From contig NZ_AP024086.1 of NCBI RefSeq assembly GCF_019703855.1, positions 434,001 through 498,000 of the forward strand: DNA of 64,000 nucleotides, read 5' to 3'. The position numbers and the translations under genes were made by a program. The notes beneath the pieces were generated by a model, which was given only the letters and a program-made list of their open reading frames with translations, had not been told where the DNA came from and searched no databases. This document shows positions 1 to 64,000 of the stretch, piece by piece. The DNA comes from Desulfomarina profundi (GTDB taxonomy: Bacteria > Desulfobacterota > Desulfobulbia > Desulfobulbales > Desulfocapsaceae). The stretch's first letter is position 1; every line of letters begins with the position of its first letter.

Positions 1-1
1 T

Positions 2-1018
2 CAGGTCAATAGAATTGGCCATCAGTAAGCTGAGTATCGCAGTCACAATGACTCCTGTTTCCGGAATGCTTCTTTTTTCCCGTTGAAGGATGGCGGGCAG
101 TTCTCCCTTCTCTGCAATGATATACCCCAGCCGTGCATTTCCATAGATCGTTGCATTGATAGCAGAAAAAGTGGCCAGGAGTGCAGCGACAGCAACAAGG
201 GTAAATCCCAGTTGCCCGAGGGCCGGTTTTGCGGCCACTGCCAGGGCGTAATCTTTCGCTGTCAACAGTTGGTCTTCCGGTACTGTACCGATGGCAATCA
301 AGGCTATGAATGCGTACAGGAGGATAACCGACAAGACAGAGCCATAAAAAGCTCTTGGCAGATTTACGGCAGGATTTTTGATCTCTTCAGCGCTGTTGGC
401 GATCAATTCAAAACCTTCATAGGCTACAAAAATAATCATGCCGGCAACAACAATAGATAAAGAGCTTCCCCACCGTTCTGGTGATAATCGTTCTGTATCA
501 ACAAAAAAGGCTCCGGACACAATGATTATGATCAGCAAGGTAACTTTAATCAGTACAATAATTGTTTCAGATTTGCTGACAAATGAAGCACTGAACAGGT
601 TTATGGTGAGTGGCAGTACTATTGCCAGACTGATAAAGAAGTGGCTTATCCATGGTGCTGAACTGTCCTGAAAAAATGTCTGGGCATAGGATGAAAAAGC
701 AACGGCATAAAGTGAAATGGTCACCAGATAACTGAGCCAGAGCATGAAATTGATACTTCCCGACAACAGGTTGTGGCCAAAAGCAGTATCAATGAAGACA
801 ACAGTCCCACCCCGGTTCGGATACGCAACGGAAAGCTTCGCGTAGGAATAGGAGGTCAGCGCGGCAACCACTCCGGCAAAAATGAACGCCAGGACGGTGG
901 CGCCATGTGCCAGGGAAACAGCTTCTCCCAGCACCGCAAAAATTCCGCCGCCAACCATCCCACCCACCCCTATTGAAATAGCGCCGACCAGCCCAACAGT
1001 TCTTTGAGTTTTTCCCAT
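2..1018 (-). CDS. APC-family amino acid permease (partial, C-terminus beyond left edge)
   Basis: A continuous minus-strand frame begins at ATG 1018 and runs off the window start, giving 339 residues. The N-terminus starts MGKTQRTVGLVGAISIGVG, followed by a glycine-rich first membrane segment (GGMVGGGIFAVLG), which is the substrate-binding GxG-type unwound helix of the APC superfamily. About eight to nine further hydrophobic helices follow, and EGFELIANSAEEIKNPAVNLPRA matches the conserved loop after TM6 of basic and neutral amino-acid transporters. It would import or exchange amino acids at the inner membrane; the substrate cannot be told. It lies 166 bp beyond cusA on the same strand, behind a strong hairpin, so it is probably a separate transcription unit. 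Family call is confident; only the C-terminal helices are missing. Confidence 0.85.
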   Translation of the reverse strand, partial: MGKTQRTVGLVGAISIGVGGMVGGGIFAVLGEAVSLAHGATVLAFIFAGVVAALTSYSYAKLSVAYPNRGGTVVFIDTAFGHNLLSGSINFMLWLSYLVTISLYAVAFSSYAQTFFQDSSAPWISHFFISLAIVLPLTINLFSASFVSKSETIIVLIKVTLLIIIIVSGAFFVDTERLSPERWGSSLSIVVAGMIIFVAYEGFELIANSAEEIKNPAVNLPRAFYGSVLSVILLYAFIALIAIGTVPEDQLLTAKDYALAVAAKPALGQLGFTLVAVAALLATFSAINATIYGNARLGYIIAEKGELPAILQREKRSIPETGVIVTAILSLLMANSIDL

Positions 1019-1127
1019 TGTCGTTTCCCTTGGATCTTGAAAGAAATTATGAAAATAAAAAACAACTCCATCCAATTGAGGATAACCGATTGGTGGCGAA
1101 GTGGGAACCCTCCCACGGAAAAGAAGA

Positions 1128-1162
1128 GTGCATTACCGGAGTATGAGACTACGGTAATGCAC
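1128..1162 (-). terminator. Hairpin after cusA
   Basis: GTGCATTACCG (1128-1138) and CGGTAATGCAC (1152-1162) form a perfect 11-bp stem just past the cusA stop. On the minus strand it is followed by a pyrimidine-rich TCTTCTTTTCC tract. A second smaller hairpin, GTGGGA/TCCCAC, lies at 1101-1116. It probably ends the cusCBA transcript before the permease gene. Confidence 0.6.
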
Positions 1163-1184
1163 GCCGGCTGGAATATTCGTGAAG

Positions 1185-4100
1185 TCAGTGTTTATGACCA
1201 AGACCTCTTTTTCGCCAGAGATAATAAACTGCCGGAACAACGAGCAGGGTGAGGGCAACGGCACTGATCATTCCACCGACCATGGGAGCAGCGATTCGGC
1301 TCATGACCTCGGAACCGGTACCTGTTCCCAGGAGAATGGGGAGCAGACCCGCTACAATTGCCGCTGCAGTCATCATTACCGGGCGAACCCGCATTCCTGC
1401 ACCGTGCAGTACGGCTTCCGCAAGTTGTTCCTGTGTTGCCAGGGTGTCGGCTTTTTCACAGTCAGCTAACAGTTTTTGAAATGCCTGGTTGAGGTAAACC
1501 AGCATAATCACACCAATTTCAACAGCGACACCGGCCAGGGCAATAAAGCCGACACCGACTGCGATGGAAAAATTAAAACCCTGCAGATACATGAGCCAGA
1601 CAGAACCAACCATTGCCAGTGGCAGGGTACCCATGATAATCGCCACTTCAACAAAGTTACGGAAATTCATGTAGAGCAGCAGGAGAATGATTGTCAGTGT
1701 CACAGGAATGACATAAGTCAGTTTTTCCTTTGCCCGCAACATGTATTCATATTGACCCGACCATTGCAGGGAATACCCTGGTGGAAGTTTTATTTTATCG
1801 GCAACAACTTTCTGGGCTGCTACAACATAACTGCCCACATCCACGCCTTCAATGTCAATAAATGACCAGCCATTCAACCGGGCATTCTCGCTTTTAATTG
1901 CCGGAGGACCATCTTCAACATACACGTCAGCCACATCGGCAAGGGCAATTCTCTCTCCCCTTGTGGTCACTATCGGCAGCGTTGATAATTGTTCCGGTGA
2001 GTTGCGGTAGTCCTGGGGGTAGCGGATATTGACAGGATAACGTTCAAGGCCTTCCACCGTCTGGGTGACATTCATCCCGCCGATGGCACTGGCAACGACC
2101 TGTTGTATGTCGGCAATATTCAGACCATATCGTGCAGCTTTTTCCCGCTGAATATCAACCTTGATATATCTACCGCCAGCCACTCGCTCGGAGTAAACCG
2201 AGGCTGTACCAGGGACATCCTTCAGGATGGTTTCCAGCTGTTTGCCGATATCCTGGATCTGTTCCAGTTTTGGTCCGGACACCTTGATACCGACCGGTGT
2301 TTTGATACCTGTCGCAAGCATGTCTATCCGTGTTTTGATGGGCATAACCCAGGCATTGGTTACTCCGGGGAATTTCACCAGGGAGTTCAGTTCCATGATG
2401 AGATCTTTCGTGCTCAATCCTTCACGCCACTCGCTTTTGGGCTTGAGCTGGATAAATGTTTCAATCATGGTCAGGGGGGCAGGATCGGTAGCTGTTTCAG
2501 CACGGCCGACTTTGCCGAAAACGGTAACAACTTCAGGTATGGTGCGAATCAGCTTATCGGTCTGTTGCAGCAATTGCCTGGCTTTGCCTACTGATATACC
2601 GGGATAGGTTGTCGGCATGTACATCAGATCACCTTCGTCCAGGGGCGGAATAAATTCGCTGCCGATTTTATCAAGTGGCCAGAAGCCGACACCCAGTACC
2701 AGGAGTGCCAGCAGAAGAATGATCTTGGGAAATCGCAGTGCCGTTTTCAGGACAGGCAGATACCCGGCAATGAGCAGGCGGTTGATCGGGTTTTTATGTT
2801 CCGGAAGGACTTTTCCCCGGATAAAGTAGCCCATGAGAACCGGCACCAGTGTTACAGCAAGGGCTGCCGAGGCCCCCATGGCATAGGTCTTGGTAAAGGC
2901 AAGGGGGGAAAACATTCGACCTTCCTGTGCTTCGAGGGTGAAGACCGGAACGAAACTGACAGTTATGATGAGGAGACTGAAAAAGAGAGCCGGGCCGACT
3001 TCACTCGCTGATTCTGCAACAATGCGCCAGCGGTTTTTGTCGGTGAGCGCTTCTTTTTCCATATGTTTATGCATGTTTTCAATCATGACAATGGCTCCAT
3101 CAATCATGGCACCGATGGCAATGGCTATACCTCCCAGGGACATGATATTGGCGTTCAGTCCCTGGAGATGCATGATGATAAAAGCGGTCAAAATACCGAC
3201 AGGAAGGCTGACGATGGCCACAAGAGAGGAACGGACATGGAACAGAAATACAATACAGACAAGGGCAACGACTCCGAATTCTTCGAGAAGTTTGGATTTG
3301 AGATTATCCACGGCACGTTTTATGAGAGCACTTCTGTCGTAAACTGTAACGATTTCAACCCCCTCAGGCAGGCTTTTTTTCAATTCTTTCAGTTTGGCTT
3401 TGGCGCCGTCAATGGTTTTCTGGGCATTTTCTCCAAAGCGCATGACAACAATGCCACCGACAGTTTCACCTTCTCCATTTAATTCTGCAATGCCCCTCCT
3501 CATCTGGGGGCCTCTCTGGATATCCGCCACATCTTTTAACAGCAGGGGTGTTCCATTCTGATTGACTCCAAGGGGAATTGTTTCAAGATCTTTTATATTT
3601 TTGATGTACCCGGTGGCTCTGACCATATATTCCGCTTCAGCCATTTCCACAACGGATGCGCCGATTTCCTGGTTGCCACGTTTTATGGCCATCTGAATAT
3701 GTGAGAGAGGGATGCCGAATGCCCTCAATTTGTCCGGGTTGACATTTACCTGGTACTGTTGCACCATGCCACCGATTGATGTCACCTCGGAAATACCTGG
3801 CACAGTCTGCAGCTCATATTTCAAAAACCAGTCCTGAAGACTGCGCAGCTGGCTGATATCATGTTTCCCGGTCTTGTCCACCAGGGCATATATGTACACC
3901 CAGCCGACACCGGTGGCATCCGGGCCAAGCTGGGGCCTGGCATTGGCAGGGAGAGAAGGTGCAACCTGGCTGAGATATTCCAATACCCGACTGCGCGCCC
4001 AGTAGAGATCGGTCTGTTCATTGAAAATGACATAGACATAGGAATCTCCGAAAAAGGAATACCCCCGGACTGTTTCAGCCCCGGGAACAGACAGCATGGC

Positions 4101-4313
4101 TGTTGTCAGCGGGTAGGTGACCTGGTCTTCAACAACCTGGGGTGCCTGACCGGGAAAGGTGGTTTTGATAATCACCTGTACATCTGATAAATCCGGCAGA
4201 GCATCCACAGGTGTATTTTTCAGTGAATATAAACCGACAGCGACCAGCATTGCGGTACCAATCAAGACAAAGAAACGGTTGCCGACGGACCAGCGGATAA
4301 TGGATTCAATCAT
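1185..4313 (-). CDS. cusA: CusA/CzcA-type heavy-metal RND efflux pump
   Basis: 1042-residue inner-membrane proton-driven pump, the usual length of heavy-metal RND proteins. It starts MIESIIRWSVGNRFFVL with the first TM helix, has the two large periplasmic loops and twelve predicted TM segments, and ends in a short cytoplasmic tail. Stretches such as RIDMLATGIKTPVGIKVSG and GTGSEVMSRIAAPM follow E. coli CusA closely. The methionines of the three-Met Cu(I)/Ag(I) site have apparent equivalents in DLMYMP, LTMIET and RIDMLA (alignment from memory), favouring monovalent copper or silver over Zn/Co/Cd. Third gene of cusCBA, 58 bp after cusB. It expels periplasmic metal through CusC. Confidence 0.95.
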   Translation of the reverse strand: MIESIIRWSVGNRFFVLIGTAMLVAVGLYSLKNTPVDALPDLSDVQVIIKTTFPGQAPQVVEDQVTYPLTTAMLSVPGAETVRGYSFFGDSYVYVIFNEQTDLYWARSRVLEYLSQVAPSLPANARPQLGPDATGVGWVYIYALVDKTGKHDISQLRSLQDWFLKYELQTVPGISEVTSIGGMVQQYQVNVNPDKLRAFGIPLSHIQMAIKRGNQEIGASVVEMAEAEYMVRATGYIKNIKDLETIPLGVNQNGTPLLLKDVADIQRGPQMRRGIAELNGEGETVGGIVVMRFGENAQKTIDGAKAKLKELKKSLPEGVEIVTVYDRSALIKRAVDNLKSKLLEEFGVVALVCIVFLFHVRSSLVAIVSLPVGILTAFIIMHLQGLNANIMSLGGIAIAIGAMIDGAIVMIENMHKHMEKEALTDKNRWRIVAESASEVGPALFFSLLIITVSFVPVFTLEAQEGRMFSPLAFTKTYAMGASAALAVTLVPVLMGYFIRGKVLPEHKNPINRLLIAGYLPVLKTALRFPKIILLLALLVLGVGFWPLDKIGSEFIPPLDEGDLMYMPTTYPGISVGKARQLLQQTDKLIRTIPEVVTVFGKVGRAETATDPAPLTMIETFIQLKPKSEWREGLSTKDLIMELNSLVKFPGVTNAWVMPIKTRIDMLATGIKTPVGIKVSGPKLEQIQDIGKQLETILKDVPGTASVYSERVAGGRYIKVDIQREKAARYGLNIADIQQVVASAIGGMNVTQTVEGLERYPVNIRYPQDYRNSPEQLSTLPIVTTRGERIALADVADVYVEDGPPAIKSENARLNGWSFIDIEGVDVGSYVVAAQKVVADKIKLPPGYSLQWSGQYEYMLRAKEKLTYVIPVTLTIILLLLYMNFRNFVEVAIIMGTLPLAMVGSVWLMYLQGFNFSIAVGVGFIALAGVAVEIGVIMLVYLNQAFQKLLADCEKADTLATQEQLAEAVLHGAGMRVRPVMMTAAAIVAGLLPILLGTGTGSEVMSRIAAPMVGGMISAVALTLLVVPAVYYLWRKRGLGHKH

Positions 4314-4371
4314 TTTTATTCCTTTTGATCTTTATTTAAAGGCATTGAATTGCTCATTTCTGGCTGGAGAA

Positions 4372-5904
4372 TTATTTTTCCAGATCACCAAGATCCATCC
4401 CGTCCAGGCTGAGATCATCCAGTTTTTTATTGTCGTTTTCCCTGCCGGCTTTGCGGATATCCGTAATGCGGTACTGATTTTCTCCCACAGCAGATATTTC
4501 CAGGAGAACTTCCTTGTTTTTAGTAAGTCCATCAAGGTTAATGTTGTCTGCGACAGTGAAGTCCATTGTCATTTTCGGCCATTCCCAGGCAGGGATTGCC
4601 CCGTGGGTGACGTTGACCATCCGGTGGTCCTTCATTATACTGTTTATGGTGGCAATGACGCGGACAGTTGGGGGCTTGGCTTTTTCCTCATGATTCATTC
4701 TTTTGAAATCAGAAGTTTTGCTGGATTCTGAATCAATCAGAAACTGAGCTGAAACGACGACTTTTTCATTTTTTGACAGTCCTGACAAAATCTCAGCATA
4801 CTGTTCATCAAAACTTCCGACCTGAACGTTGATTGATTTAAATCGTCCTTTGCCGAGAGCAAGTACAACCCGATTTGAGCCACCAGTGCGGATGATCGCT
4901 TCTCTTGGGACAACAAGTGTTTTCTCGGGACTGTTTGCATGGATAACCACCTGGGCAAACATGTTGGGTTTCAGAAGATCATCCCTGTTTTGGAAGCGCA
5001 GGCGCACTCGTATGGTTCTGGTCTTGGCATCCAGGGTGGGATAGATATAGTCCACCTCCCCCTGCCATTTTCTGCCGGGAAGATAATCCAGTGTCATCGT
5101 AACCGGTAAACCGACTTTTACAAGTGGTGCCTGGCGTTCAAAAATTTCGGCAACCACCCAGATCTGTTTGAGGGTCCCGATTGACATGATTGTTGACCCT
5201 GGCTTGACGAAAAAGCCTTCCCGGATGGCCATGTTATCGACGACACCGCTTCTCGGGGCGTAAAAGGTGATGGTCTGTTTGACTTTTTTGGTTTTTTTCA
5301 ACTGCGTGATCAGGGACGGGGGAACACGCAGAGCTTTCAACCTGTTTTCAGAGGCTTCGATCAGGCGTGATGCCTTCCTGTCCATGGCCAGTACCAGTTC
5401 CTCCTGGGCGTTGACCAGTTCAGGAGAGTATATCTCATAGAGCGGTTCACCCTTTCTGACAGGGTCACCAGACGCCTTCACATAGAGTTTTTCAATCCAG
5501 CCCTGCACTCTGGGATGGATATGGGTCAACTGGTCTTCATCGTAACCCACATATCCGACAGTCCGGATCATGGAGTGAAGTTTTTTTTGTTCTACTGGAG
5601 CAATTCTGACTCCCAGGTTGTTGACAACATCAGGGGATATCTTCACTGTACCTGGTCCTGCGGTGTCATCGCCCTCCTTGTACACTGGAATCAGGTCCAT
5701 ACCCATTGGGGATTTCCCGGGCTTGTCACGTTTGTAATTTGGGTCCATTGGGGCGACCCAGTAGAGCGGCTTTTTTTCAGTACTGCTTTTCTCCACTGTC
5801 TTTGCAGTGTGCTGACTGACAAAGGGATAGCCGAACCACATGGTCGCAAGACCGATGGCGATACCGGTTGCAAGTAAGGTGAAAACACGTACAATTTTGT
5901 TCAT
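4372..5904 (-). CDS. cusB: CusB-type periplasmic adaptor with C-terminal CusF domain
   Basis: 510-residue membrane-fusion protein linking CusA to CusC. An N-terminal membrane anchor/signal (about 1-25) precedes a heavy-metal-binding motif (YWVAPMDPNYKRDKPGKSPMGMDL, about residues 48-71, related to the YxCPMHP module), then barrel-sandwich and helical-hairpin adaptor domains (about 85-395). The last roughly 90 residues form a CusF-like chaperone domain: a His in NVTHGAIPAWEW, a Trp in EWPK and the MTM pair correspond to the His-Trp-Met-Met Cu(I)/Ag(I) site of CusF. In E. coli CusF is a separate protein, so here chaperone and adaptor are fused. It ends in a short charged tail (DDLSLDGMDLGDLEK). 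Lies between cusC and cusA with 58-93 bp gaps. Confidence 0.93.
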   Translation of the reverse strand: MNKIVRVFTLLATGIAIGLATMWFGYPFVSQHTAKTVEKSSTEKKPLYWVAPMDPNYKRDKPGKSPMGMDLIPVYKEGDDTAGPGTVKISPDVVNNLGVRIAPVEQKKLHSMIRTVGYVGYDEDQLTHIHPRVQGWIEKLYVKASGDPVRKGEPLYEIYSPELVNAQEELVLAMDRKASRLIEASENRLKALRVPPSLITQLKKTKKVKQTITFYAPRSGVVDNMAIREGFFVKPGSTIMSIGTLKQIWVVAEIFERQAPLVKVGLPVTMTLDYLPGRKWQGEVDYIYPTLDAKTRTIRVRLRFQNRDDLLKPNMFAQVVIHANSPEKTLVVPREAIIRTGGSNRVVLALGKGRFKSINVQVGSFDEQYAEILSGLSKNEKVVVSAQFLIDSESSKTSDFKRMNHEEKAKPPTVRVIATINSIMKDHRMVNVTHGAIPAWEWPKMTMDFTVADNINLDGLTKNKEVLLEISAVGENQYRITDIRKAGRENDNKKLDDLSLDGMDLGDLEK

Positions 5905-5997
5905 TGAATCTCTCCCCGATCTCAGTTGACAGAAATGAAATTGTCAATAATTTCTCTGAATTTTTTTATAATGTATGTTGACAGTAAATTTGGGGTG

Positions 5998-7392
5998 TTA
6001 TGGATTAACGGTGAAGAAATAGTTCAGTTGCAGTATTGTCTTTTGACGCTCAACTGCAATATTCAGCGCATCTATCGATCCGTTCAGCTCCGCAATACGC
6101 GCCCGGACAACTTCCGCGAAATCCCCGTCGTCATTTGTGTAAGCTGTAAGGGATGCCTCCGCCTGTTCATGGAGCTGAGGCAGCAGGTGGTCCCTGTAAA
6201 GTTTTTCCCGTTCATTCAAACGGTTCAGATTTGTCCTCATTTTTTCAAAATCGGCGATCATTTTTCGGATTAACTGCCATCTTTCTGCTTTCACTGCTGC
6301 CGTGAGTGAGAGTGCGGAAGCCACTTGTTTGTCCTGGCGATTCGATGTAAAAAGTGGCAGGTCAAAAGTGAGTCCTAAAGAGACAAAATCCGCACGATCT
6401 CCTCCGGTGGCACTGTCATCCCGGTAACTGTAGGCACCATTTATTCCCCACTCCGGTTTATAGTTCTGCCTGGCAAGATCAACGCCGGCGTTTCTGGCCT
6501 TAATCTTTTGATCCAGTGCTTTTACCGCCGGATGTTTTGAAAAAAAGGTATAGAGAACCTGGGGAGGCACTTCTTTTTTTTCTGTAAATAATTGTTCGTT
6601 CAACATCTTTATATTCGGCAGTTTTCTCGCTATTTCATAGACTGAGGCCAGAGCCGGAAGAGTCGAATTTGCTGTCTCTTTATATTTACTGAGGAAAAAA
6701 TTATTCAACCATTCGGATAATTTTTCAGCGAAGCCTTCCTGACGTTGTTTGAGAATGGTGAGTCGATCATCAAGACGGGTGAGTTCCAGCTGGGCCCGAA
6801 CGATATCCTGCTGCCTGGTTCTGCCAAGGGCTGAAGAATAGCTTGCTTCGGCCACATCGGCCAGTTGTTCAAAAAGAGGCCGATCTTTTTCTATCAGAAC
6901 AATGCTTTCCCTGGCCTTGTATGTATCCAGCCATAACTGACCGACGATGACTGCGATTTTTGCCTTTCGGTCTTTCCTTTGATAGGGAAACTGGTTTCCT
7001 GTCAGTTGCAGTTGTTTCTGTTTGAGGGCCAGACTGTCCCCACGGGGAAACATTTGTGAGATTCCGATCTTGAACTGTGTCATCGGTTCCTGGTTGAAAT
7101 CAAAACTGTCAGTGGGAATATTGAGAAGATTGATGGAAGCCTTGGGGTCCGGCAGGGTTCCTGCTGCGATACTCATGGATTCAATAGATTGCTGGGTATG
7201 CAGGTTGCCGACCAGCCAGGGATCGCTCTGCTGTGCCGCTTCGATTGCTGATGTTAAATCGAGCACCAGGGGGTCAGCCAGAGTAGTACCGCCTGAAAAC
7301 AGGGATAAACTTGCAATCAGCACAAATTGGAAGAGCATATGCACATGGCGTACCTTGTCAACAGCTGTTCTGTGTGTTCTGAAAAAGGTCAT
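5998..7392 (-). CDS. cusC: CusC-type outer-membrane efflux channel (TolC family)
   Basis: I choose ATG 7392 (MTFFRTHRTAVDK) rather than the farther ATG 7467, because 7467 lies inside the -12 element of a sigma-54 promoter and 7392 has GGAG about ten bases upstream. The product is 464 residues: a hydrophobic export signal (MLFQFVLIASLSLFSGGTTLA), then two outer-membrane-efflux repeats rich in long helices, ending near LNYFFTVNP. It should form the trimeric outer-membrane/periplasmic duct for CusA. First gene of the cusCBA operon; no lipobox cysteine is apparent at the signal cleavage site. Confidence 0.9.
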   Translation of the reverse strand: MTFFRTHRTAVDKVRHVHMLFQFVLIASLSLFSGGTTLADPLVLDLTSAIEAAQQSDPWLVGNLHTQQSIESMSIAAGTLPDPKASINLLNIPTDSFDFNQEPMTQFKIGISQMFPRGDSLALKQKQLQLTGNQFPYQRKDRKAKIAVIVGQLWLDTYKARESIVLIEKDRPLFEQLADVAEASYSSALGRTRQQDIVRAQLELTRLDDRLTILKQRQEGFAEKLSEWLNNFFLSKYKETANSTLPALASVYEIARKLPNIKMLNEQLFTEKKEVPPQVLYTFFSKHPAVKALDQKIKARNAGVDLARQNYKPEWGINGAYSYRDDSATGGDRADFVSLGLTFDLPLFTSNRQDKQVASALSLTAAVKAERWQLIRKMIADFEKMRTNLNRLNEREKLYRDHLLPQLHEQAEASLTAYTNDDGDFAEVVRARIAELNGSIDALNIAVERQKTILQLNYFFTVNP

Positions 7393-7462
7393 TGATAATA
7401 CTCCACGATGAAAGGGATATGAATCGTTCTGTTCCTGAAATCTTATTTCTCTTTCTCCAACT

Positions 7463-7478
7463 AGCATTTCCTGTGCCA
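7463..7478 (-). promoter_or_regulatory. Sigma-54 promoter of cusCBA
   Basis: On the minus strand TGGCACAGGAAATGCT has the invariant GG (-24) and GC (-12) separated by exactly ten bases, with TGGCAC matching the -24 consensus. Transcription would start near 7452, about 60 bases before the cusC start. A palindrome centred 120 bp upstream fits an enhancer-binding site. Confidence 0.75.
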
Positions 7479-7566
7479 GAAAAAATAATACTTATAAGCG
7501 ATCAGATTATCTAGCTGATATTTAGTGATAAATTCGCTCGATGGAGGGATTGTTTTTTTGGGTGTT

Positions 7567-7597
7567 AAAAAAGACTGCCCATAAAATGGACAGTCTT
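7567..7597 (-). terminator. Rho-independent terminator of the phosphatase/porin operon
   Basis: On the minus strand AAGACTGTCCAT and ATGGGCAGTCTT pair as a 12-bp stem (one U-G wobble) around a TTT loop, followed by six T residues. It sits 27 bp past the stop of the Gly/Met-rich ORF. The core of the same hairpin is the 17-bp palindrome proposed as the cusCBA enhancer. Confidence 0.75.
7576..7592. promoter_or_regulatory. 17-bp palindromic enhancer-type site (copy 1)
   Basis: TGCCCATAAAATGGACA, one of four close copies in the window. Its centre (7584) is 120 bp upstream of the -12 GC of the cusCBA sigma-54 promoter, a typical distance for a NtrC-family activator site. Confidence 0.65.
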
Positions 7598-7623
7598 CCC
7601 CAGTCCCTGTCTTAAGTCTGGAT

Positions 7624-7809
7624 TCAATTCATACCTCCACCACCCATGCCACCGCCCATACCGCCTGAGCTCCCCATACCTCCTCCGGAGCCACTACTGC
7701 CGCCCATTTCCCCACTGCTGCCACCCATGCCGCCGGACATGTCGTTATCATGGCTTTCAGCTTCCATATCACCCATCCCGTTGTTCAGACCACCAGCTCC
7801 AGACATCAT
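7624..7809 (-). CDS. Small Gly/Met-rich protein or in-frame tail of the porin
   Basis: A 61-codon frame, more than half Gly and Ser, with about a dozen regularly spaced Met (GGMGGSSGEMGGSSG...). It has no signal peptide and only a weak GGGA ahead of ATG 7809. It begins 45 bp after the OprD-like gene stop and is in the same reading frame as that gene with no other stop between, so read-through of one TAA would give the porin a Met-rich tail. The porin ends in a canonical C-terminal Phe, which argues that the TAA is the normal end. Met-rich Gly repeats could bind soft metals. Whether it is translated is uncertain. Confidence 0.4.
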   Translation of the reverse strand: MMSGAGGLNNGMGDMEAESHDNDMSGGMGGSSGEMGGSSGSGGGMGSSGGMGGGMGGGGMN

Positions 7810-7854
7810 GTTCCCGCGTGTTATGTCAGGCTGAGTTTCATATGTAATCAGGTA

Positions 7855-9093
7855 TTAAAAAGAATAGATAAGTCTGCTTCTCAGGTCAGTTGCATCTTTC
7901 TGGTCGTTCTCATAGTTCAGTACGGTAAAATCGACTGAAATCTTAAAGTTTTCCAGAGGGCCGCTAAAATGATAGTCAAGATTCAGTGTATATTCATCGA
8001 GATCTGCGTTATCCAGAGGATTGTCGAATCTGGAGACCCTGAACTTTGATGAAAATGTTTTGTTATATTTATATTCAACTCCCACCTGGTAAGAATCGGT
8101 TCCTGCCTCAAAGGCACCGACTCCGGCAGTCTTTGTTGTTGCTGTATACTGATAATAGGCTGCCTGACCCAACCCTCTGTAAACTCTGTCATCTCCGGCG
8201 GAGCCCCCTGTTGTGGTGTATCCTGCGAAGATATCAGTGCTGTAAAGATCCAGTCCTGATTTAAATCCCACCATGAAGTTGTCGGATTTGTCGTTATCAT
8301 CATAGGCGGTATAGTAAAACTGGGTCGCGACATAAGGCTGGAATGTTGTTTGCGAAAAGGTGTATACCGCGTCGGCGTAGATTCCTGTGACTTCGTTAAT
8401 GACATTGGTGTATTGTCCCTGGACAGCAAGATTTTCCAGTGAAATATTTTTAAAATAAAGAGAAACTATTCCACTGGTGCCGATATCATAAAAGTCTCCC
8501 GGGCGTCCTGTGCCGTTGTCCTCATAATCCACAAACCAGCCGTCTCCGTAACGGGTTTTGTCTGTTCTGGTCTGGTATTTGTCGACCCAGCCAATGCTGA
8601 GGGTAGTTCCGGGAATGTCTTTATTGGTCAGAAAATATCCTTCAAAGGATTCTTTTATCAGTCTGGAACCGGAATTGGCGATGAGAGGGAGTGCAATATG
8701 TTGCCTGCCACCCTTGAACCTTGTATTGAAAAGATCGTATTGCAGGTAGGCTTCTGAAAGCACCGCCCCATTCGCATCCATACTGCCGGCTGTTTTTCCA
8801 TCCGGGTCGTCTTTTGCCCCAATGAAAGAAGCCTGAAATTTTCCACCGAGCCGGATACCGTAAAATTTTCCTGTCACATATTTCAAATGACCCCCGTTGG
8901 CCCAGATGGTACTGTTGTTTTTCCCGGTGCCATCAAAAGTCTGGGCAAAAAAGTAAGATTTAATCGTTCCGCTGGTCTTTCCCAGGAGAAACGCTTCTTT
9001 GAGGGAAGTTGTGTCGTCATCAGCAAAGACGTTGGGGCAAGTACTGAAGATGGCTATCGTTACTGCAATGCACATTTTTCTGGTAATGCTCAT
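7855..9093 (-). CDS. OprD-like outer-membrane porin
   Basis: 412 residues with a signal peptide (MSITRKMCIAVTIAIFS...NVFA), then TSLKEAFLLGKTSGTIKSYFF, a start typical of OprD-family porins, followed by alternating beta-strands with aromatic girdles and a terminal Phe (SRLIYSF), as expected of an Omp85-assembled barrel. It would let small solutes cross the outer membrane; specificity is unknown. Its ATG overlaps the stop of the SpoIIE-type gene by four bases (ATGA) with GGGAGG ahead, so the two are translationally coupled. Placement with a phosphatase and a metal-efflux cluster suggests a role in envelope permeability under metal stress (inference). Confidence 0.78.
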   Translation of the reverse strand: MSITRKMCIAVTIAIFSTCPNVFADDDTTSLKEAFLLGKTSGTIKSYFFAQTFDGTGKNNSTIWANGGHLKYVTGKFYGIRLGGKFQASFIGAKDDPDGKTAGSMDANGAVLSEAYLQYDLFNTRFKGGRQHIALPLIANSGSRLIKESFEGYFLTNKDIPGTTLSIGWVDKYQTRTDKTRYGDGWFVDYEDNGTGRPGDFYDIGTSGIVSLYFKNISLENLAVQGQYTNVINEVTGIYADAVYTFSQTTFQPYVATQFYYTAYDDNDKSDNFMVGFKSGLDLYSTDIFAGYTTTGGSAGDDRVYRGLGQAAYYQYTATTKTAGVGAFEAGTDSYQVGVEYKYNKTFSSKFRVSRFDNPLDNADLDEYTLNLDYHFSGPLENFKISVDFTVLNYENDQKDATDLRSRLIYSF

Positions 9094-10964
9094 GGTAGTT
9101 CCTCCCTGTTGTTTAATGGTTTTCCGGTTGTGGTTGAAATATGATCACCATCCCGATCAATTTTGATAACCGCAAGCGTTATATCGTCTTCCTGGGATTT
9201 TTCTCCCATAAAAGACTGGAGTTTATCAGTGATTGACTGCACGATAGAGCCGGGTGACAGGACACTGCCGGCGGCGATGATTTGTCTGACCCGCTCTTTT
9301 CCGAATTGCTCCCCTTCAGGATTTTCATTTTCCCAGACGCCATCGCTGCCGATAAGGATTATTAATGGTTCATTCGGCAGAATCATTTCGTTGCATTCGA
9401 AATGACAGTCGGGGTCAATTCCCAGGGCAACACCTCTGCCCTTCAGTTCAGAAAATTTATTACTTGCAGGCGAATAGACAATTGCGGGATCATGTCCCCC
9501 TCTTACCCATTTGACAGCGTGGTTTATTTCGTCATATTCCAGATAAAAAAGGGTGACAAAATTGCCGGTTCTTTCTGTGTCTTTGCATAAAAGCCTGTTT
9601 ACATCAGTCATTATTCGGGCAAGGGTGCCCGGCTGAGAGATGCGGCAGCGGAGAAGTGCCCGAACTGTTGTCATCAGGAGTGCGGCACCTATGCCGTGAC
9701 CGACAACATCACCAACAACTATCCCTACTTTTCCATTTTTTTCGGGAAGAGGGATGATGTCAAAATAGTCGCCTCCTGTCTCATCGCAGTAGTTGCTTAT
9801 CCCGTCAATACTGATTCGTCTCGATGAATAGCCGGTATGGGGGAGAAGATTCTGCTGAACCTCTCTGGCGACACTGAGAGCTTCCTTGAGGAGAAGCCGC
9901 TGTTTGAGCTGGCGGGTCATCTTGTTAAAACATCCGGCCAGTTCTCCAACTTCGTCAACAGTAGTTACAGGCAATGGCGGACCGAATTCACCTCTTGCCA
10001 GGTTTTCCGCTGCCAGTGTTATCTCCTTGATCATTGTTGTAATCCGGTTTGTCGATCTGCGGATGAAAAAGAGGATCAGCAGGGTACAGGCGGCAATGGA
10101 CAGGGAATAGATTATTTTGAAGCGAATGATCGGTTGGAGAATTTTTTTTCCGGGAGCAACAATAACCAGTGTCCAGGGAGCTTCAACCAGATGGTAAAAT
10201 CCACTCACTTCTTCAGGAGGTGAGCCGCCACCAAACACCATGCCGGAATTATTCTGGTGAATGGCATTCAGGGTAGCTTTTTCCAGTTTGTTCTCCCTGC
10301 CGAACAGGTTTGGTCGTTTTTCAGCGGGGTTGGTTTTTTTTGAAAAAGTGCTCGCAAGAATATTGCCGGTATCATCGACCAGGTAAGCCTTATTGCTTTT
10401 CCACCAGGGTGCTGCAATGACCTGATCGACAAAGGTGTCAAATGAAATGATTATTTCAATTCTACCCGTACCGTTGCCCGTTGTTGTTTCCAGTTCACTG
10501 ACAAGGGAAACGGTTCTGTCTCGAAGTCTGTTGTCATACTTGGGCAGGCTGATTGTGAGCTGACCCAGAGTGTAATCGTGTCTCATTTTCATGGTCATCA
10601 TCCGGGCCATGGTTTTTCCCGGGGATGTTCTGTCTGGAGTTTTGTCCGGCAGGGTGACTTTGACTTTGATGACTCCGTCAATACTTTTGATTTTCTGCAG
10701 AATATATTCAAATACTTCCCCGGAAATATTCATTTTGCCGTCGATCTGCAAAACCTGCAGAAGGTCTTTGGGTTTTCGCATGCGCATGTCTATCTGATGA
10801 GCTGTTTTCTGCAGCTCAGCTATGGCTGTTTCACCCCATTGATTGAGGAGAATATTGCGTACAAAGATATAACCGCCGATCGACAGCCCCATAAGGAGCA
10901 GAAATGTCGGTAGCAGGATAAACACAAGCGTTCGCTGTTGCAGGGTTCGGGGTTGGATGGGCAT
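9090..10964 (-). CDS. Membrane SpoIIE/PP2C-type serine phosphatase with sensor and HAMP
   Basis: 624 residues. An N-terminal TM (about 13-34), a periplasmic sensor domain (about 35-285, Cache-like), a second TM (about 288-305), a HAMP linker (about 305-360), then a PPM/SpoIIE phosphatase (about 395-605). Metal-ligand motifs are visible: GGDYFDI, GDVVGHGIG and GSDGVWE. Such proteins (RsbU/RsbP type) dephosphorylate an anti-sigma-factor antagonist in response to an extracytoplasmic signal; no partner STAS or kinase gene is in this operon. It lies 17 bp after the small basic secreted protein and overlaps the porin start. Confidence 0.88.
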   Translation of the reverse strand: MPIQPRTLQQRTLVFILLPTFLLLMGLSIGGYIFVRNILLNQWGETAIAELQKTAHQIDMRMRKPKDLLQVLQIDGKMNISGEVFEYILQKIKSIDGVIKVKVTLPDKTPDRTSPGKTMARMMTMKMRHDYTLGQLTISLPKYDNRLRDRTVSLVSELETTTGNGTGRIEIIISFDTFVDQVIAAPWWKSNKAYLVDDTGNILASTFSKKTNPAEKRPNLFGRENKLEKATLNAIHQNNSGMVFGGGSPPEEVSGFYHLVEAPWTLVIVAPGKKILQPIIRFKIIYSLSIAACTLLILFFIRRSTNRITTMIKEITLAAENLARGEFGPPLPVTTVDEVGELAGCFNKMTRQLKQRLLLKEALSVAREVQQNLLPHTGYSSRRISIDGISNYCDETGGDYFDIIPLPEKNGKVGIVVGDVVGHGIGAALLMTTVRALLRCRISQPGTLARIMTDVNRLLCKDTERTGNFVTLFYLEYDEINHAVKWVRGGHDPAIVYSPASNKFSELKGRGVALGIDPDCHFECNEMILPNEPLIILIGSDGVWENENPEGEQFGKERVRQIIAAGSVLSPGSIVQSITDKLQSFMGEKSQEDDITLAVIKIDRDGDHISTTTGKPLNNREELP

Positions 10965-10981
10965 GATTTATATTCTGTGGT

Positions 10982-11293
10982 TCATTTATCCGAATTAAAG
11001 GCGTAGTCCGGTATTCTGATGAGATACCGTTTCCCTGCTCTTGCCAGAGCTTCAGCCCGGTCCATGGCCCGCTTTATCTCTTTACGGGACTGTTTGACTT
11101 TCCATTTATTGTGGCGTCTTAAATGCGGCCGCTTGAGCCTGTCCGGATCTGCACCATTTTTCAGTTGGGTGATATAAGTCCTTGCCTTTTCCTGGTTGCG
11201 TTCTATCCACCGTTTGCTGTTGGCATAAACGGGAACAGATAAAAATTGAATAAGAAGGCTTGTAAGCAGTATCCATTTTAAAACCGTTTTCAT
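10982..11293 (-). CDS. Small secreted basic protein, unknown
   Basis: Start chosen at ATG 11293 (MKTVLKWILLTSLLIQFLS), which has GGGAGGTAA seven bases upstream; the frame extends to 11338 without a better site. The 103-residue product has a clear signal peptide ending near VPVYA, then a highly basic helical body (KRPHLRRHNKWKVKQSRKEI). First gene of the operon with the phosphatase and porin. I do not recognise the family. It may be a periplasmic sensor partner of the downstream phosphatase, but nothing in the sequence proves this. Confidence 0.7.
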   Translation of the reverse strand: MKTVLKWILLTSLLIQFLSVPVYANSKRWIERNQEKARTYITQLKNGADPDRLKRPHLRRHNKWKVKQSRKEIKRAMDRAEALARAGKRYLIRIPDYAFNSDK

Positions 11294-11391
11294 GATATTA
11301 CCTCCCTGTATTGCTCTGGTTAGGATGACGTTTTCCATGCTGTCTCAAAAGATATTGTTTTTTGATCCTGTCGTGTCTTTACTCTTTCTAT

Positions 11392-11407
11392 CGCAAATAC
11401 TGATCCA
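11392..11407 (-). promoter_or_regulatory. Sigma-54 promoter of the phosphatase/porin operon
   Basis: Minus strand TGGATCAGTATTTGCG has GG and GC ten bases apart and a good TTTGC -12 block. The predicted start near 11381 leaves about a 90-base leader before ATG 11293. A TGTCC half-site motif is centred 118.5 bp upstream, the same spacing as at cusCBA. Confidence 0.6.
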
Positions 11408-11503
11408 GTCGGTAAAGAATTTTATTTTACGGAGTAACTGTTGGGTTAGACAACAGATCAAGAGAGTTTTTCTGTTTTTTCCGGGATGGTATAAATGACA
11501 TGC

Positions 11504-11520
11504 TGTCCTGTTTTTAGTCA
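11504..11520. promoter_or_regulatory. Degenerate copy of the 17-bp palindrome
   Basis: TGTCCTGTTTTTAGTCA keeps a perfect left half (TGTCC) and four of six bases of the right half. I looked here because its centre (11512) lies 118.5 bp from the -12 GC of the leftward sigma-54 promoter; it is weak by sequence alone. Confidence 0.4.
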
Positions 11521-11711
11521 GTTTTCCCGGGAACCGCTGTGTCTGGTATCCAGGAATGTGACACTTTCTAAAAGTTATCCAATGCCTATCCAGTTAAAAC
11601 TGTAATCATTAGACTCAAAAGTTGTTATGACGTGAGGGGATGGCAGGTTTCTTTTTAAACAGTCAACTGGTATACTTTCTTTGATACCTTTAAAATTTAA
11701 TATGCAAAAAA

Positions 11712-13448
11712 ATGATGAATTTTCTTAGTAATTCCAGAAAAAAATTATCTATCCCTCTTGTGGGAATTCTTGTCACCACAGTCATTCTGGCAGGATTGCT
11801 GGTTTTCAGCACAATGCGTAATCTCAACAAGGAACAGCGCATCATTGAGGGATTTCTGTTGGATGAAGGACTCACCCTGATTCGCAGTCTTGAAGCCGGG
11901 GCCCGGACCACGATGATGCATGAGATGATGGGAGGATCCCTGCCCGTTAAGACATTGGTTCGGGAGACCGCTAAAAGTGAGAGGATTGAGTATATTTTTA
12001 TCGTTGCAGAAGATGGAATGGTTGTTGCAAGTGCAGGAATACATGATCTGAAGACTGACAGTTTGCTGACGAGGAAAATACTTGAAAAGAGAGAACCGGT
12101 GACAACGGTGATCGACCTCAACGGCCACAAGCCGGTTTTTGAAGTTGCAACTATTTTTCAAAGCCTGCCTCTTGAGAGGCCTGTCGGGATGGGGATGATG
12201 GGCCAAAGCAGATGGCGGCCTGTTTCCCGTGTGACGAAAATGCTGGAAGAGGGGCGTGCTGTTATTCATCTTGGATTGTGCACAAAAGAATTCCAGGAGG
12301 CACGTGTTCAGGATGTCAGGCATTCTTTTTTCATGGGGAGCCTGCTACTGCTGCTGGGAAGTGCCGGGTTTTATTTTCTTTTTCTTTACCAGGGGATGCG
12401 CGTTACGCGGACGACTCTTGCCAATATGAAACTGTATACCCGGAATATAATTGAGTCTATGCCCGACGGGCTTATTACCTTTGATTCGAGGGGAAGAGTT
12501 GTGGCCTGGAATCCCAAAGCTGTAGAACTGACCGGGGTGCATTATGAAGCGCTGAAAGAACTCTCCATGGAAGCACTGTTTCCCGGGATGCCGGTTGACT
12601 CTCTGGCAGTATATGAAAATGCGTCATCTTTTTCATATACTTTCAAGGATGGGAAAGGAGGGGAGATACCGGTGGAAATTAGCTGTTCCCCTCTTCAGGA
12701 TGAGGAGAAAAAAAACCGTGGAGCGGTTTTTCTGCTTCGTGATCTCCGTAAAATCCGGGCCATGGAAGAGCAGCTGGCCCGGTCACATCGTCTGGCAGCT
12801 CTTGGGAAAATGGCCGCAGGCATTGCCCACGAGATACGTAATCCACTTGGAACTCTTCGTGGGTTTGCCCAATATTTCGGCGCCAGGGCCGAAGATGACG
12901 CTTCCCGGGAGTACAGTTCTCTTATGATCGGAGAAGTGGACAGACTCAACGAAAGTATTTCCTCACTGTTGCAGTTTTCCCGCCCCCGTGAACCGGAGTT
13001 TTTACCCCTTGAGCTGGAAGATCTTCTTGAGAAAATGGAAAAACTGCTGGAGTATGACTTGAAGGAGAAAAACATTACACTGGAGAAATCATATACCTGT
13101 TCAATTCAGATAGAAGGTGATGGTGATCTGCTTCTCCAGGTTTTGTTGAACGTTTTGAAAAACGCCTTGAACGCAAGTGAAACGGATGGTCTTATAAGTG
13201 TTACGTGTGAAAATGATGATGAACATATCTATATCACAGTAAAAGATAATGGTGTGGGGATGAGCAGAGTGGAGTGTGAACAGATGTTTGATCCCTTTTT
13301 TACTACCCGGAAAACCGGAACAGGACTGGGACTTACTGTAAGTCATCAGATTGTTGAACAGCACCAGGGACTGTTCAAAGTTACTTCAGAACAGGGTAAA
13401 GGTACTTCCGTGACAATTATCCTTCCTCAACGTCAGCGTGAACAATGA
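11712..13448 (+). CDS. ZraS/HydH-like sensor histidine kinase with Met-rich sensor domain
   Basis: 578 residues. TM1 about 13-33, periplasmic domain about 35-205, TM2 about 207-226, a PAS domain (about 242-345), HisKA with phospho-acceptor His373 in AAGIAHEIRNPLGTL, and a HATPase domain (DNGVGMS, GTGLGL) to the end. The periplasmic part carries two Met clusters, TMMHEMMGG near residue 70 and GMGMMGQ near 160, plausible soft-metal ligands. Its stop overlaps the response-regulator start by four bases. ZraS-type kinases sense envelope metal; here Cu(I)/Ag(I) is the likely signal given the neighbours (inference). Confidence 0.9.
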   Translation: MMNFLSNSRKKLSIPLVGILVTTVILAGLLVFSTMRNLNKEQRIIEGFLLDEGLTLIRSLEAGARTTMMHEMMGGSLPVKTLVRETAKSERIEYIFIVAEDGMVVASAGIHDLKTDSLLTRKILEKREPVTTVIDLNGHKPVFEVATIFQSLPLERPVGMGMMGQSRWRPVSRVTKMLEEGRAVIHLGLCTKEFQEARVQDVRHSFFMGSLLLLLGSAGFYFLFLYQGMRVTRTTLANMKLYTRNIIESMPDGLITFDSRGRVVAWNPKAVELTGVHYEALKELSMEALFPGMPVDSLAVYENASSFSYTFKDGKGGEIPVEISCSPLQDEEKKNRGAVFLLRDLRKIRAMEEQLARSHRLAALGKMAAGIAHEIRNPLGTLRGFAQYFGARAEDDASREYSSLMIGEVDRLNESISSLLQFSRPREPEFLPLELEDLLEKMEKLLEYDLKEKNITLEKSYTCSIQIEGDGDLLLQVLLNVLKNALNASETDGLISVTCENDDEHIYITVKDNGVGMSRVECEQMFDPFFTTRKTGTGLGLTVSHQIVEQHQGLFKVTSEQGKGTSVTIILPQRQREQ

Positions 13449-14809
13449 AACATTTGAAAAGAAAAATCCTGATTGTAGATGATGATGCGGCCCACCGGAC
13501 CATGCTCAAGGTCAATCTGGTGCAGGGTGGATATGAAATTGTCGAGGCAGACGATGGTGACCAGGTTCTGCCTGTTCTCCTTGAGAATTCGGTGGATCTG
13601 ATTCTGATGGATTTGAAAATGGAGCGTATGGATGGTATTGAGGCGATCAGGTTGTTGCGGACAGAATACAGGGTCGAACCGATCATTGTGATAACCGCCT
13701 TTTCATCAGTGGAGTCTGCTGTTGAAGCGATGAAACATGGGGCAATCGATTATATTACAAAACCAGTGGATATTGAGGCCCTGAAGCTGAAAGTTGAAAA
13801 GGCCCTGGATGTGGAAGGATTGCGTGAAGAGAACAGGGAGTTGAGGAAACGGCTGGGGGAGAAATTTGATTTTGGTAATATAATCGGGAGAAGTCCTGCC
13901 ATGCAGAAGGTCTTTGAGACCTTGGCCCTTGTGGCTCCTTCTGATGCAACGGTACTGATAAACGGAGAGTCGGGGACCGGTAAGGAGCTGATAGCCGGTG
14001 CCCTTCATCATAACAGCAAGAGAAAGGACGGACCTTTTATAAAAGTCAACTGTGCCGCTCTGCATGAAAATCTCCTGGAATCAGAGCTTTTCGGTCATGA
14101 AAAAGGCGCCTTTACCGGTGCTGACAGCAGGCGTCCCGGGCGATTTGAACTTGCCGACGGTGGTACGCTCTTTCTGGATGAGATAGGCGATATGTCCCTG
14201 CCTACCCAGGCAAAGATTCTGCGGGTTCTGCAGGAGGGGGAGCTGGAGCGACTTGGGGGGAACCAGACTCTGCGTGTCAATGTACGCATGGTTGCGGCCA
14301 CCCACAGAGATCTCAATAAAATGGTTGAAGAGGAAAGCTTCCGACAGGATCTTTTTTTCCGGTTGTCTGTCGTTCCCGTGGAATTACCGCCGTTGAGGGA
14401 GCGCACGGAAGATATCCCTGCGCTGGCAGATTTTTTCCTGCATCACTATTGCACAAAAAATAAAAAAGATATCAAGGGCTTTCATCCACAGACGCTGGTG
14501 CTGCTGGTACGTTACTCCTGGCCGGGAAATGTTCGTGAACTGGAAAATACAATAGAACGGGCAGTTATTCTCTGTCTGGGCGAGCAGATCACTCCCAGGG
14601 AATTACCTCCGCAGATGTTGCCCAAAGATTTTCAGCAGGTCGCAGTATCTTCTTCCTCTTCTGGTGGGGGTCTGACGCTGAAAGATATGGAAAAAGAGAC
14701 GATTCGTGCAACACTTGAACGGACCGGAGGAAATAAATCACGTGCAGCGAAACTTCTCGGGATCGCACGGCAAACCTTGTTAAATAAATTAAAGGAATAT
14801 GAATTATGA
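13445..14809 (+). CDS. Sigma-54-dependent response regulator (ZraR/NtrC family)
   Basis: 454 residues: receiver domain with acidic pocket (VDDD) and phospho-acceptor Asp56 (LMDLKM), a linker, an AAA+ sigma-54 activation domain (about 145-380) with Walker A GESGTGKEL and the sigma-54-contacting GAFTGA loop, and a C-terminal Fis-type helix-turn-helix (RAAKLLGIARQTLLNKL). It is the only enhancer-binding protein in the window, so it is the prime candidate to bind the 17-bp palindromes and drive the sigma-54 promoters of cusCBA, the phosphatase/porin operon and the kinase-like gene. ATGA overlap with the kinase. Confidence 0.93.
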   Translation: MKHLKRKILIVDDDAAHRTMLKVNLVQGGYEIVEADDGDQVLPVLLENSVDLILMDLKMERMDGIEAIRLLRTEYRVEPIIVITAFSSVESAVEAMKHGAIDYITKPVDIEALKLKVEKALDVEGLREENRELRKRLGEKFDFGNIIGRSPAMQKVFETLALVAPSDATVLINGESGTGKELIAGALHHNSKRKDGPFIKVNCAALHENLLESELFGHEKGAFTGADSRRPGRFELADGGTLFLDEIGDMSLPTQAKILRVLQEGELERLGGNQTLRVNVRMVAATHRDLNKMVEEESFRQDLFFRLSVVPVELPPLRERTEDIPALADFFLHHYCTKNKKDIKGFHPQTLVLLVRYSWPGNVRELENTIERAVILCLGEQITPRELPPQMLPKDFQQVAVSSSSSGGGLTLKDMEKETIRATLERTGGNKSRAAKLLGIARQTLLNKLKEYEL

Positions 14810-14831
14810 ACATGATTTCAGGAGATAAATT

Positions 14832-15280
14832 ATGTATGGAACAAAAAGAATGGCATTAAAAGCTGTATTTGTCGTTATTTTATTGTTGGTGGCCTGGAAA
14901 CTGGTCTATGGCAGTGGAGCACATAAAGGAGGGCATTCCCAGAAAAATACAAATATGTCCCATTGGGCTGCTCCTGAAAAAGCTGTAAAGCAGGTTAATC
15001 CGGTAGTTGCTGACAGCAACTCAATAGCATTGGGCAAAGAACTGTACAGCCAGTTCTGTATGGGATGTCATGGGAAAAATGCGGATGGCAATGGGCCTGC
15101 CGCAGGCTCTCTTACGAAAAAACCAACCAATCTCCGAGCCATGGCCGGAGGACACGAGGATGGTGATTTTGCCTGGAAAATAAGGAACGGTCGCGGAGAA
15201 ATGCCGGCCTGGGGGATGAGTTGGAGTCTCAGGACGTCTGGCATCTGGTAAATTATATCCAGTCTCTTGCCTCACATTAA
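14832..15280 (+). CDS. Membrane-anchored class I cytochrome c (frameshifted as read)
   Basis: Starts 22 bp after the regulator with GGAG upstream. N-terminal anchor (about 7-26), a His-rich linker, then a c-type haem domain with CMGCH (about residue 76), Pro-rich middle and Met ligand in GEMPAWG. As read, the frame closes at 15251 after GMSWSLRTSGIW. One extra G in the G run at 15211-15215 instead gives GDELESQDVWHLVNYIQSLASH and a stop at 15280, the standard end of this family, for 149 residues. I therefore take the gene as intact. It probably carries electrons in the periplasm; its place after a metal-sensing pair suggests a regulon member or a redox partner of the copper oxidase (inference). 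Confidence 0.8.
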
Positions 15281-15718
15281 ATACGCTCCGAATGTTGTTT
15301 TGGCTGCTTTGTTGTGGAACCCATCAAGATTCTGTGGTGACAGAGTTACCGGGTTGCTGTGGACGGAAATCAGCACAGCACTATTGCCTGTAAAATCAGC
15401 TGTTTTCTTAGTCTCTTCATTCTTGCCTCAATTCTGGAACTGCCAATACCGGCGTGCTGAATTGAGGTATTCTTTGTTCTCTGACGTCATTGTCCAATAA
15501 ATGGACAATATGAATTTCAGGCAGTGCCGATTTGTATAACCTTCAGACAGCACAACCAGAATTCCTGTATTGTGTTGGGGGATATGGTGTGGTGTAATAT
15601 TATGAAATGATTGTGTTATTTGTGAGTTATGCGGTTCTTGTCAATTCCGGTATGTTTCGTGAATAACTTATGCTCAAAAGAAACTTTTTATAGCTACTCA
15701 CCTGACAGGAGGTGCTGC
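15281..15718 (+). other. 438-bp regulatory region before the Cu-ATPase operon
   Basis: No gene. Holds CCTCAATTC/GAATTGAGG inverted repeats (about 15425-15467, possible terminator of the cytochrome transcript) and a perfect copy of the 17-bp palindrome at 15491-15507. Downstream, TTCGTGAATAACTTATGCTC (GC at 15672) and TGGTGTAATATTATGA (15590-15605) each resemble a sigma-54 promoter with one invariant base wrong, so the promoter is unresolved. AGGAGG precedes the ATPase start. Confidence 0.45.
15491..15507. promoter_or_regulatory. 17-bp palindromic enhancer-type site (copy 2)
   Basis: TGTCCAATAAATGGACA, with arms extending to ATTGTCCA/TGGACAAT (15489-15509). It lies upstream of the Cu-ATPase, oxidase and CopB operon. 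Confidence 0.65.
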
Positions 15719-18081
15719 ATGACAACACATGATCACCATTTAAATATCACGACCAATCAATCCTATGTTGATCCTGTCTGTGGTATGAGCACGAATACAC
15801 GGGACGATTTTCTCTGCCACGTACACGAGGAAGACACATTTTATTTCTGCAGCACAAATTGCCTGGAAAAGTTTATGATTGATCCCCGGGCGTATTCTGG
15901 TGCGAAAAAGACCATTGACGGTCCCGAAAAGGTGAAAGTTGATCCCCAGGGAAAAGTGATCATCTACACCTGCCCCATGCATCCCGAGGTCGAACAGGAA
16001 GGCCCTGGCAGTTGCCCTCAATGCGGTATGGCGCTGGAACCTAAAAACGCTTCCCCGGAGAATGAAGAACAAAATCCCGAATACGAGATCATGCGTAATC
16101 GGTTCATTATCGGGGCAATTTTGACTGTTCCCCTGGTCTTTATTGCCATGCGTGATATGTTGCCGGGGGAGGCCTGCTGGAACAGATGGTTTCGGACAGG
16201 ACACTTGGCTGGCTTGAAATGATTCTCTCTACTCCGGTAGTACTCTGGGCGGGCTGGCCGTTTTATGAACGGGCTGTGCAATCGGTGATTAACCGCAGTT
16301 TGAACATGTTTACCTTGATTGGACTTGGGGTGTCAGTCGCCTATATATACAGTCTGGTCGGAGTGCTGTTTCCTGGTATTTTCCCTGCTTCCATGCAGAA
16401 CACTGATGGATCTGTGGGTGTCTATTTTGAAGCGGCGGCTGTGATTGTCACCCTTATTCTGCTAGGGCAGGTGATGGAGCTTCGTGCCCGTAACCAGACT
16501 GGGGCAGCCATTAAGGCCCTGCTGGGTCTTTCTCCGAAAACGGCGCGGAGAATTATGTCCTCCGGTGAAGAGGAGGATATTGGCCTGGAAGATGTCCGTG
16601 CAGGGGATTTGCTTCGAATTCGTCCCGGAGAAAAAATTCCGGTTGACGGGGTTGTTGTTGACGGGACGAGCTCGGTCGATGAATCAATGATTTCCGGTGA
16701 ACCGGTTCCGGTTAAAAAACAACCCGAGGACAAGGTGATTGGTGCAACGATCAATACCACGGGTTCTTTAACCATGCGGGCGGAAAAGGTGGGAGAAGAC
16801 ACCTTGCTGGCCCAGATTGTCAAGATGGTTGCCGATGCCCAGCGAAGCAGGGCCCCGATTCAGAAGATGGCTGATCAGGTGGCAGGTTATTTCGTACCTG
16901 CGGTTATAGGAATTGCAGGGTTGACCTTTGTTATCTGGTATTTTATTGGACCTGAACCACGTATGGCCTATGCCCTGATTGCAGCTGTTTCCGTCTTAAT
17001 CATTGCCTGTCCCTGCGCTCTTGGTCTGGCTACGCCCATGTCCATCATGGTTGCTACCGGCAAAGGTGCAACCTCAGGGGTTCTTTTCAAAAATGCTGAA
17101 GCCATTGAGACCATGCGCAAGATAGATACTCTGGTTGTAGATAAAACCGGTACCCTGACCAGGGGTGAGCCTACTTTGACCGGGATTGTACCAGCCTCCA
17201 ATATGGATGAGAGCAATCTTCTGAAGCTGGCAGCAAGTCTGGAAACAGCCAGTGAGCATCCATTGGCGGCAGCTATAGTTACCGGGGCCCGGGAAAGGGG
17301 AGTTGAGACTGAAGCAGTACGCAATTTTAATTCAGTAACCGGTAAGGGAGTCCGTGGGAGGGTAGGCGAACATGATGTGCTGCTCGGGAACAGGTTGCTG
17401 CTGAAGGATTTTTCTGTCCCTGTAAATGAACTGGAAGAGCTGGCTGAGAAGATGAGACGGGATGGACAGACTGTCATGTTTGTGGCCGCAGACAATAAAC
17501 TGGCCGGCCTGGTGGCAGTGTCCGATCCGGTAAAGGACAGTACTCCTGAGGCGATTCGTGAGCTTCATGGCGAGGGAGTCAGGGTAGTGATGTTGACTGG
17601 TGATAACCGGGCAACTGCCGAAGCCGTTGCGGAAAAGCTTGATATTGATGAAGTGGTGGCCGAAGTGCTGCCCGATGAGAAGTCCCGGGTCGTAGGCAAA
17701 TTTCAGGAAGAGGGTAAACGGGTGGCCATGGCGGGAGACGGAATAAATGATGCTCCGGCCTTAGCTCGGGCAGACGTGGGAATTGCCATGGGGACGGGAA
17801 CTGATGTGGCCATGGAATCCTCCGGTGTGACACTGGTTAAAGGGGACCTGACGGGTATTCTCCGGGCCAGGAAGCTGTCCAGGGCGACAATGTCTAATAT
17901 TCGCCAGAACCTGTTTTTTGCCTTTGTCTATAACGGTCTTGGTGTTCCGATTGCAGCAGGAGTTCTGTATCCGGCATTTGGTGTCATGCTCAGCCCCATT
18001 ATTGCCGCAGCCGCCATGAGCCTGAGCTCTCTGTCTGTGGTGGCCAATGCGCTCCGGTTGCGTTCGGCGAAAATCACTTGA
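15719..18081 (+). CDS. copA: Cu(I)/Ag(I) P1B-type ATPase with YHS and metal-binding N-domains (frameshifted as read)
   Basis: ATG 15719 follows an AGGAGG site. Domains: YHS domain (DPVCGMS...[10 protein letters not shown]), heavy-metal-binding [21 protein letters not shown] motif, eight-TM P-type ATPase with [10 protein letters not shown] (Cu(I)/Ag(I) signature), [15 protein letters not shown] and [10 protein letters not shown]. The frame breaks after MLPGE; one added G in the run at 16165-16169 joins it smoothly to [18 protein letters not shown], giving 787 residues, a normal length. Without the fix the two pieces are 15719-16222 and 16186-18081. It exports cytoplasmic Cu(I) to the periplasm, where the next gene (copper oxidase) and CusCBA take over. 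Confidence 0.92.
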
Positions 18082-18115
18082 TTTGTCTTTACAACTGAAA
18101 CCAGAGGAGGAGCAG

Positions 18116-19948
18116 ATGGTTTTTGAGGAACTATTGTTTGAGCTGGAAACGTTGACCATGGAACGTCGCCATTTTGTTAAAGGTATGGCTGTTGGTGGCG
18201 TTCTGCTTGGCCTGGGAATGTTGCCTCGCCGTATTTCTGCTGCCGAGAATAACAGTTCATGGCCACAGATCCCGGTCTTGAGAGGTACGGATTTCAACTT
18301 GACTATTGCATCACAGCAGGTGAACTTTACTGGAAAAACAAGGACTGCAACAGCTGTAAACGGGCACGTTCCCGGGCCGGTTCTACGTTGGAGAGAGGGA
18401 GACAGGGTCAGCCTGAAAGTGACTAATCATCTCGCCGAATCAAGTTCAATCCATTGGCATGGAATCATCCTGCCAAATGCCATGGATGGAGTGCCGGGAA
18501 TTAATTTCGCTGGTATTGAACCTGGAGAAAGCTATCACTATCAGTTTGATGTTCAGCAGAATGGTACATATTGGTACCACAGCCATTCAGGATTCCAGGA
18601 GCAGACAGGGCTTTATGGTCCTATCATAATTGATCCGCTGGAGCCGGAGCCCTTTGTCTATGACCGGGAACATGTCATCATGCTTTCAGACTGGTCGGAT
18701 GAAGACCCGAATACTCTCTATGCCCATCTGAAAAAGATGAGCGATTATTATAATTTTAACGAACGTACCGTTGGTGACCTGGTTCGTGATATCAGGGAAA
18801 AAGGATTGGTTGCCGCCTGGAACGGGCGCAGTATGTGGAACGGGATGCGTATGAGTGATCGGGATATTTCTGATGTCACAGGATATACCTATACCTATCT
18901 CATGAACGGTCAGACACCGGCAGCCGGCTGGAGCGGACTGTTTAAACGAGGAGAAAGGATTCGGCTACGATTTATCAATGGATCTGCCATGAGTTTTTTC
19001 GATGTTCGTATTCCTGGGTTGAAAATGACCGTTGTGGCAGCTGATGGACAGCATGTCGAACCGATAACCGTTGATGAGTTCCGGCTCGGAGTCGCCGAAA
19101 TTTATGATGTGATTGTTGAGCCCAACGATGATCGGGCCTATTGTATTTTTGCCCAGGCCATTGATCGGACAGGATATGCCAGAGGAACCCTGACGCCGGA
19201 TCCTGCTCTGACGGCAGAAGTTCCAGGGTTTGATCCTTATCCTGTTCTGACCATGACTGATATGGGAATGGATATGGCGGCAATGCAGGGTATGAACACC
19301 ATGAAGAGCATGACTGATAAGCAGTCAATGAATGCTATGGTGAAGAAACAGCCTATGAAGGGTATGGCTATGAAGGGTTCCGGGAAGGGGAAAAACAGGG
19401 AAGGTGCTGCAGGTGCGGGCAGTACTGCCCCCATAGTTCATAGTGAAACCGAGTTCGGGCCTCATGTTGATATGCGGGCAATGAACCCTCGGTATCGGCT
19501 TGATGATCCAGGTGTAGGATTGCGCAATAACGGTCGAAAAGTGCTGACTTATGCTGACCTGCGCAACCTTTATCCCACATCGGATCCCCGTGATCCCGGG
19601 AGGGAGATTCAACTTCATCTGACGGGCAATATGGCACGATACATGTGGTCCATCAACGGCATCAGGTACGAAGATGCCGAGCCGATAGCTTTTACTTATG
19701 GAGAACGGCTGCGTATAACCTTTGTCAATGATACCATGATGAATCACCCCATGCATCTGCACGGTATGTGGAGTGATCTGGAAACCGGCGATGGCCGTCA
19801 CATTCCTCGAAAACACACAGTTGTCGTTCAGCCTGGTTCAAAAATCAGTTATCTTGTAACAGCTGATGCCATGGGGGGATGGGCATTTCATTGCCATCTT
19901 CTGTATCATATGCTGGCCATGTTTCGTAAAGTTGTCGTAAGCAAGTGA
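18116..19948 (+). CDS. CopA/PcoA-type periplasmic multicopper oxidase (Tat substrate)
   Basis: ATG 18116 is chosen because GAGGAGGAG lies just upstream; a downstream ATG at MERRHFVKG is also possible. 610 residues. Twin-arginine signal (ERRHFVKGMAVGGVLLGLG), three cupredoxin domains, copper-binding motifs HWHG, WYHSHSGFQ, HPMHLHGMW and HCHLLYHMLAM. A Met-rich linker of about 40 residues (MDMAAMQGMNTMKSM...) lies near residues 380-425, a known trait of copper-resistance oxidases that helps bind Cu(I). It oxidises periplasmic Cu(I) to less toxic Cu(II). Its start is 34 bp after the ATPase stop, and CopB follows 9 bp on. Confidence 0.93.
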   Translation: MVFEELLFELETLTMERRHFVKGMAVGGVLLGLGMLPRRISAAENNSSWPQIPVLRGTDFNLTIASQQVNFTGKTRTATAVNGHVPGPVLRWREGDRVSLKVTNHLAESSSIHWHGIILPNAMDGVPGINFAGIEPGESYHYQFDVQQNGTYWYHSHSGFQEQTGLYGPIIIDPLEPEPFVYDREHVIMLSDWSDEDPNTLYAHLKKMSDYYNFNERTVGDLVRDIREKGLVAAWNGRSMWNGMRMSDRDISDVTGYTYTYLMNGQTPAAGWSGLFKRGERIRLRFINGSAMSFFDVRIPGLKMTVVAADGQHVEPITVDEFRLGVAEIYDVIVEPNDDRAYCIFAQAIDRTGYARGTLTPDPALTAEVPGFDPYPVLTMTDMGMDMAAMQGMNTMKSMTDKQSMNAMVKKQPMKGMAMKGSGKGKNREGAAGAGSTAPIVHSETEFGPHVDMRAMNPRYRLDDPGVGLRNNGRKVLTYADLRNLYPTSDPRDPGREIQLHLTGNMARYMWSINGIRYEDAEPIAFTYGERLRITFVNDTMMNHPMHLHGMWSDLETGDGRHIPRKHTVVVQPGSKISYLVTADAMGGWAFHCHLLYHMLAMFRKVVVSK

Positions 19949-19957
19949 GGTGAAAGG

Positions 19958-20662
19958 ATGAAAAAATATATAGCCGCAGCGGTGTGTTCAATGTTCTTGA
20001 GTAATCCCGCCTGGAGTGGTGAGATGATAGATGATCCCCTGTTGTCCATGGTGCTGATTGATCAAATGGAAGCCAGGGCAGGGGATGGCGATGACTTGTT
20101 TTCCTGGGATGCTGAGGGGTGGCTGGGGTACGATCTCAATAAATTCTGGATCAAAACTGAGGGTGAATATGTTGATGGACGTGGGGAAGATATTGAGCTG
20201 CAGGCTCTGTACTCCAGGGCCATTGCTCCGTTCTGGGATCTTCAGGTAGGTTGGAGGACTGATATCAGACCTCAACCCTCCCGCAACTGGCTGGCTCTCG
20301 GAGTTAAAGGATTGGCGCCTTATTTTTTCGATATTGATGCGGCGCTGTTTGTGGGTGAAAATGGTCAGACATCCGCCCGCCTGCAGGCCGAGTATGAATT
20401 TTTATTTACGCCTCGTCTGATTCTAGTACCCGACGTTGAACTCAATCTATATGGAAAAGATGATAAGAATGTTGGGATCGGTTCGGGTCTGTCGAATATT
20501 GAACTGGGATTACGGTTGCGATATGAGATCCGCAGGGAGTTTGCCCCTTATATCGGTATTAACTGGATTCATCTCTACGGTGATACTGCAGATTTTTCCC
20601 GTGACGACGGTCAGGATGACGACGATTTCCGGTTTGTATTTGGTGTGAGGGCCTGGTTTTAA
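19958..20662 (+). CDS. copB: CopB/PcoB-type outer-membrane copper-resistance protein
   Basis: 234 residues with a signal peptide (MKKYIAAAVCSMFLSNPAWS) and a beta-barrel ending in VRAWF. WDAEGWLGYDLNKFWIKTEG and LYSRAIAPFWDLQVGWR are hallmark CopB stretches. Many CopB proteins have a long Met/His-rich N-terminal region; here it is short, so the protein is near the lower end of the family range. It is thought to bind or sequester copper at the outer membrane with the CopA oxidase. Last gene of the ATPase-oxidase-copB operon, with AGGTG ahead of its ATG. Confidence 0.9.
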   Translation: MKKYIAAAVCSMFLSNPAWSGEMIDDPLLSMVLIDQMEARAGDGDDLFSWDAEGWLGYDLNKFWIKTEGEYVDGRGEDIELQALYSRAIAPFWDLQVGWRTDIRPQPSRNWLALGVKGLAPYFFDIDAALFVGENGQTSARLQAEYEFLFTPRLILVPDVELNLYGKDDKNVGIGSGLSNIELGLRLRYEIRREFAPYIGINWIHLYGDTADFSRDDGQDDDDFRFVFGVRAWF

Positions 20663-20674
20663 TCCGGGCACTTG

Positions 20675-22000
20675 TCAATACTGGAGGGTGTCTATACCGC
20701 TGTGAAAATATTTGTTGGTAATTTCAAGTAATTTTGCCTTCAATCCGCTCCTGTCACAGCTGGAATAATCATCGTAAAGCTTTTTGGAAATAGATGTGAA
20801 TTTTTCCAACAGGAGCGGATCGAAATGATGTGAGCTGTCCTGGGCCATAATCGTCATGGTTTTCTCATAGGAGAAGGGTTCTTTGTAGGGACGTTGGCTG
20901 GTGAGTGCGTCAAACACATCTGCAATGGCAAAAATCCGTGCATTGAGAGGAATTTTACCTGCCTTCAGTCCTGCAGGATAACCGCTGCCGTCATATTTTT
21001 CATGATGTGAGGCAACCACGTCTTGCGCATCCTTGAGCCAGCTTGACTGCTTTATGATGTCGATACCGTATTTGACATGCTTTTGCATGATTTCATGTTC
21101 TTGTGTTGAGAATTTTTCCTTGTTCAGTAAAATATTGTCGCGAATACCGATTTTTCCTACATCGTGTAAAAATGCGCCCTTGATAAGGCACTGCATCTGA
21201 TATTCATCCATGGTCAATAATTCTCCAAGAGAAACAGCATAAATCGTAACTCTATAATTATGCCGGTCAGTATCATTATCCCGTTTCGCAATAGCCGCGC
21301 CTAATGCTTCCATCGTTTCCAGGTGGGCATCAAGAAGAAAGGTTGAATAGTCAGCCAGTCGGTTTAGGAGATGGGTTATGACAGGATAGATGAGGAAAGC
21401 AGTCGCTAGAACGACTCCAATTACAAAAAGGACAGTCCGTATTGCCCGTTGATGAACAGCATGGATGGCCTGTTCTGAAAGGGAGAATATGCCCCGGAAG
21501 AATAGGTCGGGGTTGTTCTTTCCCATGGAGAACTTACTGAGGATGTCGATATATTGCTTTGAATTGATAGTAAAAGATTTGTATTCTGGTTGACCGGGTC
21601 GCGAGAAATCCGGGTTCCGGCGCAAATATTTTTTTATTCCAGCAAGGGCTGGATGGTTGATATGTTGATAGATGCCGATACGGTCGCGGTTCCTGCTGTA
21701 GAGGACAGCGTAAATAAATTCTCCTTCGCTGATATGGATATTTGTGTCGGGAGGATAATTAACGGCATCCTGCAAAACTGTCATCATGTCTGCGTCAGGT
21801 TTGCGCACCAGTTCCTTGAACCTTGCCTGGATTATATGTACTCTTGAAGTCGATGCCTGGATGACGGCATTGACAATCATATCCCTGGAGTGGAAATAAG
21901 AAATACCAGCGAACAGAAGAGTTACACCCAGTATCGTCAGGCCCAGGCGGAAGAGAAGTTTTCTGCGGATATATTTTTTTAAAAGTGGTTTTTTTGTCAT
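20675..22000 (-). CDS. Membrane HD-GYP domain protein (c-di-GMP phosphodiesterase type)
   Basis: 441 residues. TM1 about 15-35, periplasmic sensor segment to about 187, TM2 about 188-208, then an HD-GYP domain with HD at 279-280 (FLHDVGKIGIRD) and the full HHEKYDGSGYP motif (332-342). All hallmark residues look present, so hydrolysis of c-di-GMP is likely. It converges on copB with only 12 bp between the stops and has no obvious tie to the copper genes. Confidence 0.88.
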   Translation of the reverse strand: MTKKPLLKKYIRRKLLFRLGLTILGVTLLFAGISYFHSRDMIVNAVIQASTSRVHIIQARFKELVRKPDADMMTVLQDAVNYPPDTNIHISEGEFIYAVLYSRNRDRIGIYQHINHPALAGIKKYLRRNPDFSRPGQPEYKSFTINSKQYIDILSKFSMGKNNPDLFFRGIFSLSEQAIHAVHQRAIRTVLFVIGVVLATAFLIYPVITHLLNRLADYSTFLLDAHLETMEALGAAIAKRDNDTDRHNYRVTIYAVSLGELLTMDEYQMQCLIKGAFLHDVGKIGIRDNILLNKEKFSTQEHEIMQKHVKYGIDIIKQSSWLKDAQDVVASHHEKYDGSGYPAGLKAGKIPLNARIFAIADVFDALTSQRPYKEPFSYEKTMTIMAQDSSHHFDPLLLEKFTSISKKLYDDYSSCDRSGLKAKLLEITNKYFHSGIDTLQY

Positions 22001-22023
22001 GAATTATCCATTCTCTCTGAAAA

Positions 22024-22058
22024 TTTTGAAGCTGACGCCGCCTGAACTGATGAGAAAT
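22024..22058. repeat. 35-bp direct repeat, copy 1
   Basis: A 35-base stretch containing CTGACGCCGCCTGAACTGAT recurs at 23730-23764 in the same orientation with one mismatch. This copy lies just upstream of the HD-GYP gene. The copies bracket a degraded outer-membrane gene and a small secreted-protein gene. Confidence 0.8.
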
Positions 22059-22190
22059 GCGGGTTGACAGCGCTCAGATTTATCATAATCGTCTTGTTTT
22101 TAGACGATTGTTCCGCCGAGTGTGTAAAAAATATGTACACTTCTTCAGAGAGTCACGAACTGATGGAAAAGAGAATCTTGAGGTTGTCGA

Positions 22191-22893
22191 TCAGAAAACC
22201 ACAGTAAACTGCAGCCAGAATTTTCTGGTGTCCATCTTATAATCGCTGGCGTTGTAGTCAGCGTAAACAGCCTGTAATATATAGTGACTGCCGAATTTTT
22301 TTGTCAGCATTGCATCAAATTCGTTTCCATAGTCGCTGTTCCCTTCATCTGCCCGGAAATCATGATAAATAAGATCCAGTTTAATCCCGGCGAGGGTGCT
22401 GCTGAGAATCCCGTATATATCACGGAGTCCATCCGGGGGAGTTGTCAGAAACAGGTCGGCCCATCCATTGAAACCATGGTTTGTGCCCAGGGGGGTTTTA
22501 AAAGAAACACCATGGTCGGCTCCTAAAACTTCATAGGCAAATTTACCGCTGATATCTGTTACCAGGGATTTGCTGAGGGGTGAAGTTATTCCGGCCATAA
22601 TATGAAAATAGTACGCCCCGTAGTTGCTCGGGTTATCCTGAAAGAATTGGAGTCATGTAAACCCAGGCGAAGACGAACAGGATCACCAGTGGTGGTTTTA
22701 CGGCCATCTTGATCCACGTGTTCAAGGCGATAGCGCAGGTTGATATTTACTTTTCCCCAGTCACCCTGCAGGACATTTGCGAGCTGGCTCCTCTGGCTTT
22801 TGTCCGTTGCCGAAGCTGGGGCTATAGATGTGCTGATCAGCAGAAGTATGATTGTTTCTGGAAGTATAAGACAGTTGCTGAATACTTTTTCAT
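22191..22893 (-). pseudogene. Alginate-export-like outer-membrane protein, internally deleted
   Basis: The N-terminus starts at ATG 22893 behind GAGGAAG: MKKYSATVLYF, then after one lost base (CC at 22860-22861) a signal peptide ILLLISTSIAPASA and NLRYRLEHVDQDGRKTT...VRLRLGL. The family would continue for some 200 residues of barrel, but here it jumps out of frame to QDNPSNYGAYYFHIMAGIT and the normal C-terminal part (FNGWADLFLTTPPDGL...KFWLQFTVVF). The missing middle makes this a true pseudogene. The intact C-terminal frame covers 22191-22598. Family assigned from the C-terminal pattern. Confidence 0.7.
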
Positions 22894-22975
22894 TGCTCTT
22901 CCTCTGTCGGAAAAATTTGAGAAATCTGCAGCTCCATGAGCTCTTTCTGTCTATCTGAATGTACGGGCTTCCGTG

Positions 22976-23563
22976 TTAAAACTCCAGAAACGGAATCATT
23001 CTCGGCCTTTCATTTTTATCAATCGGGAAAAAACGTAATGATGTTTCATCAATATCATCAAAATGATCTGTTTTCAGCTTGTTTGATATGGGTCCGTAAT
23101 AAAAGGCCAGTTTCATTTTCCCTGTAATTTGATCAGTTTTTAATTTTATAATTACATCCTTATATTTCCATTTAAGAATTGTCTGTCGGTCTCTTTCGGA
23201 TGCATGCCTGTTTGGAAAACCAGTAATTAATTTCGTGTCCGGGAGGCCATACTTTTGTTTCATATGATACCTGATCCTGTTATATGCTTCGGGAGTATCA
23301 ATACCGATATACACCGCAAAAAAGGCATCTTTGTAAAAACCGAGAATGACGTTATTTATCGATATATCATCAATAGTATATGATACGGTGGGATCTGAGC
23401 AGTAGATTATGTCTTTTCTGGTGGAGAGTTCCATCAATGTTCTGTACTGGGATATATTTTCACCCCACTGATAATTCATAAATCCATTCTGCAGTTCACC
23501 AGCTGTGGCAATGCTTGTGTATGCCAGCGCGAAGATGGTTGTTAACAGCATCAATTTTTTCAT
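22976..23563 (-). CDS. Secreted protein of unknown function
   Basis: ATG 23563 (MKKLMLLTTIFALAYTS) is preferred over 23626, since AGGCAGGG lies upstream and a signal peptide ending in ATAG starts there. 195 residues, mixed alpha/beta, with two central Cys candidates and lines such as NGFMNYQWGENISQY. The pattern (GFRG/NYQWG..., then predicted changes in a residue-rich core) resembles small periplasmic proteins annotated only as hypothetical; I do not recognise a defined family. It lies between the two pseudogenes and inside the 35-bp repeats. Confidence 0.6.
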   Translation of the reverse strand: MKKLMLLTTIFALAYTSIATAGELQNGFMNYQWGENISQYRTLMELSTRKDIIYCSDPTVSYTIDDISINNVILGFYKDAFFAVYIGIDTPEAYNRIRYHMKQKYGLPDTKLITGFPNRHASERDRQTILKWKYKDVIIKLKTDQITGKMKLAFYYGPISNKLKTDHFDDIDETSLRFFPIDKNERPRMIPFLEF

Positions 23564-23729
23564 TTTCCCTGCCTTTAATGAGTAAAAGTTTAATAGATGA
23601 CTTCCATTCAGCAATAATCGTGCCAAATATTGTTGAGGATGCTGGGGTAATGAGTTGTATCTGTTTACCCATATTCCTCATGAACATTGTCTTGATTTTA
23701 GTATGGTTTCGTACATCCAAAAAGATACC

Positions 23730-23764
23730 TTTTGAACCTGACGCCGCCTGAACTGATGAGAAAT
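23730..23764. repeat. 35-bp direct repeat, copy 2
   Basis: Second copy of the repeat at 22024-22058, one mismatch, same orientation, lying just past the end of the antiporter remnant. Confidence 0.8.
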
Positions 23765-23769
23765 ACCGG

Positions 23770-24652
23770 TTAAGGATTGTTCTGTTTGATTTGGTTGTTT
23801 TTCTGTTGTATTTTTCGCCCAAAGTTGTCTGCCCAGAAATGGGCAGTAATACCATGGAGCAGGATGCTGGCAAAAACAGTCAAAGTGATAACTCTGGCCA
23901 GGCCCGATTCGTGCAGGAGTCCAGCGTCAAACGCAATTACACAGAAAACGATACTTGCCAGTCCTCTTGGCCCAAACCAGCCTATGAAGAGTTTTGTCTC
24001 AGTTTTCAGGCCAAGACCTGTTAAGGATAGCTACCGCGACCAGAGCCACGCCTGCTAGCCCACCAATACAGATTTCTCGGATAAATTGAGAGAGAACCAT
24101 ACCTGCTAAACTCCTTTCGTCAGACGGTTCTGTTGCCAATTCAAGAAAAATGATGAGTACTGGGACACATATACCATCGTTTAATCCGCTTTCAATATTC
24201 AGTCTTTCACGATAGCGCAGGGGAACATTACTGTTTGTTATTACAGGTTTGCCAAGGGCCGCATCGGTTGGAGCCAGGATTACAGCGAGGATGATAATTT
24301 CGAACCATGGCATTGAGTCAAAAAGGACTGTTCCGGTAAGAAAACCGAACAGGATGGTCAGAGGCAGTCCAACCAGGAGAAGGCGTACAGGGATTTTCAT
24401 GTTTTTTTTCAAAGCGGCCTGGTTGGTGTTGGCTGCGTCTGTGAACAAAATGAGGGCCAGGGTGAGCTCGGCCAGAGACTTGATTGTTGCGGAGTCTGCT
24501 GCCAGGGGAAGCAGGTTAAATCCCCTGGGGCCAACGGCAACTCCGAAAGCACAGAAAATTATAGGCCCGCTGACCCAACTCTGTTCGATTTTTTCGCTGA
24601 CAAGGCTGTAACTGATGGTAAACAGGGCCAGAACAGCAAGAGTTTCATACAT
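23770..24652 (-). pseudogene. CPA1/NhaP-type cation:proton antiporter, internally deleted
   Basis: ATG 24652 has GGAG eight bases upstream. The first 208 or so residues show the normal fold (TM1-6; APTDAALGKPV and NIESGLNDGICVP are hallmark antiporter sites). After VALVAVAIL the family's next roughly 110 residues are missing and the frame shifts to TGLGLKTETKLFIGWFGPRGLASIVF, the expected late TM region, which runs to a stop at 23770. As read, the first frame stops at 23999. Deletion plus frame change would abolish the second half of the transport domain, so the gene is dead. Confidence 0.75.
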
Positions 24653-24794
24653 GAAAATACTCCTTTAAAATGTCTGGTGGTATTGTTTGTGAGTATCTGT
24701 AAACGATTCCTGCAAAAAGTAGACCTGCCTGTTCCTGTTCATAGGGCAAGCCAGTCTGTCGAAAAGAAAGTTCTTGAAGTTTTTTCTGAACGGT

Positions 24795-24827
24795 TATACT
24801 GTTAAACAAAACACAGTTTTGTTTAAC
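24795..24827 (+). promoter_or_regulatory. Promoter -10 and perfect palindromic operator of the oxidoreductase operon
   Basis: TATACT (24795-24800) is followed directly by a 27-bp perfect palindrome (24801-24827): GTTAAACAAAAC, ACA, GTTTTGTTTAAC. An operator overlapping the start point fits a repressor. The XRE-cupin gene that ends the operon is the natural candidate. It lies about 100 bp before ATG 24926. Confidence 0.6.
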
Positions 24828-24925
24828 GAAACAATCTTGATCGGTTTCCGTTCATTTCAATGCATCTAAACTGTGTCTTGTCCTGATATTGCGTTCCAAC
24901 CGAAAATCACTCCACAGGAGAGCCT

Positions 24926-27207
24926 ATGGACGAACGGATTGCCAACCTGAGTCAGAGAAAAAAAGGGGAGGGTGAAGATGTCCCGGAGGCGATTACCTTG
25001 CCGCTTGAGATCCGCGTTCATGGGCGGGGTGGTCAAGGTGGTGTGACCTGCGCCAAACTCATTGCGGCGGTTTACGCCCAGCTTGGTCTCAATGTTCAGA
25101 CATTCGGTGATTATGGTGCCGAACGATCCGGTGCACCAGTCAGAGCATTCACAAGAGTTGATCGGGAAGTTATTAAAAACCGCAACAAGGTTTATCGTCC
25201 AGATCATCTGCTGGTTCTGGATCCGGGGCTGCTTGGACCGTCCCTCCTTGATGGTGTAACTGGTGGAGCGAGCATGTTGATCAACTCCACTGCATCACCT
25301 CAAGACCTGAGAAAGCAATATCCCGGTTACCGGCTGGGTGTCGTAGATGCTACGTCCATTGCCAGGGAACATGGGATCGGCACCAGTGCTGTTGTCATTA
25401 TCAATACGACAGTGGTGGGGGCATATGCTGCGCTGACTGGTCTGCCCATGGAGGCAGTGCAACGGGCATATGCTTTTTTCAATCTGGAAGATGATTTTGA
25501 AGCGGCCCTGGAAGCGAGCAGAATAATCACGGTTTTTGAACCATTCCGACAATCGGCTGAGCAGCAGGCTGCCGGCGCGGAGGGAACTGTCTGTCTCGGT
25601 TCTGTTCTTCCGATGACAGAACATCTTCGTGATATTCCGACAGAACTGAAAACAGGCGCCTGGGCGACCCAGTCCCCCGATATCAGGAATATGGCGCACC
25701 CTGTTCGATTGCATGTCCCGCAGGAAATGATGTGGTCGGTTTCATTCAGGCTTTAAAAGATGAAGGTGTTGAAAAAGCTGCAGAACTTCTTATGAAAACC
25801 CAGGCTCTGCCGGGAGTTTGCGGACGGGTTTGTCCTGCACCCTGCATGACGGCCTGCAACAGAGATTTCTTTGATGGACCGGTAAATATTCGCAGTCTTG
25901 AGAGATGGGTCGCCGATAATGAAAATCTGGAAATCATACCGGAAAATGATCCACAACCACTCAAATTTGCAGTAGTCGGCAGTGGCCCTGCGGGTCTGAG
26001 TTGCGCGTTTCACCTGGCTCTTTCAGGTCAGCAGGTGACTTTATACGAAAAATCGGAGAAGCTGGGCGGTGTTCTGCGAAACGGAATTCCAGCATACAGG
26101 CTACCCGAAGATGTACTTGATCATGATATTTCCAGAATAGTGAAACTCGGCGTGGAGACCGTATGTACGGCTTCTGTAGATAAAAAAGAACTGGAACGTC
26201 TCAGCCGGGATAATGATGCCGTCATTGTCTGCAAGGGGCTGGGGGCGCCCTTTGCAATAGGAGCAGCAGGAGAAGAGCTTGATGGAGTCCGCCAGGGGCT
26301 TGAATACCTGGCCGGTTGCAGGGAAGAAAAGCAACATCCTCCCTTAACTGGTACGGTTGTGGTCATTGGAGGTGGAAATACGGCGATAGACTGTGCCAGA
26401 ACAGCCCTGCGCTCAGGCGCATCGCTGGTCAAACTGGTGTATAGACGAAGCCGTGAAGAGATGCCGGCAATTCAGGAAGAGATTGAGGAAGCATCGCGTG
26501 AAGGAGTACAGATCCTCACCCAGAGGCAGCCGGTGGCATTTATCGGTGGCAGCGTTGTACGTGGAATTGTTGTAGCCGAGGTGGAACCGGGTGAAGCGGA
26601 AGAGGATGGACGGCACAGGCCGGTGGTGACTGATCGAACCATGGAAATAAGCTGCGATACGGTTCTGCTGGCCCTTGGCCAGAGACAGGATTTGGAGCTG
26701 CTGCCCGAGGGCTGGACGATAGAGAACGGCAGAGCCGTAAAGGAAAATGACTTACTCAATGTCTGGTTTGCAGGAGACTGCCTGACTGGAGATGGTACGG
26801 TAGCACATGCCATCGGCAATGGGCGAAGGACTGCATTTGCAGCACTGGCTGTGTGCAGCGGAAAGGAAATTGGTCAGGAAAAGAGCTATAAGTCCATAGT
26901 GGCACCGGCTCATATCCGTTTTTCTCATTTTCCGGTGATTCAACAGCACAGGGACCGTCATCGCCAGGTGCCCTCGTGGAAGAATGATTTTGAGGAAGTG
27001 AATCTTGGTCTGCCAGGACCTGGGGAAGCTGAGAGATGTTTTTCCTGTGGCCGCTGTACCTCCTGTGATACCTGCCTGGTCTATTGCCCGGAAGGAATAA
27101 TCTTTCGGGACGGTGTTGGGTATTCCATTGACCAGGAATATTGCAAAGGGTGCGGGATCTGTGTAGCTGAATGTCCAAGAAGGGCAATGGAGATGATTGA
27201 AAAATAG
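24926..27207 (+). CDS. Fused 2-oxoacid:acceptor oxidoreductase gamma / GltD-like flavoprotein / ferredoxin (frameshifted as read)
   Basis: ATG 24926 follows AGGAG. Part 1 (about 1-225) is the gamma subunit (HGRGGQGGVTCAKL, GDYGAERSGAPV). Part 2 (about 265-690) is a GltD-type NAD(P)H-FAD protein with N-terminal Fe-S cysteines (LPGVCGRVCPAPCMTAC), FAD motif GSGPAGLSCAF and NAD(P) motif GGGNTAIDCAR. Part 3 is a two-cluster ferredoxin (CFSCGRCTSCDTCLVYCP, CKGCGICVAECP). As read it is broken at 25723-25724; one added G gives HVPQGNDVVGFIQALK and a single 760-residue chain. Otherwise the parts are 24926-25756 and 25732-27207. The fusion should link 2-oxoacid oxidation directly to NAD(P)H. Confidence 0.85.
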
Positions 27208-27271
27208 AGAGGTTACACTGAGTTTCAGGATGTAATCCGAACACCATTATGTTCAACAGAAGAGGAATAAT

Positions 27272-28437
27272 ATGCCGGTTGAACTGATCAGCGCAAATCA
27301 TGGAGCGGGTCTTGCCGCGACGCTTGCAGGAAGGGCCAACCGTACAGGTCGCGGATTTTGTTGTGGGGTTTATCCCATAACTCCTGCGACTGATTGTATG
27401 GAATATCTCTGTGCTCAGGAAATTGAGAAGAGTAAAGTGGTGAGAGTAGAGAGTGAACACAGTGCCATGGGGGTCTGTATTGGTGCATCTGCAACAGGGG
27501 CCAGAAGTTTTACGACCACTTCATCCAACGGGCTTGCCTATATGGCTGAGAACTGTGTAACTGCCGCCAGTCTGAGATTACCCATTGTGCTGGTTGTAGC
27601 TAACAGAACCATGGGACCGCCCTGGAATATATGGGCTGATCATGGAGATTCTCTCATGTTGCGGGATCTCGGCTGGATACAGATCTACTGTGCCGATAAC
27701 CAGGAAGTTTTCGACACTGTCCTTTTCGGCTTTCGACTGGCGGAGAATGCGGAAGTGATGATGCCCCTTATGGTCTGCATGGATGGATTCACCCTTTCCC
27801 ACACTATTGCCCAGATAAATGTACCGGAACAGGATATGGTAGACCGTTTTCTGCCGATTACCACTGTTCCGCACCAGTTGGGATCCACCCCCCATGCTCT
27901 TGGACAGATTGAGGTGGCCCACCAGGTTGCTTCCCATCGCCGGCAGCATCATGAGGCGATGGAGAAGGTGTTTCATGTTTACACTGACATCCAGGATGAA
28001 TTTCAACAGATCATGGATCGATCATTGCCTGACCCTGTGGTTTCCTACAGGATTGAAGATGCCGAAAGCGTGATTATTTCCATGGGAACCATCGGTGCGA
28101 CAGCCGAACAGGTTGTTGATGATCTGCGTGAGAAAGGACAGCGGGTTGGCTCTCTCCGGTTGCGGATGTTTCGGCCGTTTCCGATGAAAAGCATCAGGGA
28201 AAATCTGAAAACAGCAAGGCGGGTAGCTGTTATTGACAGAGATATCAGTCTCGGGTTTGGCGGTGTCCTCTGGGGCGAGATAAAGGCTGTCGGCAGCAGA
28301 AACGGGTTGATTATCCAGAATTATATGATGGGTATCGGCGGGGGGATGTCAGGCCGCAGCATATTCGCAGGATTCTGACGGATCTGGCCGGGCGGAAGCA
28401 GACCGGTGATCCTGTTATCATGGAGGAACTGCAATGA
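27272..28437 (+). CDS. porA: 2-oxoacid:ferredoxin oxidoreductase alpha subunit (frameshifted near the end as read)
   Basis: ATG 27272 after AGAGGAATAAT. 388 residues once corrected: pyrimidine-binding domain start (ANHGAGLAATLAGRANRTGRG), YPITPAT substrate loop, EHSAMGVCIGAS, and the transketolase-C-like domain (EDAESVIISMGTIG). As read the frame ends at 28378 with GMSGRSIFAGF. One added G in the six-G run at 28340-28345 gives GDVRPQHIRRILTDLAG and a stop at 28437 that overlaps the beta-subunit ATG by four bases, strong support for the correction. Probably pyruvate or a branched/aryl 2-oxoacid; the substrate is not determinable. Confidence 0.87.
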
Positions 28438-29357
28438 GAGAGCCAAGCCTGGGAGGAATTGTTCAAACGGAACAGGATCGTAAACGCCCACTGTTACGGG
28501 CCGGCAATATGAACTGCGGTGGTTGCGGTATGTCCAATATTTTTCAACTGCTCAGCCATGCCGTTGCCGGGCGTGATGTGAAACTGGTGATCCCCGCCTG
28601 TTGCGGTGCCATTACCGCTCATACCTATCCCCAGTCGGCCTTTGATGTGCCGACAATCCTGACAACCTTTGCTTCAGCCGCTTCAGTTGCCACCGGAATT
28701 GCTGCGGTTGCTGGGCTGAACAATGAGGAAACACGGGTCATCTGTATGGCAGGAGATGGCGGCACCTATGATATTGGTATGGCAACGTTGTCGGCGGCGG
28801 CTGAACGCAATGAAAACATTCTTTACATCTGCTATGATAACGAGATTTACGGTAACACCGGCGGACAGCGTTCTTCCTCAACTCCGGCGGGCGCTGTAAC
28901 CACCAGTACACCCTTGGGAAAAAGAGAAAACAAAAAAGATATCATGGCTATTATGGCGGCCCACAGGATTCCCTATGCTGCTACAGTTTCCATTGCCCAT
29001 GCAGAAGATGCGTTGAACAAGATGCGTACAGCCCTTGATACAAACGGGTTCAGATTTCTCCACATTCTATCACCCTGCCCGACAGGCTGGAAGTCTGAAC
29101 CGGCGATGGGGATAGAACTGGTTCGTCTGGCAGTGCGCTCCGGACTTTTTCCTGTCTATGAGGTGTTTCACGGCGACAGGTATGTGATAAATATTGAACC
29201 CGATTTTTCAGATGAGGCGTTGTCCATGTACCTTTCACTGCAGCGTCGTTTCAGGAAATCCGGTGTTACCGAAACAAGTCTGCGGCCGGGAATTGACAAA
29301 TATTGGCACGGTCTGCGCATGCTGAGCGGACGGATTGTTCCCGCGCGTCGTCATTGA
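28434..29357 (+). CDS. porB: 2-oxoacid:ferredoxin oxidoreductase beta subunit (TPP-binding)
   Basis: 307 residues. NCGGCGMSN and a later Cys (IPACCGA) are consistent with the [4Fe-4S] cluster of beta subunits; the thiamine-diphosphate/Mg motif is GDGGTYDIGMATLSAAAERN followed by CYDNEIYGNTGGQRSSSTPAGA, diagnostic of PorB. It pairs with the alpha subunit encoded just upstream and passes electrons to the fused ferredoxin part of the first gene. Gene order gamma/flavin/delta-alpha-beta. Confidence 0.92.
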   Translation: MREPSLGGIVQTEQDRKRPLLRAGNMNCGGCGMSNIFQLLSHAVAGRDVKLVIPACCGAITAHTYPQSAFDVPTILTTFASAASVATGIAAVAGLNNEETRVICMAGDGGTYDIGMATLSAAAERNENILYICYDNEIYGNTGGQRSSSTPAGAVTTSTPLGKRENKKDIMAIMAAHRIPYAATVSIAHAEDALNKMRTALDTNGFRFLHILSPCPTGWKSEPAMGIELVRLAVRSGLFPVYEVFHGDRYVINIEPDFSDEALSMYLSLQRRFRKSGVTETSLRPGIDKYWHGLRMLSGRIVPARRH

Positions 29358-29371
29358 GGAAGGAGGTATAG

Positions 29372-29925
29372 ATGAGAAAATATGTTGGCGAGAGGATTAA
29401 AAATCTGCGGAAGGCTCAGGGGTTGAGCAGGGAGCGTGTCAGTCAACTTGCGGGTGTTCCTGTGGATCGTCTGGCGGACTATGAAGAGGGCAGAGCCGTG
29501 CCTTCCATTGGTGTGGTCATAAAAATATCCAGGGTTCTTGGCTCCAAGGTTGAGGGGATGCTGCATGGCGGGGCAACAGTTTCCGAGGCGATAACAATCT
29601 GCCGGGCGGGAGAGTCACTTTCGGGACGACAGGGCAGTACCGACCAGAGTTACGGGTATGAATCACTGACGCGACCGGGCACCGGTGGCCATCTCATGGA
29701 GCCCTTTCTGCTGACTTTTGATCCCCGGACACCGGCGGGGCCTCCGATCAGTCACGAAGGGCAGGAATTTGTCATAATTCTTGAGGGTTCCATCGAGTTG
29801 TTCTACGATGGAACCACATATGTGCTGAACAAGGGAGACAGCGCCTATATCGATTCTTCCAAGCCCCACACGTTCCATGGAGTGGGGAGAGTGAGGCTCG
29901 AATGGTGGCGGTTGTCAGTTCGTAG
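29372..29925 (+). CDS. XRE-family regulator with C-terminal cupin domain (frameshifted at the end as read)
   Basis: Starts 14 bp after porB with AAGGAGG. An N-terminal helix-turn-helix (about 4-58: GERIKNLRKAQGLSRERVSQLAGV) and a cupin (about 105-180: HEGQEFVIILEGSIELFYDG, KGDSAYIDSSKPHTF). One added G at 29884-29887 changes the tail to GVGESEARMVAVVSS with a stop at 29925 (184 residues), typical of the family; as read it runs on to 29968. Such regulators often control the operon they sit in, responding to a small ligand in the cupin. The 27-bp palindrome at 24801 is a likely operator. Confidence 0.85.
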
Positions 29926-29936
29926 CGGGTTTTTCC

Positions 29937-30380
29937 TCACATCATATGGTGAGAATACCAGAATTTGACTGCGTGTTTCCCGCTGTCATCCTTGAAAAGA
30001 CAGATCACACCCCATTTTCCCGGTTCATCCAGGTTAAAATTAGCTGCAAAGATACCGTTTCCGTAATCCTTGAATGTTTCCAGTTGTTCCTTACCGGAAG
30101 GAGCGATGAGTTTCACTTTACCTACGGCTTTGGTTATCTTTTGATCATTTTTTGAGAATGTGGCCATTACATGATGGGTTTTGCCGTCCGGATCGGTCAT
30201 GTTCATGGCTGCAAGGTCCATGATTTGAAACTCGGCATGGATGCCGTCAACCATTGCCATATGTTTAAAATTTTGAGTTTTTCCATTATCCATACCGGAA
30301 TGATTCATACCCTGCATTGCGCCTGCCTGACCGACAAAGGTTAAGGTTAAGAGAGCGATTAAGATTCGAACTGTATTCAT
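29937..30380 (-). CDS. Periplasmic Met/His-rich protein with YtkA/FixH-like domain
   Basis: 147 residues; ATG 30380 has AAAAGGAG upstream. Signal peptide (MNTVRILIALLTLTFVGQAGA), then a Met/His stretch (MQGMNHSGMDNG, KHMAMVDGIHAEFQIMDLAAMNM) suited to Cu(I)/Ag(I), followed by an immunoglobulin-like domain (KVKLIAPSGKEQLETFKDYGNGIFAANFNLDEPGKW) similar in pattern to YtkA/FixH proteins, ending WYSHHMM. Second gene after the kinase-like gene (12 bp gap) and so under the same sigma-54 promoter. Likely a periplasmic metal binder. Confidence 0.75.
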   Translation of the reverse strand: MNTVRILIALLTLTFVGQAGAMQGMNHSGMDNGKTQNFKHMAMVDGIHAEFQIMDLAAMNMTDPDGKTHHVMATFSKNDQKITKAVGKVKLIAPSGKEQLETFKDYGNGIFAANFNLDEPGKWGVICLFKDDSGKHAVKFWYSHHMM

Positions 30381-30392
30381 GTTGTACTCCTT

Positions 30393-31409
30393 TTAAATTG
30401 CCTGTCCCATCATTTCAATGGGTGCATCCATATTTTCCCTGGGAACGATGATGCTGAATATCGCTCCCCTGTTTTTTCCCGGTTCATATGTTACGTCACC
30501 ACCGAGGTTTCTCATTGTTTTTCGTCCGGACGAGAGAGAAAGCCCGTAGCCATCCTCTTTTGTCGTAAAAAAAATTGAAAAGAGTTTTGCTTCATTTTCT
30601 TTTGATACGCCGGAACCGAAATCAATTACCTGCAGTACACATGCCTGTCCTCCTTTTTCTGATTGTAGAATTATTGATTGTCCCCGTTGTGAAAAATCTA
30701 TACTGTTGCTGATAAGAGAATCATAAATCCTGGCTATTTCTTCCCGGGGAAGCATCGAAGGACAACCGTCGGGGTCAGGTTGAAGGATGAGCTTGATTCC
30801 TTTTTCTGCGGCTTCCTTTTTAAACTTGGTGTAGCTGTGTCGGAGAATATCATTGAGATCGGTTGACAGGGTCAGGTTGTCCAGGGAGGGCGCGAATCGT
30901 CCAAGGGCTTCCACCAGTTTACGCAACCGTGATACTTCCCGAATGAAATCATCGTTGGCCGAACTGTTTTTCAGACCTCCTGATCGTTGATATGTTTTTG
31001 AAATACTCTTTATAATATCCAATACTTCAAAACTGACAGATGACGCAGCCCTGCCCATGGCCGTTATCCGTTCTCCTTTCAGGAGTTGTTCCTGTTGTTT
31101 TTTCCTTCTGTCTGACAACCATCCCATCATAACTGAAACGAATATGTACAGGGCAATCTGGGCATAAACAAGAAGGTGCATCTCCTCTCTGGTATGGCGC
31201 AGTATCATGGCTGGCCCATAAAGAGCACTGATAATAATGGCAACCAGCAGGCCTTGTCTGGTCCCGAACCAGAAGCTTGTCAGAACGAGGGGAATATAAA
31301 AAAGCTGCTGATGAAGAATATGAAAACCGGGTTGATTGCCGGTATATCCAAGGTGAATTGCCGAGATAACAGTAATCAGTACGGTGATTATGATAAATTT
31401 TGATTTCAT
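30393..31409 (-). CDS. Histidine-kinase-like membrane protein without the phospho-acceptor His
   Basis: ATG 31409 (MKSKFIIITVLITVIS) has GGGGAG seven bases upstream; the farther ATG 31475 is excluded because a sigma-54 promoter overlaps it. 338 residues. Four TM helices (about 5-105; GYTGNQPGFHILHQQLFYIPLVL), a dimerisation-like helix where the usual AGxAHEIRNPL reads ASSVSFEVLDII, so Phe replaces the conserved His, and then a HATPase domain with N box (NSIDFS), DFGSGV and FFTTKEDGYGLSLS. ATP binding may persist but autophosphorylation at the normal site cannot. It could modulate another kinase, such as the one at 11712 (inference). Confidence 0.8.
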   Translation of the reverse strand: MKSKFIIITVLITVISAIHLGYTGNQPGFHILHQQLFYIPLVLTSFWFGTRQGLLVAIIISALYGPAMILRHTREEMHLLVYAQIALYIFVSVMMGWLSDRRKKQQEQLLKGERITAMGRAASSVSFEVLDIIKSISKTYQRSGGLKNSSANDDFIREVSRLRKLVEALGRFAPSLDNLTLSTDLNDILRHSYTKFKKEAAEKGIKLILQPDPDGCPSMLPREEIARIYDSLISNSIDFSQRGQSIILQSEKGGQACVLQVIDFGSGVSKENEAKLFSIFFTTKEDGYGLSLSSGRKTMRNLGGDVTYEPGKNRGAIFSIIVPRENMDAPIEMMGQAI

Positions 31410-31445
31410 GGTATTCTCCCCTGGTTGTCTTGCTGCAATGTAGGT

Positions 31446-31461
31446 AGCATTTTGCATTCCA
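31446..31461 (-). promoter_or_regulatory. Sigma-54 promoter of the kinase-like/Met-rich operon
   Basis: Minus strand TGGAATGCAAAATGCT has GG-N10-GC and ends in the same AAATGCTA as the cusCBA promoter. The start point near 31435 leaves about 25 bases before ATG 31409. Two palindromic sites lie upstream, centred 118.5 and 152.5 bp from the GC. Confidence 0.7.
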
Positions 31462-31557
31462 GTTCTTGAAAACAATATATCTGGTAATCTATGATCTTTA
31501 TATTACGGGAAAAATATGTCTGAATAAGGAGAGTTTGGTAAATGGATGACTGTTGTC

Positions 31558-31574
31558 TGTCCAGTTTATGGGCA
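31558..31574. promoter_or_regulatory. 17-bp palindromic enhancer-type site (copy 3)
   Basis: TGTCCAGTTTATGGGCA; its reverse complement differs by one base from copy 1 at cusCBA. It is centred 118.5 bp from the -12 GC, the cusCBA spacing. Confidence 0.65.
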
Positions 31575-31591
31575 GTTCAGAATTGTGTTAA

Positions 31592-31608
31592 TGTCCATAA
31601 AATGGACA
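31592..31608. promoter_or_regulatory. 17-bp palindromic enhancer-type site (copy 4)
   Basis: TGTCCATAAAATGGACA, a perfect palindrome extending to ATGTCCAT/ATGGACAT. Centred 34 bp from copy 3, about three helical turns, as expected for cooperative binding of activator dimers. Confidence 0.7.
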
Positions 31609-31918
31609 TTGGCAAAGCTTTTTTACTTCCGGGTCTTCAAATCGTTCAGCGACACCTTTGTGACTGTACTTCCTGGTCAATTTTTTCCTGAATGGTCCGA
31701 GATTTTATTGAGTATTTGTATTCTGAATATGGGCGACAAGTTCACTGCACCGTCTGAAGATATGCATCCTTCTTCTCAGAAGATCCCGTGTCGCGTGCCA
31801 ACCTGAAGGGTAGGGATAAGCAACCAGGAAATTACAACCTTTGAGCAGCATGGCGATTTTATCGTTTTATCGAGGTAGACCATAACTATTATCAAGGGAC
31901 AACAAGCAGTCACCCAAA
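31609..31918 (+). other. Non-coding stretch before the IS1182 remnant
   Basis: About 310 bp without a convincing gene. Short plus-strand pieces such as ILLSICILNMG alternate frames and stops; they may be the decayed front of the transposase that follows, but I cannot align them. Confidence 0.3.
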
Positions 31919-32757
31919 ATGAAAACCTCAAAAGGTGTTATCCAAGGCTATAACGGTGTTACCGCCGTGGACAGTAAAACCCAGGTGATAGTAGCCGCCG
32001 AAGCCTATGGTCAAGGCAGTGAACAAGACCTGCTGGAACCGATGATAGACAAAATCAGCGGAAATTTACAGGAAACCAGAAAAGACGAAGATGTCTTTAA
32101 AGATGCAAAAATCCTGGCAGACAGCGGATACCATACCAACAAAAATATGGAGATGCTGGCCGAAAAACAAATAGACGCCTATGTAGCCGATAACCAATTC
32201 AGGAAACGGGACCCCAGATTCAAAGATTACGACAGATATAAAAAACGTTCCCGCAAAGAACGGGCAAAAAGAGAAGGAAGAAAGAATCTCTTTACTCCTG
32301 CCGATTTTACTTTCCCAAAAGACCTCAGTTACTGTATCTGCCCCGCCGGGAAAAAACTGTATAGAAGTGGCAGAAACATCTTTGCAAAGGTCATCATTCT
32401 GTTCGATTCCAGGCACCCCAATCCGCCTGTGGTCCCTGCAAACTGAGATCAAAATGTCTTCGTTATCCTGATCGCACCAAAACACGCCAGGTTGCCTATT
32501 TCACCGGGCGCATGGATAAAAAGAAGAAAACCAGTTGCGCAGAGAAGATGAAAAGAAAAATAGACTCAGCCACTGGCAGGGCCATCTATTCCATGCGATT
32601 GGCAATAGGAGAACCACCTTTTGCCCATATCAGATCAACAATCGGTCTGAACATATTTACCCTGAGATCGAAAAAGAAGGTCAATATCCAATGGAACCTG
32701 TTCTGCATAATTCATAACCTTAAAAAGGTGCATGCATATGGAAATGGTTTCGTGTAA
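31919..32757 (+). pseudogene. IS1182-family transposase, 5'-truncated
   Basis: 280 codons (one frameshift) matching the C-terminal half of IS1182-type DDE transposases: KGVIQGYNGVTAVDSKTQVIVAAEAYG, ILADSGYHTNKNMEMLAEKQIDAYVADN, FTFPKDLSYCICPAGKKLY, and near the end IDSATGRAIYSMRLAIGEPP...FTLRSKKKVNIQWNLF. Within it one missing G at 32389-32390 splits the frame (as read: 31919-32446 and 32512-32757). The first 200 or so residues with the first catalytic Asp are gone, so the copy is inactive. Confidence 0.8.
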
Positions 32758-32976
32758 ATTGTCAGTAAACAAAGGGGATAATTTGCTGGCTGGAGAAACA
32801 GTGACCCTATGAGTGGTTCCACGGGGATATTTTCCGGAAATCTGTTTTCTGTTTGTCCAAATTGCAGAAAAATGAAATGAAGCAGCTTTTTTAAATTAGC
32901 ATGTGAAAATTGCTGTTGTTAGGAGGCTTTTTTCTACATGCTCGTTCACAAAAAAGATGGATAGTTTAAAATGGAA
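32758..32976. other. Short AT-rich spacer before IS66
   Basis: No gene or clear signal seen; probably the residual end of the IS1182 copy and the pre-insertion chromosome. Confidence 0.3.
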
Positions 32977-32984
32977 GCCCACAC
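32977..32984. repeat. IS66 target-site duplication, left
   Basis: GCCCACAC, identical to 34715-34722 on the other side of the element. Confidence 0.88.
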
Positions 32985-34714
32985 GTAACTATTCAGCGAA
33001 AATAGTGAATTAACACTCATTTTTTTCTTGACAGGGTTTTGGGTGTTTTTTTGTAAAATCAATATTGCTTAGCCTCCGGCCTTAGATGTAGGCAAGATGG
33101 CCACAGGGGCTCGAATACTTGACGAGGAAAAAAGAGGACACCGCCCACCGAGGGCAATTTTTTAAAATCCAACAGGGGAGCATTTTGAAACAAAAAAACC
33201 GGTTTCAAATCGTATGGTATAGTAATTCGTAACAATAGAGGACGATACTTTTGCCACGGGAACCGGATGACAATTGACAATATCAATATTGAAGCAACTC
33301 TTGAAAACGCTAAGAAGATAATAGCTGAAGACAAGGGACTGTCGTCTGCTACGAAATCACTACTTGAGATCTTGGTTCTGGTTATTACTCTGATGGCTAA
33401 TCGTCTCAATTTGAATAGCAGCAATAGTAGCAAGCCACCATCGACAGACCCAAACAGGAAAAAGAACAGTAAGAAGAAAAATGGTAGAAAGGCAGGTGGT
33501 CAGAAGGGGCATGTGGGAAAGACCCTTAAAAAGGTAGCTGTCCCGGACAAAGTAAAGGTGATCAATGTCAATCGCTCGGATTGACCTCCTGGGAAATACA
33601 CGGAGGTCGGACATGAAAAACGCCAGGTCTTCGATATTGAGATTTCAAGAATTGTAACAGAGTATCAAGCCCAGGTTCTTGAGGATGGTAACGGTAAACG
33701 ATTTACGGCACAGTTCCCGAAAGGGGTTACCAAGGCCGTGCAGTATGGGGAGAGCATAAAAGCACATTCCGTTTATATGTCGCAATTTCAGTTGATCCCC
33801 TACGACCGGGTACGAGATTATTTTGCAGATCAACTTGGGATACCGGTAAGTGTTGGCTCTATTTTCAATTTCAACAAAGAGGCCTTTGGTTTACTGGAAG
33901 GATTTGACAAGCTTGTACGAGAAAAGCTGAACAAGTCTTCTCTGGTTCATGCCGATGAAACTGGAATCAACGTCAACGGCAAAAGGTTTTGGCTGCACTG
34001 TGCTTCAAATGATCTCTGGACGCATTTCTACCCTCATCAAAAAAGAGGCAGTGATGCAATGAACGAAATTGGTATCCTCCCAATGTTTAAGGGGACATTG
34101 TGCCATGACCATTGGAAGCCGTACTACAAGTATGATTGTACTCATGCGTTATGCAATGCCCATCATTTACGGGAACTGACAAGAGCCTGGGAACAGGACA
34201 ATCAAAACTGGGCCAAAAAGCTCATAGAGTTGCTTGAAGAAATAAACAGAGCCGTAAATGGTGCAGGCGGAAAGCTGGCAACACACGAGTCGAAGAAATA
34301 CCGTCAGAGATACCGAGAAATTCTAAAAGAAGCAGAAAAAGAAAGTCCGCCACCGGATGAAGCGGCAAGAAAAGGCAAACGGGGACGTCTTAAAAGAACA
34401 AAATCTCGAAATCTTCTGGAGAGACTGCAAAATTTCGAAGAAGATACGTTGAGATTTATGGATAATGAAATCGTTCCATTCACCAACAACCTTGGTGAGA
34501 ATGATATCAGGATGACCAAGGTACAGCAGAAGATATCAGGCTGTTTCCGCTCAGAAGAAGGTGCAGAGTTCTTCTGTCGGATTCGCAGTTATATTTCTTC
34601 TTGTCGTAAACAGGATATCGCGTCAACAACAGCCTTGGCGTTTTTGTTCAAGGGCGAGTTGCCGGATTTTATGCATTAATATTGGAATGCGTAGAAATTA
34701 CGCTGAATGGTTAC
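32985..34714 (+). mobile_element. IS66-family (ISBst12-like single-ORF) insertion sequence with 8-bp target duplication
   Basis: Outer ends are inverted repeats GTAACTATTCAGCGAAAAT (from 32985) and the complement of ATTACGCTGAATGGTTAC (to 34714). The octamer GCCCACAC occurs immediately outside both ends (32977-32984 and 34715-34722), the 8-bp duplication expected of IS66 and a sign of recent insertion. The 1730-bp element carries a single transposase gene and no tnpA/tnpB accessory genes. Confidence 0.9.
33267..34679 (+). pseudogene. IS66 transposase with one in-frame TGA
   Basis: A 471-codon frame that is continuous except for TGA at 33582-33584. Up to the stop (105 residues): coiled N-terminus, SSNSSKPPSTDPNRKK and GGQKGHVGKTL, as in IS66 proteins. 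After it: PPGKYTEVGHEKRQVFDIEISRIVTEYQAQVL, then the DDE core with VHADETGIN, LCHDHWKPY and NNLGENDIRM. The stop lies where related proteins read a residue before PPG, often Leu, so TTA to TGA is a simple explanation. Unless read through, transposition would need a helper copy elsewhere. Confidence 0.85.
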
Positions 34715-34722
34715 GCCCACAC
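34715..34722. repeat. IS66 target-site duplication, right
   Basis: GCCCACAC, identical to 32977-32984. Confidence 0.88.
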
Positions 34723-34867
34723 TATCATATTTTTAATTCAAATCGTAAGTATCTTGATTATTGCAAATCAAAAGAACCCCATACAAAAAGGGATCACCTT
34801 AATGGATAACAATTCGGCTGTGTAAAACAGGCAACTTACAACGTTAAGTGCATAAGGAAAAGATAGA

Positions 34868-37186
34868 ATGAAAAAAGCGGAAGCGACTTTAATCGGCTGG
34901 CTGGTTGTGATTGGCATCATTGTGTACCCCTTTGTGTGGCTTTATGAAAAAATTGGATGGGCAGGCTTAGGTTTGATCGGTGCGATTGTGATCGCATTTG
35001 TTATATTTAATAGTAATAGACGGAGCCAAAAAGAGCAGAAAGTATTTGATGATCTTGAATCCGAGTCGAGTGATTATAGCAATAGGTATGAAAGCTCTGG
35101 GCGTCCCAGCGGCGCTCCGGCCAAATGGTACGGGCCGTCTGAACAAGTCAATGTAAATGGATATGATATACCCGGCGGTTTTATTTATGTCGGGTCAAAT
35201 TTGCCTGATCATTATGGTTATGACAATGATGCGTGCCTTATTGATCCAGAGCTTAGAATATCACCGGCTGAACCATGGGAAGCCGGAGATCTAATGGGCT
35301 ACTGGCCGAAGTTTGATAGTATACCTGCAAAATGCCGTGGTGCGTATTTAAAATGGCTTGCAGAAGGACGGTCTGAACCGGAAGCTTATATTGGATACGT
35401 TTTTTTGTTTTTCTATGGGCTCGAACGCCGTCTTTTAGTCGATGGGGCAAATAACGAGGTGTCTGAAAGTGAACGGGCTGCCATTATAAACGAAGTCAAA
35501 AGGCTTTTAAAAATTTATGGAGAAAATGGCTCCTTTTGCGGATATGCCAATAGTTTTTTGGCTATGGAATGGAGTCTTTATCAGAGTGAAAAACCCGCAC
35601 CTGATTATATTGATTTTGATCAATGGTATTGCATTGAACCTTTTCAATTGGTATTGGCAAAAAATGTAAACGAGGGGAAACCTGTTTCAGCCGACACGGC
35701 CCTCCAGTGGTACCGTCTCAATCCAGATACCAAGCTTCGAACTCCTGCGCGGCGTTGTAAAAAAGAATTTAAGCTGTTGTTTGCTAAACGTTATCAAAAA
35801 AAATATGGAGACGGCATAATTGTAAAGCCCAATAAAACACGACTAAAAATAAGTTATAGAGCGGCAAGTCCCTCGCTTAATAGAGACATAGATTTTAAAA
35901 TAACGGATTTGCCAAATCCGTTTATTCTAAAAGGCCCTATAAAGAAAATCGACGCTATTGTTGAAGAATGCACCCAATCGCTGGATCCTTATAGTCGATT
36001 TTTGGGCCGAAAAGGAAATAAACCTAAGTCGCTGACGGGATTATCGTTGATCCCGAAAGAATTGATAAGCAAAACTTCGGGGGCAAAAATCGTTAAAGAT
36101 CGCCTGGCAGTTATTTGCGGAGATAAGATTGGATTTGTACCTTTGAAAGCGCTTTATAAAACTATTAACCAGGAAACTCCGGCTAAATTGTTAAAAAAGG
36201 AACTTGAAGCTTTAGGTTTATTTATCAGTAACATGGATTATGGAATTGCTCCGGATATCCGTTATCATAACATGAAGCCGAGTTTGGATGGTCATATAGC
36301 AATTTTTCCAAAAGGCCACGGTAGAGATTTTCGCCCATCAAGGGAATTTCGGATGGTTGCGACTATTTTGCGGTTGGGTGCAATGGTGAGCCAAATTGAT
36401 AAAGATTTGTCCCCAGCTGAGGAAGCTACTCTTCAAGGTCTGATATCAGATAATCGTGAACTTACAGCTATTGAAAAAGACTCGCTTATGGCATTCTTAC
36501 ATTGGTGCTTGAGAACAACGCTAAATGCTGCCGGATTAAAGGCAAGGCTTGCCGAAGTAAATGATACTGAAAAATCAGCTATTAGTCGAATTTTGATTAC
36601 TGTTGCGCATGCTGATGGAGTCATAAAGCCTGAAGAAATAAAGCAGATTGAAAAATTATATACAACCCTTGGATTAAGCAAGGAGCAGGTGACAAGCGAT
36701 ATTCATGAACTTGCTGCGGTTAGCGGCCTCGTGACCGTTGCTGTTAAAGACCCGGATACTTCTTTTGCTATTCCCAAGCCTGTTAAAGCAGTTGGTACGT
36801 CAAAAGGGTTCGTGTTAAATGACGAACTGATTCGAATCCGAAAAGAAGAAACAAAACAAGTCAAAAGTGTACTTGAAGACATATTTATGGAGCAGGAGAA
36901 AGAAAAAGAAATTGAAGCAGAACCTACAGCTTCCATTGAGTCAACCAACCCGTTGTTCTTGTTAGATGAGGCCCACCAAAACCTTTTTAATAATTTGCGT
37001 GAAAAAGAAACATGGGAGCGAGCAGCGATAAAGGAAACCTGCAAAACCTTGGGACTTATGGTTGATGGAGCTATGGAAGTTCTAAATGAATGGGCTTTTG
37101 AAAATGCAAATGCCCCCCTCATTGATGATGGCGAGCCTGTATATGTTGATGTAAGCCTTGCAAAGGAGATTGTTGATGGCCAATAG
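34868..37186 (+). CDS. Membrane-anchored TerB_N / TerB / TerB_C domain protein
   Basis: 772 residues; ATG 34868 after AAGGAAAAG. Two N-terminal TM helices (about 10-50), a linker, a TerB_N domain (about 95-300: PAKWYGPSEQVNVNGYDIPGGFIYVG, the conserved WYG...G.FIYVG opening), a long middle, a TerB domain (about 570-625: ILITVAHADGVIKPEEIKQI, with the acidic metal-type residues) and TerB_C (about 695-770: FLLDEAHQNLFNNLREKETW). TerB-type proteins are membrane-associated scaffolds. Here it leads an operon with a BrxD-like ATPase and an Lhr-like helicase; its stop overlaps the ATPase start. Comparative studies of Ter systems describe such triads as stress or anti-invader modules. Confidence 0.88.
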   Translation: MKKAEATLIGWLVVIGIIVYPFVWLYEKIGWAGLGLIGAIVIAFVIFNSNRRSQKEQKVFDDLESESSDYSNRYESSGRPSGAPAKWYGPSEQVNVNGYDIPGGFIYVGSNLPDHYGYDNDACLIDPELRISPAEPWEAGDLMGYWPKFDSIPAKCRGAYLKWLAEGRSEPEAYIGYVFLFFYGLERRLLVDGANNEVSESERAAIINEVKRLLKIYGENGSFCGYANSFLAMEWSLYQSEKPAPDYIDFDQWYCIEPFQLVLAKNVNEGKPVSADTALQWYRLNPDTKLRTPARRCKKEFKLLFAKRYQKKYGDGIIVKPNKTRLKISYRAASPSLNRDIDFKITDLPNPFILKGPIKKIDAIVEECTQSLDPYSRFLGRKGNKPKSLTGLSLIPKELISKTSGAKIVKDRLAVICGDKIGFVPLKALYKTINQETPAKLLKKELEALGLFISNMDYGIAPDIRYHNMKPSLDGHIAIFPKGHGRDFRPSREFRMVATILRLGAMVSQIDKDLSPAEEATLQGLISDNRELTAIEKDSLMAFLHWCLRTTLNAAGLKARLAEVNDTEKSAISRILITVAHADGVIKPEEIKQIEKLYTTLGLSKEQVTSDIHELAAVSGLVTVAVKDPDTSFAIPKPVKAVGTSKGFVLNDELIRIRKEETKQVKSVLEDIFMEQEKEKEIEAEPTASIESTNPLFLLDEAHQNLFNNLREKETWERAAIKETCKTLGLMVDGAMEVLNEWAFENANAPLIDDGEPVYVDVSLAKEIVDGQ

Positions 37187-38494
37187 AAAACCCAAGCTGC
37201 GGCCGAGGGAGCGAGATGCAATAATTCAGTCACTGCGTGCCGGTGTAACCCCTCGTACCGGATTACAGCATATCCAGGTCGGTCGAGTAAAAGAAGTAGA
37301 GGCACTTCTAAAGGATATAGAACGGATAATGGATGGTGGTTCAGCGTTTCGGTTGACTATCGGAGATTTTGGATCTGGTAAAAGTTTTTTTATGCAGTTG
37401 ATTCGCATTATTGCGCTTGAAAAAGGCCTTGTTACAATTCACGCGGATTTAGCACCGGATAGAAGGCTGTATGCCACGGGCGGTCAGGCCAGAAATCTAT
37501 ACGCAGAACTGATGCGAAATCTTTCAACACGGACAAAACCGGATGGAAATGCACTCACCAGTGTTGTAGAAAGATTTATCACCGAAGCCCGGAAAAAAGC
37601 CAAATCATCAGGAGAAAAGGTTAATACTGTTATTGAAAAAAGTCTTAATCGCTTAACGGAACTTGTAGGCGGATATGACTTTGCTCAGGTTATTGAGGCT
37701 TACTGGGAGGGACATAAAGAGGAAGATGAACAGCTCAAAATAGATGCTGTCCGCTGGTTGCGTGGAGAATTCTTAACTAGAACCGATGCCAAAAAGGCAT
37801 TGGGGGTTCGATCCATTGTCACTGATGCCAGTGTATACGACCACTTGAAACTTTTCAGCCTTTTTGTCCGGCAGGCTGGATACAGTGGACTTTTGGTTAT
37901 CTGTGATGAAATGGTTAATCTCTATAAGCTGTCCAGTAAAAAGGCCCGGGTGTCTAATTACGAACAGGTCTTACGAATGCTGAACGACTGCCTTCAAGGC
38001 AGTGCGGAATATATAGGGTTTCTATTCGGAGGAACACCTGATTTTTTGTATGATCCACGGAAAGGTCTATACAGCTATGAGGCATTGCAATCAAGGCTTG
38101 CTGAAAACACATTCGCAAAAGCCGCCGGTGTTATTGACTATAATTCCCCGACCCTTCATTTAGCAAGTTTAGCACCTGAGGAGGTATATGTCCTTTTAGG
38201 GAATCTGCGTCATGTCTTTGCTTCGGGTGATCCTGAAAAATACCTGATTCCGGATGATGCCCTTGCCGCCTTTCTGGAACATTGTTCAAATAAAATTGGT
38301 GATGCATACTTCAGAACCCCCGAAATACAATAAAAGCATTTGTAGATATGCTTTCTGTTTTGGAACAAAGCGATACTATAGAATGGCATCAATTGATTGA
38401 AAGGATGGATATCGAAAAAGAAATAACTACCGATATGTCTGAAATAAAATCTGATACTGCCGATCCAGATGAACTTTCAACATTCAGACTTTAG
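37176..38494 (+). CDS. DUF2791 (BrxC/BrxD-like) P-loop ATPase (frameshifted at the end as read)
   Basis: ATG 37176 has GGAG seven bases upstream and lies inside the TerB_N gene's last codons. 439 residues. Walker A GDFGSGKS (63-70), Walker B LLVICDEM (about 235-242), GGTPDFLYDPRKGLYSYEAL sensor region, all typical of DUF2791, the ATPase family of BREX BrxD. As read the frame ends at 38333 after RTPEIQ. One added C in the run 38317-38321 continues through TPRNTIKAFVDMLSVLEQ to a stop at 38494, eight bases before the helicase. Likely an ATP-driven DNA-associated motor or switch within the module. Confidence 0.87.
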
Positions 38495-38502
38495 CTGACG
38501 AA

Positions 38503-40760
38503 ATGAGCGAATCCAAAGGCTTTAATAAACTGCATAAAGGGGTCCAAAAATGGATTTGGAGCCAGAAATGGACGTCGCTCAGAGACATCCAGGAAGAAGC
38601 AGTCTGCCCCATCTTAGATTCCGATTGCGATATTGTTATCAGCGCTTCTACAGCTGCAGGCAAGACTGAAGCTGCTTTTTTGCCGGCATGCTCCAGGCTG
38701 ATGGAACAGCACCCGAATGGTATTGGTATTTTATACATAAGTCCCCTTAAAGCGTTGATTAACGACCAATTCAGAAGGCTTCAAAGCTTATGTAAGATTC
38801 TCGATATTTCCGTCACCCCTTGGCATGGGGATGTTCTCAGATCAACAAAAATCAAACAGCAAAAAAATCCAAATGGAATTGTGTTGATAACACCGGAGTC
38901 TTTGGAATCATTATTATTGAACCGTGGAAGCTGGTGTTCAAAAGCATTCAATGAATTATGTTATATTATTGTTGATGAATTCCATGCGTTTATAGGTACT
39001 GAAAGGGGGTGCCAGCTCCAATCTCTAATGCATCGCCTGGAATTTTTGATTGAGCGAACGATTCCTAGGGTCGCTCTAAGCGCTACTCTCGGGGATATGA
39101 ATCAAGTAGCGGATGCCTTAAGGCCAAATAAAAAATTGCCCTGTAAAATAATCAATTCAACTGTTTCCCATTCTGATTTAAAACTACAACTCAGGGGCTA
39201 CTTGATACATGCCCAACAAAATGAAAGAACTGTCTCCTCTATAGGCGAAATTGCATGTGATTTATACAAAATTCTCAGGGGAAAATCTCATTTGATTTTT
39301 GCCAACAGCAGAGCCCGAACCGAAGAAATAGCAGCAAGACTTTCGGATATGTGCAAACAAGACTTGGTCCCCAATGAGTTTTTCCCTCATCATGGAAGCC
39401 TTTCAAAGGAAATACGTGAAAGTCTTGAGACAAGACTTCAAAAAGAGAAATTTCCGACTACAGCAGTATGCACTATGACATTGGAGCTGGGCATTGATAT
39501 AGGTAGTGTTGATTCTATTGCCCAAGTAACCTCTCCTCATTCGGTTGCGAGTCTGAGGCAACGCCTTGGACGTTCCGGAAGAAGAGGCGAACCCGCCATA
39601 TTAAGACTTTTTATTCCTGAAAACGAAATAACCGTAAAAAGCCATCTACTGGACCGCCTCCGGATTCACACAGTTCAATGTATTGCAATGATCAATTTGC
39701 TTTTGAAAAAATGGTATGAACCTGCAATCTCGAACAAATATCATTTTTCAACATTGGTGCAGCAAACGCTTTCTGTGATAGGTCAATATGGCGGCGTTCA
39801 GGCTAGTCAGCTATGGGTTTTGCTATGTGAATCCGGGCCATTTTCATCCATAGACCAGGCTCTTTTTGCAATGTTTTTGCGCTCACTGGCTGAAAAAGGT
39901 CTCATCTCCCAACTTGGAGATGGTCAACTGGTATTGGGATATAAAGGTGAAAATTTAGTGGGACACTATTCTTTTTATACTGCTTTTAGCACCCCTGATG
40001 AGTATAGGCTTGAGTTCAACGGGAAGGTTATTGGGACTGTCCCCATAGATAAACCACTGACCCAAGAGCAACATATCATTTTTGCCGGTAAGCGATGGGA
40101 GGTCATCCTTGTCGATGATAAGCACAAATTGATTACGCTTAAGAAAGCAAAAGGTGGAACCCCACCTCAGTTTAGCGGAGATGGCCTCAATGTACACGAT
40201 ATTGTAAGACAGGAAATGCAGCAGATTTATAGTGAGAAACAAACTCCTGTTTATTTGAATGAGGCGGCATTGTTGGCCCTCAAAGAGGGGTTTGATTATT
40301 TCCACGCATTAAATCTTGATTCCAGACAGATTATCCAAATGGGAAATATGGTCCATGCTTTTCCCTGGTTAGGTGACCGGGTGACTAATACCATTACGGT
40401 TCTCCTCCAGGTATATGGTCTGAAAGCTGATTCCTTTGGCGGAGTTATTGATATAAGAAATTGCACCTTAGATGATTTTTTTAATACGGTGAAAAAAATT
40501 CTTTATGTACCCCAAATAACCTCAACAGAGCTGGCAAGCAATATTCCCGATACAGTGATCGAAAAGCACGATCCCTTTTTACCCAAAACCATAAGGGATA
40601 TCGGGTATGGATCAAGAACTTTCGATGTGGATGGTGCCTACAAATGGCTCACTCAAATAGTAAGTTCAACCCATGATCAAGTTGAAAAATTTCAACCATC
40701 AAAATGCTGACGGACGAGCCGCAGATTTTGGATGTTATGTTTGAAGAATCAAATTCATGA
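38503..40760 (+). CDS. Lhr-like superfamily 2 DEAD/DEAH-box helicase
   Basis: As read, 735 residues ending at 40710. Walker A STAAGKTE (50-57), DEFH box (about 156), SATLGD, then a helicase C domain with LGIDIGSVDSIAQV and QRLGRSGRRGEP, and a C-terminal Lhr-type region. One added A in the AAAA at 40701-40704 would extend it as KMLTDEPQILDVMFEESNS to a stop at 40760 with ATGA overlap to the next gene; I give that extended end, moderately sure. ATP-dependent DNA/RNA unwinding paired with the DUF2791 ATPase parallels BrxHI/BrxD in type 2 BREX. Confidence 0.87.
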
Positions 40761-41884
40761 AAAAGATTTCCCAACGCAGATTTGACGCATTGTGCTATGC
40801 ACGGCAGCCATTGATTCGGATGATATCAAAAGAAGTTGCCTAGTATGAGGCGTTCGATCATAAACTTCTTGCAACTATTGTTTTTGACCGCACAGATAGC
40901 GATTATGGCTATGTGATTTTAAGAAGAGATTCAAAAAAAAATATTTAGATGTATTTCAATTTCTACAAATTTTTGCCCAACTCAAAAAGAAGCAGAGCAA
41001 GTTCTGGCGAATGATATCCTACTAAAATTCAAAGATGATGGGCAAGAAGTATATCTTCAAGGAGATGAAACGAAAACACCGAATGAGATATTAATTCCTT
41101 GTGTTGGCAAAGAACAACTCCACGAATATTTTAAATTGCTAATAACTGAACCAAGGTTTGAGGCAGCGAGAAAACTTATAAAAGAAATTGTTTATAGCTA
41201 CGTAGATCCAGGCGGCCACTATATTAGGGAATTTCAAACCCAAGGATTTGATGCTAGGCTTTGGGAACTCTACCTCTATGTATATTTGTATAATGTAGGT
41301 TTCGAGTTTATTCATGGCAAACCATCCCCTGATTTTCATTTGTCTTGGTTTGGAAATGAGTGCTTTATTGAAGTGGTCACAGTGAATCCGAGTCAAAATC
41401 CCAACAGACCTGACCCAACACAACCAGAGACTCAAGACGAAATAAACATACTAAAAAAAGATTATTTTACCTATTAAATACGGGAGTTCTTTATATTTCC
41501 AAACACCAAAAAAAATATTGGGAAAAAGAGCATGTAGCTGGCAAACCTTTGATTGTAGCAATACATGACTTTCATATGCCTGGCTCAATGACTTGGTCGC
41601 ATAATGCATTGTCAGACTATTTGTATGGAGCAAGAACAAGTTTGCACCAAAATGGTGCAGGTGACCCGGAACCAGTATTAGAAAAAATAGAATCCCACAC
41701 ATGGAACGGAAAAACAATTCCATCTAAATTTTTTGCCCAACCTGGAGCTGAAAACATTAGTGCCGTATTATTTACTAATTCGGCAACCATCACCAAGTTT
41801 AACAGAATGGGAAAGTTAGCAGGCTTAGGCAGTAAAGACGTTAAACTTATTCGCCAAGGTTTTATGTACAATCCTGATCCAGAG
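40757..41884 (+). pseudogene. Fourth Ter-module gene, possible PD-(D/E)xK nuclease, 5' part (decayed and IS21-disrupted)
   Basis: Frame from ATG 40757 (MKKISQRRFDALCYARQPLIRM) meets a TAG at about 40841 where Trp fits, then a one-base gain in the nine-A run near 40931, then a frame change near 41466. Pieces read on as FCPTQKEAEQVLANDIL, LITEPRFEAARKLIKEIV, and SPDFHLSWFGNECFIEVVTVNP, where Asp and Glu separated by a short beta-hairpin resemble the PD...ExV core of some restriction-type nucleases. At 41884 the IS21 element interrupts DPE|AFIPIPF; the remainder is at 44525. Function is inferred from a short motif only. Confidence 0.6.
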
Positions 41885-41977
41885 TGACCAGCGACAATTA
41901 TAATTCCTTTTGACGACAATTAAATTTCCCGGAAAATTGTGATCTGATTATTCATATTTCTCAAAGGAGGAATATGG

Positions 41978-43461
41978 ATGGTCACAGATATTCAGGTGAG
42001 GAAATTGAAGAAATACTTAAGTCAAGGGAAGACGTTGGAAGTAGCAGCGGCTAGAGCCGGCATGGATGAGAAAACCGGTCGCAAGTATAGAGATAATGGC
42101 AAATTGCCAAGTGAGATCAGTGCGGAGCGAGTGAGGGAGTGGCGAACTCGTAAAGATCCTTTTGAAGGTATATGGCCAGAGGTTTTACAATTTCTGGAAA
42201 CTAATGAAGGTTTGGAAGCCAAAACTCTTTTTACCCATTTTCAAAGGATTTATCCCGGTTCTTTTGGAGATGGCCAGCTCCGCACGTTTCAACGTCGAGT
42301 AAAAACCTGGCGTTGTACAGAAGGTCCAGGACGTGAAGTTTATTTTCCCCAGGTGCATGTGCCTGCACGGTTGAGTCAGTCTGATTTTACAGATATGTCC
42401 CAATTACAGATCAGTATTGGTGGTCAGCCTTTTGATCACCTGATCTACCATTTTGTGCTGACATATTCGAACTGGGAGACAGGAACGATCTGTTTTTCCG
42501 AGAGTTTCGAAAGCCTGAGCGAAGGATTACAGAAGAGTCTATGGAAACTTGGCGGAGTTCCAGAACAACATCAAACAGACAGGTTGTCAGCTGCGGTGAA
42601 TAAACCGGATAACCCGGAAGAGTTTACCCGTGGCTACCAGGGGCTTTTGGCCCATTACAAATTGCAAGGCCGTAAAATCAATTCGTCAAGCCCCACGAAA
42701 ATGGTGACATTGAGCAGCGCCATCATCGTTTCAAGAAAGCCGTAGATCAGGCCCTGATGCTGCGAGGTAACCGGGATTTTACTACACGCAAGGAATATGA
42801 GTTATTTCTACAGAAGCTGTTTGCACAACTCAACTGCAACCGCCAGGAGCGCTTTCAAGAAGAACAGTCGATGTTGCGTCCACTGCCTTCGGGTAAGCTC
42901 GACACATGTACTCGTTTTGAAGTTCGAGTTGGTCCCAGCAGTACGATCAGAGTAAAGCACAAGGTTTACTCGGTGAATAGTCGACTTATCAAAGAAACAG
43001 TCACAGTGCGGCTGTATGCAGAGTATCTGGAGATCTGGTACGGTCAGAAACATATTGAGAATATCCCCAGAATACGAGGCGGTAGCAAACATTATATCCA
43101 GTACCGCCATATAATTGACTGGCTGGTTCGAAAACCCGGTGCATTTGAGAACTACAGATACCGCAGTGATCTTTTTCCTACGAGCAGGTTCCGGGTTGCC
43201 TATGACTCTCTGCGCAAATTTCGTACCGTTACGGGAGCAGCAAAAGAATACTTATCTATTTTACAGCTTGCTGCCCAAGATAATGAGACAGCTGTAGATG
43301 ATGCCCTTCGTCATCTGATTGACCATGAAAAGAACATTGATTTTGCCCAGGTAAAAACACTGCTTGTCTCTGGTAAACCGGTTGAACCGATTACCAATAT
43401 TTCTGTCCAGACTGTTGCCCTCACAGGCTATGATCAACTCTTACAGGAGGGTTGCAGATGA
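41978..43461 (+). CDS. istA: IstA transposase of IS21 (frameshifted as read)
   Basis: ATG 41978 behind AAAGGAGG. HTH (LSQGKTLEVAAARAGMDEKTGRKY), DDE domain (QSDFTDMSQLQI, YSNWETGTICFSES), then after a one-base loss near 42688 (KPHENGDIEQRHHRFKKAVDQALMLRG in the other frame) the C-terminal region to 43461. One restored base gives 494 residues, the normal IstA length. As read it is 41978-42745 plus 42757-43461. May be a sequencing undercall, so the element could be active. Confidence 0.85.
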
Positions 43462-44219
43462 GTTCAACCGATAATCGAATTATCCTGGATGCGTCTCTTA
43501 AAAAGCTTTATCTGTCAACTATCCGAGCCTGTTACCAGGAGGAGGCGGATTTGGCGAGAAAGGAATCACTAAGCTATGAATCATACCTTCAGGAACTGGT
43601 TGTGCGGGAGTGTGAAGAAAGACGCCATAAACGCATTACCAGATATTTGCGAGAATCCAGACTGCCCCTGGAAAAAAACTTAGCTTCGTTTGAAATGGAT
43701 CGGCTTCCGGCCAAACTGAGCGGCTTTGTCAATAGTTTGCTGGAAGGTTCTTTTCTTGACAGGTGTGAAAACATACTAGCTTTTGGAAACCCAGGTAGTG
43801 GAAAAACCCATCTGCTCTGTGCCATTGCCCAGGAACTGATTAACAAGGATAGGCGTGTTTTCTTTTCTCCGTGCAGTCTGCTGGTGCAAAATCTGCTGGT
43901 GGCCAAAAAGGAGCTTGTTCTTCCAAGATTTCTGAAAAAACTTGCCAAGTATGATGCCATACTGATCGACGATATCGGCTATGTCCAGCAAAGCCGAGAA
44001 GAAATGGAAGTGCTCTTTACCCTTCTTGCGTATTGTTATGAACGGAACAGTATCATGCTAACCAGCAATTTACCATTTTCACAGTGGGAGAAGATATTTA
44101 AAGATCCAATGACTACGGCTGCAGCGATAGACCGGCTTGTGCATCATAGCGTAATACTGGAACTTAATCTTGATAGCTACAGACTGGAAAAAGCAAAACA
44201 AAGCCTTGAGGAAAATTAA
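43458..44219 (+). CDS. istB: IstB helper ATPase of IS21
   Basis: ATG 43458 overlaps the istA stop (ATGA) with CAGGAGGG upstream. 253 residues, DnaC-like AAA+: Walker A GNPGSGKTHLL, Walker B ILIDDIGYV, sensor LTSNLPFSQW. Provides target selection/assembly for IstA. Confidence 0.92.
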   Translation: MSSTDNRIILDASLKKLYLSTIRACYQEEADLARKESLSYESYLQELVVRECEERRHKRITRYLRESRLPLEKNLASFEMDRLPAKLSGFVNSLLEGSFLDRCENILAFGNPGSGKTHLLCAIAQELINKDRRVFFSPCSLLVQNLLVAKKELVLPRFLKKLAKYDAILIDDIGYVQQSREEMEVLFTLLAYCYERNSIMLTSNLPFSQWEKIFKDPMTTAAAIDRLVHHSVILELNLDSYRLEKAKQSLEEN

Positions 44220-44293
44220 TAATCACAGAATAGGGGGCTCTGCCCCCAACCCCCGAGGTTTAACGCATTGTGGCCATGAGGATGAAGAAAGAA

Positions 44294-44323
44294 AAGACCG
44301 GGCAAATCCTTATACCCGGTCTT
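44294..44323 (+). terminator. Hairpin after istB
   Basis: AAGACCGGG (44294-44302) pairs with CCCGGTCTT (44315-44323). A second GC hairpin GGGGGC/GCCCCC lies at 44233-44247. Both sit in the 300-bp non-coding tail of the IS21 element. Confidence 0.5.
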
Positions 44324-44524
44324 CATCCTTACGGCACTCATCTCGGCGCTCGGGTCGCTCCTCAGCGTTGCCCTATCCTCCGGATGAGTACAAATAAGTT
44401 ACATTTTAGATGAGGACACTGCAACAGAAACAGAAAAAGCAATGAAATATTATTGCGTATTATTATGTGGTTAAGGCCGGAATTATAATTGTCGCCAGCC
44501 GGGAATTATAATTGTCGTTGATTA

Positions 44525-44791
44525 CCAGAGGCTTTTATTCCAATACCATTTGCAATTGACGTCGACGATGAGAGGTATGAAGAATCATGGTCAGACAATC
44601 TTATCATGTTTCATAACCCCAATGCTCTCAATCCAATTAACCCAGAGTGGTTTTGGGATATTTCACATTATTGGTGGGATAGCGAAGAAGAAACATTTAT
44701 TGGAAACATAAGGCTGTATGATGTCATTGCTCCAATTAACATAGCACTAACTCATACATCAAATGGGAATATGGCCCCTGACGAAAGGTAA
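44525..44791 (+). pseudogene. Fourth Ter-module gene, 3' part
   Basis: Continues the interrupted frame from the IS21 edge: PEAFIPIPFAIDVDDERYEESWSDN...NPEWFWDISHYWWDSEEETF...MAPDER, stop at 44791. Joined in frame to the part ending at 41884 once the element and one CCAGAG are removed. Confidence 0.7.
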
Positions 44792-44798
44792 GCGATCT

Positions 44799-44837
44799 GT
44801 TCAGCAGCACGCCTGGCAATACCTTTTTCAAGAATCG
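44799..44837. repeat. 39-bp dispersed repeat, copy A
   Basis: GTTCAGCAGCACGCCTGGCA and following bases resemble 56074-56110 (GTTCAGCAGCACCCCTGAAA...) at about 31 of 37 positions, same orientation. Both lie between genes. Nature unknown. Confidence 0.5.
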
Positions 44838-44877
44838 ATGTTATATGATAAACGTTCTTTTCGGGAGATTGAAAGAG

Positions 44878-45333
44878 ATGAAAATCGATTATGCAAAACC
44901 CATCGAACTCCCTGTTCGGAAGGACCCACAGGGATATGTGTTGATTGAGCATGTTAGAGATGAAGCGTGGTTCTATATTCGATGCCTTAAATCAGACTTT
45001 GAAGATGCTGCATATGTTGGTTGCCTGCATTTTGAGGGAGTGTGGCATGTTTCATCAACCCGTTTTCAGAAGCTGAGAGGGTATCCATATGTCGAAGGTA
45101 CTGATTTGATGTCCTATTACCTTGTTGTACAGAACTCATCCCTTCTTCGATCTTTGACAGAAACAAGAACTGCAGTCAATTGTGATTGGCAGCTTTATGA
45201 TAAAAGGAGGTACAAGCACTGGGTTGTAGAAAGTCATGATTTTTATACGAATATCGTGGCCGCAAAAGTGTCTTTTTCTATTGTACAAGGGGAGAAGGCT
45301 GTTCAGTGTTTCGAAATATGGAATAAGGTTTAA
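44878..45333 (+). CDS. Hypothetical cytoplasmic protein
   Basis: 151 residues from ATG 44878 (MKIDYAKPIELPVRKDPQG), with GGGAGATTGAAAGAG upstream; ATG 44845 in frame is less likely. No signal or TM. Aromatic-rich alpha/beta pattern (EAWFYIRCLKSDFEDAAYVGCLHFEGVWHV). I do not recognise it. It lies next to the broken fourth gene and may belong to the Ter module or be an immunity-type orphan; neither can be shown. Confidence 0.6.
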   Translation: MKIDYAKPIELPVRKDPQGYVLIEHVRDEAWFYIRCLKSDFEDAAYVGCLHFEGVWHVSSTRFQKLRGYPYVEGTDLMSYYLVVQNSSLLRSLTETRTAVNCDWQLYDKRRYKHWVVESHDFYTNIVAAKVSFSIVQGEKAVQCFEIWNKV

Positions 45334-45383
45334 AAACAAATAATCCGGTTGATCTGCGGATGTTTGAACAGGATTTTTCTTAA

Positions 45384-45414
45384 TAAAAAAAGTATCCATC
45401 GGCAAAACCGGTGG
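45384..45414 (-). terminator. Terminator of the envelope-protein cluster
   Basis: On the minus strand CCACCGG and CCGATGG form a 7-bp stem with one mismatch around TTTTG, followed by ATACTTTTTTT. It sits after the last gene (stop 45428) of the leftward cluster. Confidence 0.55.
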
Positions 45415-45427
45415 CTTTAAATCCGGG

Positions 45428-46066
45428 CTATTGTTTTTTCACATCCTTATAGTCAGGTTTAAAAACCGGCAATGGTCGTATAATTTTAATGGTCTTGCCT
45501 CGATAATCGCTAAACTGTTCCAGGTATTCTGCATCCGGTAATATTTTCCTGCCAAAAAAATCGGTGGCATAATGTTGTTTTAAGTACTCCAGTCCATTTT
45601 CATATGGATAAAGATACCTGATCCCCAGTGTGATACCTGCCGGTATCATCCTGCCCTTAAATTTTTGGTTTTCCTGAATCACTCCCTTGAGCTTCCAGAG
45701 TATCGCCTTCCCTGCCCGCATTTTTCCATTGAATGAGGGCAGGTTCCTGTCAAATACAATCTCCTTTGAATGACCTATCACGATCTCAATCGATTCTATA
45801 TCAAAGCGGACTGCACAGTATATCTCAATTTCAAACCTGCCGTCAGAATCAGGCGAGTGACCGGGAAGAAACCGTATTGATGCCCTCACGGCATCGGGAA
45901 GTTTCGCTCTTACCGCAGGGGTGGCAAATGAAGTCTGTGACCATCCTGTCAATAATACCAGCAATAAAACCATATATTTTGTGCAGGTAGTCGGTATCCA
46001 AATAGAGTGGATGAACTCTTGTTTGCCTTCGGAATCGAGTGTGTTAACGGTACGCATAAACCACAT
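45428..46066 (-). CDS. Exported protein of the envelope cluster, unknown
   Basis: 212 residues from ATG 46066, which follows GAGAGAGA seven bases after the ankyrin gene stop. A hydrophobic segment (MVLLLVLLTGWSQTSFA, about 32-48) looks like a signal peptide, so initiation at ATG 45973 is an alternative, though no ribosome site is seen there. The mature part has FLPGHSPDSDGRFEIEIYCAVRFDIESIEI, a beta-rich domain. Last gene of the cluster; family unknown. Confidence 0.6.
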   Translation of the reverse strand: MWFMRTVNTLDSEGKQEFIHSIWIPTTCTKYMVLLLVLLTGWSQTSFATPAVRAKLPDAVRASIRFLPGHSPDSDGRFEIEIYCAVRFDIESIEIVIGHSKEIVFDRNLPSFNGKMRAGKAILWKLKGVIQENQKFKGRMIPAGITLGIRYLYPYENGLEYLKQHYATDFFGRKILPDAEYLEQFSDYRGKTIKIIRPLPVFKPDYKDVKKQ

Positions 46067-46073
46067 TCTCTCT

Positions 46074-48113
46074 CTAACTATCTGGTGTCAGAAGTCTGAC
46101 AATACCTGCATGATTATTTTTCCTGGCATGATCAATGGCTCTTCGCCCCTGTTTATCCCTCATCCCGGAATCTGCTCCAGCTTCGAGAAGCAGGGAAACC
46201 ACTTCTTTATGTCCTTTGGCTGCTGCGGCCATAAGAGGTGTCATACCGGCACGTTTCGTATCATTACTGACAAACTTAAAGTTCAGTTCTGCACCGGCCT
46301 GCAAAAATACCTTTACCATTTTCCTGTCTCCTTGCCAGGCCGCTCCCAACAGAGGACTCACGCCATAAACTGGTTGGTTGACATCAGCTCCAGCAGCAAT
46401 CAGTGCAGGGACGATTTGCAGATTCATTTTCATGAGAGCCCTGAAGAGTATTGTCTCATCTTTTTTATTTTTCGTATTGGGATTGACACCATACCGGAGA
46501 AGGAGTCTGGCATAATCGTTCTCTTTTTTTTCAATTGCTTTAAAGAGATCGACTTCCATGGATTTTTTTACAGTTTCGACCGGATTGCTATTCTGCAAGA
46601 TTTCAATAAATAGCTTTATATCAGTAATCCTTCTATTGTATTTTTCTTTTCTCCAATCAATATGGTCTCGTGTAACTGGTTTTTCATTTTCCAGTATTTT
46701 TCTGGATGTTTTTTCCTCTTTTTGCAGCCTGGGAATTTCTTTATCCGCTTTACGTTTTGCCAGCGTCAACGCTGTTTGGTTACTGGCATTTTTTGCCGCC
46801 ACATCGGCACCCGCGAGAATCAGTATCCGGGCTACCGAAAGATCAAGATCAGCAGCGGCTCGCATCAGGGCAGTGCTGCCAGCTGAAAGAGGAAAATCCC
46901 ATTCCAGTTTTTCCGCCGGAATCTCTGCCGTTGTTTTGCTCTTAATCTCAGCATCTGCATTGAGCAACATACAGAGACTAGAAATGTCCTTGAGACTGGA
47001 AATGTCCACGCTTCTTTGCCAGAATACAGGAGTACTTCCCACTGAATCTTTATGGTTAATTTCAGCACCTGACTCAATCAACAATCGCGTGCTTTGAGGT
47101 GCGGAATAAAATATTGCCGTTTGGCCAAACTTATTCTCTACATTTACATCGGTACCTGCCTGAATGAGTTCAGCCACCGCTTCCCACGGATGAGCCCCGT
47201 CAGCTGAGCTCTGATTCCCCGAGATTCCAGCCAGATAAAACAATGGCGTATCGCCCTGATGATTTGTTGCATTGACGTTTGCTCCAGCATTGATCAATAA
47301 ACGGGCATCTTCTTTTTTTTCAGCAAAAAACAGAGCTGTTTCACCCCAGGCATTGGTGGCATTAATGTCAGCACCCGCTTCCAGCAGCATTCGAACTATT
47401 TTAAACTCCTGTTGCGCAGCAGCAATGATGAGTGGGGTAGCACCGCTCGACGGGTCTTGATATTCTGTTTGTTTACTTTTTGAACTCATTTTGGTATTAA
47501 CATCAGCCCCGGAATGCAATAAAAGCTTAATAAGTTCAATTTCTTTATTGTAAACGGCTAAAGGCAAGGCGGTATCTATTGCTTCTTGATTCGCTCCTGC
47601 CTTGATAAGCTCACGAACAATCTCTTTCTGGTCATGAGGCGCAGCAGGTAATGTGACCGCATGGACGAGAGGGTACTTGTCATTCTCAAACCAGATTTTA
47701 TTGACATCTGCGCCGTTTCGCAGAGCCTGCCGGACCTGCTCAACCGAAGAACCAGTATTCGTGTCGTTGAGTTTTGCTGCCTTGATTGCCTGATACAACT
47801 GGCGATCAAGCTTGTACTGCTCATGCGGAATAGACACTGTCATGTCAATGGAAGGGGTCCCACTTATCATTTTAGCGATAATACGCTGACTGTTTTGCCC
47901 GGTGCCATAAACCCAGGCTTTTCCCGCTTCAAATATTTCACCATCAAGATCCAGGACAATCAGTACAGGATCACCTCTATCGGGAGTCTTTTTGGTGGAC
48001 ATCTCAATGAAAATCATATCCCCTTTAATGCCAGTTATCTTGCCAGTCAGCTCTGCTGCTTCAACACAACAGACGAAAAACAACAAAAACAATAATACAC
48101 TGAAATATTTCAT
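46074..48113 (-). CDS. Exported ankyrin-repeat protein
   Basis: 679 residues with a signal peptide (MKYFSVLLFLLFFVCCVEAAE), a small beta domain (about 22-95: GKITGIKGDMIFIEM, resembling the FlgT_C-type barrel) and then about eleven ankyrin repeats to the end (for example TPLIIAAAQQEFKIVRMLLEAGADIN, TPLMAAAAKGHKEVVSLLLEAGAD), split by a charged helix near 460-510. It probably acts as a periplasmic protein-protein scaffold. AAAGGAAAAA precedes the ATG; 58 bp from the PASTA-protein stop. Confidence 0.85.
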   Translation of the reverse strand: MKYFSVLLFLLFFVCCVEAAELTGKITGIKGDMIFIEMSTKKTPDRGDPVLIVLDLDGEIFEAGKAWVYGTGQNSQRIIAKMISGTPSIDMTVSIPHEQYKLDRQLYQAIKAAKLNDTNTGSSVEQVRQALRNGADVNKIWFENDKYPLVHAVTLPAAPHDQKEIVRELIKAGANQEAIDTALPLAVYNKEIELIKLLLHSGADVNTKMSSKSKQTEYQDPSSGATPLIIAAAQQEFKIVRMLLEAGADINATNAWGETALFFAEKKEDARLLINAGANVNATNHQGDTPLFYLAGISGNQSSADGAHPWEAVAELIQAGTDVNVENKFGQTAIFYSAPQSTRLLIESGAEINHKDSVGSTPVFWQRSVDISSLKDISSLCMLLNADAEIKSKTTAEIPAEKLEWDFPLSAGSTALMRAAADLDLSVARILILAGADVAAKNASNQTALTLAKRKADKEIPRLQKEEKTSRKILENEKPVTRDHIDWRKEKYNRRITDIKLFIEILQNSNPVETVKKSMEVDLFKAIEKKENDYARLLLRYGVNPNTKNKKDETILFRALMKMNLQIVPALIAAGADVNQPVYGVSPLLGAAWQGDRKMVKVFLQAGAELNFKFVSNDTKRAGMTPLMAAAAKGHKEVVSLLLEAGADSGMRDKQGRRAIDHARKNNHAGIVRLLTPDS

Positions 48114-48171
48114 TTTTTCCTTTTTTTAAACGACAATTCAAGGTAACACAAAGACTATGCTCCTTCTTATT

Positions 48172-51100
48172 TCACCGTTGGGAGTTATACTCACGTAACC
48201 TCCGCTGGTAGTCACGCCAGGCCTTTTGGTACTCTGCATCAGTCAGACATGGACCCGGAGCAGACCCCAGGATCCCCCCAGGACATTGATCCGGAGGTGT
48301 CGGCATATTTCTGTCAACCTCTATATCACCGTTGTATACTATAGTCCTTCCGTTCGGTAGGGTCAGTACGATCTGTGAACCAGTACCTGTTCCCGTACCA
48401 GACCCCGTTCTGCTCCGCCATTGCCCTTTCTGTGCCGCCAATATTTCGTTTTTATTACAACCTGTTATAGTGGCACTGGTTAAAAATACCAGCTGTTGCC
48501 ACTGCTTCATGCCTTTTACGACCGAGTTATTTAACTGGTTGAGATATTGCTGACATTCCCGCTGCCGATTGGCCTCTTCCTGTTTTTTCCGTCGACGTCG
48601 TTCTTCTTCTCTCCGGCGCTCTTTTTTTGCCACCTCCTGCCGGCGCTGCCTTCTGAGGTGTGCAAGTTTATCTTTGGGCATGCAATAGGGGGCTATAGTT
48701 GAATCATAACCACACCCACTTGCACATACACAACGGGCATTTTTTCTGGACTCGTCATAATAGGGTTTTTCACAGTAAGAACAATTCAGAGCAGTGAGTG
48801 CCCTGTCGCGTTCAGTAACACAACGTCTCAAGGAACTATCCCATGTCCCATCATCACAATAACAAAGCGCTTTTTCACGATTTTCACTCCATTCTGCGTG
48901 TGTTCCAGTGAGGCAATTTTTTTCGGCTACCTGAATTTCTTTTTTCAAACGACAACCATTCCCAGCATTGTTTCGTTCATAATTACCGGTACAGCCACAA
49001 TAATATTTCTGTTTCCTCTGATCCCAGAGAGGAGAGCTGCCAGGCAAGTCAGAACAGTCCGGCAGAGACTGTTCGTAAACAACAATCTCTATTACTTTTC
49101 CGGCTTTAACCGTAGAACCGGCCTCGGGTATCTGTGACTCAACAGTACCTGCCAAGCTCCTGTCCTTTGTCGGTTTATTTTTAACGATATCCAGCTTCAA
49201 GCCAATGGAGGCAAGTTGATCCCGTGCCTGTTTGCCCGTGTATCCTTTCACGTCCGGTACCCTGAGTGTCCTGACATATGGACCAAAAACGTTAACAAGG
49301 ACTGTTGCGTTGGCTTTCAGGCGCGTACCTGAAGGCGGATCAAGAGATCTGATTCTACCTGTCTGATTTGAAGAGGCAGCCTTCACCATATTTATCTTTG
49401 GTATTAACCCGATTTTCCTTATTCTTTTTATGACATCTTTTGCTCTATATCCTTTAAATTCAGGAACTTTTTTTGTGTTAACAAAAGGCGTATGGAGTAC
49501 TATCGTTATAGTAGCCCCCCGTTTGACTGTTGCACCGACACCAGGAGTGGTCTTTTCTACCTTCAAGGATTCCTTTTCACTGGATGCCGGAGTTCCAAGA
49601 CTCACCTTTGTTTTCAATCCGAGACCGTTTAATTTTGTTTCAGCTTGTTTTTTACTCATACCGGTGACATCGGGAATACTGGTAATTTTCTTTTTGGGGC
49701 TTTTTTTACAATGGTCTAAACCAGTTCCATTGAGTTGTGCCAACACGTATTCTTCAAGTTTACAGAGATTGATGGAATCAAGTGAATGCCGGTGGGCCCA
49801 GACATGAACTTCCGGCATTGAGCTCACAGGATTATCCGGACTATTATTGAGTGTGATGATCCCGCCGTTGGCAGCGGTTCCATACTTGCGACCCCATTTA
49901 TCAAAACGTAACCGGGCTCCGTCTGCATTTTCGAGAGGTTTTGCCCTCTGGAGCCATTTTTTGATAAGCACAGCGGTATCTGGCTGATGTGGATCAACAG
50001 CAGTTGATACAATTGGTTTTTTCTGTCTTTTACCTTCAAGCTCTGACCGCTTTGTCGGAAGTTTTTTTTCCGATGTATGCCTGACTTCTGTGTCTCTTGC
50101 TGTTCCCCTGCCATTAATTTTTCCTGTCGTATCTGCCACCTGAATGGTGTTCAAGGCTGGTTCATCAAACGCAGATGCTCTCGTACTTTCGATAACGGCT
50201 ATCGACTTTGGCACACCGTTTATCTGCAGGGTATAGGTCAATGACATCCCGTTTATTGAGAACTGTATTCGGTTTTCTTTTAAATGATCCGGTGTTTTCA
50301 GCAGTCTGTTATCATACTCAACAGTAAATTTTGTTTCTCTGAATTCCTTGAAGAGTTTCCCGTCACTTGTATACTCTGCTGTATAACTGAATGCCGGGTC
50401 ATTATAAAAGACGGAATCTCTATCGGTGGCATCTCCTGTAAACCTGATATCGGTAGTGAGAGAGACTCTCTCATCCAACGTCAGCCCAACCGGATCATAA
50501 ACATTATCCTCAGCTGTTATGACTCTTGAATTCGGATCATTTTGTGTTTCATGCCCTTTGAGCCCTAATTCCTGACATGATGGCATATGCAATGGCTTTC
50601 CCTTAGCTATTGCCTCAAGATCACCGGTACTGCTGATAAATCTCAAGCCAGGCGGCCACCGGTCATAGGATTTATTTTCTTCACATTGGTATTTCTCAGA
50701 ATCATAGCGGGTACGAAGATCAAATTTGAAATGAATCGACTTACCAACAGTGATTTCCGTTGGACAGTCTATACAGCGCAGTTGAGTCACTTTTTTATAA
50801 GCGGGAGTGAAGTCTTTTATAGTGTATCCCAGTTGGCCGGGAATATGTTCTATTTGTCTGGTCTTCTTCACGCTCGAATAAGGTTTATCATGAACCTCAA
50901 CTTCAGTAAGAACATACACGTATTTTCCTGTTTTTGTGCGGGCAGTTTTTTTCGGGTCAACAGGCAAAACATGTTTTTTCTGTTTTTCAAGTTGAAGTAA
51001 TAACTCAGGTGTTGTGTTCGAGAATTGCCCATTTTTGGAATGTAATGTAAATTCGAGTGGTTGAGGTGAGTGTTTTCCGGTTTTTCTTTTGATATCAAAG

Positions 51101-51402
51101 GTAACTTCAGCTCGTATCTTTTTACCAGCCCCAATCCTAGCTATATGCTCAGGTCGAATATTTACATTCGTTACAAATGAAGGGATTTTTTTTCTCCTGA
51201 TGGAGACATCCAGAACAGGTTCATGACTATCATTAACAATTTCAAGATAAACTCTGTTGCCAACGGTGCCTCCCTTAACCAGTTGGGCAGATTGTGAAAA
51301 TGCATTGACAGCAAAAAATATTGCACCCATCAGAAGAAAACATGTTGCTATCTTGAGGACTTTATCTGTTAAACATTTTTTCATAATTGGCTGTTGGCTC
51401 AT
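48172..51402 (-). CDS. Large exported protein with three PASTA domains and a Cys-rich, coiled-coil C-terminus
   Basis: 1076 residues. Signal/anchor about 10-36, a beta-rich N-terminal part (about 40-400; VYLEIVNDSHEPVLDVSIRR, DUF11-like), a charged linker, three PASTA domains (about 568-635, 643-710, 715-783: IPDVTGMSKKQAETKL, VPEFKGYRAKDVIKRI, VPDVKGYTGKQARDQL), a Cys-rich block (about 785-930, with many CxC and CxxC pairs), a basic/acidic coiled coil (RRREEERRRRKKQEE, about 940-970), and a Gly/Thr tail. PASTA domains usually bind peptidoglycan fragments; here there is no kinase or transpeptidase domain, so it is probably a wall-binding structural protein. GGGA precedes ATG 51402. Confidence 0.8.
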   Translation of the reverse strand: MSQQPIMKKCLTDKVLKIATCFLLMGAIFFAVNAFSQSAQLVKGGTVGNRVYLEIVNDSHEPVLDVSIRRKKIPSFVTNVNIRPEHIARIGAGKKIRAEVTFDIKRKTGKHSPQPLEFTLHSKNGQFSNTTPELLLQLEKQKKHVLPVDPKKTARTKTGKYVYVLTEVEVHDKPYSSVKKTRQIEHIPGQLGYTIKDFTPAYKKVTQLRCIDCPTEITVGKSIHFKFDLRTRYDSEKYQCEENKSYDRWPPGLRFISSTGDLEAIAKGKPLHMPSCQELGLKGHETQNDPNSRVITAEDNVYDPVGLTLDERVSLTTDIRFTGDATDRDSVFYNDPAFSYTAEYTSDGKLFKEFRETKFTVEYDNRLLKTPDHLKENRIQFSINGMSLTYTLQINGVPKSIAVIESTRASAFDEPALNTIQVADTTGKINGRGTARDTEVRHTSEKKLPTKRSELEGKRQKKPIVSTAVDPHQPDTAVLIKKWLQRAKPLENADGARLRFDKWGRKYGTAANGGIITLNNSPDNPVSSMPEVHVWAHRHSLDSINLCKLEEYVLAQLNGTGLDHCKKSPKKKITSIPDVTGMSKKQAETKLNGLGLKTKVSLGTPASSEKESLKVEKTTPGVGATVKRGATITIVLHTPFVNTKKVPEFKGYRAKDVIKRIRKIGLIPKINMVKAASSNQTGRIRSLDPPSGTRLKANATVLVNVFGPYVRTLRVPDVKGYTGKQARDQLASIGLKLDIVKNKPTKDRSLAGTVESQIPEAGSTVKAGKVIEIVVYEQSLPDCSDLPGSSPLWDQRKQKYYCGCTGNYERNNAGNGCRLKKEIQVAEKNCLTGTHAEWSENREKALCYCDDGTWDSSLRRCVTERDRALTALNCSYCEKPYYDESRKNARCVCASGCGYDSTIAPYCMPKDKLAHLRRQRRQEVAKKERRREEERRRRKKQEEANRQRECQQYLNQLNNSVVKGMKQWQQLVFLTSATITGCNKNEILAAQKGQWRSRTGSGTGTGTGSQIVLTLPNGRTIVYNGDIEVDRNMPTPPDQCPGGILGSAPGPCLTDAEYQKAWRDYQRRLREYNSQR

Positions 51403-51477
51403 GTAACATCCCTGTCTACAACCTGTTTATCTGGAAAAATACTTTTAGGCAGACAAAATTGACCGGTTCCTTAACAT

Positions 51478-53337
51478 TTAATATTTTCGCAATCTCTGAT
51501 TCGTTTGTAAAAGAGACTTGTATTTGACCCTCTGTTTGACCACTGGAACACGTATTGCTACATTAATATCCTTACACTGCCCAACAGCTTTTTCCTCCGG
51601 CGTTGTACAGTCACTCTCCGGAGCATCTAATCGCCTGACTTTCATCTGCAGACGAATTTCATAGACACCTGGCTTTTCCAGTCGTTTCAGACTGTAGGGT
51701 CGTACCGAATCCCCAGTTTCATCGGAAATACTGCCCAGCCTGATAATCTTGGGAGTATCAAAATCAAAAAGACTGTGTTCACCGTACGCTCCTTTTCTCA
51801 CCATCCTAGCCGGCCAATCCTGGTCAATATTGCCCCGTAAGTCCCAAAGCCCAAGTGTTCCAGATTTTGACCAGTTCGCTGTTGATACTTTATGGATAGT
51901 GAGGGCAAAGTAACTCACATAGTAGTCCCTCCACAGTCTTCGCTGCTTGTCCCAATAAGCTCGAGTAACACGTTCGTTCCTTCCGGGAGTCTTCAAAGCA
52001 ACTCCCTGGATCACCTCCAGATCAAAATCTACACTGAGTGGTGTTTTGGTGAGATATGGAGCTATTTGTCCCGGATTTCTATTATCACTTTCTGCGACGT
52101 GCAAACCGCCATCCTTTGCATTGTCAAGACGCCAACCCATAAGCATGGAATCTTCCCATCCGGAAACGATTTTATGGTTAACAATATATTCATACCACCA
52201 ATCATCCCGAACAATTTTGTTAAACGTATAATTCAGTTCCCCCCCTGGAACCGATCTGACGTCATTGCCACGCTGTCTCCTTTCTTCTGCACGTCGAGTT
52301 CTGACGATAAAGCGAGGCACAATAATATCCCAGTCAAGAACTTCCACTTTCACCTCATCACAATCATCCCTGCTGTTACACAATCGAATTTTCCCTCCGA
52401 CAGTCGGACCAATAGGAATCCCTCCACTACTGCTCGCACCCGGCAAACGTGAGTATTTTTTGATCTTGTCAAAATTCAAATTCAATACAATCGATTCTGC
52501 TTTTGGAGTAACCCGATAACCAGAGTTCGTTTTGATTAAATCCGCGTTATCGGCAGAAAGATCGATATATTTTTTTGAGGAAGGTGGCAGATCAACAAAA
52601 ATGACCTGGCTTCCGGTGTGAGAGCCCCTCTGTATGGAAAGGCGCAACTCCGTCGGATCTGCGAAATTAGTAACATGCTGAATCACATCACCATCAGACA
52701 GTTCACGTCCATCTCCCGACAGGTTTGTCAAGACCAGGCGCTGCTGGGCATTGGACGTAAAAAAACCATTTTTTTCTGCTGCTGTAACGAGTCGATGCCA
52801 TCTGTTCCGAGTCAATTCAATCGCCCGATCCCGTGACAATGGAAAATAGAATTTTACAGTGAGTCCCAGTTGTGTCCCATCTATCAGCTGTTTGTATTTA
52901 ATCAGCGTAGCCTTTCTCCCGGTTTTTTTGTTTTTGATCACCTTGTAATACATGTTACCGCCCACGAGAGGATCTTTGCCGATATAGGCCTGTTGCCATT
53001 TTTGGGGAACAATCATTTCATCAAGATTGCGGTAGGGTCGATTAAAAGCAATGACGGATTGCCATTTATATTTTGTCTGTTTTCCACCTATCCGCAAAAT
53101 CGGTGTTTCACTGAAACAGTAGGTGTCAGGTTTTTTCTTTTTCCCGCAATACTGGATGGAAGCCATTAAATTCTTGCCGGGCGGTGTGTCATCAGAGGCA
53201 CCAAGAGTGGCCATAATGATTTTGCCCACCTGATAATCACGTTTTGAGTAGGCTTGGGCCGGCGAGTTTAAAAATGGTGAACACAGGTATGCGGTAACCA
53301 GTATTGCCGTCAGCAGGATATGATTTAGACTCTTCAC
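51478..53337 (-). CDS. Exported protein paralogous to the upstream 813-residue protein
   Basis: 619 residues with signal peptide (MKSLNHILLTAILVTAYLC...AQA). It shares with the next gene the order GDV..HV.NFA.P, WDIIV.RF.V, F.LTIHKVS, VYEIRLQM and V.VAIRVPVV, so the two arose by duplication. Mature protein is beta-rich, with Lys/Arg-rich segments and no catalytic motif that I know. 63 bp after its paralogue's stop. Unknown function, envelope-located. Confidence 0.72.
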   Translation of the reverse strand: MKSLNHILLTAILVTAYLCSPFLNSPAQAYSKRDYQVGKIIMATLGASDDTPPGKNLMASIQYCGKKKKPDTYCFSETPILRIGGKQTKYKWQSVIAFNRPYRNLDEMIVPQKWQQAYIGKDPLVGGNMYYKVIKNKKTGRKATLIKYKQLIDGTQLGLTVKFYFPLSRDRAIELTRNRWHRLVTAAEKNGFFTSNAQQRLVLTNLSGDGRELSDGDVIQHVTNFADPTELRLSIQRGSHTGSQVIFVDLPPSSKKYIDLSADNADLIKTNSGYRVTPKAESIVLNLNFDKIKKYSRLPGASSSGGIPIGPTVGGKIRLCNSRDDCDEVKVEVLDWDIIVPRFIVRTRRAEERRQRGNDVRSVPGGELNYTFNKIVRDDWWYEYIVNHKIVSGWEDSMLMGWRLDNAKDGGLHVAESDNRNPGQIAPYLTKTPLSVDFDLEVIQGVALKTPGRNERVTRAYWDKQRRLWRDYYVSYFALTIHKVSTANWSKSGTLGLWDLRGNIDQDWPARMVRKGAYGEHSLFDFDTPKIIRLGSISDETGDSVRPYSLKRLEKPGVYEIRLQMKVRRLDAPESDCTTPEEKAVGQCKDINVAIRVPVVKQRVKYKSLLQTNQRLRKY

Positions 53338-53400
53338 CGTTCCCCTTTTTTGCGCTAAGTTGTCAATTTTTTGTTATTTGTCCACGGAGAAAGAAAACAA

Positions 53401-55842
53401 TTATAATCGTCGTTGTCCAGTCCTCTGCAGGACTTTCATATCAAAACCCACTGGTACCACCTGAAAACGGATGGCCACATCAACCGATTTTTTAGCTCTT
53501 TCTCCGTTTTCATCCTCAAGGTCTCCGCCGGACAGGGTCATCTGAAGTCGTATTTCATAAACCCCGACTTCACGTATGGTTACAGTTATAATGTGAGGCG
53601 TTGATTCAGTCCTGAGCATTCCAGAAGCACTGTCAAGTCCGACAAGAGGGAAATAATCAAACAGGTTATTTGACTCCCGTGCGGCGATAACCAGGCCTGT
53701 ACTATCGTTATCATTGATTCTTCTGTCGCTGGCTTGATTCCGCAGGTTAAAACAGGTTGAATAGTCGTTTTTCGTTTTCAGGTATTTCTTTTTACTACAA
53801 TCATTGTTTAATTTATGGACAGAAAGAACAAAATCATCAACTTCTATCAAACGCCATATCTTTTTTAACGTATCCAGGGTTACCTGATCATTTTCATAGA
53901 AAAGAGCATCCCCTTCACCATCCTCGAAGCCCTCTTCAGGCTCAGTATCTGTCACTTCAGTTTCCCCGGCAGGGTTTAAAGGAGGCAGTATCTGAGGGTG
54001 TTGGTATATTTCCAGGCCAAGCTCGATCTGTAATTTGCTGTTGACAAGAAAGACAGGGATTTCTCTACCATCTTCTTCCGTCGGATCAGCGGCGAGGGCA
54101 AAACTTCTATTCACTGGATTTCGTGTCGCGTTTTCATCCGGCTCATAAGGCCCCCATCCCATAATCACTTGTTCTGTCTCTTTGAAAACAGCGCTCTTTT
54201 TCCTTCCCTGCGGCCGCGTCCTGGCCAGGGTGTGGATTTTGTTCCACTCATCGAGGCGAGAACCGAGTTTTTTCACGTAATTATTGAAACGATAGTCTTC
54301 TGGATTTGGCTTTTTGCCAGCTCGGGTCCAGTTCTTCCGCAACCCTTCATAGCCGGATCCCTTGACAAGAAAACGAGTTACAATAATATCCCATTCCGGA
54401 GCAATCTGATCATAAAACATGGTTCTACTGTTCCCGCTCTGCACCGTAATCGGCACCAGCAGCAGTTCATCTTGCCCTCGAGAGGAATATTTCTGCAACT
54501 CTCTTTGTGAGTAAGAAATTAAATAATTAAGAGTATCTTTATTCCCTGTTATCTTGAACCCATCTGCAGTTTTTCGTGAATATGTTCCATGGCCACTCTG
54601 AATAGTGAGCAGAGACCTGTATTTTTTCCCAACCTTTACTCTGGCCTCGTAGTTTCCATTAACTTTTTGTGCCCCTTTGAGAGTTACTGGCAAAGAAACA
54701 GGATGGGCAAAATTCACCTGATGGTAAAAAACATCTCCGTCGCTGACATCTCTGACGGCTCCCAATCTGTTCCCAACGATGATTTGCAGTGGTTCCTGCC
54801 CCTCAGGTGTTATTTCCTTTTGTGAATCTTTCTTTGCCGGATCGCGATAGGGTCTTCCCTCAAATTCTTCCAGAACCAACCTGGCAGCAATTTCCATTAT
54901 GTGATCAATTACTGTCTCATCGATAACCGGGATCTCTTTCCTGCCAACATTGTTAAGATCTTGGCGATCACTTGAAATATGAATGCCGATTGGTGGAACT
55001 TTCGGCAGTTTGTCATATTGAAAAAAAGCATCGATTTTTTCTGAACCGTGGTAATTGATCAGTTTCTGGATAACAGGGATGAATGCACCCCGGAAAATAG
55101 CAGGCAGACTTTTTCCTTTATCATGCCTTTTTTCTACCAGTGGGAAGGGATAACGACCTTTCAATTCAGCAGCAACAACGGGAAATTTGCCTTTATAGTT
55201 GACGGAAAACAATCTGCCTCCAATTCCTGCGTACTGTTTTTTCTGCAGATGCCCGGACAGGGTAAAAGGATAGGACACTCTGGTAAGCCTGCTATTCTGC
55301 AGAACAACGGCATACCCTTTATGTTGTCCATTATCCTTGTATGCAGCAGCCGTTTTTTCGACGGAATCCTGTTGAAAATATTTATCCAGATCTTCACCCG
55401 TCATTAAACGTATCCGAATTTTATTCACCCGATGTGACCTTGAAATAGAACCGCTGTCCGTCCAATGACCCTTTTTCGCATTTTTATCCGTGAGAAGAAA
55501 TTTTTTTACCGGGTTGGGCAGGTTAATATTTACTGTTGGGTAACCATACCTGAATCCCCAACCATAGGGATTCCCTGGGATATATGAACCAATCGGGAAA
55601 AAGTTGCGTTCCTGGAGTTTGCTGGATAAACGTTGGGCTATTCTTGCCAGAGCTTTTTCCACATCAAAAGACTCAGCATGTTGCTTTGTTGTCACATGGA
55701 CCACGATATCATCAAAACGGCGACCTGCAATCTCTGTAGACTGGGCAGACGTTCTGGCAATACAGAACAAACTGGTAAAAAAAATCAGGAAACAAAAAAA
55801 AGGCAGCAAAAAGCAATAACTGTATTTTGGATATATCGTCAT
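53401..55842 (-). CDS. Exported protein, paralogue of the 619-residue protein
   Basis: Start chosen at ATG 55842 (MTIYPKYSYCFLLPFFCFLIFF), which has GGGGAA just upstream; the frame runs back to 55875. 813 residues, signal peptide ending near ARTSAQ, then an N-terminal region absent from the paralogue (about 40-300, FPIGSYIPGNPYGWGFRYGYP) and the shared C-terminal architecture (GDVFYHQVNFAHP, WDIIVTRFLVKG, VLSVHKLN, GVYEIRLQM, VDVAIRFQV). An acidic stretch (EEGFEDGEGDA) interrupts the middle. I know no family for it. Confidence 0.7.
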   Translation of the reverse strand: MTIYPKYSYCFLLPFFCFLIFFTSLFCIARTSAQSTEIAGRRFDDIVVHVTTKQHAESFDVEKALARIAQRLSSKLQERNFFPIGSYIPGNPYGWGFRYGYPTVNINLPNPVKKFLLTDKNAKKGHWTDSGSISRSHRVNKIRIRLMTGEDLDKYFQQDSVEKTAAAYKDNGQHKGYAVVLQNSRLTRVSYPFTLSGHLQKKQYAGIGGRLFSVNYKGKFPVVAAELKGRYPFPLVEKRHDKGKSLPAIFRGAFIPVIQKLINYHGSEKIDAFFQYDKLPKVPPIGIHISSDRQDLNNVGRKEIPVIDETVIDHIMEIAARLVLEEFEGRPYRDPAKKDSQKEITPEGQEPLQIIVGNRLGAVRDVSDGDVFYHQVNFAHPVSLPVTLKGAQKVNGNYEARVKVGKKYRSLLTIQSGHGTYSRKTADGFKITGNKDTLNYLISYSQRELQKYSSRGQDELLLVPITVQSGNSRTMFYDQIAPEWDIIVTRFLVKGSGYEGLRKNWTRAGKKPNPEDYRFNNYVKKLGSRLDEWNKIHTLARTRPQGRKKSAVFKETEQVIMGWGPYEPDENATRNPVNRSFALAADPTEEDGREIPVFLVNSKLQIELGLEIYQHPQILPPLNPAGETEVTDTEPEEGFEDGEGDALFYENDQVTLDTLKKIWRLIEVDDFVLSVHKLNNDCSKKKYLKTKNDYSTCFNLRNQASDRRINDNDSTGLVIAARESNNLFDYFPLVGLDSASGMLRTESTPHIITVTIREVGVYEIRLQMTLSGGDLEDENGERAKKSVDVAIRFQVVPVGFDMKVLQRTGQRRL

Positions 55843-56073
55843 GGATTCCCCATTTTCCAACCTTGCATATGACATGAGTTGTTCTTTTTTAAGTCATTTA
55901 TATCCACGAAATCAGTAAGATATCTGCTTTCACGGATTTTAACAAAATAAAGAAACTGGTATCACAAGTAGATGTAGTTGTATTAAGAACCTAATAAAAA
56001 CTCAAAAAATAGCTAGAAAAACGCTTGACATAGAAAATTATTACCACATAGCAGTAGTTTGGTCGAGTTATCA

Positions 56074-56110
56074 GTTCAGCAGCACCCCTGAAAATAACTT
56101 TTCAGAATCG
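56074..56110. repeat. 37-bp dispersed repeat, copy B
   Basis: Partner of 44799-44837. Located in the 270-bp gap between the 813-residue gene and the small secreted protein, a gap otherwise AT-rich with no clear promoter. Confidence 0.5.
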
Positions 56111-56111
56111 T

Positions 56112-56585
56112 CTATTTTCCTGACGGCTGATGTGCTACACAGGTGAAATAGCACATTATCTGACTGTTTTTCCCTGATTTTTTCGATATGGAGGACAAAA
56201 AAAGATAATCATTGTCCCGTTCCTGGACAAAACATTCAAAGGAATTGTCACCGGCGGTTTTATACAGATTTATACCACTCATGAAGCAGAGCTGAAATAA
56301 CTGCTCATACCGCTCTTTCCTGATGGATACCTGACATTCCCCTCTTATGACATGTCCCTTAAATCTTACGACAGGTTGGCTTTGCAGTGACCTCCTCTCA
56401 GTCAACCCACACCCTTCTGTTGTTATTGACGGAGTGGCATACATGGCAAATTGGCGGAGTTTTCGATCTGCTCCATATGCAAAACTTGCAGTAAAAATAA
56501 GGAAAAGAACAATGGAAGAAAGAGAAAAATGTTTTTTTATAAAAGCTGATTGCCGTTTTTCAAAATGACTGCAGAGGAGTCTCAT
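56112..56585 (-). CDS. Small exported Cys-containing protein
   Basis: 157 residues from ATG 56585, which overlaps the stop of the preceding membrane gene (ATGA), so the longer frame reaching 56939 is not used. A basic N-terminus leads to a hydrophobic export segment (LSSIVLFLIFTASFAYG, about 22-38). The mature part holds six Cys (TTEGCGLTERR, GECQVSI, FQLCFMSG, FECFVQ, MCYFTCVAH), possibly disulfides. Unknown family. Confidence 0.6.
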   Translation of the reverse strand: MRLLCSHFEKRQSAFIKKHFSLSSIVLFLIFTASFAYGADRKLRQFAMYATPSITTEGCGLTERRSLQSQPVVRFKGHVIRGECQVSIRKERYEQLFQLCFMSGINLYKTAGDNSFECFVQERDNDYLFLSSISKKSGKNSQIMCYFTCVAHQPSGK

Positions 56586-56941
56586 AATAGAATTGCTCCA
56601 AACTTTAATATCGGTAGAATCGCTGCAAGAGCAAAAAAGAAAAGAATGGCGAGCCCCATGCATAATGTTGCTGAAAGATGAAGCAATAGCCATTGATGGC
56701 GTGATTGCGATTCCTTCCCTCGGAGCCACAGACCAAACACCAGGGTCAGCCCTCCCCAGGATAGTGGCACAAAACCCGTTAACGAGATGATCCGGATTGC
56801 AAAATTGGTAAGGATCGGCAACGGCATTTGAGTTTCCGTATATTGAACCAGCAGGTTGCTTATCGGTGTAATAACAACCCAGGAAATGAGCCAGAGTAAA
56901 AAAAGTAAAAGAACGTTGCAACAGAGGGTGATTTTCCACAT
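56582..56941 (-). CDS. Small membrane protein (about 119 aa)
   Basis: ATG 56941 (MWKITLCCNVLLLFLLWLIS); an in-frame TTG at 56953 could also start. Three to four TM helices and the ending FFFALAAILPILKFGAILL, which resembles the end of the neighbouring 125-residue membrane protein, so the two may be paralogues. Couples by ATGA to the small secreted protein. No known family. Confidence 0.6.
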   Translation of the reverse strand: MWKITLCCNVLLLFLLWLISWVVITPISNLLVQYTETQMPLPILTNFAIRIISLTGFVPLSWGGLTLVFGLWLRGKESQSRHQWLLLHLSATLCMGLAILFFFALAAILPILKFGAILL

Positions 56942-56971
56942 GACATATAACAATCTATTTGAATTATCAGT

Positions 56972-57349
56972 TTATTGGATGACTGTACCAACAGACAGCA
57001 TTGGCAAAACAGCCCCAAGCATATGACAGCAGACAGCAAAAAAAATCCATATAACATGCATAAGCATGGAGAATACGCATCCATCCCCGTTAAGCCGACC
57101 CGAGCGTTTTCTCCCCCAGTACATACAGAAAGACAGTGAAAGTACGGCAAGAGATTGCCAGTGAATCATCTGCCACCAGATGGGAACTGGTAATGGAGCC
57201 AGGGTGATTAATGAAAACAGAGGTAGCTGAAGGGAATCTGAAGAGATTTGAAAAGACCACCATAATCCTGATGCATACCAAAGCAACACACAATAAACTG
57301 CTGTTAGACCAGTTAACAGCGAATATCCCAATAAAACAGAAAAGTTCAT
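56972..57349 (-). CDS. Small membrane protein (125 aa)
   Basis: ATG 57349 with AAGGAG nine bases upstream. Three to four TM helices (MNFSVLLGYSLLTGLTAVYCVLL..., LPVPIWWQMIHWQSLAVLSLSF, IFFAVCCHMLGAVLPMLSVG). Ends in the same kind of ALLPML.G tail as its neighbour. First gene of the likely envelope cluster. Unknown. Confidence 0.6.
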   Translation of the reverse strand: MNFSVLLGYSLLTGLTAVYCVLLWYASGLWWSFQISSDSLQLPLFSLITLAPLPVPIWWQMIHWQSLAVLSLSFCMYWGRKRSGRLNGDGCVFSMLMHVIWIFFAVCCHMLGAVLPMLSVGTVIQ

Positions 57350-57384
57350 AAAAACGCTCCTTTTTTAAGATTTTCTAGTGAAAT

Positions 57385-57588
57385 TTAGGTGCTAACAACT
57401 TTTCGCAGCTTGAGTTTTGTACTCACTGCCCCAATCACAAACCGGGTACCATTGCCAGGACGACTTTTTGTGGAGCTCATGTTTTTGTAATAGCCGGAAG
57501 CAAATTCATCCCAGGGAATCATGAGGCTCCATTTGATCCAGCGATTTTTAGGAAGTAGTTTTTCGGACAAGCTTGCATATTCTACCAT
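57385..57588 (-). pseudogene. IS5/IS1182-type transposase N-terminal remnant
   Basis: 67 codons: MVEYASLSEKLLPKNRWIKW, IPWDEFASGYYKNM and GRPGNGTRFVIGAV match the start of DUF772-type transposases. The catalytic part is missing; the frame ends out of register (STKLKLRKVVST). A left-over fragment at the edge of the envelope cluster. Confidence 0.75.
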
Positions 57589-58163
57589 TGTATCACTACA
57601 TTTACTTCACAAGTAACAGTATGTTGAAACTTTTCAGGGATATTTTGATTAACTGACAGGCGACCCTATATCGGAGAATATGCATATGGATGTCAGTATA
57701 CCAGTGTGAAGGAGGTTTTTTGCTCAATCAAAAAACGGGTTCATTCTCTGTGTGGTGCGGGTCGTTCATTTTCAACAACGGGATTGTCGACGGGTATCCC
57801 CCATTCTTTTTTGGCTTTGGAGAATAAGTGAGGGAGAAGGGTTGGTTCAGCACGGACAGGATAGGCTGAAACTTTTTAGAGTCCGGCGTCTCTGTGTTTT
57901 GGTGATTTGAAAAAGCTTTTGAGACGTGAGTTTGTTTTATGATAGCTGATCTTGTACTGCCTTCCCTCTTTACCAATTACTGTTAAGCCACGGTCAAGTT
58001 GTGTAAAATTTTGTAAAGATGATGTTGGAAAAAGGAATTGCGCAGTAGTATGTGGGTAAATCTTTTTTGGGATCACCCTGAAGGATTTGGAAGAGTTTGT
58101 TAAGGGAAATGTTACAGGGCATTGAGAGAATTTATCGTACAAAGATATAAGGATCAGGCAGTG
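57589..58163. other. 575-bp region without a supported gene
   Basis: Two overlapping minus-strand frames (about 57728-57976 and 57876-58142) have no ribosome site and no family I recognise; a stretch reading GLTVIGKEGRQYKISYH could be a decayed mobile gene. It presumably holds the promoter of the exporter operon that starts at 58164, but no clear element stands out. Confidence 0.35.
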
Positions 58164-59423
58164 AAAAAAATCAGCTTATTTATAGTGTTACTGTTACTAT
58201 TATTTTGTATGGCATCTCCCCTCTACGGGCAAACATTGAGCTTGCAGGATTGTATTCAGAAAGCCCTGCGCAGCCATCCCGACATCAAACGATTCATCCA
58301 GCAGGTCAGGTCAAACCAGAAAGAAATTGATATTACCCGGGCTGATTATCTGCCGCAAATATCAATAGATGCAGAATATGACCTGACCAGAACGTATATT
58401 TTCCCAGGTAACGGAATCTTCAATACCAAAGAGAGTGATGGCTGGCAGGCTGGAGTAACGTTTAAACAGAAAATATGGGATTTTGCACGGACAAGCTCCC
58501 TTGTTAACGCCCAGGAAGTGCAGCAGGGAATAGCCGAATTATCCCTTCAAGATGCCAGGGCACTACTCGCCTATAAGGTGAAACTCCAATATGAACTGGT
58601 CCTTGTCCAGCAGAAGGCCATTGATGTCAGAAAACATGATTTTCAGACAAAAGAAGCGTTGTATAAACAGGCAAAAGCTCTAGTTGACCAGGGACTGAAA
58701 ACCAGGGCCGATGCCTCACGATTTTTATCTTCGACCTCCATTGCACAAGACAACCTGGCAATCGCTGAGTCAAATTTTTCAAAAGCCCTGATGATGCTCT
58801 CTCTGTACATAGGAGAACCTGTTTCACAGGATACTATCTTTGAAAAAAACAGTATCAATACCGAAGTATATTCCATTGATGAAAAGGTGGTTCTGAAAGA
58901 ATCACCCGTTCTTCAAGGTCTGGAGGGGAAAATCAAACAAAACGAATACCTTTATCAAGCGACAAGAGCATCTCGATATGGTTCCATTGATGCCATAGCC
59001 TCGTACTCGCATCTAGATACATTGAATGCTTATGATGCAACGGTGGTCGGGGTTATGCTCAGCATTCCCTTGTATACCGGTGGACGACTTTCGGCCCAGG
59101 AGGAGAAAGCTTTTATTGACAAGCAGAATGCAGAAAATGAATACAAGTCAAAAGTGTTGGAGCTCAAGCAGGATTATAGAACCTTGCTTTATGATTTGAA
59201 ACGCTTACAGCATACGATCAAGGCGAAATCCAACCAGTACAGTTCAGCTCAACAAACAGCAGACGTCATGAAAGGACGTTATCGTGAAGGACTTGCAACG
59301 TATATTGAGGTACTGGATGCAGTGGCCGTGATGTCGGATGCCGAACTCGGACTGCTCCAGGCAACATATGACAGAAGCAGTACAATTCATCGATTAGAAT
59401 ATTTACAAGGAAAAACCAAATGA
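58164..59423 (+). CDS. TolC-family outer-membrane channel
   Basis: GTG 58164 (VKKISLFIVLLLLLFCMASP) is preferred because AAGGAT lies upstream and the signal peptide begins there. About 419 residues with two outer-membrane-efflux repeats, long coiled helices, GVMLSIPLYTGGR near the second repeat and LEYLQGKTK at the end. Its stop overlaps the adaptor gene start by four bases. Outer-membrane part of the exporter encoded downstream. Confidence 0.85.
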   Translation, partial: KKISLFIVLLLLLFCMASPLYGQTLSLQDCIQKALRSHPDIKRFIQQVRSNQKEIDITRADYLPQISIDAEYDLTRTYIFPGNGIFNTKESDGWQAGVTFKQKIWDFARTSSLVNAQEVQQGIAELSLQDARALLAYKVKLQYELVLVQQKAIDVRKHDFQTKEALYKQAKALVDQGLKTRADASRFLSSTSIAQDNLAIAESNFSKALMMLSLYIGEPVSQDTIFEKNSINTEVYSIDEKVVLKESPVLQGLEGKIKQNEYLYQATRASRYGSIDAIASYSHLDTLNAYDATVVGVMLSIPLYTGGRLSAQEEKAFIDKQNAENEYKSKVLELKQDYRTLLYDLKRLQHTIKAKSNQYSSAQQTADVMKGRYREGLATYIEVLDAVAVMSDAELGLLQATYDRSSTIHRLEYLQGKTK

Positions 59424-60562
59424 AAGCGGTTGTCAAATATATCCTGGCTGTTGCCTTGGTGGCAGCCCTTGGGTTGGTTGTATATTTTAAAGTGTTTGTC
59501 CCCAAACATACATTTGCAATAATTCACCCATATTCCGGTCAGCTCAATGTGACTGTACAGGGCATCGGTAACGTTAATGCACTGAACGTTTATTCCATTA
59601 CAGCTCAGACAGGTGGAAAAATTTTACAGATTTTGACTGATGAAGGTAGAAGGGTCAAAAAAGGAGACCTGTTAATTGTGATAGATGGTGTGGATTTATC
59701 CCAGCAGCTTGGAGCAGCAAAAGCAGATCATACCAAAGCTCAATACGAGGTTAAAGCCCTGCAAGGTGAATTGAGAAATCAGGAGGCACAGAAAACCCTT
59801 TTGCTAGTCACATTCAAACGCTATAAAAAACTTATTAAACAGGGGTTTGTAACACAGGCTGAATATGATAAAACCCTCGCGGACTGGCAGGGGATTCAGG
59901 CTGCCATTACAGCAACCGAATCGAGGATTGAATCTTCTCAGGCAGCTGTTTTGTCTGCTTCTAAGCGTGTTGATGCGCTGCAGGAAAAAATAGACCGTTT
60001 ACGAGTTTATTCTCCAACAGATGGATATGTTATCACAAGAGAGGCAGAGGTCAGCCAATATGTGCTCCCCTCATCACTGATTTTGAAAATTGTTGATCCT
60101 GCGTCTCTGTGGGTTGAAGTGAAAATTGATGAGCGAATAGGTGCGCAGGTCAAAACATCTCAGGAGGCGAGGATTATCCTCCGTTCACAACCTGACAGAC
60201 CATACAGGGGCGTGGTCAAAAGAATTGATGCCATGACGGATCCCGTCACCCTGGAGCGAACAGTCAATGTTGTCTTTGAGAACCTTCCCAAACCATTTTT
60301 TATCAATGAGCAGGCCAGGGTAATTATTGCTGTCCGCAAATATGATGATGTTGTCAAAATTCCTCTTGCTGCGGTGGTACAGAGAAACGGGAAAACAGGT
60401 GTGTGGGTTGTTGAAAACAGACGTGCCCATTTTTCAGTTCTCAAGACAATAGCCGCCAATGATTCTGAAATGGCGATAGCTAAAGGAGATCTCAACACCT
60501 CGATTATTCTCCCGAACAAACATAAAAAAGAACTGAGTGAAGGCATGAGGATCTATCAATGA
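59420..60562 (+). CDS. HlyD/MacA-type periplasmic adaptor
   Basis: 380 residues: N-terminal TM (about 5-26), lipoyl-like halves (GKILQILTDEGRRVKKGDLLIVIDG and RVYSPTDGYVITREAEVSQYV), a coiled-coil hairpin between them, and beta-barrel and membrane-proximal domains. Overlaps the TolC gene and the permease gene by ATGA. Links the inner-membrane ABC pair to TolC. Confidence 0.88.
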   Translation: MKAVVKYILAVALVAALGLVVYFKVFVPKHTFAIIHPYSGQLNVTVQGIGNVNALNVYSITAQTGGKILQILTDEGRRVKKGDLLIVIDGVDLSQQLGAAKADHTKAQYEVKALQGELRNQEAQKTLLLVTFKRYKKLIKQGFVTQAEYDKTLADWQGIQAAITATESRIESSQAAVLSASKRVDALQEKIDRLRVYSPTDGYVITREAEVSQYVLPSSLILKIVDPASLWVEVKIDERIGAQVKTSQEARIILRSQPDRPYRGVVKRIDAMTDPVTLERTVNVVFENLPKPFFINEQARVIIAVRKYDDVVKIPLAAVVQRNGKTGVWVVENRRAHFSVLKTIAANDSEMAIAKGDLNTSIILPNKHKKELSEGMRIYQ

Positions 60563-61704
60563 TTCATCTCGCCAGGGAAGACGTCAGGCACACTCTCGGC
60601 AAGTTTGTTGTAACAGCCATGGGTGTAGGCATGCTGCTTGGCATAGTCTTGATTATGATGGGAGTCTATCGTGGGATGCTTGTCGATGCCGAGGTGTTGT
60701 TACATGATATAAATGTGGACTTGTGGGTTGTGCAGGAAGAGACACTTGGTCCTTTTGCAGAAGCATCACGGGTACATGATGATCTTCAGTATACAATTCA
60801 ATCTGTGCCGGGAATTGACAAAAGCAGCATTATAACATTCCAGAATATTCAGCTACCTAAAAAGAAAGATAAAGTTCGTGTTTTTGCAGTGGGCTACGAT
60901 GTCTATGGTGATATCAATCCTGTAAATCCGGAAAGACTGGTCAGAGGTCGAACGCTGAAAACAGATCATTTTGAAATCGTTGTGACCGATAAAACGGGTT
61001 TTTCACTTCATGACCAGATACAGATTGGACGTCATATTTACACGGTTGTCGGCGTAACCCACGGCAGTGTCTCCTCCGGAGGAGATCTTCTGGTCTATAT
61101 CAGCATTAAGGATGCCCAGGAACTGCAGTTCTCGTTTTCGAACAAACGAATCCAGACCGATAGAGCAAGGGGGATTATTAATCGGGACACCCATATGGTC
61201 AATGCCGTTATCGCTACTGTTCTTCCTGGTTACAATGCGGAAAATGTTGCCAGGGATATACGCAAATGGCAGCATAAAAGCGTATACACAAAAGATCAGC
61301 AACGGGCTGTTTTGACAAAATATGTCGTTGAAAAAGCATCAAAACAGATAGGTCTGTTTACATCCATCCTGGTGATCGTTGCCACGATTATCATATCGCT
61401 TATTATTTATACGATGACTCTGGAAAAAATGAAGGAAATTGCCATCATGAAACTGATGGGATTACCCAATAGTATGATTGTGAGAATGATCGTTGAAGAG
61501 ACGTTGTTGCTTGGCATACTGGCTTTTATATTCGGTAATATCTTCTCCCATCTCATTTATGGCAAATTTCCCAAACGGGTGGTTTTGGAGATACCTGACG
61601 CATGGATGTTGTTTGGAGTGGTAGTAGTCGCAAGTATAGCCGCATCGTTTGTTGGGGTGAAAAAAGTGATTAATGCTGATCCGGCCTCAGCCATAGGGGG
61701 CTGA
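60559..61704 (+). CDS. FtsX-like (DevC-type) ABC transporter permease
   Basis: 381 residues. TM1 near 17-36, a large periplasmic domain (about 40-265), then three C-terminal TM helices with EIAIMKLMGLPNSMIVRMIVEE between TM2 and TM3, the FtsX/MacB coupling element. Works with the next gene as a mechanotransmission-type exporter (MacB split, DevBCA-like). Confidence 0.88.
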   Translation: MIHLAREDVRHTLGKFVVTAMGVGMLLGIVLIMMGVYRGMLVDAEVLLHDINVDLWVVQEETLGPFAEASRVHDDLQYTIQSVPGIDKSSIITFQNIQLPKKKDKVRVFAVGYDVYGDINPVNPERLVRGRTLKTDHFEIVVTDKTGFSLHDQIQIGRHIYTVVGVTHGSVSSGGDLLVYISIKDAQELQFSFSNKRIQTDRARGIINRDTHMVNAVIATVLPGYNAENVARDIRKWQHKSVYTKDQQRAVLTKYVVEKASKQIGLFTSILVIVATIIISLIIYTMTLEKMKEIAIMKLMGLPNSMIVRMIVEETLLLGILAFIFGNIFSHLIYGKFPKRVVLEIPDAWMLFGVVVVASIAASFVGVKKVINADPASAIGG

Positions 61705-61705
61705 T

Positions 61706-62398
61706 ATGAAGAACAATATAGCTATACGGGTTGAAAACCTCCATAAGTCCTTTGGCGATGGTGACAGCCTTGTTGAGGTCATTAAGGATGCCTCATTTAC
61801 TATCAACAAGGGTGAACTGATCGGCCTTATCGCCCCAAGCGGAGGAGGCAAAACGACCCTTCTCATGATGATCGGATGTGTCGAAGAACCAAGCTCGGGA
61901 AAGATCTGGATTGGTGAAGAAAAAGTATATGATAACAGATGGTTGACCAATGAAACCCGAAAAATACGCAGGGAGAAAATAGGGTTTATCTTTCAGGCGC
62001 ATTACCTTATTCCGTTTTTGAATATCATTGACAATCTGACTCTGCTCCCTCAGGCCAACAAGATCAATGAAAAGGCAGCACAGAAAAGGGCCATGGAGTT
62101 ACTCCGTTATTTTGGTATTGGGGATAAGGAAAAAGCGATGCCCTCCCAACTTTCAGGTGGACAAAACCAACGGGTTGCCATTGCCAGGGCACTGGTCAAT
62201 AATCCGCGAATCATCCTGGCTGATGAACCGACAGCGGCTCTTGACATGCAGCGCTCAGTGGATGTGGTAAAAATGCTGAAACAGATTGCAGTGGAACAGA
62301 AGGTGGCAATTGTTATGGTAACCCATGATGACAGAATGCTCCCATACTGTGACCGGATTATGAAGATAGAAAACAAGGCAACCATATTTGATCAGTAA
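61706..62398 (+). CDS. ABC transporter ATP-binding protein (DevA/LolD-like)
   Basis: 230 residues; 1 bp after the permease stop. Walker A APSGGGKTTLL, signature QLSGGQNQRVAIARAL, Walker B ILADEPTAALD, H-loop VMVTHDD. Powers the TolC-adaptor-permease exporter. Cargo unknown. Confidence 0.93.
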   Translation: MKNNIAIRVENLHKSFGDGDSLVEVIKDASFTINKGELIGLIAPSGGGKTTLLMMIGCVEEPSSGKIWIGEEKVYDNRWLTNETRKIRREKIGFIFQAHYLIPFLNIIDNLTLLPQANKINEKAAQKRAMELLRYFGIGDKEKAMPSQLSGGQNQRVAIARALVNNPRIILADEPTAALDMQRSVDVVKMLKQIAVEQKVAIVMVTHDDRMLPYCDRIMKIENKATIFDQ

Positions 62399-62806
62399 TC
62401 TCGTTGAACTGGAGTTCAGAGTTTCGTATTATCGGCGGAGGGCTCGTGCCACAAATCTCTGAAACTCTAAACTCCAGGCCCTTTCCCTGTTGTGCTCCTA
62501 CCGTTAGCAGAAGCATTGTCTCGACGTCTGCTATCCTGCCGATGTTCTGGAGATGTTGTATTGTTTGTCTGTTGCTGCCATTCCGTACGAAACGGGTTGT
62601 GTTCTGCTTCACCTGCATTCCGTATGGTGCACCATTGTACAGAGTTCTTCATTGCTCATAGCTGAAGAATCATCCATCGCAAAGGTCGGTACGGCAGATA
62701 ACAGTCAGCATCATTGTTGTTCCTGGTGTAAAGTAGTGTACGTTGTTGGAAAAAAAGAGGGTGCGGTAGTATCCGGAAATTTGAATTGCCGGAGGGAGTG
62801 GAAGGT
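62399..62806. other. 408-bp region with a long inverted repeat
   Basis: No gene. CTGGAGTTCAGAGTTTC (62409-62425) and GAAACTCTAAACTCCAG (62461-62477) pair with one mismatch around a 35-base loop, directly after the ABC gene. No T tract follows, so a classic terminator is uncertain. The rest precedes the response regulator, with GGAGGGAGTGGAAGG before its ATG. Confidence 0.5.
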
Positions 62807-63511
62807 ATGAAACAGGTTTTGGTTATCGATGACGACAGGGAACTTTGCGAGTTGGTAAGTGATTTTTTAGAGTCGGAAGGGTTTGACGTTGAAACCGTTC
62901 ATGATCCCCATATTGGTCTTCAACGTGCGCTGTCTGAAGAACACAGCCTGGTGGTGCTTGATGTGATGCTGCCGGGCATGACAGGGTTTGATCTTCTGCG
63001 TAGTCTCAGGCTTTCCTCGCAGGTGCCGGTGCTGATGCTCACTGCCAGAGGTGAAGATATTGACCGGATTATCGGGCTGGAGATGGGGGCTGATGATTAT
63101 CTACCCAAACCTTTTAATCCCCGTGAACTTGTAGCCAGGATTCATGCAATCTGCCGCCGTGTGCAATTTGTTGAAAAGGTTGAAGAAACTACACCATCCA
63201 GGATTCAGCTTGATGATATTATAATAGATGTTTCCACGCGAACGGTAAAACAGAACAACCAGGATGTCAGGATTACGGCTGTAGAGTTTTCTCTACTGTA
63301 TGAACTGATGAAACATGCCGGCAATGTTATGGAACGTAACGAATTGACCCGGAAGGTACTGGGGCGGGAGTTGGAAATTTTTGATCGTAGTATTGATGTT
63401 CATGTCAGCAGCCTGCGTAAAAAGCTTGGTCACAGGGTATATGACAGGGAACGGATTAAAACTGTCCGTTCTGTCGGCTACTTGTACACTTTGAACCTGA
63501 AAGATTCGTGA
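62807..63511 (+). CDS. OmpR-family response regulator (CpxR-like)
   Basis: 234 residues from ATG 62807 (MKQVLVIDDDRELCELV). Receiver with acidic pair DD and phospho-acceptor Asp52 (VVLDVMLPG), T-K positions (TARG, PKPF), linker, winged-helix DNA-binding domain (FSLLYELMKHAGNVMERNEL, RSIDVHVSSLRKKLG, KTVRSVGYLY). Strongly CpxR-like. The next gene starts 2 bp after its stop. Confidence 0.92.
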   Translation: MKQVLVIDDDRELCELVSDFLESEGFDVETVHDPHIGLQRALSEEHSLVVLDVMLPGMTGFDLLRSLRLSSQVPVLMLTARGEDIDRIIGLEMGADDYLPKPFNPRELVARIHAICRRVQFVEKVEETTPSRIQLDDIIIDVSTRTVKQNNQDVRITAVEFSLLYELMKHAGNVMERNELTRKVLGRELEIFDRSIDVHVSSLRKKLGHRVYDRERIKTVRSVGYLYTLNLKDS

Positions 63512-63513
63512 TT

Positions 63514-64000
63514 ATGCGCAGCCTTTTTATTAAAATATTTCTGAGTTTTCTGCTTATCACACTTCTGGCAAGTGTTACAACTGCGGCGATTTCCTACTGG
63601 GCACAGATTGGTCCCTATGCCCAGTTGAAAAATCGCCTGGAGCAGCATCAGTACCAGTCTGTTCTCCACACCATGGCGGTGACAGGGATTGCAGCAGTAA
63701 AAATATTGGAAACTGGTGGTGAGCAGGAGCTTGTCTCTTACCTGATCGAGATTGAGCAGGATGCTGATGACCATATTTTTATAGTCAAGGCAGACGGTCG
63801 TACGTTTTCCGGCAGGGAGTTGCCCTCTGGTGCAGCTGATCTTGTTGAATCAGTCCATCGTTCTGCTGATATTCAATATATTATAGAGGAAACAGCAATT
63901 ATTGTGGCAAAGCCTTTTGAAGTTCCAGGCTGGAAAGAAACTGTTTTGATCGGAACTATTCCCAGAATCACCTGGCCGCCTTCTTTTCCACAGGGAATAC
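63514..64000 (+). CDS. CpxA-like sensor kinase, N-terminal part (runs off right edge)
   Basis: ATG 63514 opens a frame of 162 codons to the window end: MRSLFIKIFLSFLLITLLAS (TM1), then a periplasmic domain (about 25 onward) with YWAQIGPYAQLKNRLEQHQYQS and KPFEVPGWKETVLIGTIPRIT. The kinase domains lie outside the window. Partner of the adjacent regulator; probably an envelope-stress sensor. Confidence 0.85.
   Translation, partial: MRSLFIKIFLSFLLITLLASVTTAAISYWAQIGPYAQLKNRLEQHQYQSVLHTMAVTGIAAVKILETGGEQELVSYLIEIEQDADDHIFIVKADGRTFSGRELPSGAADLVESVHRSADIQYIIEETAIIVAKPFEVPGWKETVLIGTIPRITWPPSFPQGI

What the first reader, a model, noticed from the sequence alone, without database searches (positions are those of the whole stretch)
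45428..57349. Eight-gene envelope cluster with no recognised function
From 57349 leftward: two small similar membrane proteins, a Cys-rich exported protein, two large exported paralogues (shared WDIIV.RF, VYEIRLQM, V.VAIR), a 1076-residue PASTA/Cys-rich/coiled-coil protein, an exported ankyrin protein and a final exported protein, ending at a terminator. Nearly every product is exported or membrane-bound, and the small genes overlap by ATGA. It lacks any enzyme motif I know, suggesting a structural or surface-attached machine with wall binding by PASTA and scaffolding by ankyrins. This is the best candidate for an undescribed system.
Basis: partly seen in the sequence, partly recalled or inferred. 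Interest (0 to 1): 0.7.

Follow-up and report, generated by a model that had tools for sequence, protein, structure and literature searches.

The report
Orphan envelope cluster around PASTA–cysteine protein
Eight neighbouring bacterial genes encode mostly exported proteins; most have no detectable relatives, but two of them – a wall-binding-type PASTA/cysteine protein and the exported ankyrin protein next to it – resemble a recurring, undescribed gene pair seen in a few distant deltaproteobacteria, whose function is not known.

Summary
The eight genes are real and nearly all encode exported or membrane proteins. The 824/619-aa pair are true paralogues (24 %, E 4e-15). Only PASTA and ankyrin match Pfam. 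The whole cluster is not conserved: the 824, 619, 212 and 157-aa proteins have no credible relatives in the related genomes searched (58–258 each). It lies in a lower-GC stretch with insertion sequences and a Shango defence system. What does recur is a two-gene core. Large exported proteins joining PASTA repeats to a ~40-residue four-Cys unit occur in G458, G500 and G566. In G458/G500 the next gene encodes an exported protein whose N-terminal domain resembles that of the window's ankyrin protein; in G393 a four-Cys-unit protein is followed directly by an exported ankyrin protein. Best reading: a wall- or surface-attached structural complex with a periplasmic solenoid partner. Toxin/self-protection and unrelated orphan genes remain live rivals. 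Function untested.

The parts
56972..57349 (-). gene 1, 125-aa membrane protein
   Evidence: ORF with AGGAG before ATG and two hydrophobic segments; no family match
56582..56941 (-). gene 2, 119-aa membrane protein (ORF open from TTG 56953)
   Evidence: three hydrophobic segments; not similar to gene 1; no family match
56112..56585 (-). gene 3, 157-aa exported-type protein with 7 Cys; ATGA overlap with gene 2
   Evidence: no relative in 117 related genomes
53401..55842 (-). gene 4, 813-824-aa exported-type protein (ORF open from ATG 55875); Ig-like middle domain at about 360-485
   Evidence: paralogue of gene 5; orphan; partial model
51478..53337 (-). gene 5, 619-aa exported-type protein, paralogue of gene 4
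   Evidence: no credible relative in 117 related genomes
48172..51402 (-). gene 6, 1070-1076-aa exported-type protein: unknown N-terminal part, PASTA x3 (about 575-776), three four-Cys units (about 784-905), charged coiled-coil stretch and tail
   Evidence: PASTA E 8e-33; Cys units; same PASTA-Cys order in G458 and G500
46074..48113 (-). gene 7, 679-aa exported-type ankyrin protein with a small N-terminal beta-type domain (about 20-100)
   Evidence: Ank E 2e-55; N-domain resembles the downstream partners in G458/G500
45428..46066 (-). gene 8, 209-212-aa protein with a hydrophobic segment near its start
   Evidence: no family match; no relative in 58 related genomes

Best explanation
A lineage-specific gene cluster for a cell-wall- or surface-attached, probably structural or adhesive complex, built around a recurring two-gene core. 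Gene 6 is exported; its three PASTA domains would hold it on peptidoglycan and its four-Cys units and coiled coil would form a disulphide-braced stalk. Gene 7 is an exported ankyrin solenoid that would act in the periplasm as its dedicated partner (scaffold, chaperone or inhibitor). The paralogous genes 4 and 5 would supply modular secreted subunits with an Ig-like beta-sandwich; genes 1-3 and 8 are small membrane or exported accessories. Shown: the ORFs, hydrophobic export-type N-termini, domain content, paralogy, recurrence of the gene 6 architecture and, on few cases, of a downstream exported solenoid. Inferred: peptidoglycan binding, partnership of genes 6 and 7, co-expression of all eight, structural or adhesive role.
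For: Eight co-directional genes, seven junctions of which six are under 100 nt. PASTA x3 then Cys unit in the same order in G458 (252 columns, E 4e-27) and G500; PASTA plus Cys unit also in G566. The Cys profile, built from the window and G393 only, found G458 at E 4.5e-12. Next gene downstream in G458/G500 is an exported protein sharing gene 7's N-domain; in G393 the Cys-unit protein is followed directly by an exported ankyrin protein. The only better-modelled part of gene 4 is a beta-sandwich whose neighbours are adhesin subunits, cohesins and carbohydrate-binding modules (Z 5-6, background level).
Against: Genes 1-5 and 8 are linked to genes 6-7 by position only and have no relatives in which linkage could be tested. 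G566 and G242 Cys-unit proteins have no exported solenoid next to them. The N-domain similarity is weak without the signal peptide (E 0.002; 5 bits against an independent profile). Pair recurrence rests on four genomes in three genera. No binding was tested.
Confidence: 0.36

Rival explanations
1. No single system: a stretch of strain-specific, probably acquired orphan exported genes beside insertion sequences, in which at most genes 6-7 form a functional pair.
For: No relatives of genes 3, 4, 5 and 8 in related genomes; eight-gene set absent elsewhere; low GC, transposase genes and a Shango defence set nearby; the flanking TolC gene also has only distant relatives in congeners.
Against: All eight genes point the same way with short gaps (one exception of 269 nt) and share export-type N-termini, which is more than random orphans would give.
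Confidence: 0.32
2. A self-protection or antagonism pair: gene 6 (perhaps with genes 4-5) is a secreted agent acting on the cell envelope, and the exported ankyrin protein protects the producer in its periplasm.
For: Exported ankyrin Bd3460 shields Bdellovibrio from its own endopeptidases (PMC4686830); the ankyrin protein Tli is a periplasmic immunity protein (PMC10294624); ankyrin and HEAT proteins are both listed as immunity proteins of polymorphic toxins (PMC3482391), and the partners seen here are ankyrin (window, G393) or HEAT-like by eye (G458, G500). Large multidomain exported protein followed by a small exported gene fits that layout.
Against: No toxin, hydrolase or delivery domain is recognised in gene 6 or its relatives; the polymorphic-toxin survey text held does not mention PASTA.
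Confidence: 0.2
3. Part of an envelope electron-transfer or redox arrangement, with gene 7's N-domain acting like ExtJ.
For: Gene 7 and both G458/G500 partners match the same segment of the NCBIfam ExtJ model; ExtJ is a small periplasmic protein of the Geobacter extHIJKL cluster (PMC6148476).
Against: Scores are 13-24 bits against a cut-off of 52.5; no cytochrome or redox domain was found among the eight products; the function of ExtJ itself is not known to me.
Confidence: 0.04

Closest known systems
PASTA-domain proteins (PknB/Stk1-type kinases, penicillin-binding proteins)
   Same: Three genuine PASTA domains in gene 6
   Different: No kinase or transpeptidase domain; PASTA sits in the middle, followed by four-Cys units and a coiled coil; far below the PknB family cut-off (95.9 of 450 bits)
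Unnamed PASTA-Cys exported proteins of G458, G500 and G566, and Cys-unit proteins of G393 and G242
   Same: Same four-Cys unit; PASTA in the first three; exported solenoid gene next door in G458, G500 and G393
   Different: N-terminal parts and tails are unrelated to gene 6; the other genes of the window cluster were not recognised near them
Bd3460 of Bdellovibrio (exported ankyrin self-protection protein) and Tli of the T6SS Tle/Tli pair
   Same: Ankyrin repeat protein working in the periplasm next to a partner gene (PMC4686830, PMC10294624)
   Different: Their partners are an endopeptidase and a phospholipase; no such enzyme is recognised here; resemblance is in kind only, sequence membership was not tested
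ExtJ of the Geobacter extHIJKL cluster
   Same: Weak match of the first ~35 mature residues of gene 7 and of the G458/G500 partners
   Different: Scores far below the cut-off; no cytochrome or porin-like gene recognised in the cluster

Membership tests
PASTA-domain proteins | PASTA domain above Pfam gathering score | tested here: met
   gene 6, 112.6 bits against 23.2, three stretches
PknB/Stk1-type PASTA kinases | kinase domain together with PASTA; family score above cut-off | tested here: not met
   95.9 of 450 bits, match confined to the PASTA part; no kinase domain
PASTA-Cys exported proteins with downstream exported solenoid (the recurring core) | PASTA plus four-Cys unit in one exported protein | tested here: met
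   window, G458, G500 and G566
PASTA-Cys exported proteins with downstream exported solenoid (the recurring core) | exported solenoid gene immediately downstream, sharing an N-terminal domain | tested here: inconclusive
   adjacent in window, G458, G500 and (ankyrin, no N-domain) G393; absent in G566 and G242; N-domain similarity weak
Polymorphic toxin-immunity systems | recognisable toxin domain at the C-terminus of the large protein | tested here: not met
   no toxin family in Pfam, NCBIfam or PHROGs for gene 6; an undescribed toxin domain is not excluded
Polymorphic toxin-immunity systems | neighbour gene neutralises the large protein | not testable with these tools
   needs an expression experiment
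ExtJ | NCBIfam NF040942 score above cut-off | tested here: not met
   23.4 bits with and 14.6 bits without the signal peptide, cut-off 52.5
Ig-like adhesin, cohesin or carbohydrate-binding fold (gene 4 middle domain) | fold match clearly above background | tested here: inconclusive
   best Z 6.2 (DaaE adhesin) on a poor model, background for this fold
Conserved eight-gene system | gene set and order found in another genome | tested here: not met
   none among the genomes searched, n 28 to 395 by gene; congeners are 72-88 % complete; genes 1 and 2 not searched

The most novel reading that the evidence does not exclude
A new kind of envelope machine of deltaproteobacteria: a PASTA-Cys wall-anchored protein handled in the periplasm by a dedicated exported solenoid (ankyrin or HEAT-like, on a shared N-terminal domain), here extended with a new family of large secreted paralogues.
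Probability: 0.2. Interest if true: 0.65.

Novelty: new variant of a known kind. Interest (0 to 1): 0.4.

Why it matters
PASTA domains are known mainly from kinases and penicillin-binding proteins, and ankyrin proteins working outside the bacterial cytoplasm are known in only a few roles such as self-protection and immunity. A recurring pair of a PASTA-Cys exported protein with an exported solenoid partner would be a new use of both, and two adjacent genes give a defined handle for experiments.

Tried and rejected
Relatives of the 824-aa protein: 28 and 258 genomes, viral contigs, plasmids and a motif scan of 85k species genomes (28) gave none; the motif scan needs near-exact peptides, so distant relatives could be missed. 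Weak hits L004, L006 and L071 were rejected: L006 is FliF-like and L004 lies among ribosomal-protein genes, L071 has five stops. Similarity of the two small membrane proteins: rejected. Rfam: nothing. PADLOC matches of genes 6 and 7 come from shared PASTA or ankyrin repeats and were not taken as defence. A HEAT-like relative elsewhere in G458/G500 sits in a different lipoprotein without a PASTA-Cys neighbour. The N-domain hit in G435 also has no such neighbour, so the N-domain is not exclusive to the pair. Weak Cys hits L027 and L028 were not confirmed by the profile on their ORFs; L061 is a different kind of protein. Foldseek of the gene 4 model: no match below E 0.04. The ankyrin model was poor (mean pLDDT 51) and was not searched. 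The second genome-contig scan returned only G393 itself. Literature searches found no paper on this combination. The guess that the host is a cable bacterium was not tested.

Full report
What is there. The window is positions 434001-498000 of a 4.3-Mb single-contig genome. A member of the same phylum is named 'Deltaproteobacteria bacterium isolate CROMO_BS_46_3' (G393), so the host belongs to a deltaproteobacterial phylum; a finer name was not established. The eight minus-strand ORFs exist as described. Genes 3-7 have a hydrophobic export-type N-terminus, genes 1-2 look like membrane proteins and gene 8 has a hydrophobic segment near its start. Corrections: the small membrane proteins are not similar, only genes 2-3 overlap by ATGA, 269 nt separate genes 3 and 4, and the terminator is poor on this strand.

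Homology. Only PASTA (gene 6) and ankyrin (gene 7) reach Pfam significance; NCBIfam, PHROGs and PDB sequences add nothing specific. Genes 4 and 5 are paralogues over their C-terminal parts. No credible relative of gene 4 was found in 258 genomes of its order, in the plasmid set, in viral contigs, or by motif in 85k species genomes. Genes 5, 3 and 8 found nothing credible in 117, 117 and 58 relatives, and the N-terminal half of gene 6 nothing in 395 genomes. Genes 1 and 2 were not searched in genomes. Six congeners lack genes 3, 4, 5, 6 and 8, but are incomplete (72-88 %).

A recurring core. The Cys-rich part of gene 6 hit a 1244-aa exported-type protein of G393 with four tandem units of the form C-x4-PG-x2-P-x-W-[ND]...C-x-C-x2-G-x2-WN...C, directly followed by an exported-type ankyrin protein. 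A profile of these units, from the window and G393 only, then found among 395 genomes of the phylum proteins in G458 (E 4.5e-12) and G500 (1.7e-9), and weaker ones in G242 and G566. The G458 and G500 proteins carry three PASTA domains immediately before the Cys unit, as in gene 6; the G566 protein carries a PASTA domain after it. In G458 and G500 the next gene downstream encodes a 233-aa exported-type protein whose first ~80 mature residues resemble the N-terminal domain of gene 7; its C-terminal half looks HEAT-like to me, without a Pfam match for the G458 protein.

How strong is it. The N-domain similarity is modest: pair E 3e-7 with the signal peptide for the G458 protein and 0.002 without it for the G500 protein; shuffle z 6.4 and 4.5; phmmer 8e-6 within 18 proteins; against a profile that excludes the window it is the best hit of the window but only 5-7 bits. 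All three proteins hit the same part of the ExtJ model at sub-threshold scores. A profile that includes the window sequence found the domain in 3 of 247 genomes, one of them without such a neighbour. G566 and G242 lack a solenoid neighbour. The pair is therefore suggestive, on four genomes in three genera, not proven.

Context. GC is 0.40-0.45 from about 30 kb on, against 0.43-0.52 before. To the left lie transposase genes (DDE type at 31919, IS66 type at 33738), Shango genes SngABC (34868-40710) and an IS21-type element with inverted ends (41884-44525). To the right, on the other strand, is a TolC/HlyD/FtsX/ABC export set (58122-62398); its TolC has only distant (about 25 % or less) relatives in congeners. 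The stretch may be an acquired region; its borders were not found.

Structure. The gene 4 model is poor (mean pLDDT 35) except about residues 390-460 (pLDDT 60-81), part of a beta-sandwich at about 360-485; its structural neighbours include fimbrial adhesins, cohesins and carbohydrate-binding modules at Z 5-6, which is background for this fold. The ankyrin model shows a few strands before the solenoid, at low confidence.

Mechanism. I favour a wall- or surface-attached structural complex in which gene 6 is the PASTA-anchored stalk and gene 7 its periplasmic partner, with genes 4 and 5 as secreted modules (0.36). Against it, the remaining genes have only position to link them (rival: orphan region, 0.32). 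A self-protection or antagonism pair is a serious alternative, since exported ankyrin proteins do this in Bdellovibrio (PMC4686830) and in the T6SS Tle/Tli pair (PMC10294624), and both ankyrin and HEAT proteins are listed as immunity proteins (PMC3482391); but no toxin or hydrolase domain is visible (0.2). No function has been tested.

Verdict. Real genes, mostly lineage-specific orphans; not a conserved eight-gene system; a thin but genuine lead to an undescribed exported PASTA-Cys/solenoid pair.

Noticed in passing
window 34868-40710 (+): Three genes match Shango defence proteins SngA, SngB and SngC (PADLOC E 2e-84, 2e-168, 6e-268).
   Followed up: partly
window 41884-44525 (+): IS21-type element with 24-nt inverted ends (88 %); the transposase is split into two ORFs (41978-42745, 42757-43461), followed by IstB.
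   Followed up: partly
window 31919-32446 and 33738-34679 (+): Transposase ORFs of the DDE_Tnp_1 and IS66 types, probably fragments.
   Followed up: no
window about 57408-57588 (-): Short ORF (MVEYASLSEKLLPKNRW...) just upstream of the cluster that looks to me like the start of a broken transposase; no Pfam match.
   Followed up: partly
window 58122-62398 (+): TolC/HlyD/FtsX/ABC export gene set next to the cluster on the other strand, with a response regulator at 62786; its TolC has only distant relatives in congeners.
   Followed up: partly
L060:9133-10032 (+): In G435 a relative of gene 7's N-domain (E 2.6e-4) stands before what looks like a PDZ domain, suggesting a general exported module.
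   Followed up: partly
L061:4635-7937 (-): In G480 two adjacent exported-type proteins share a Cys-rich stretch (E about 1e-5); the larger one ends in what looks like a caspase/CHAT-like region (by eye).
   Followed up: no
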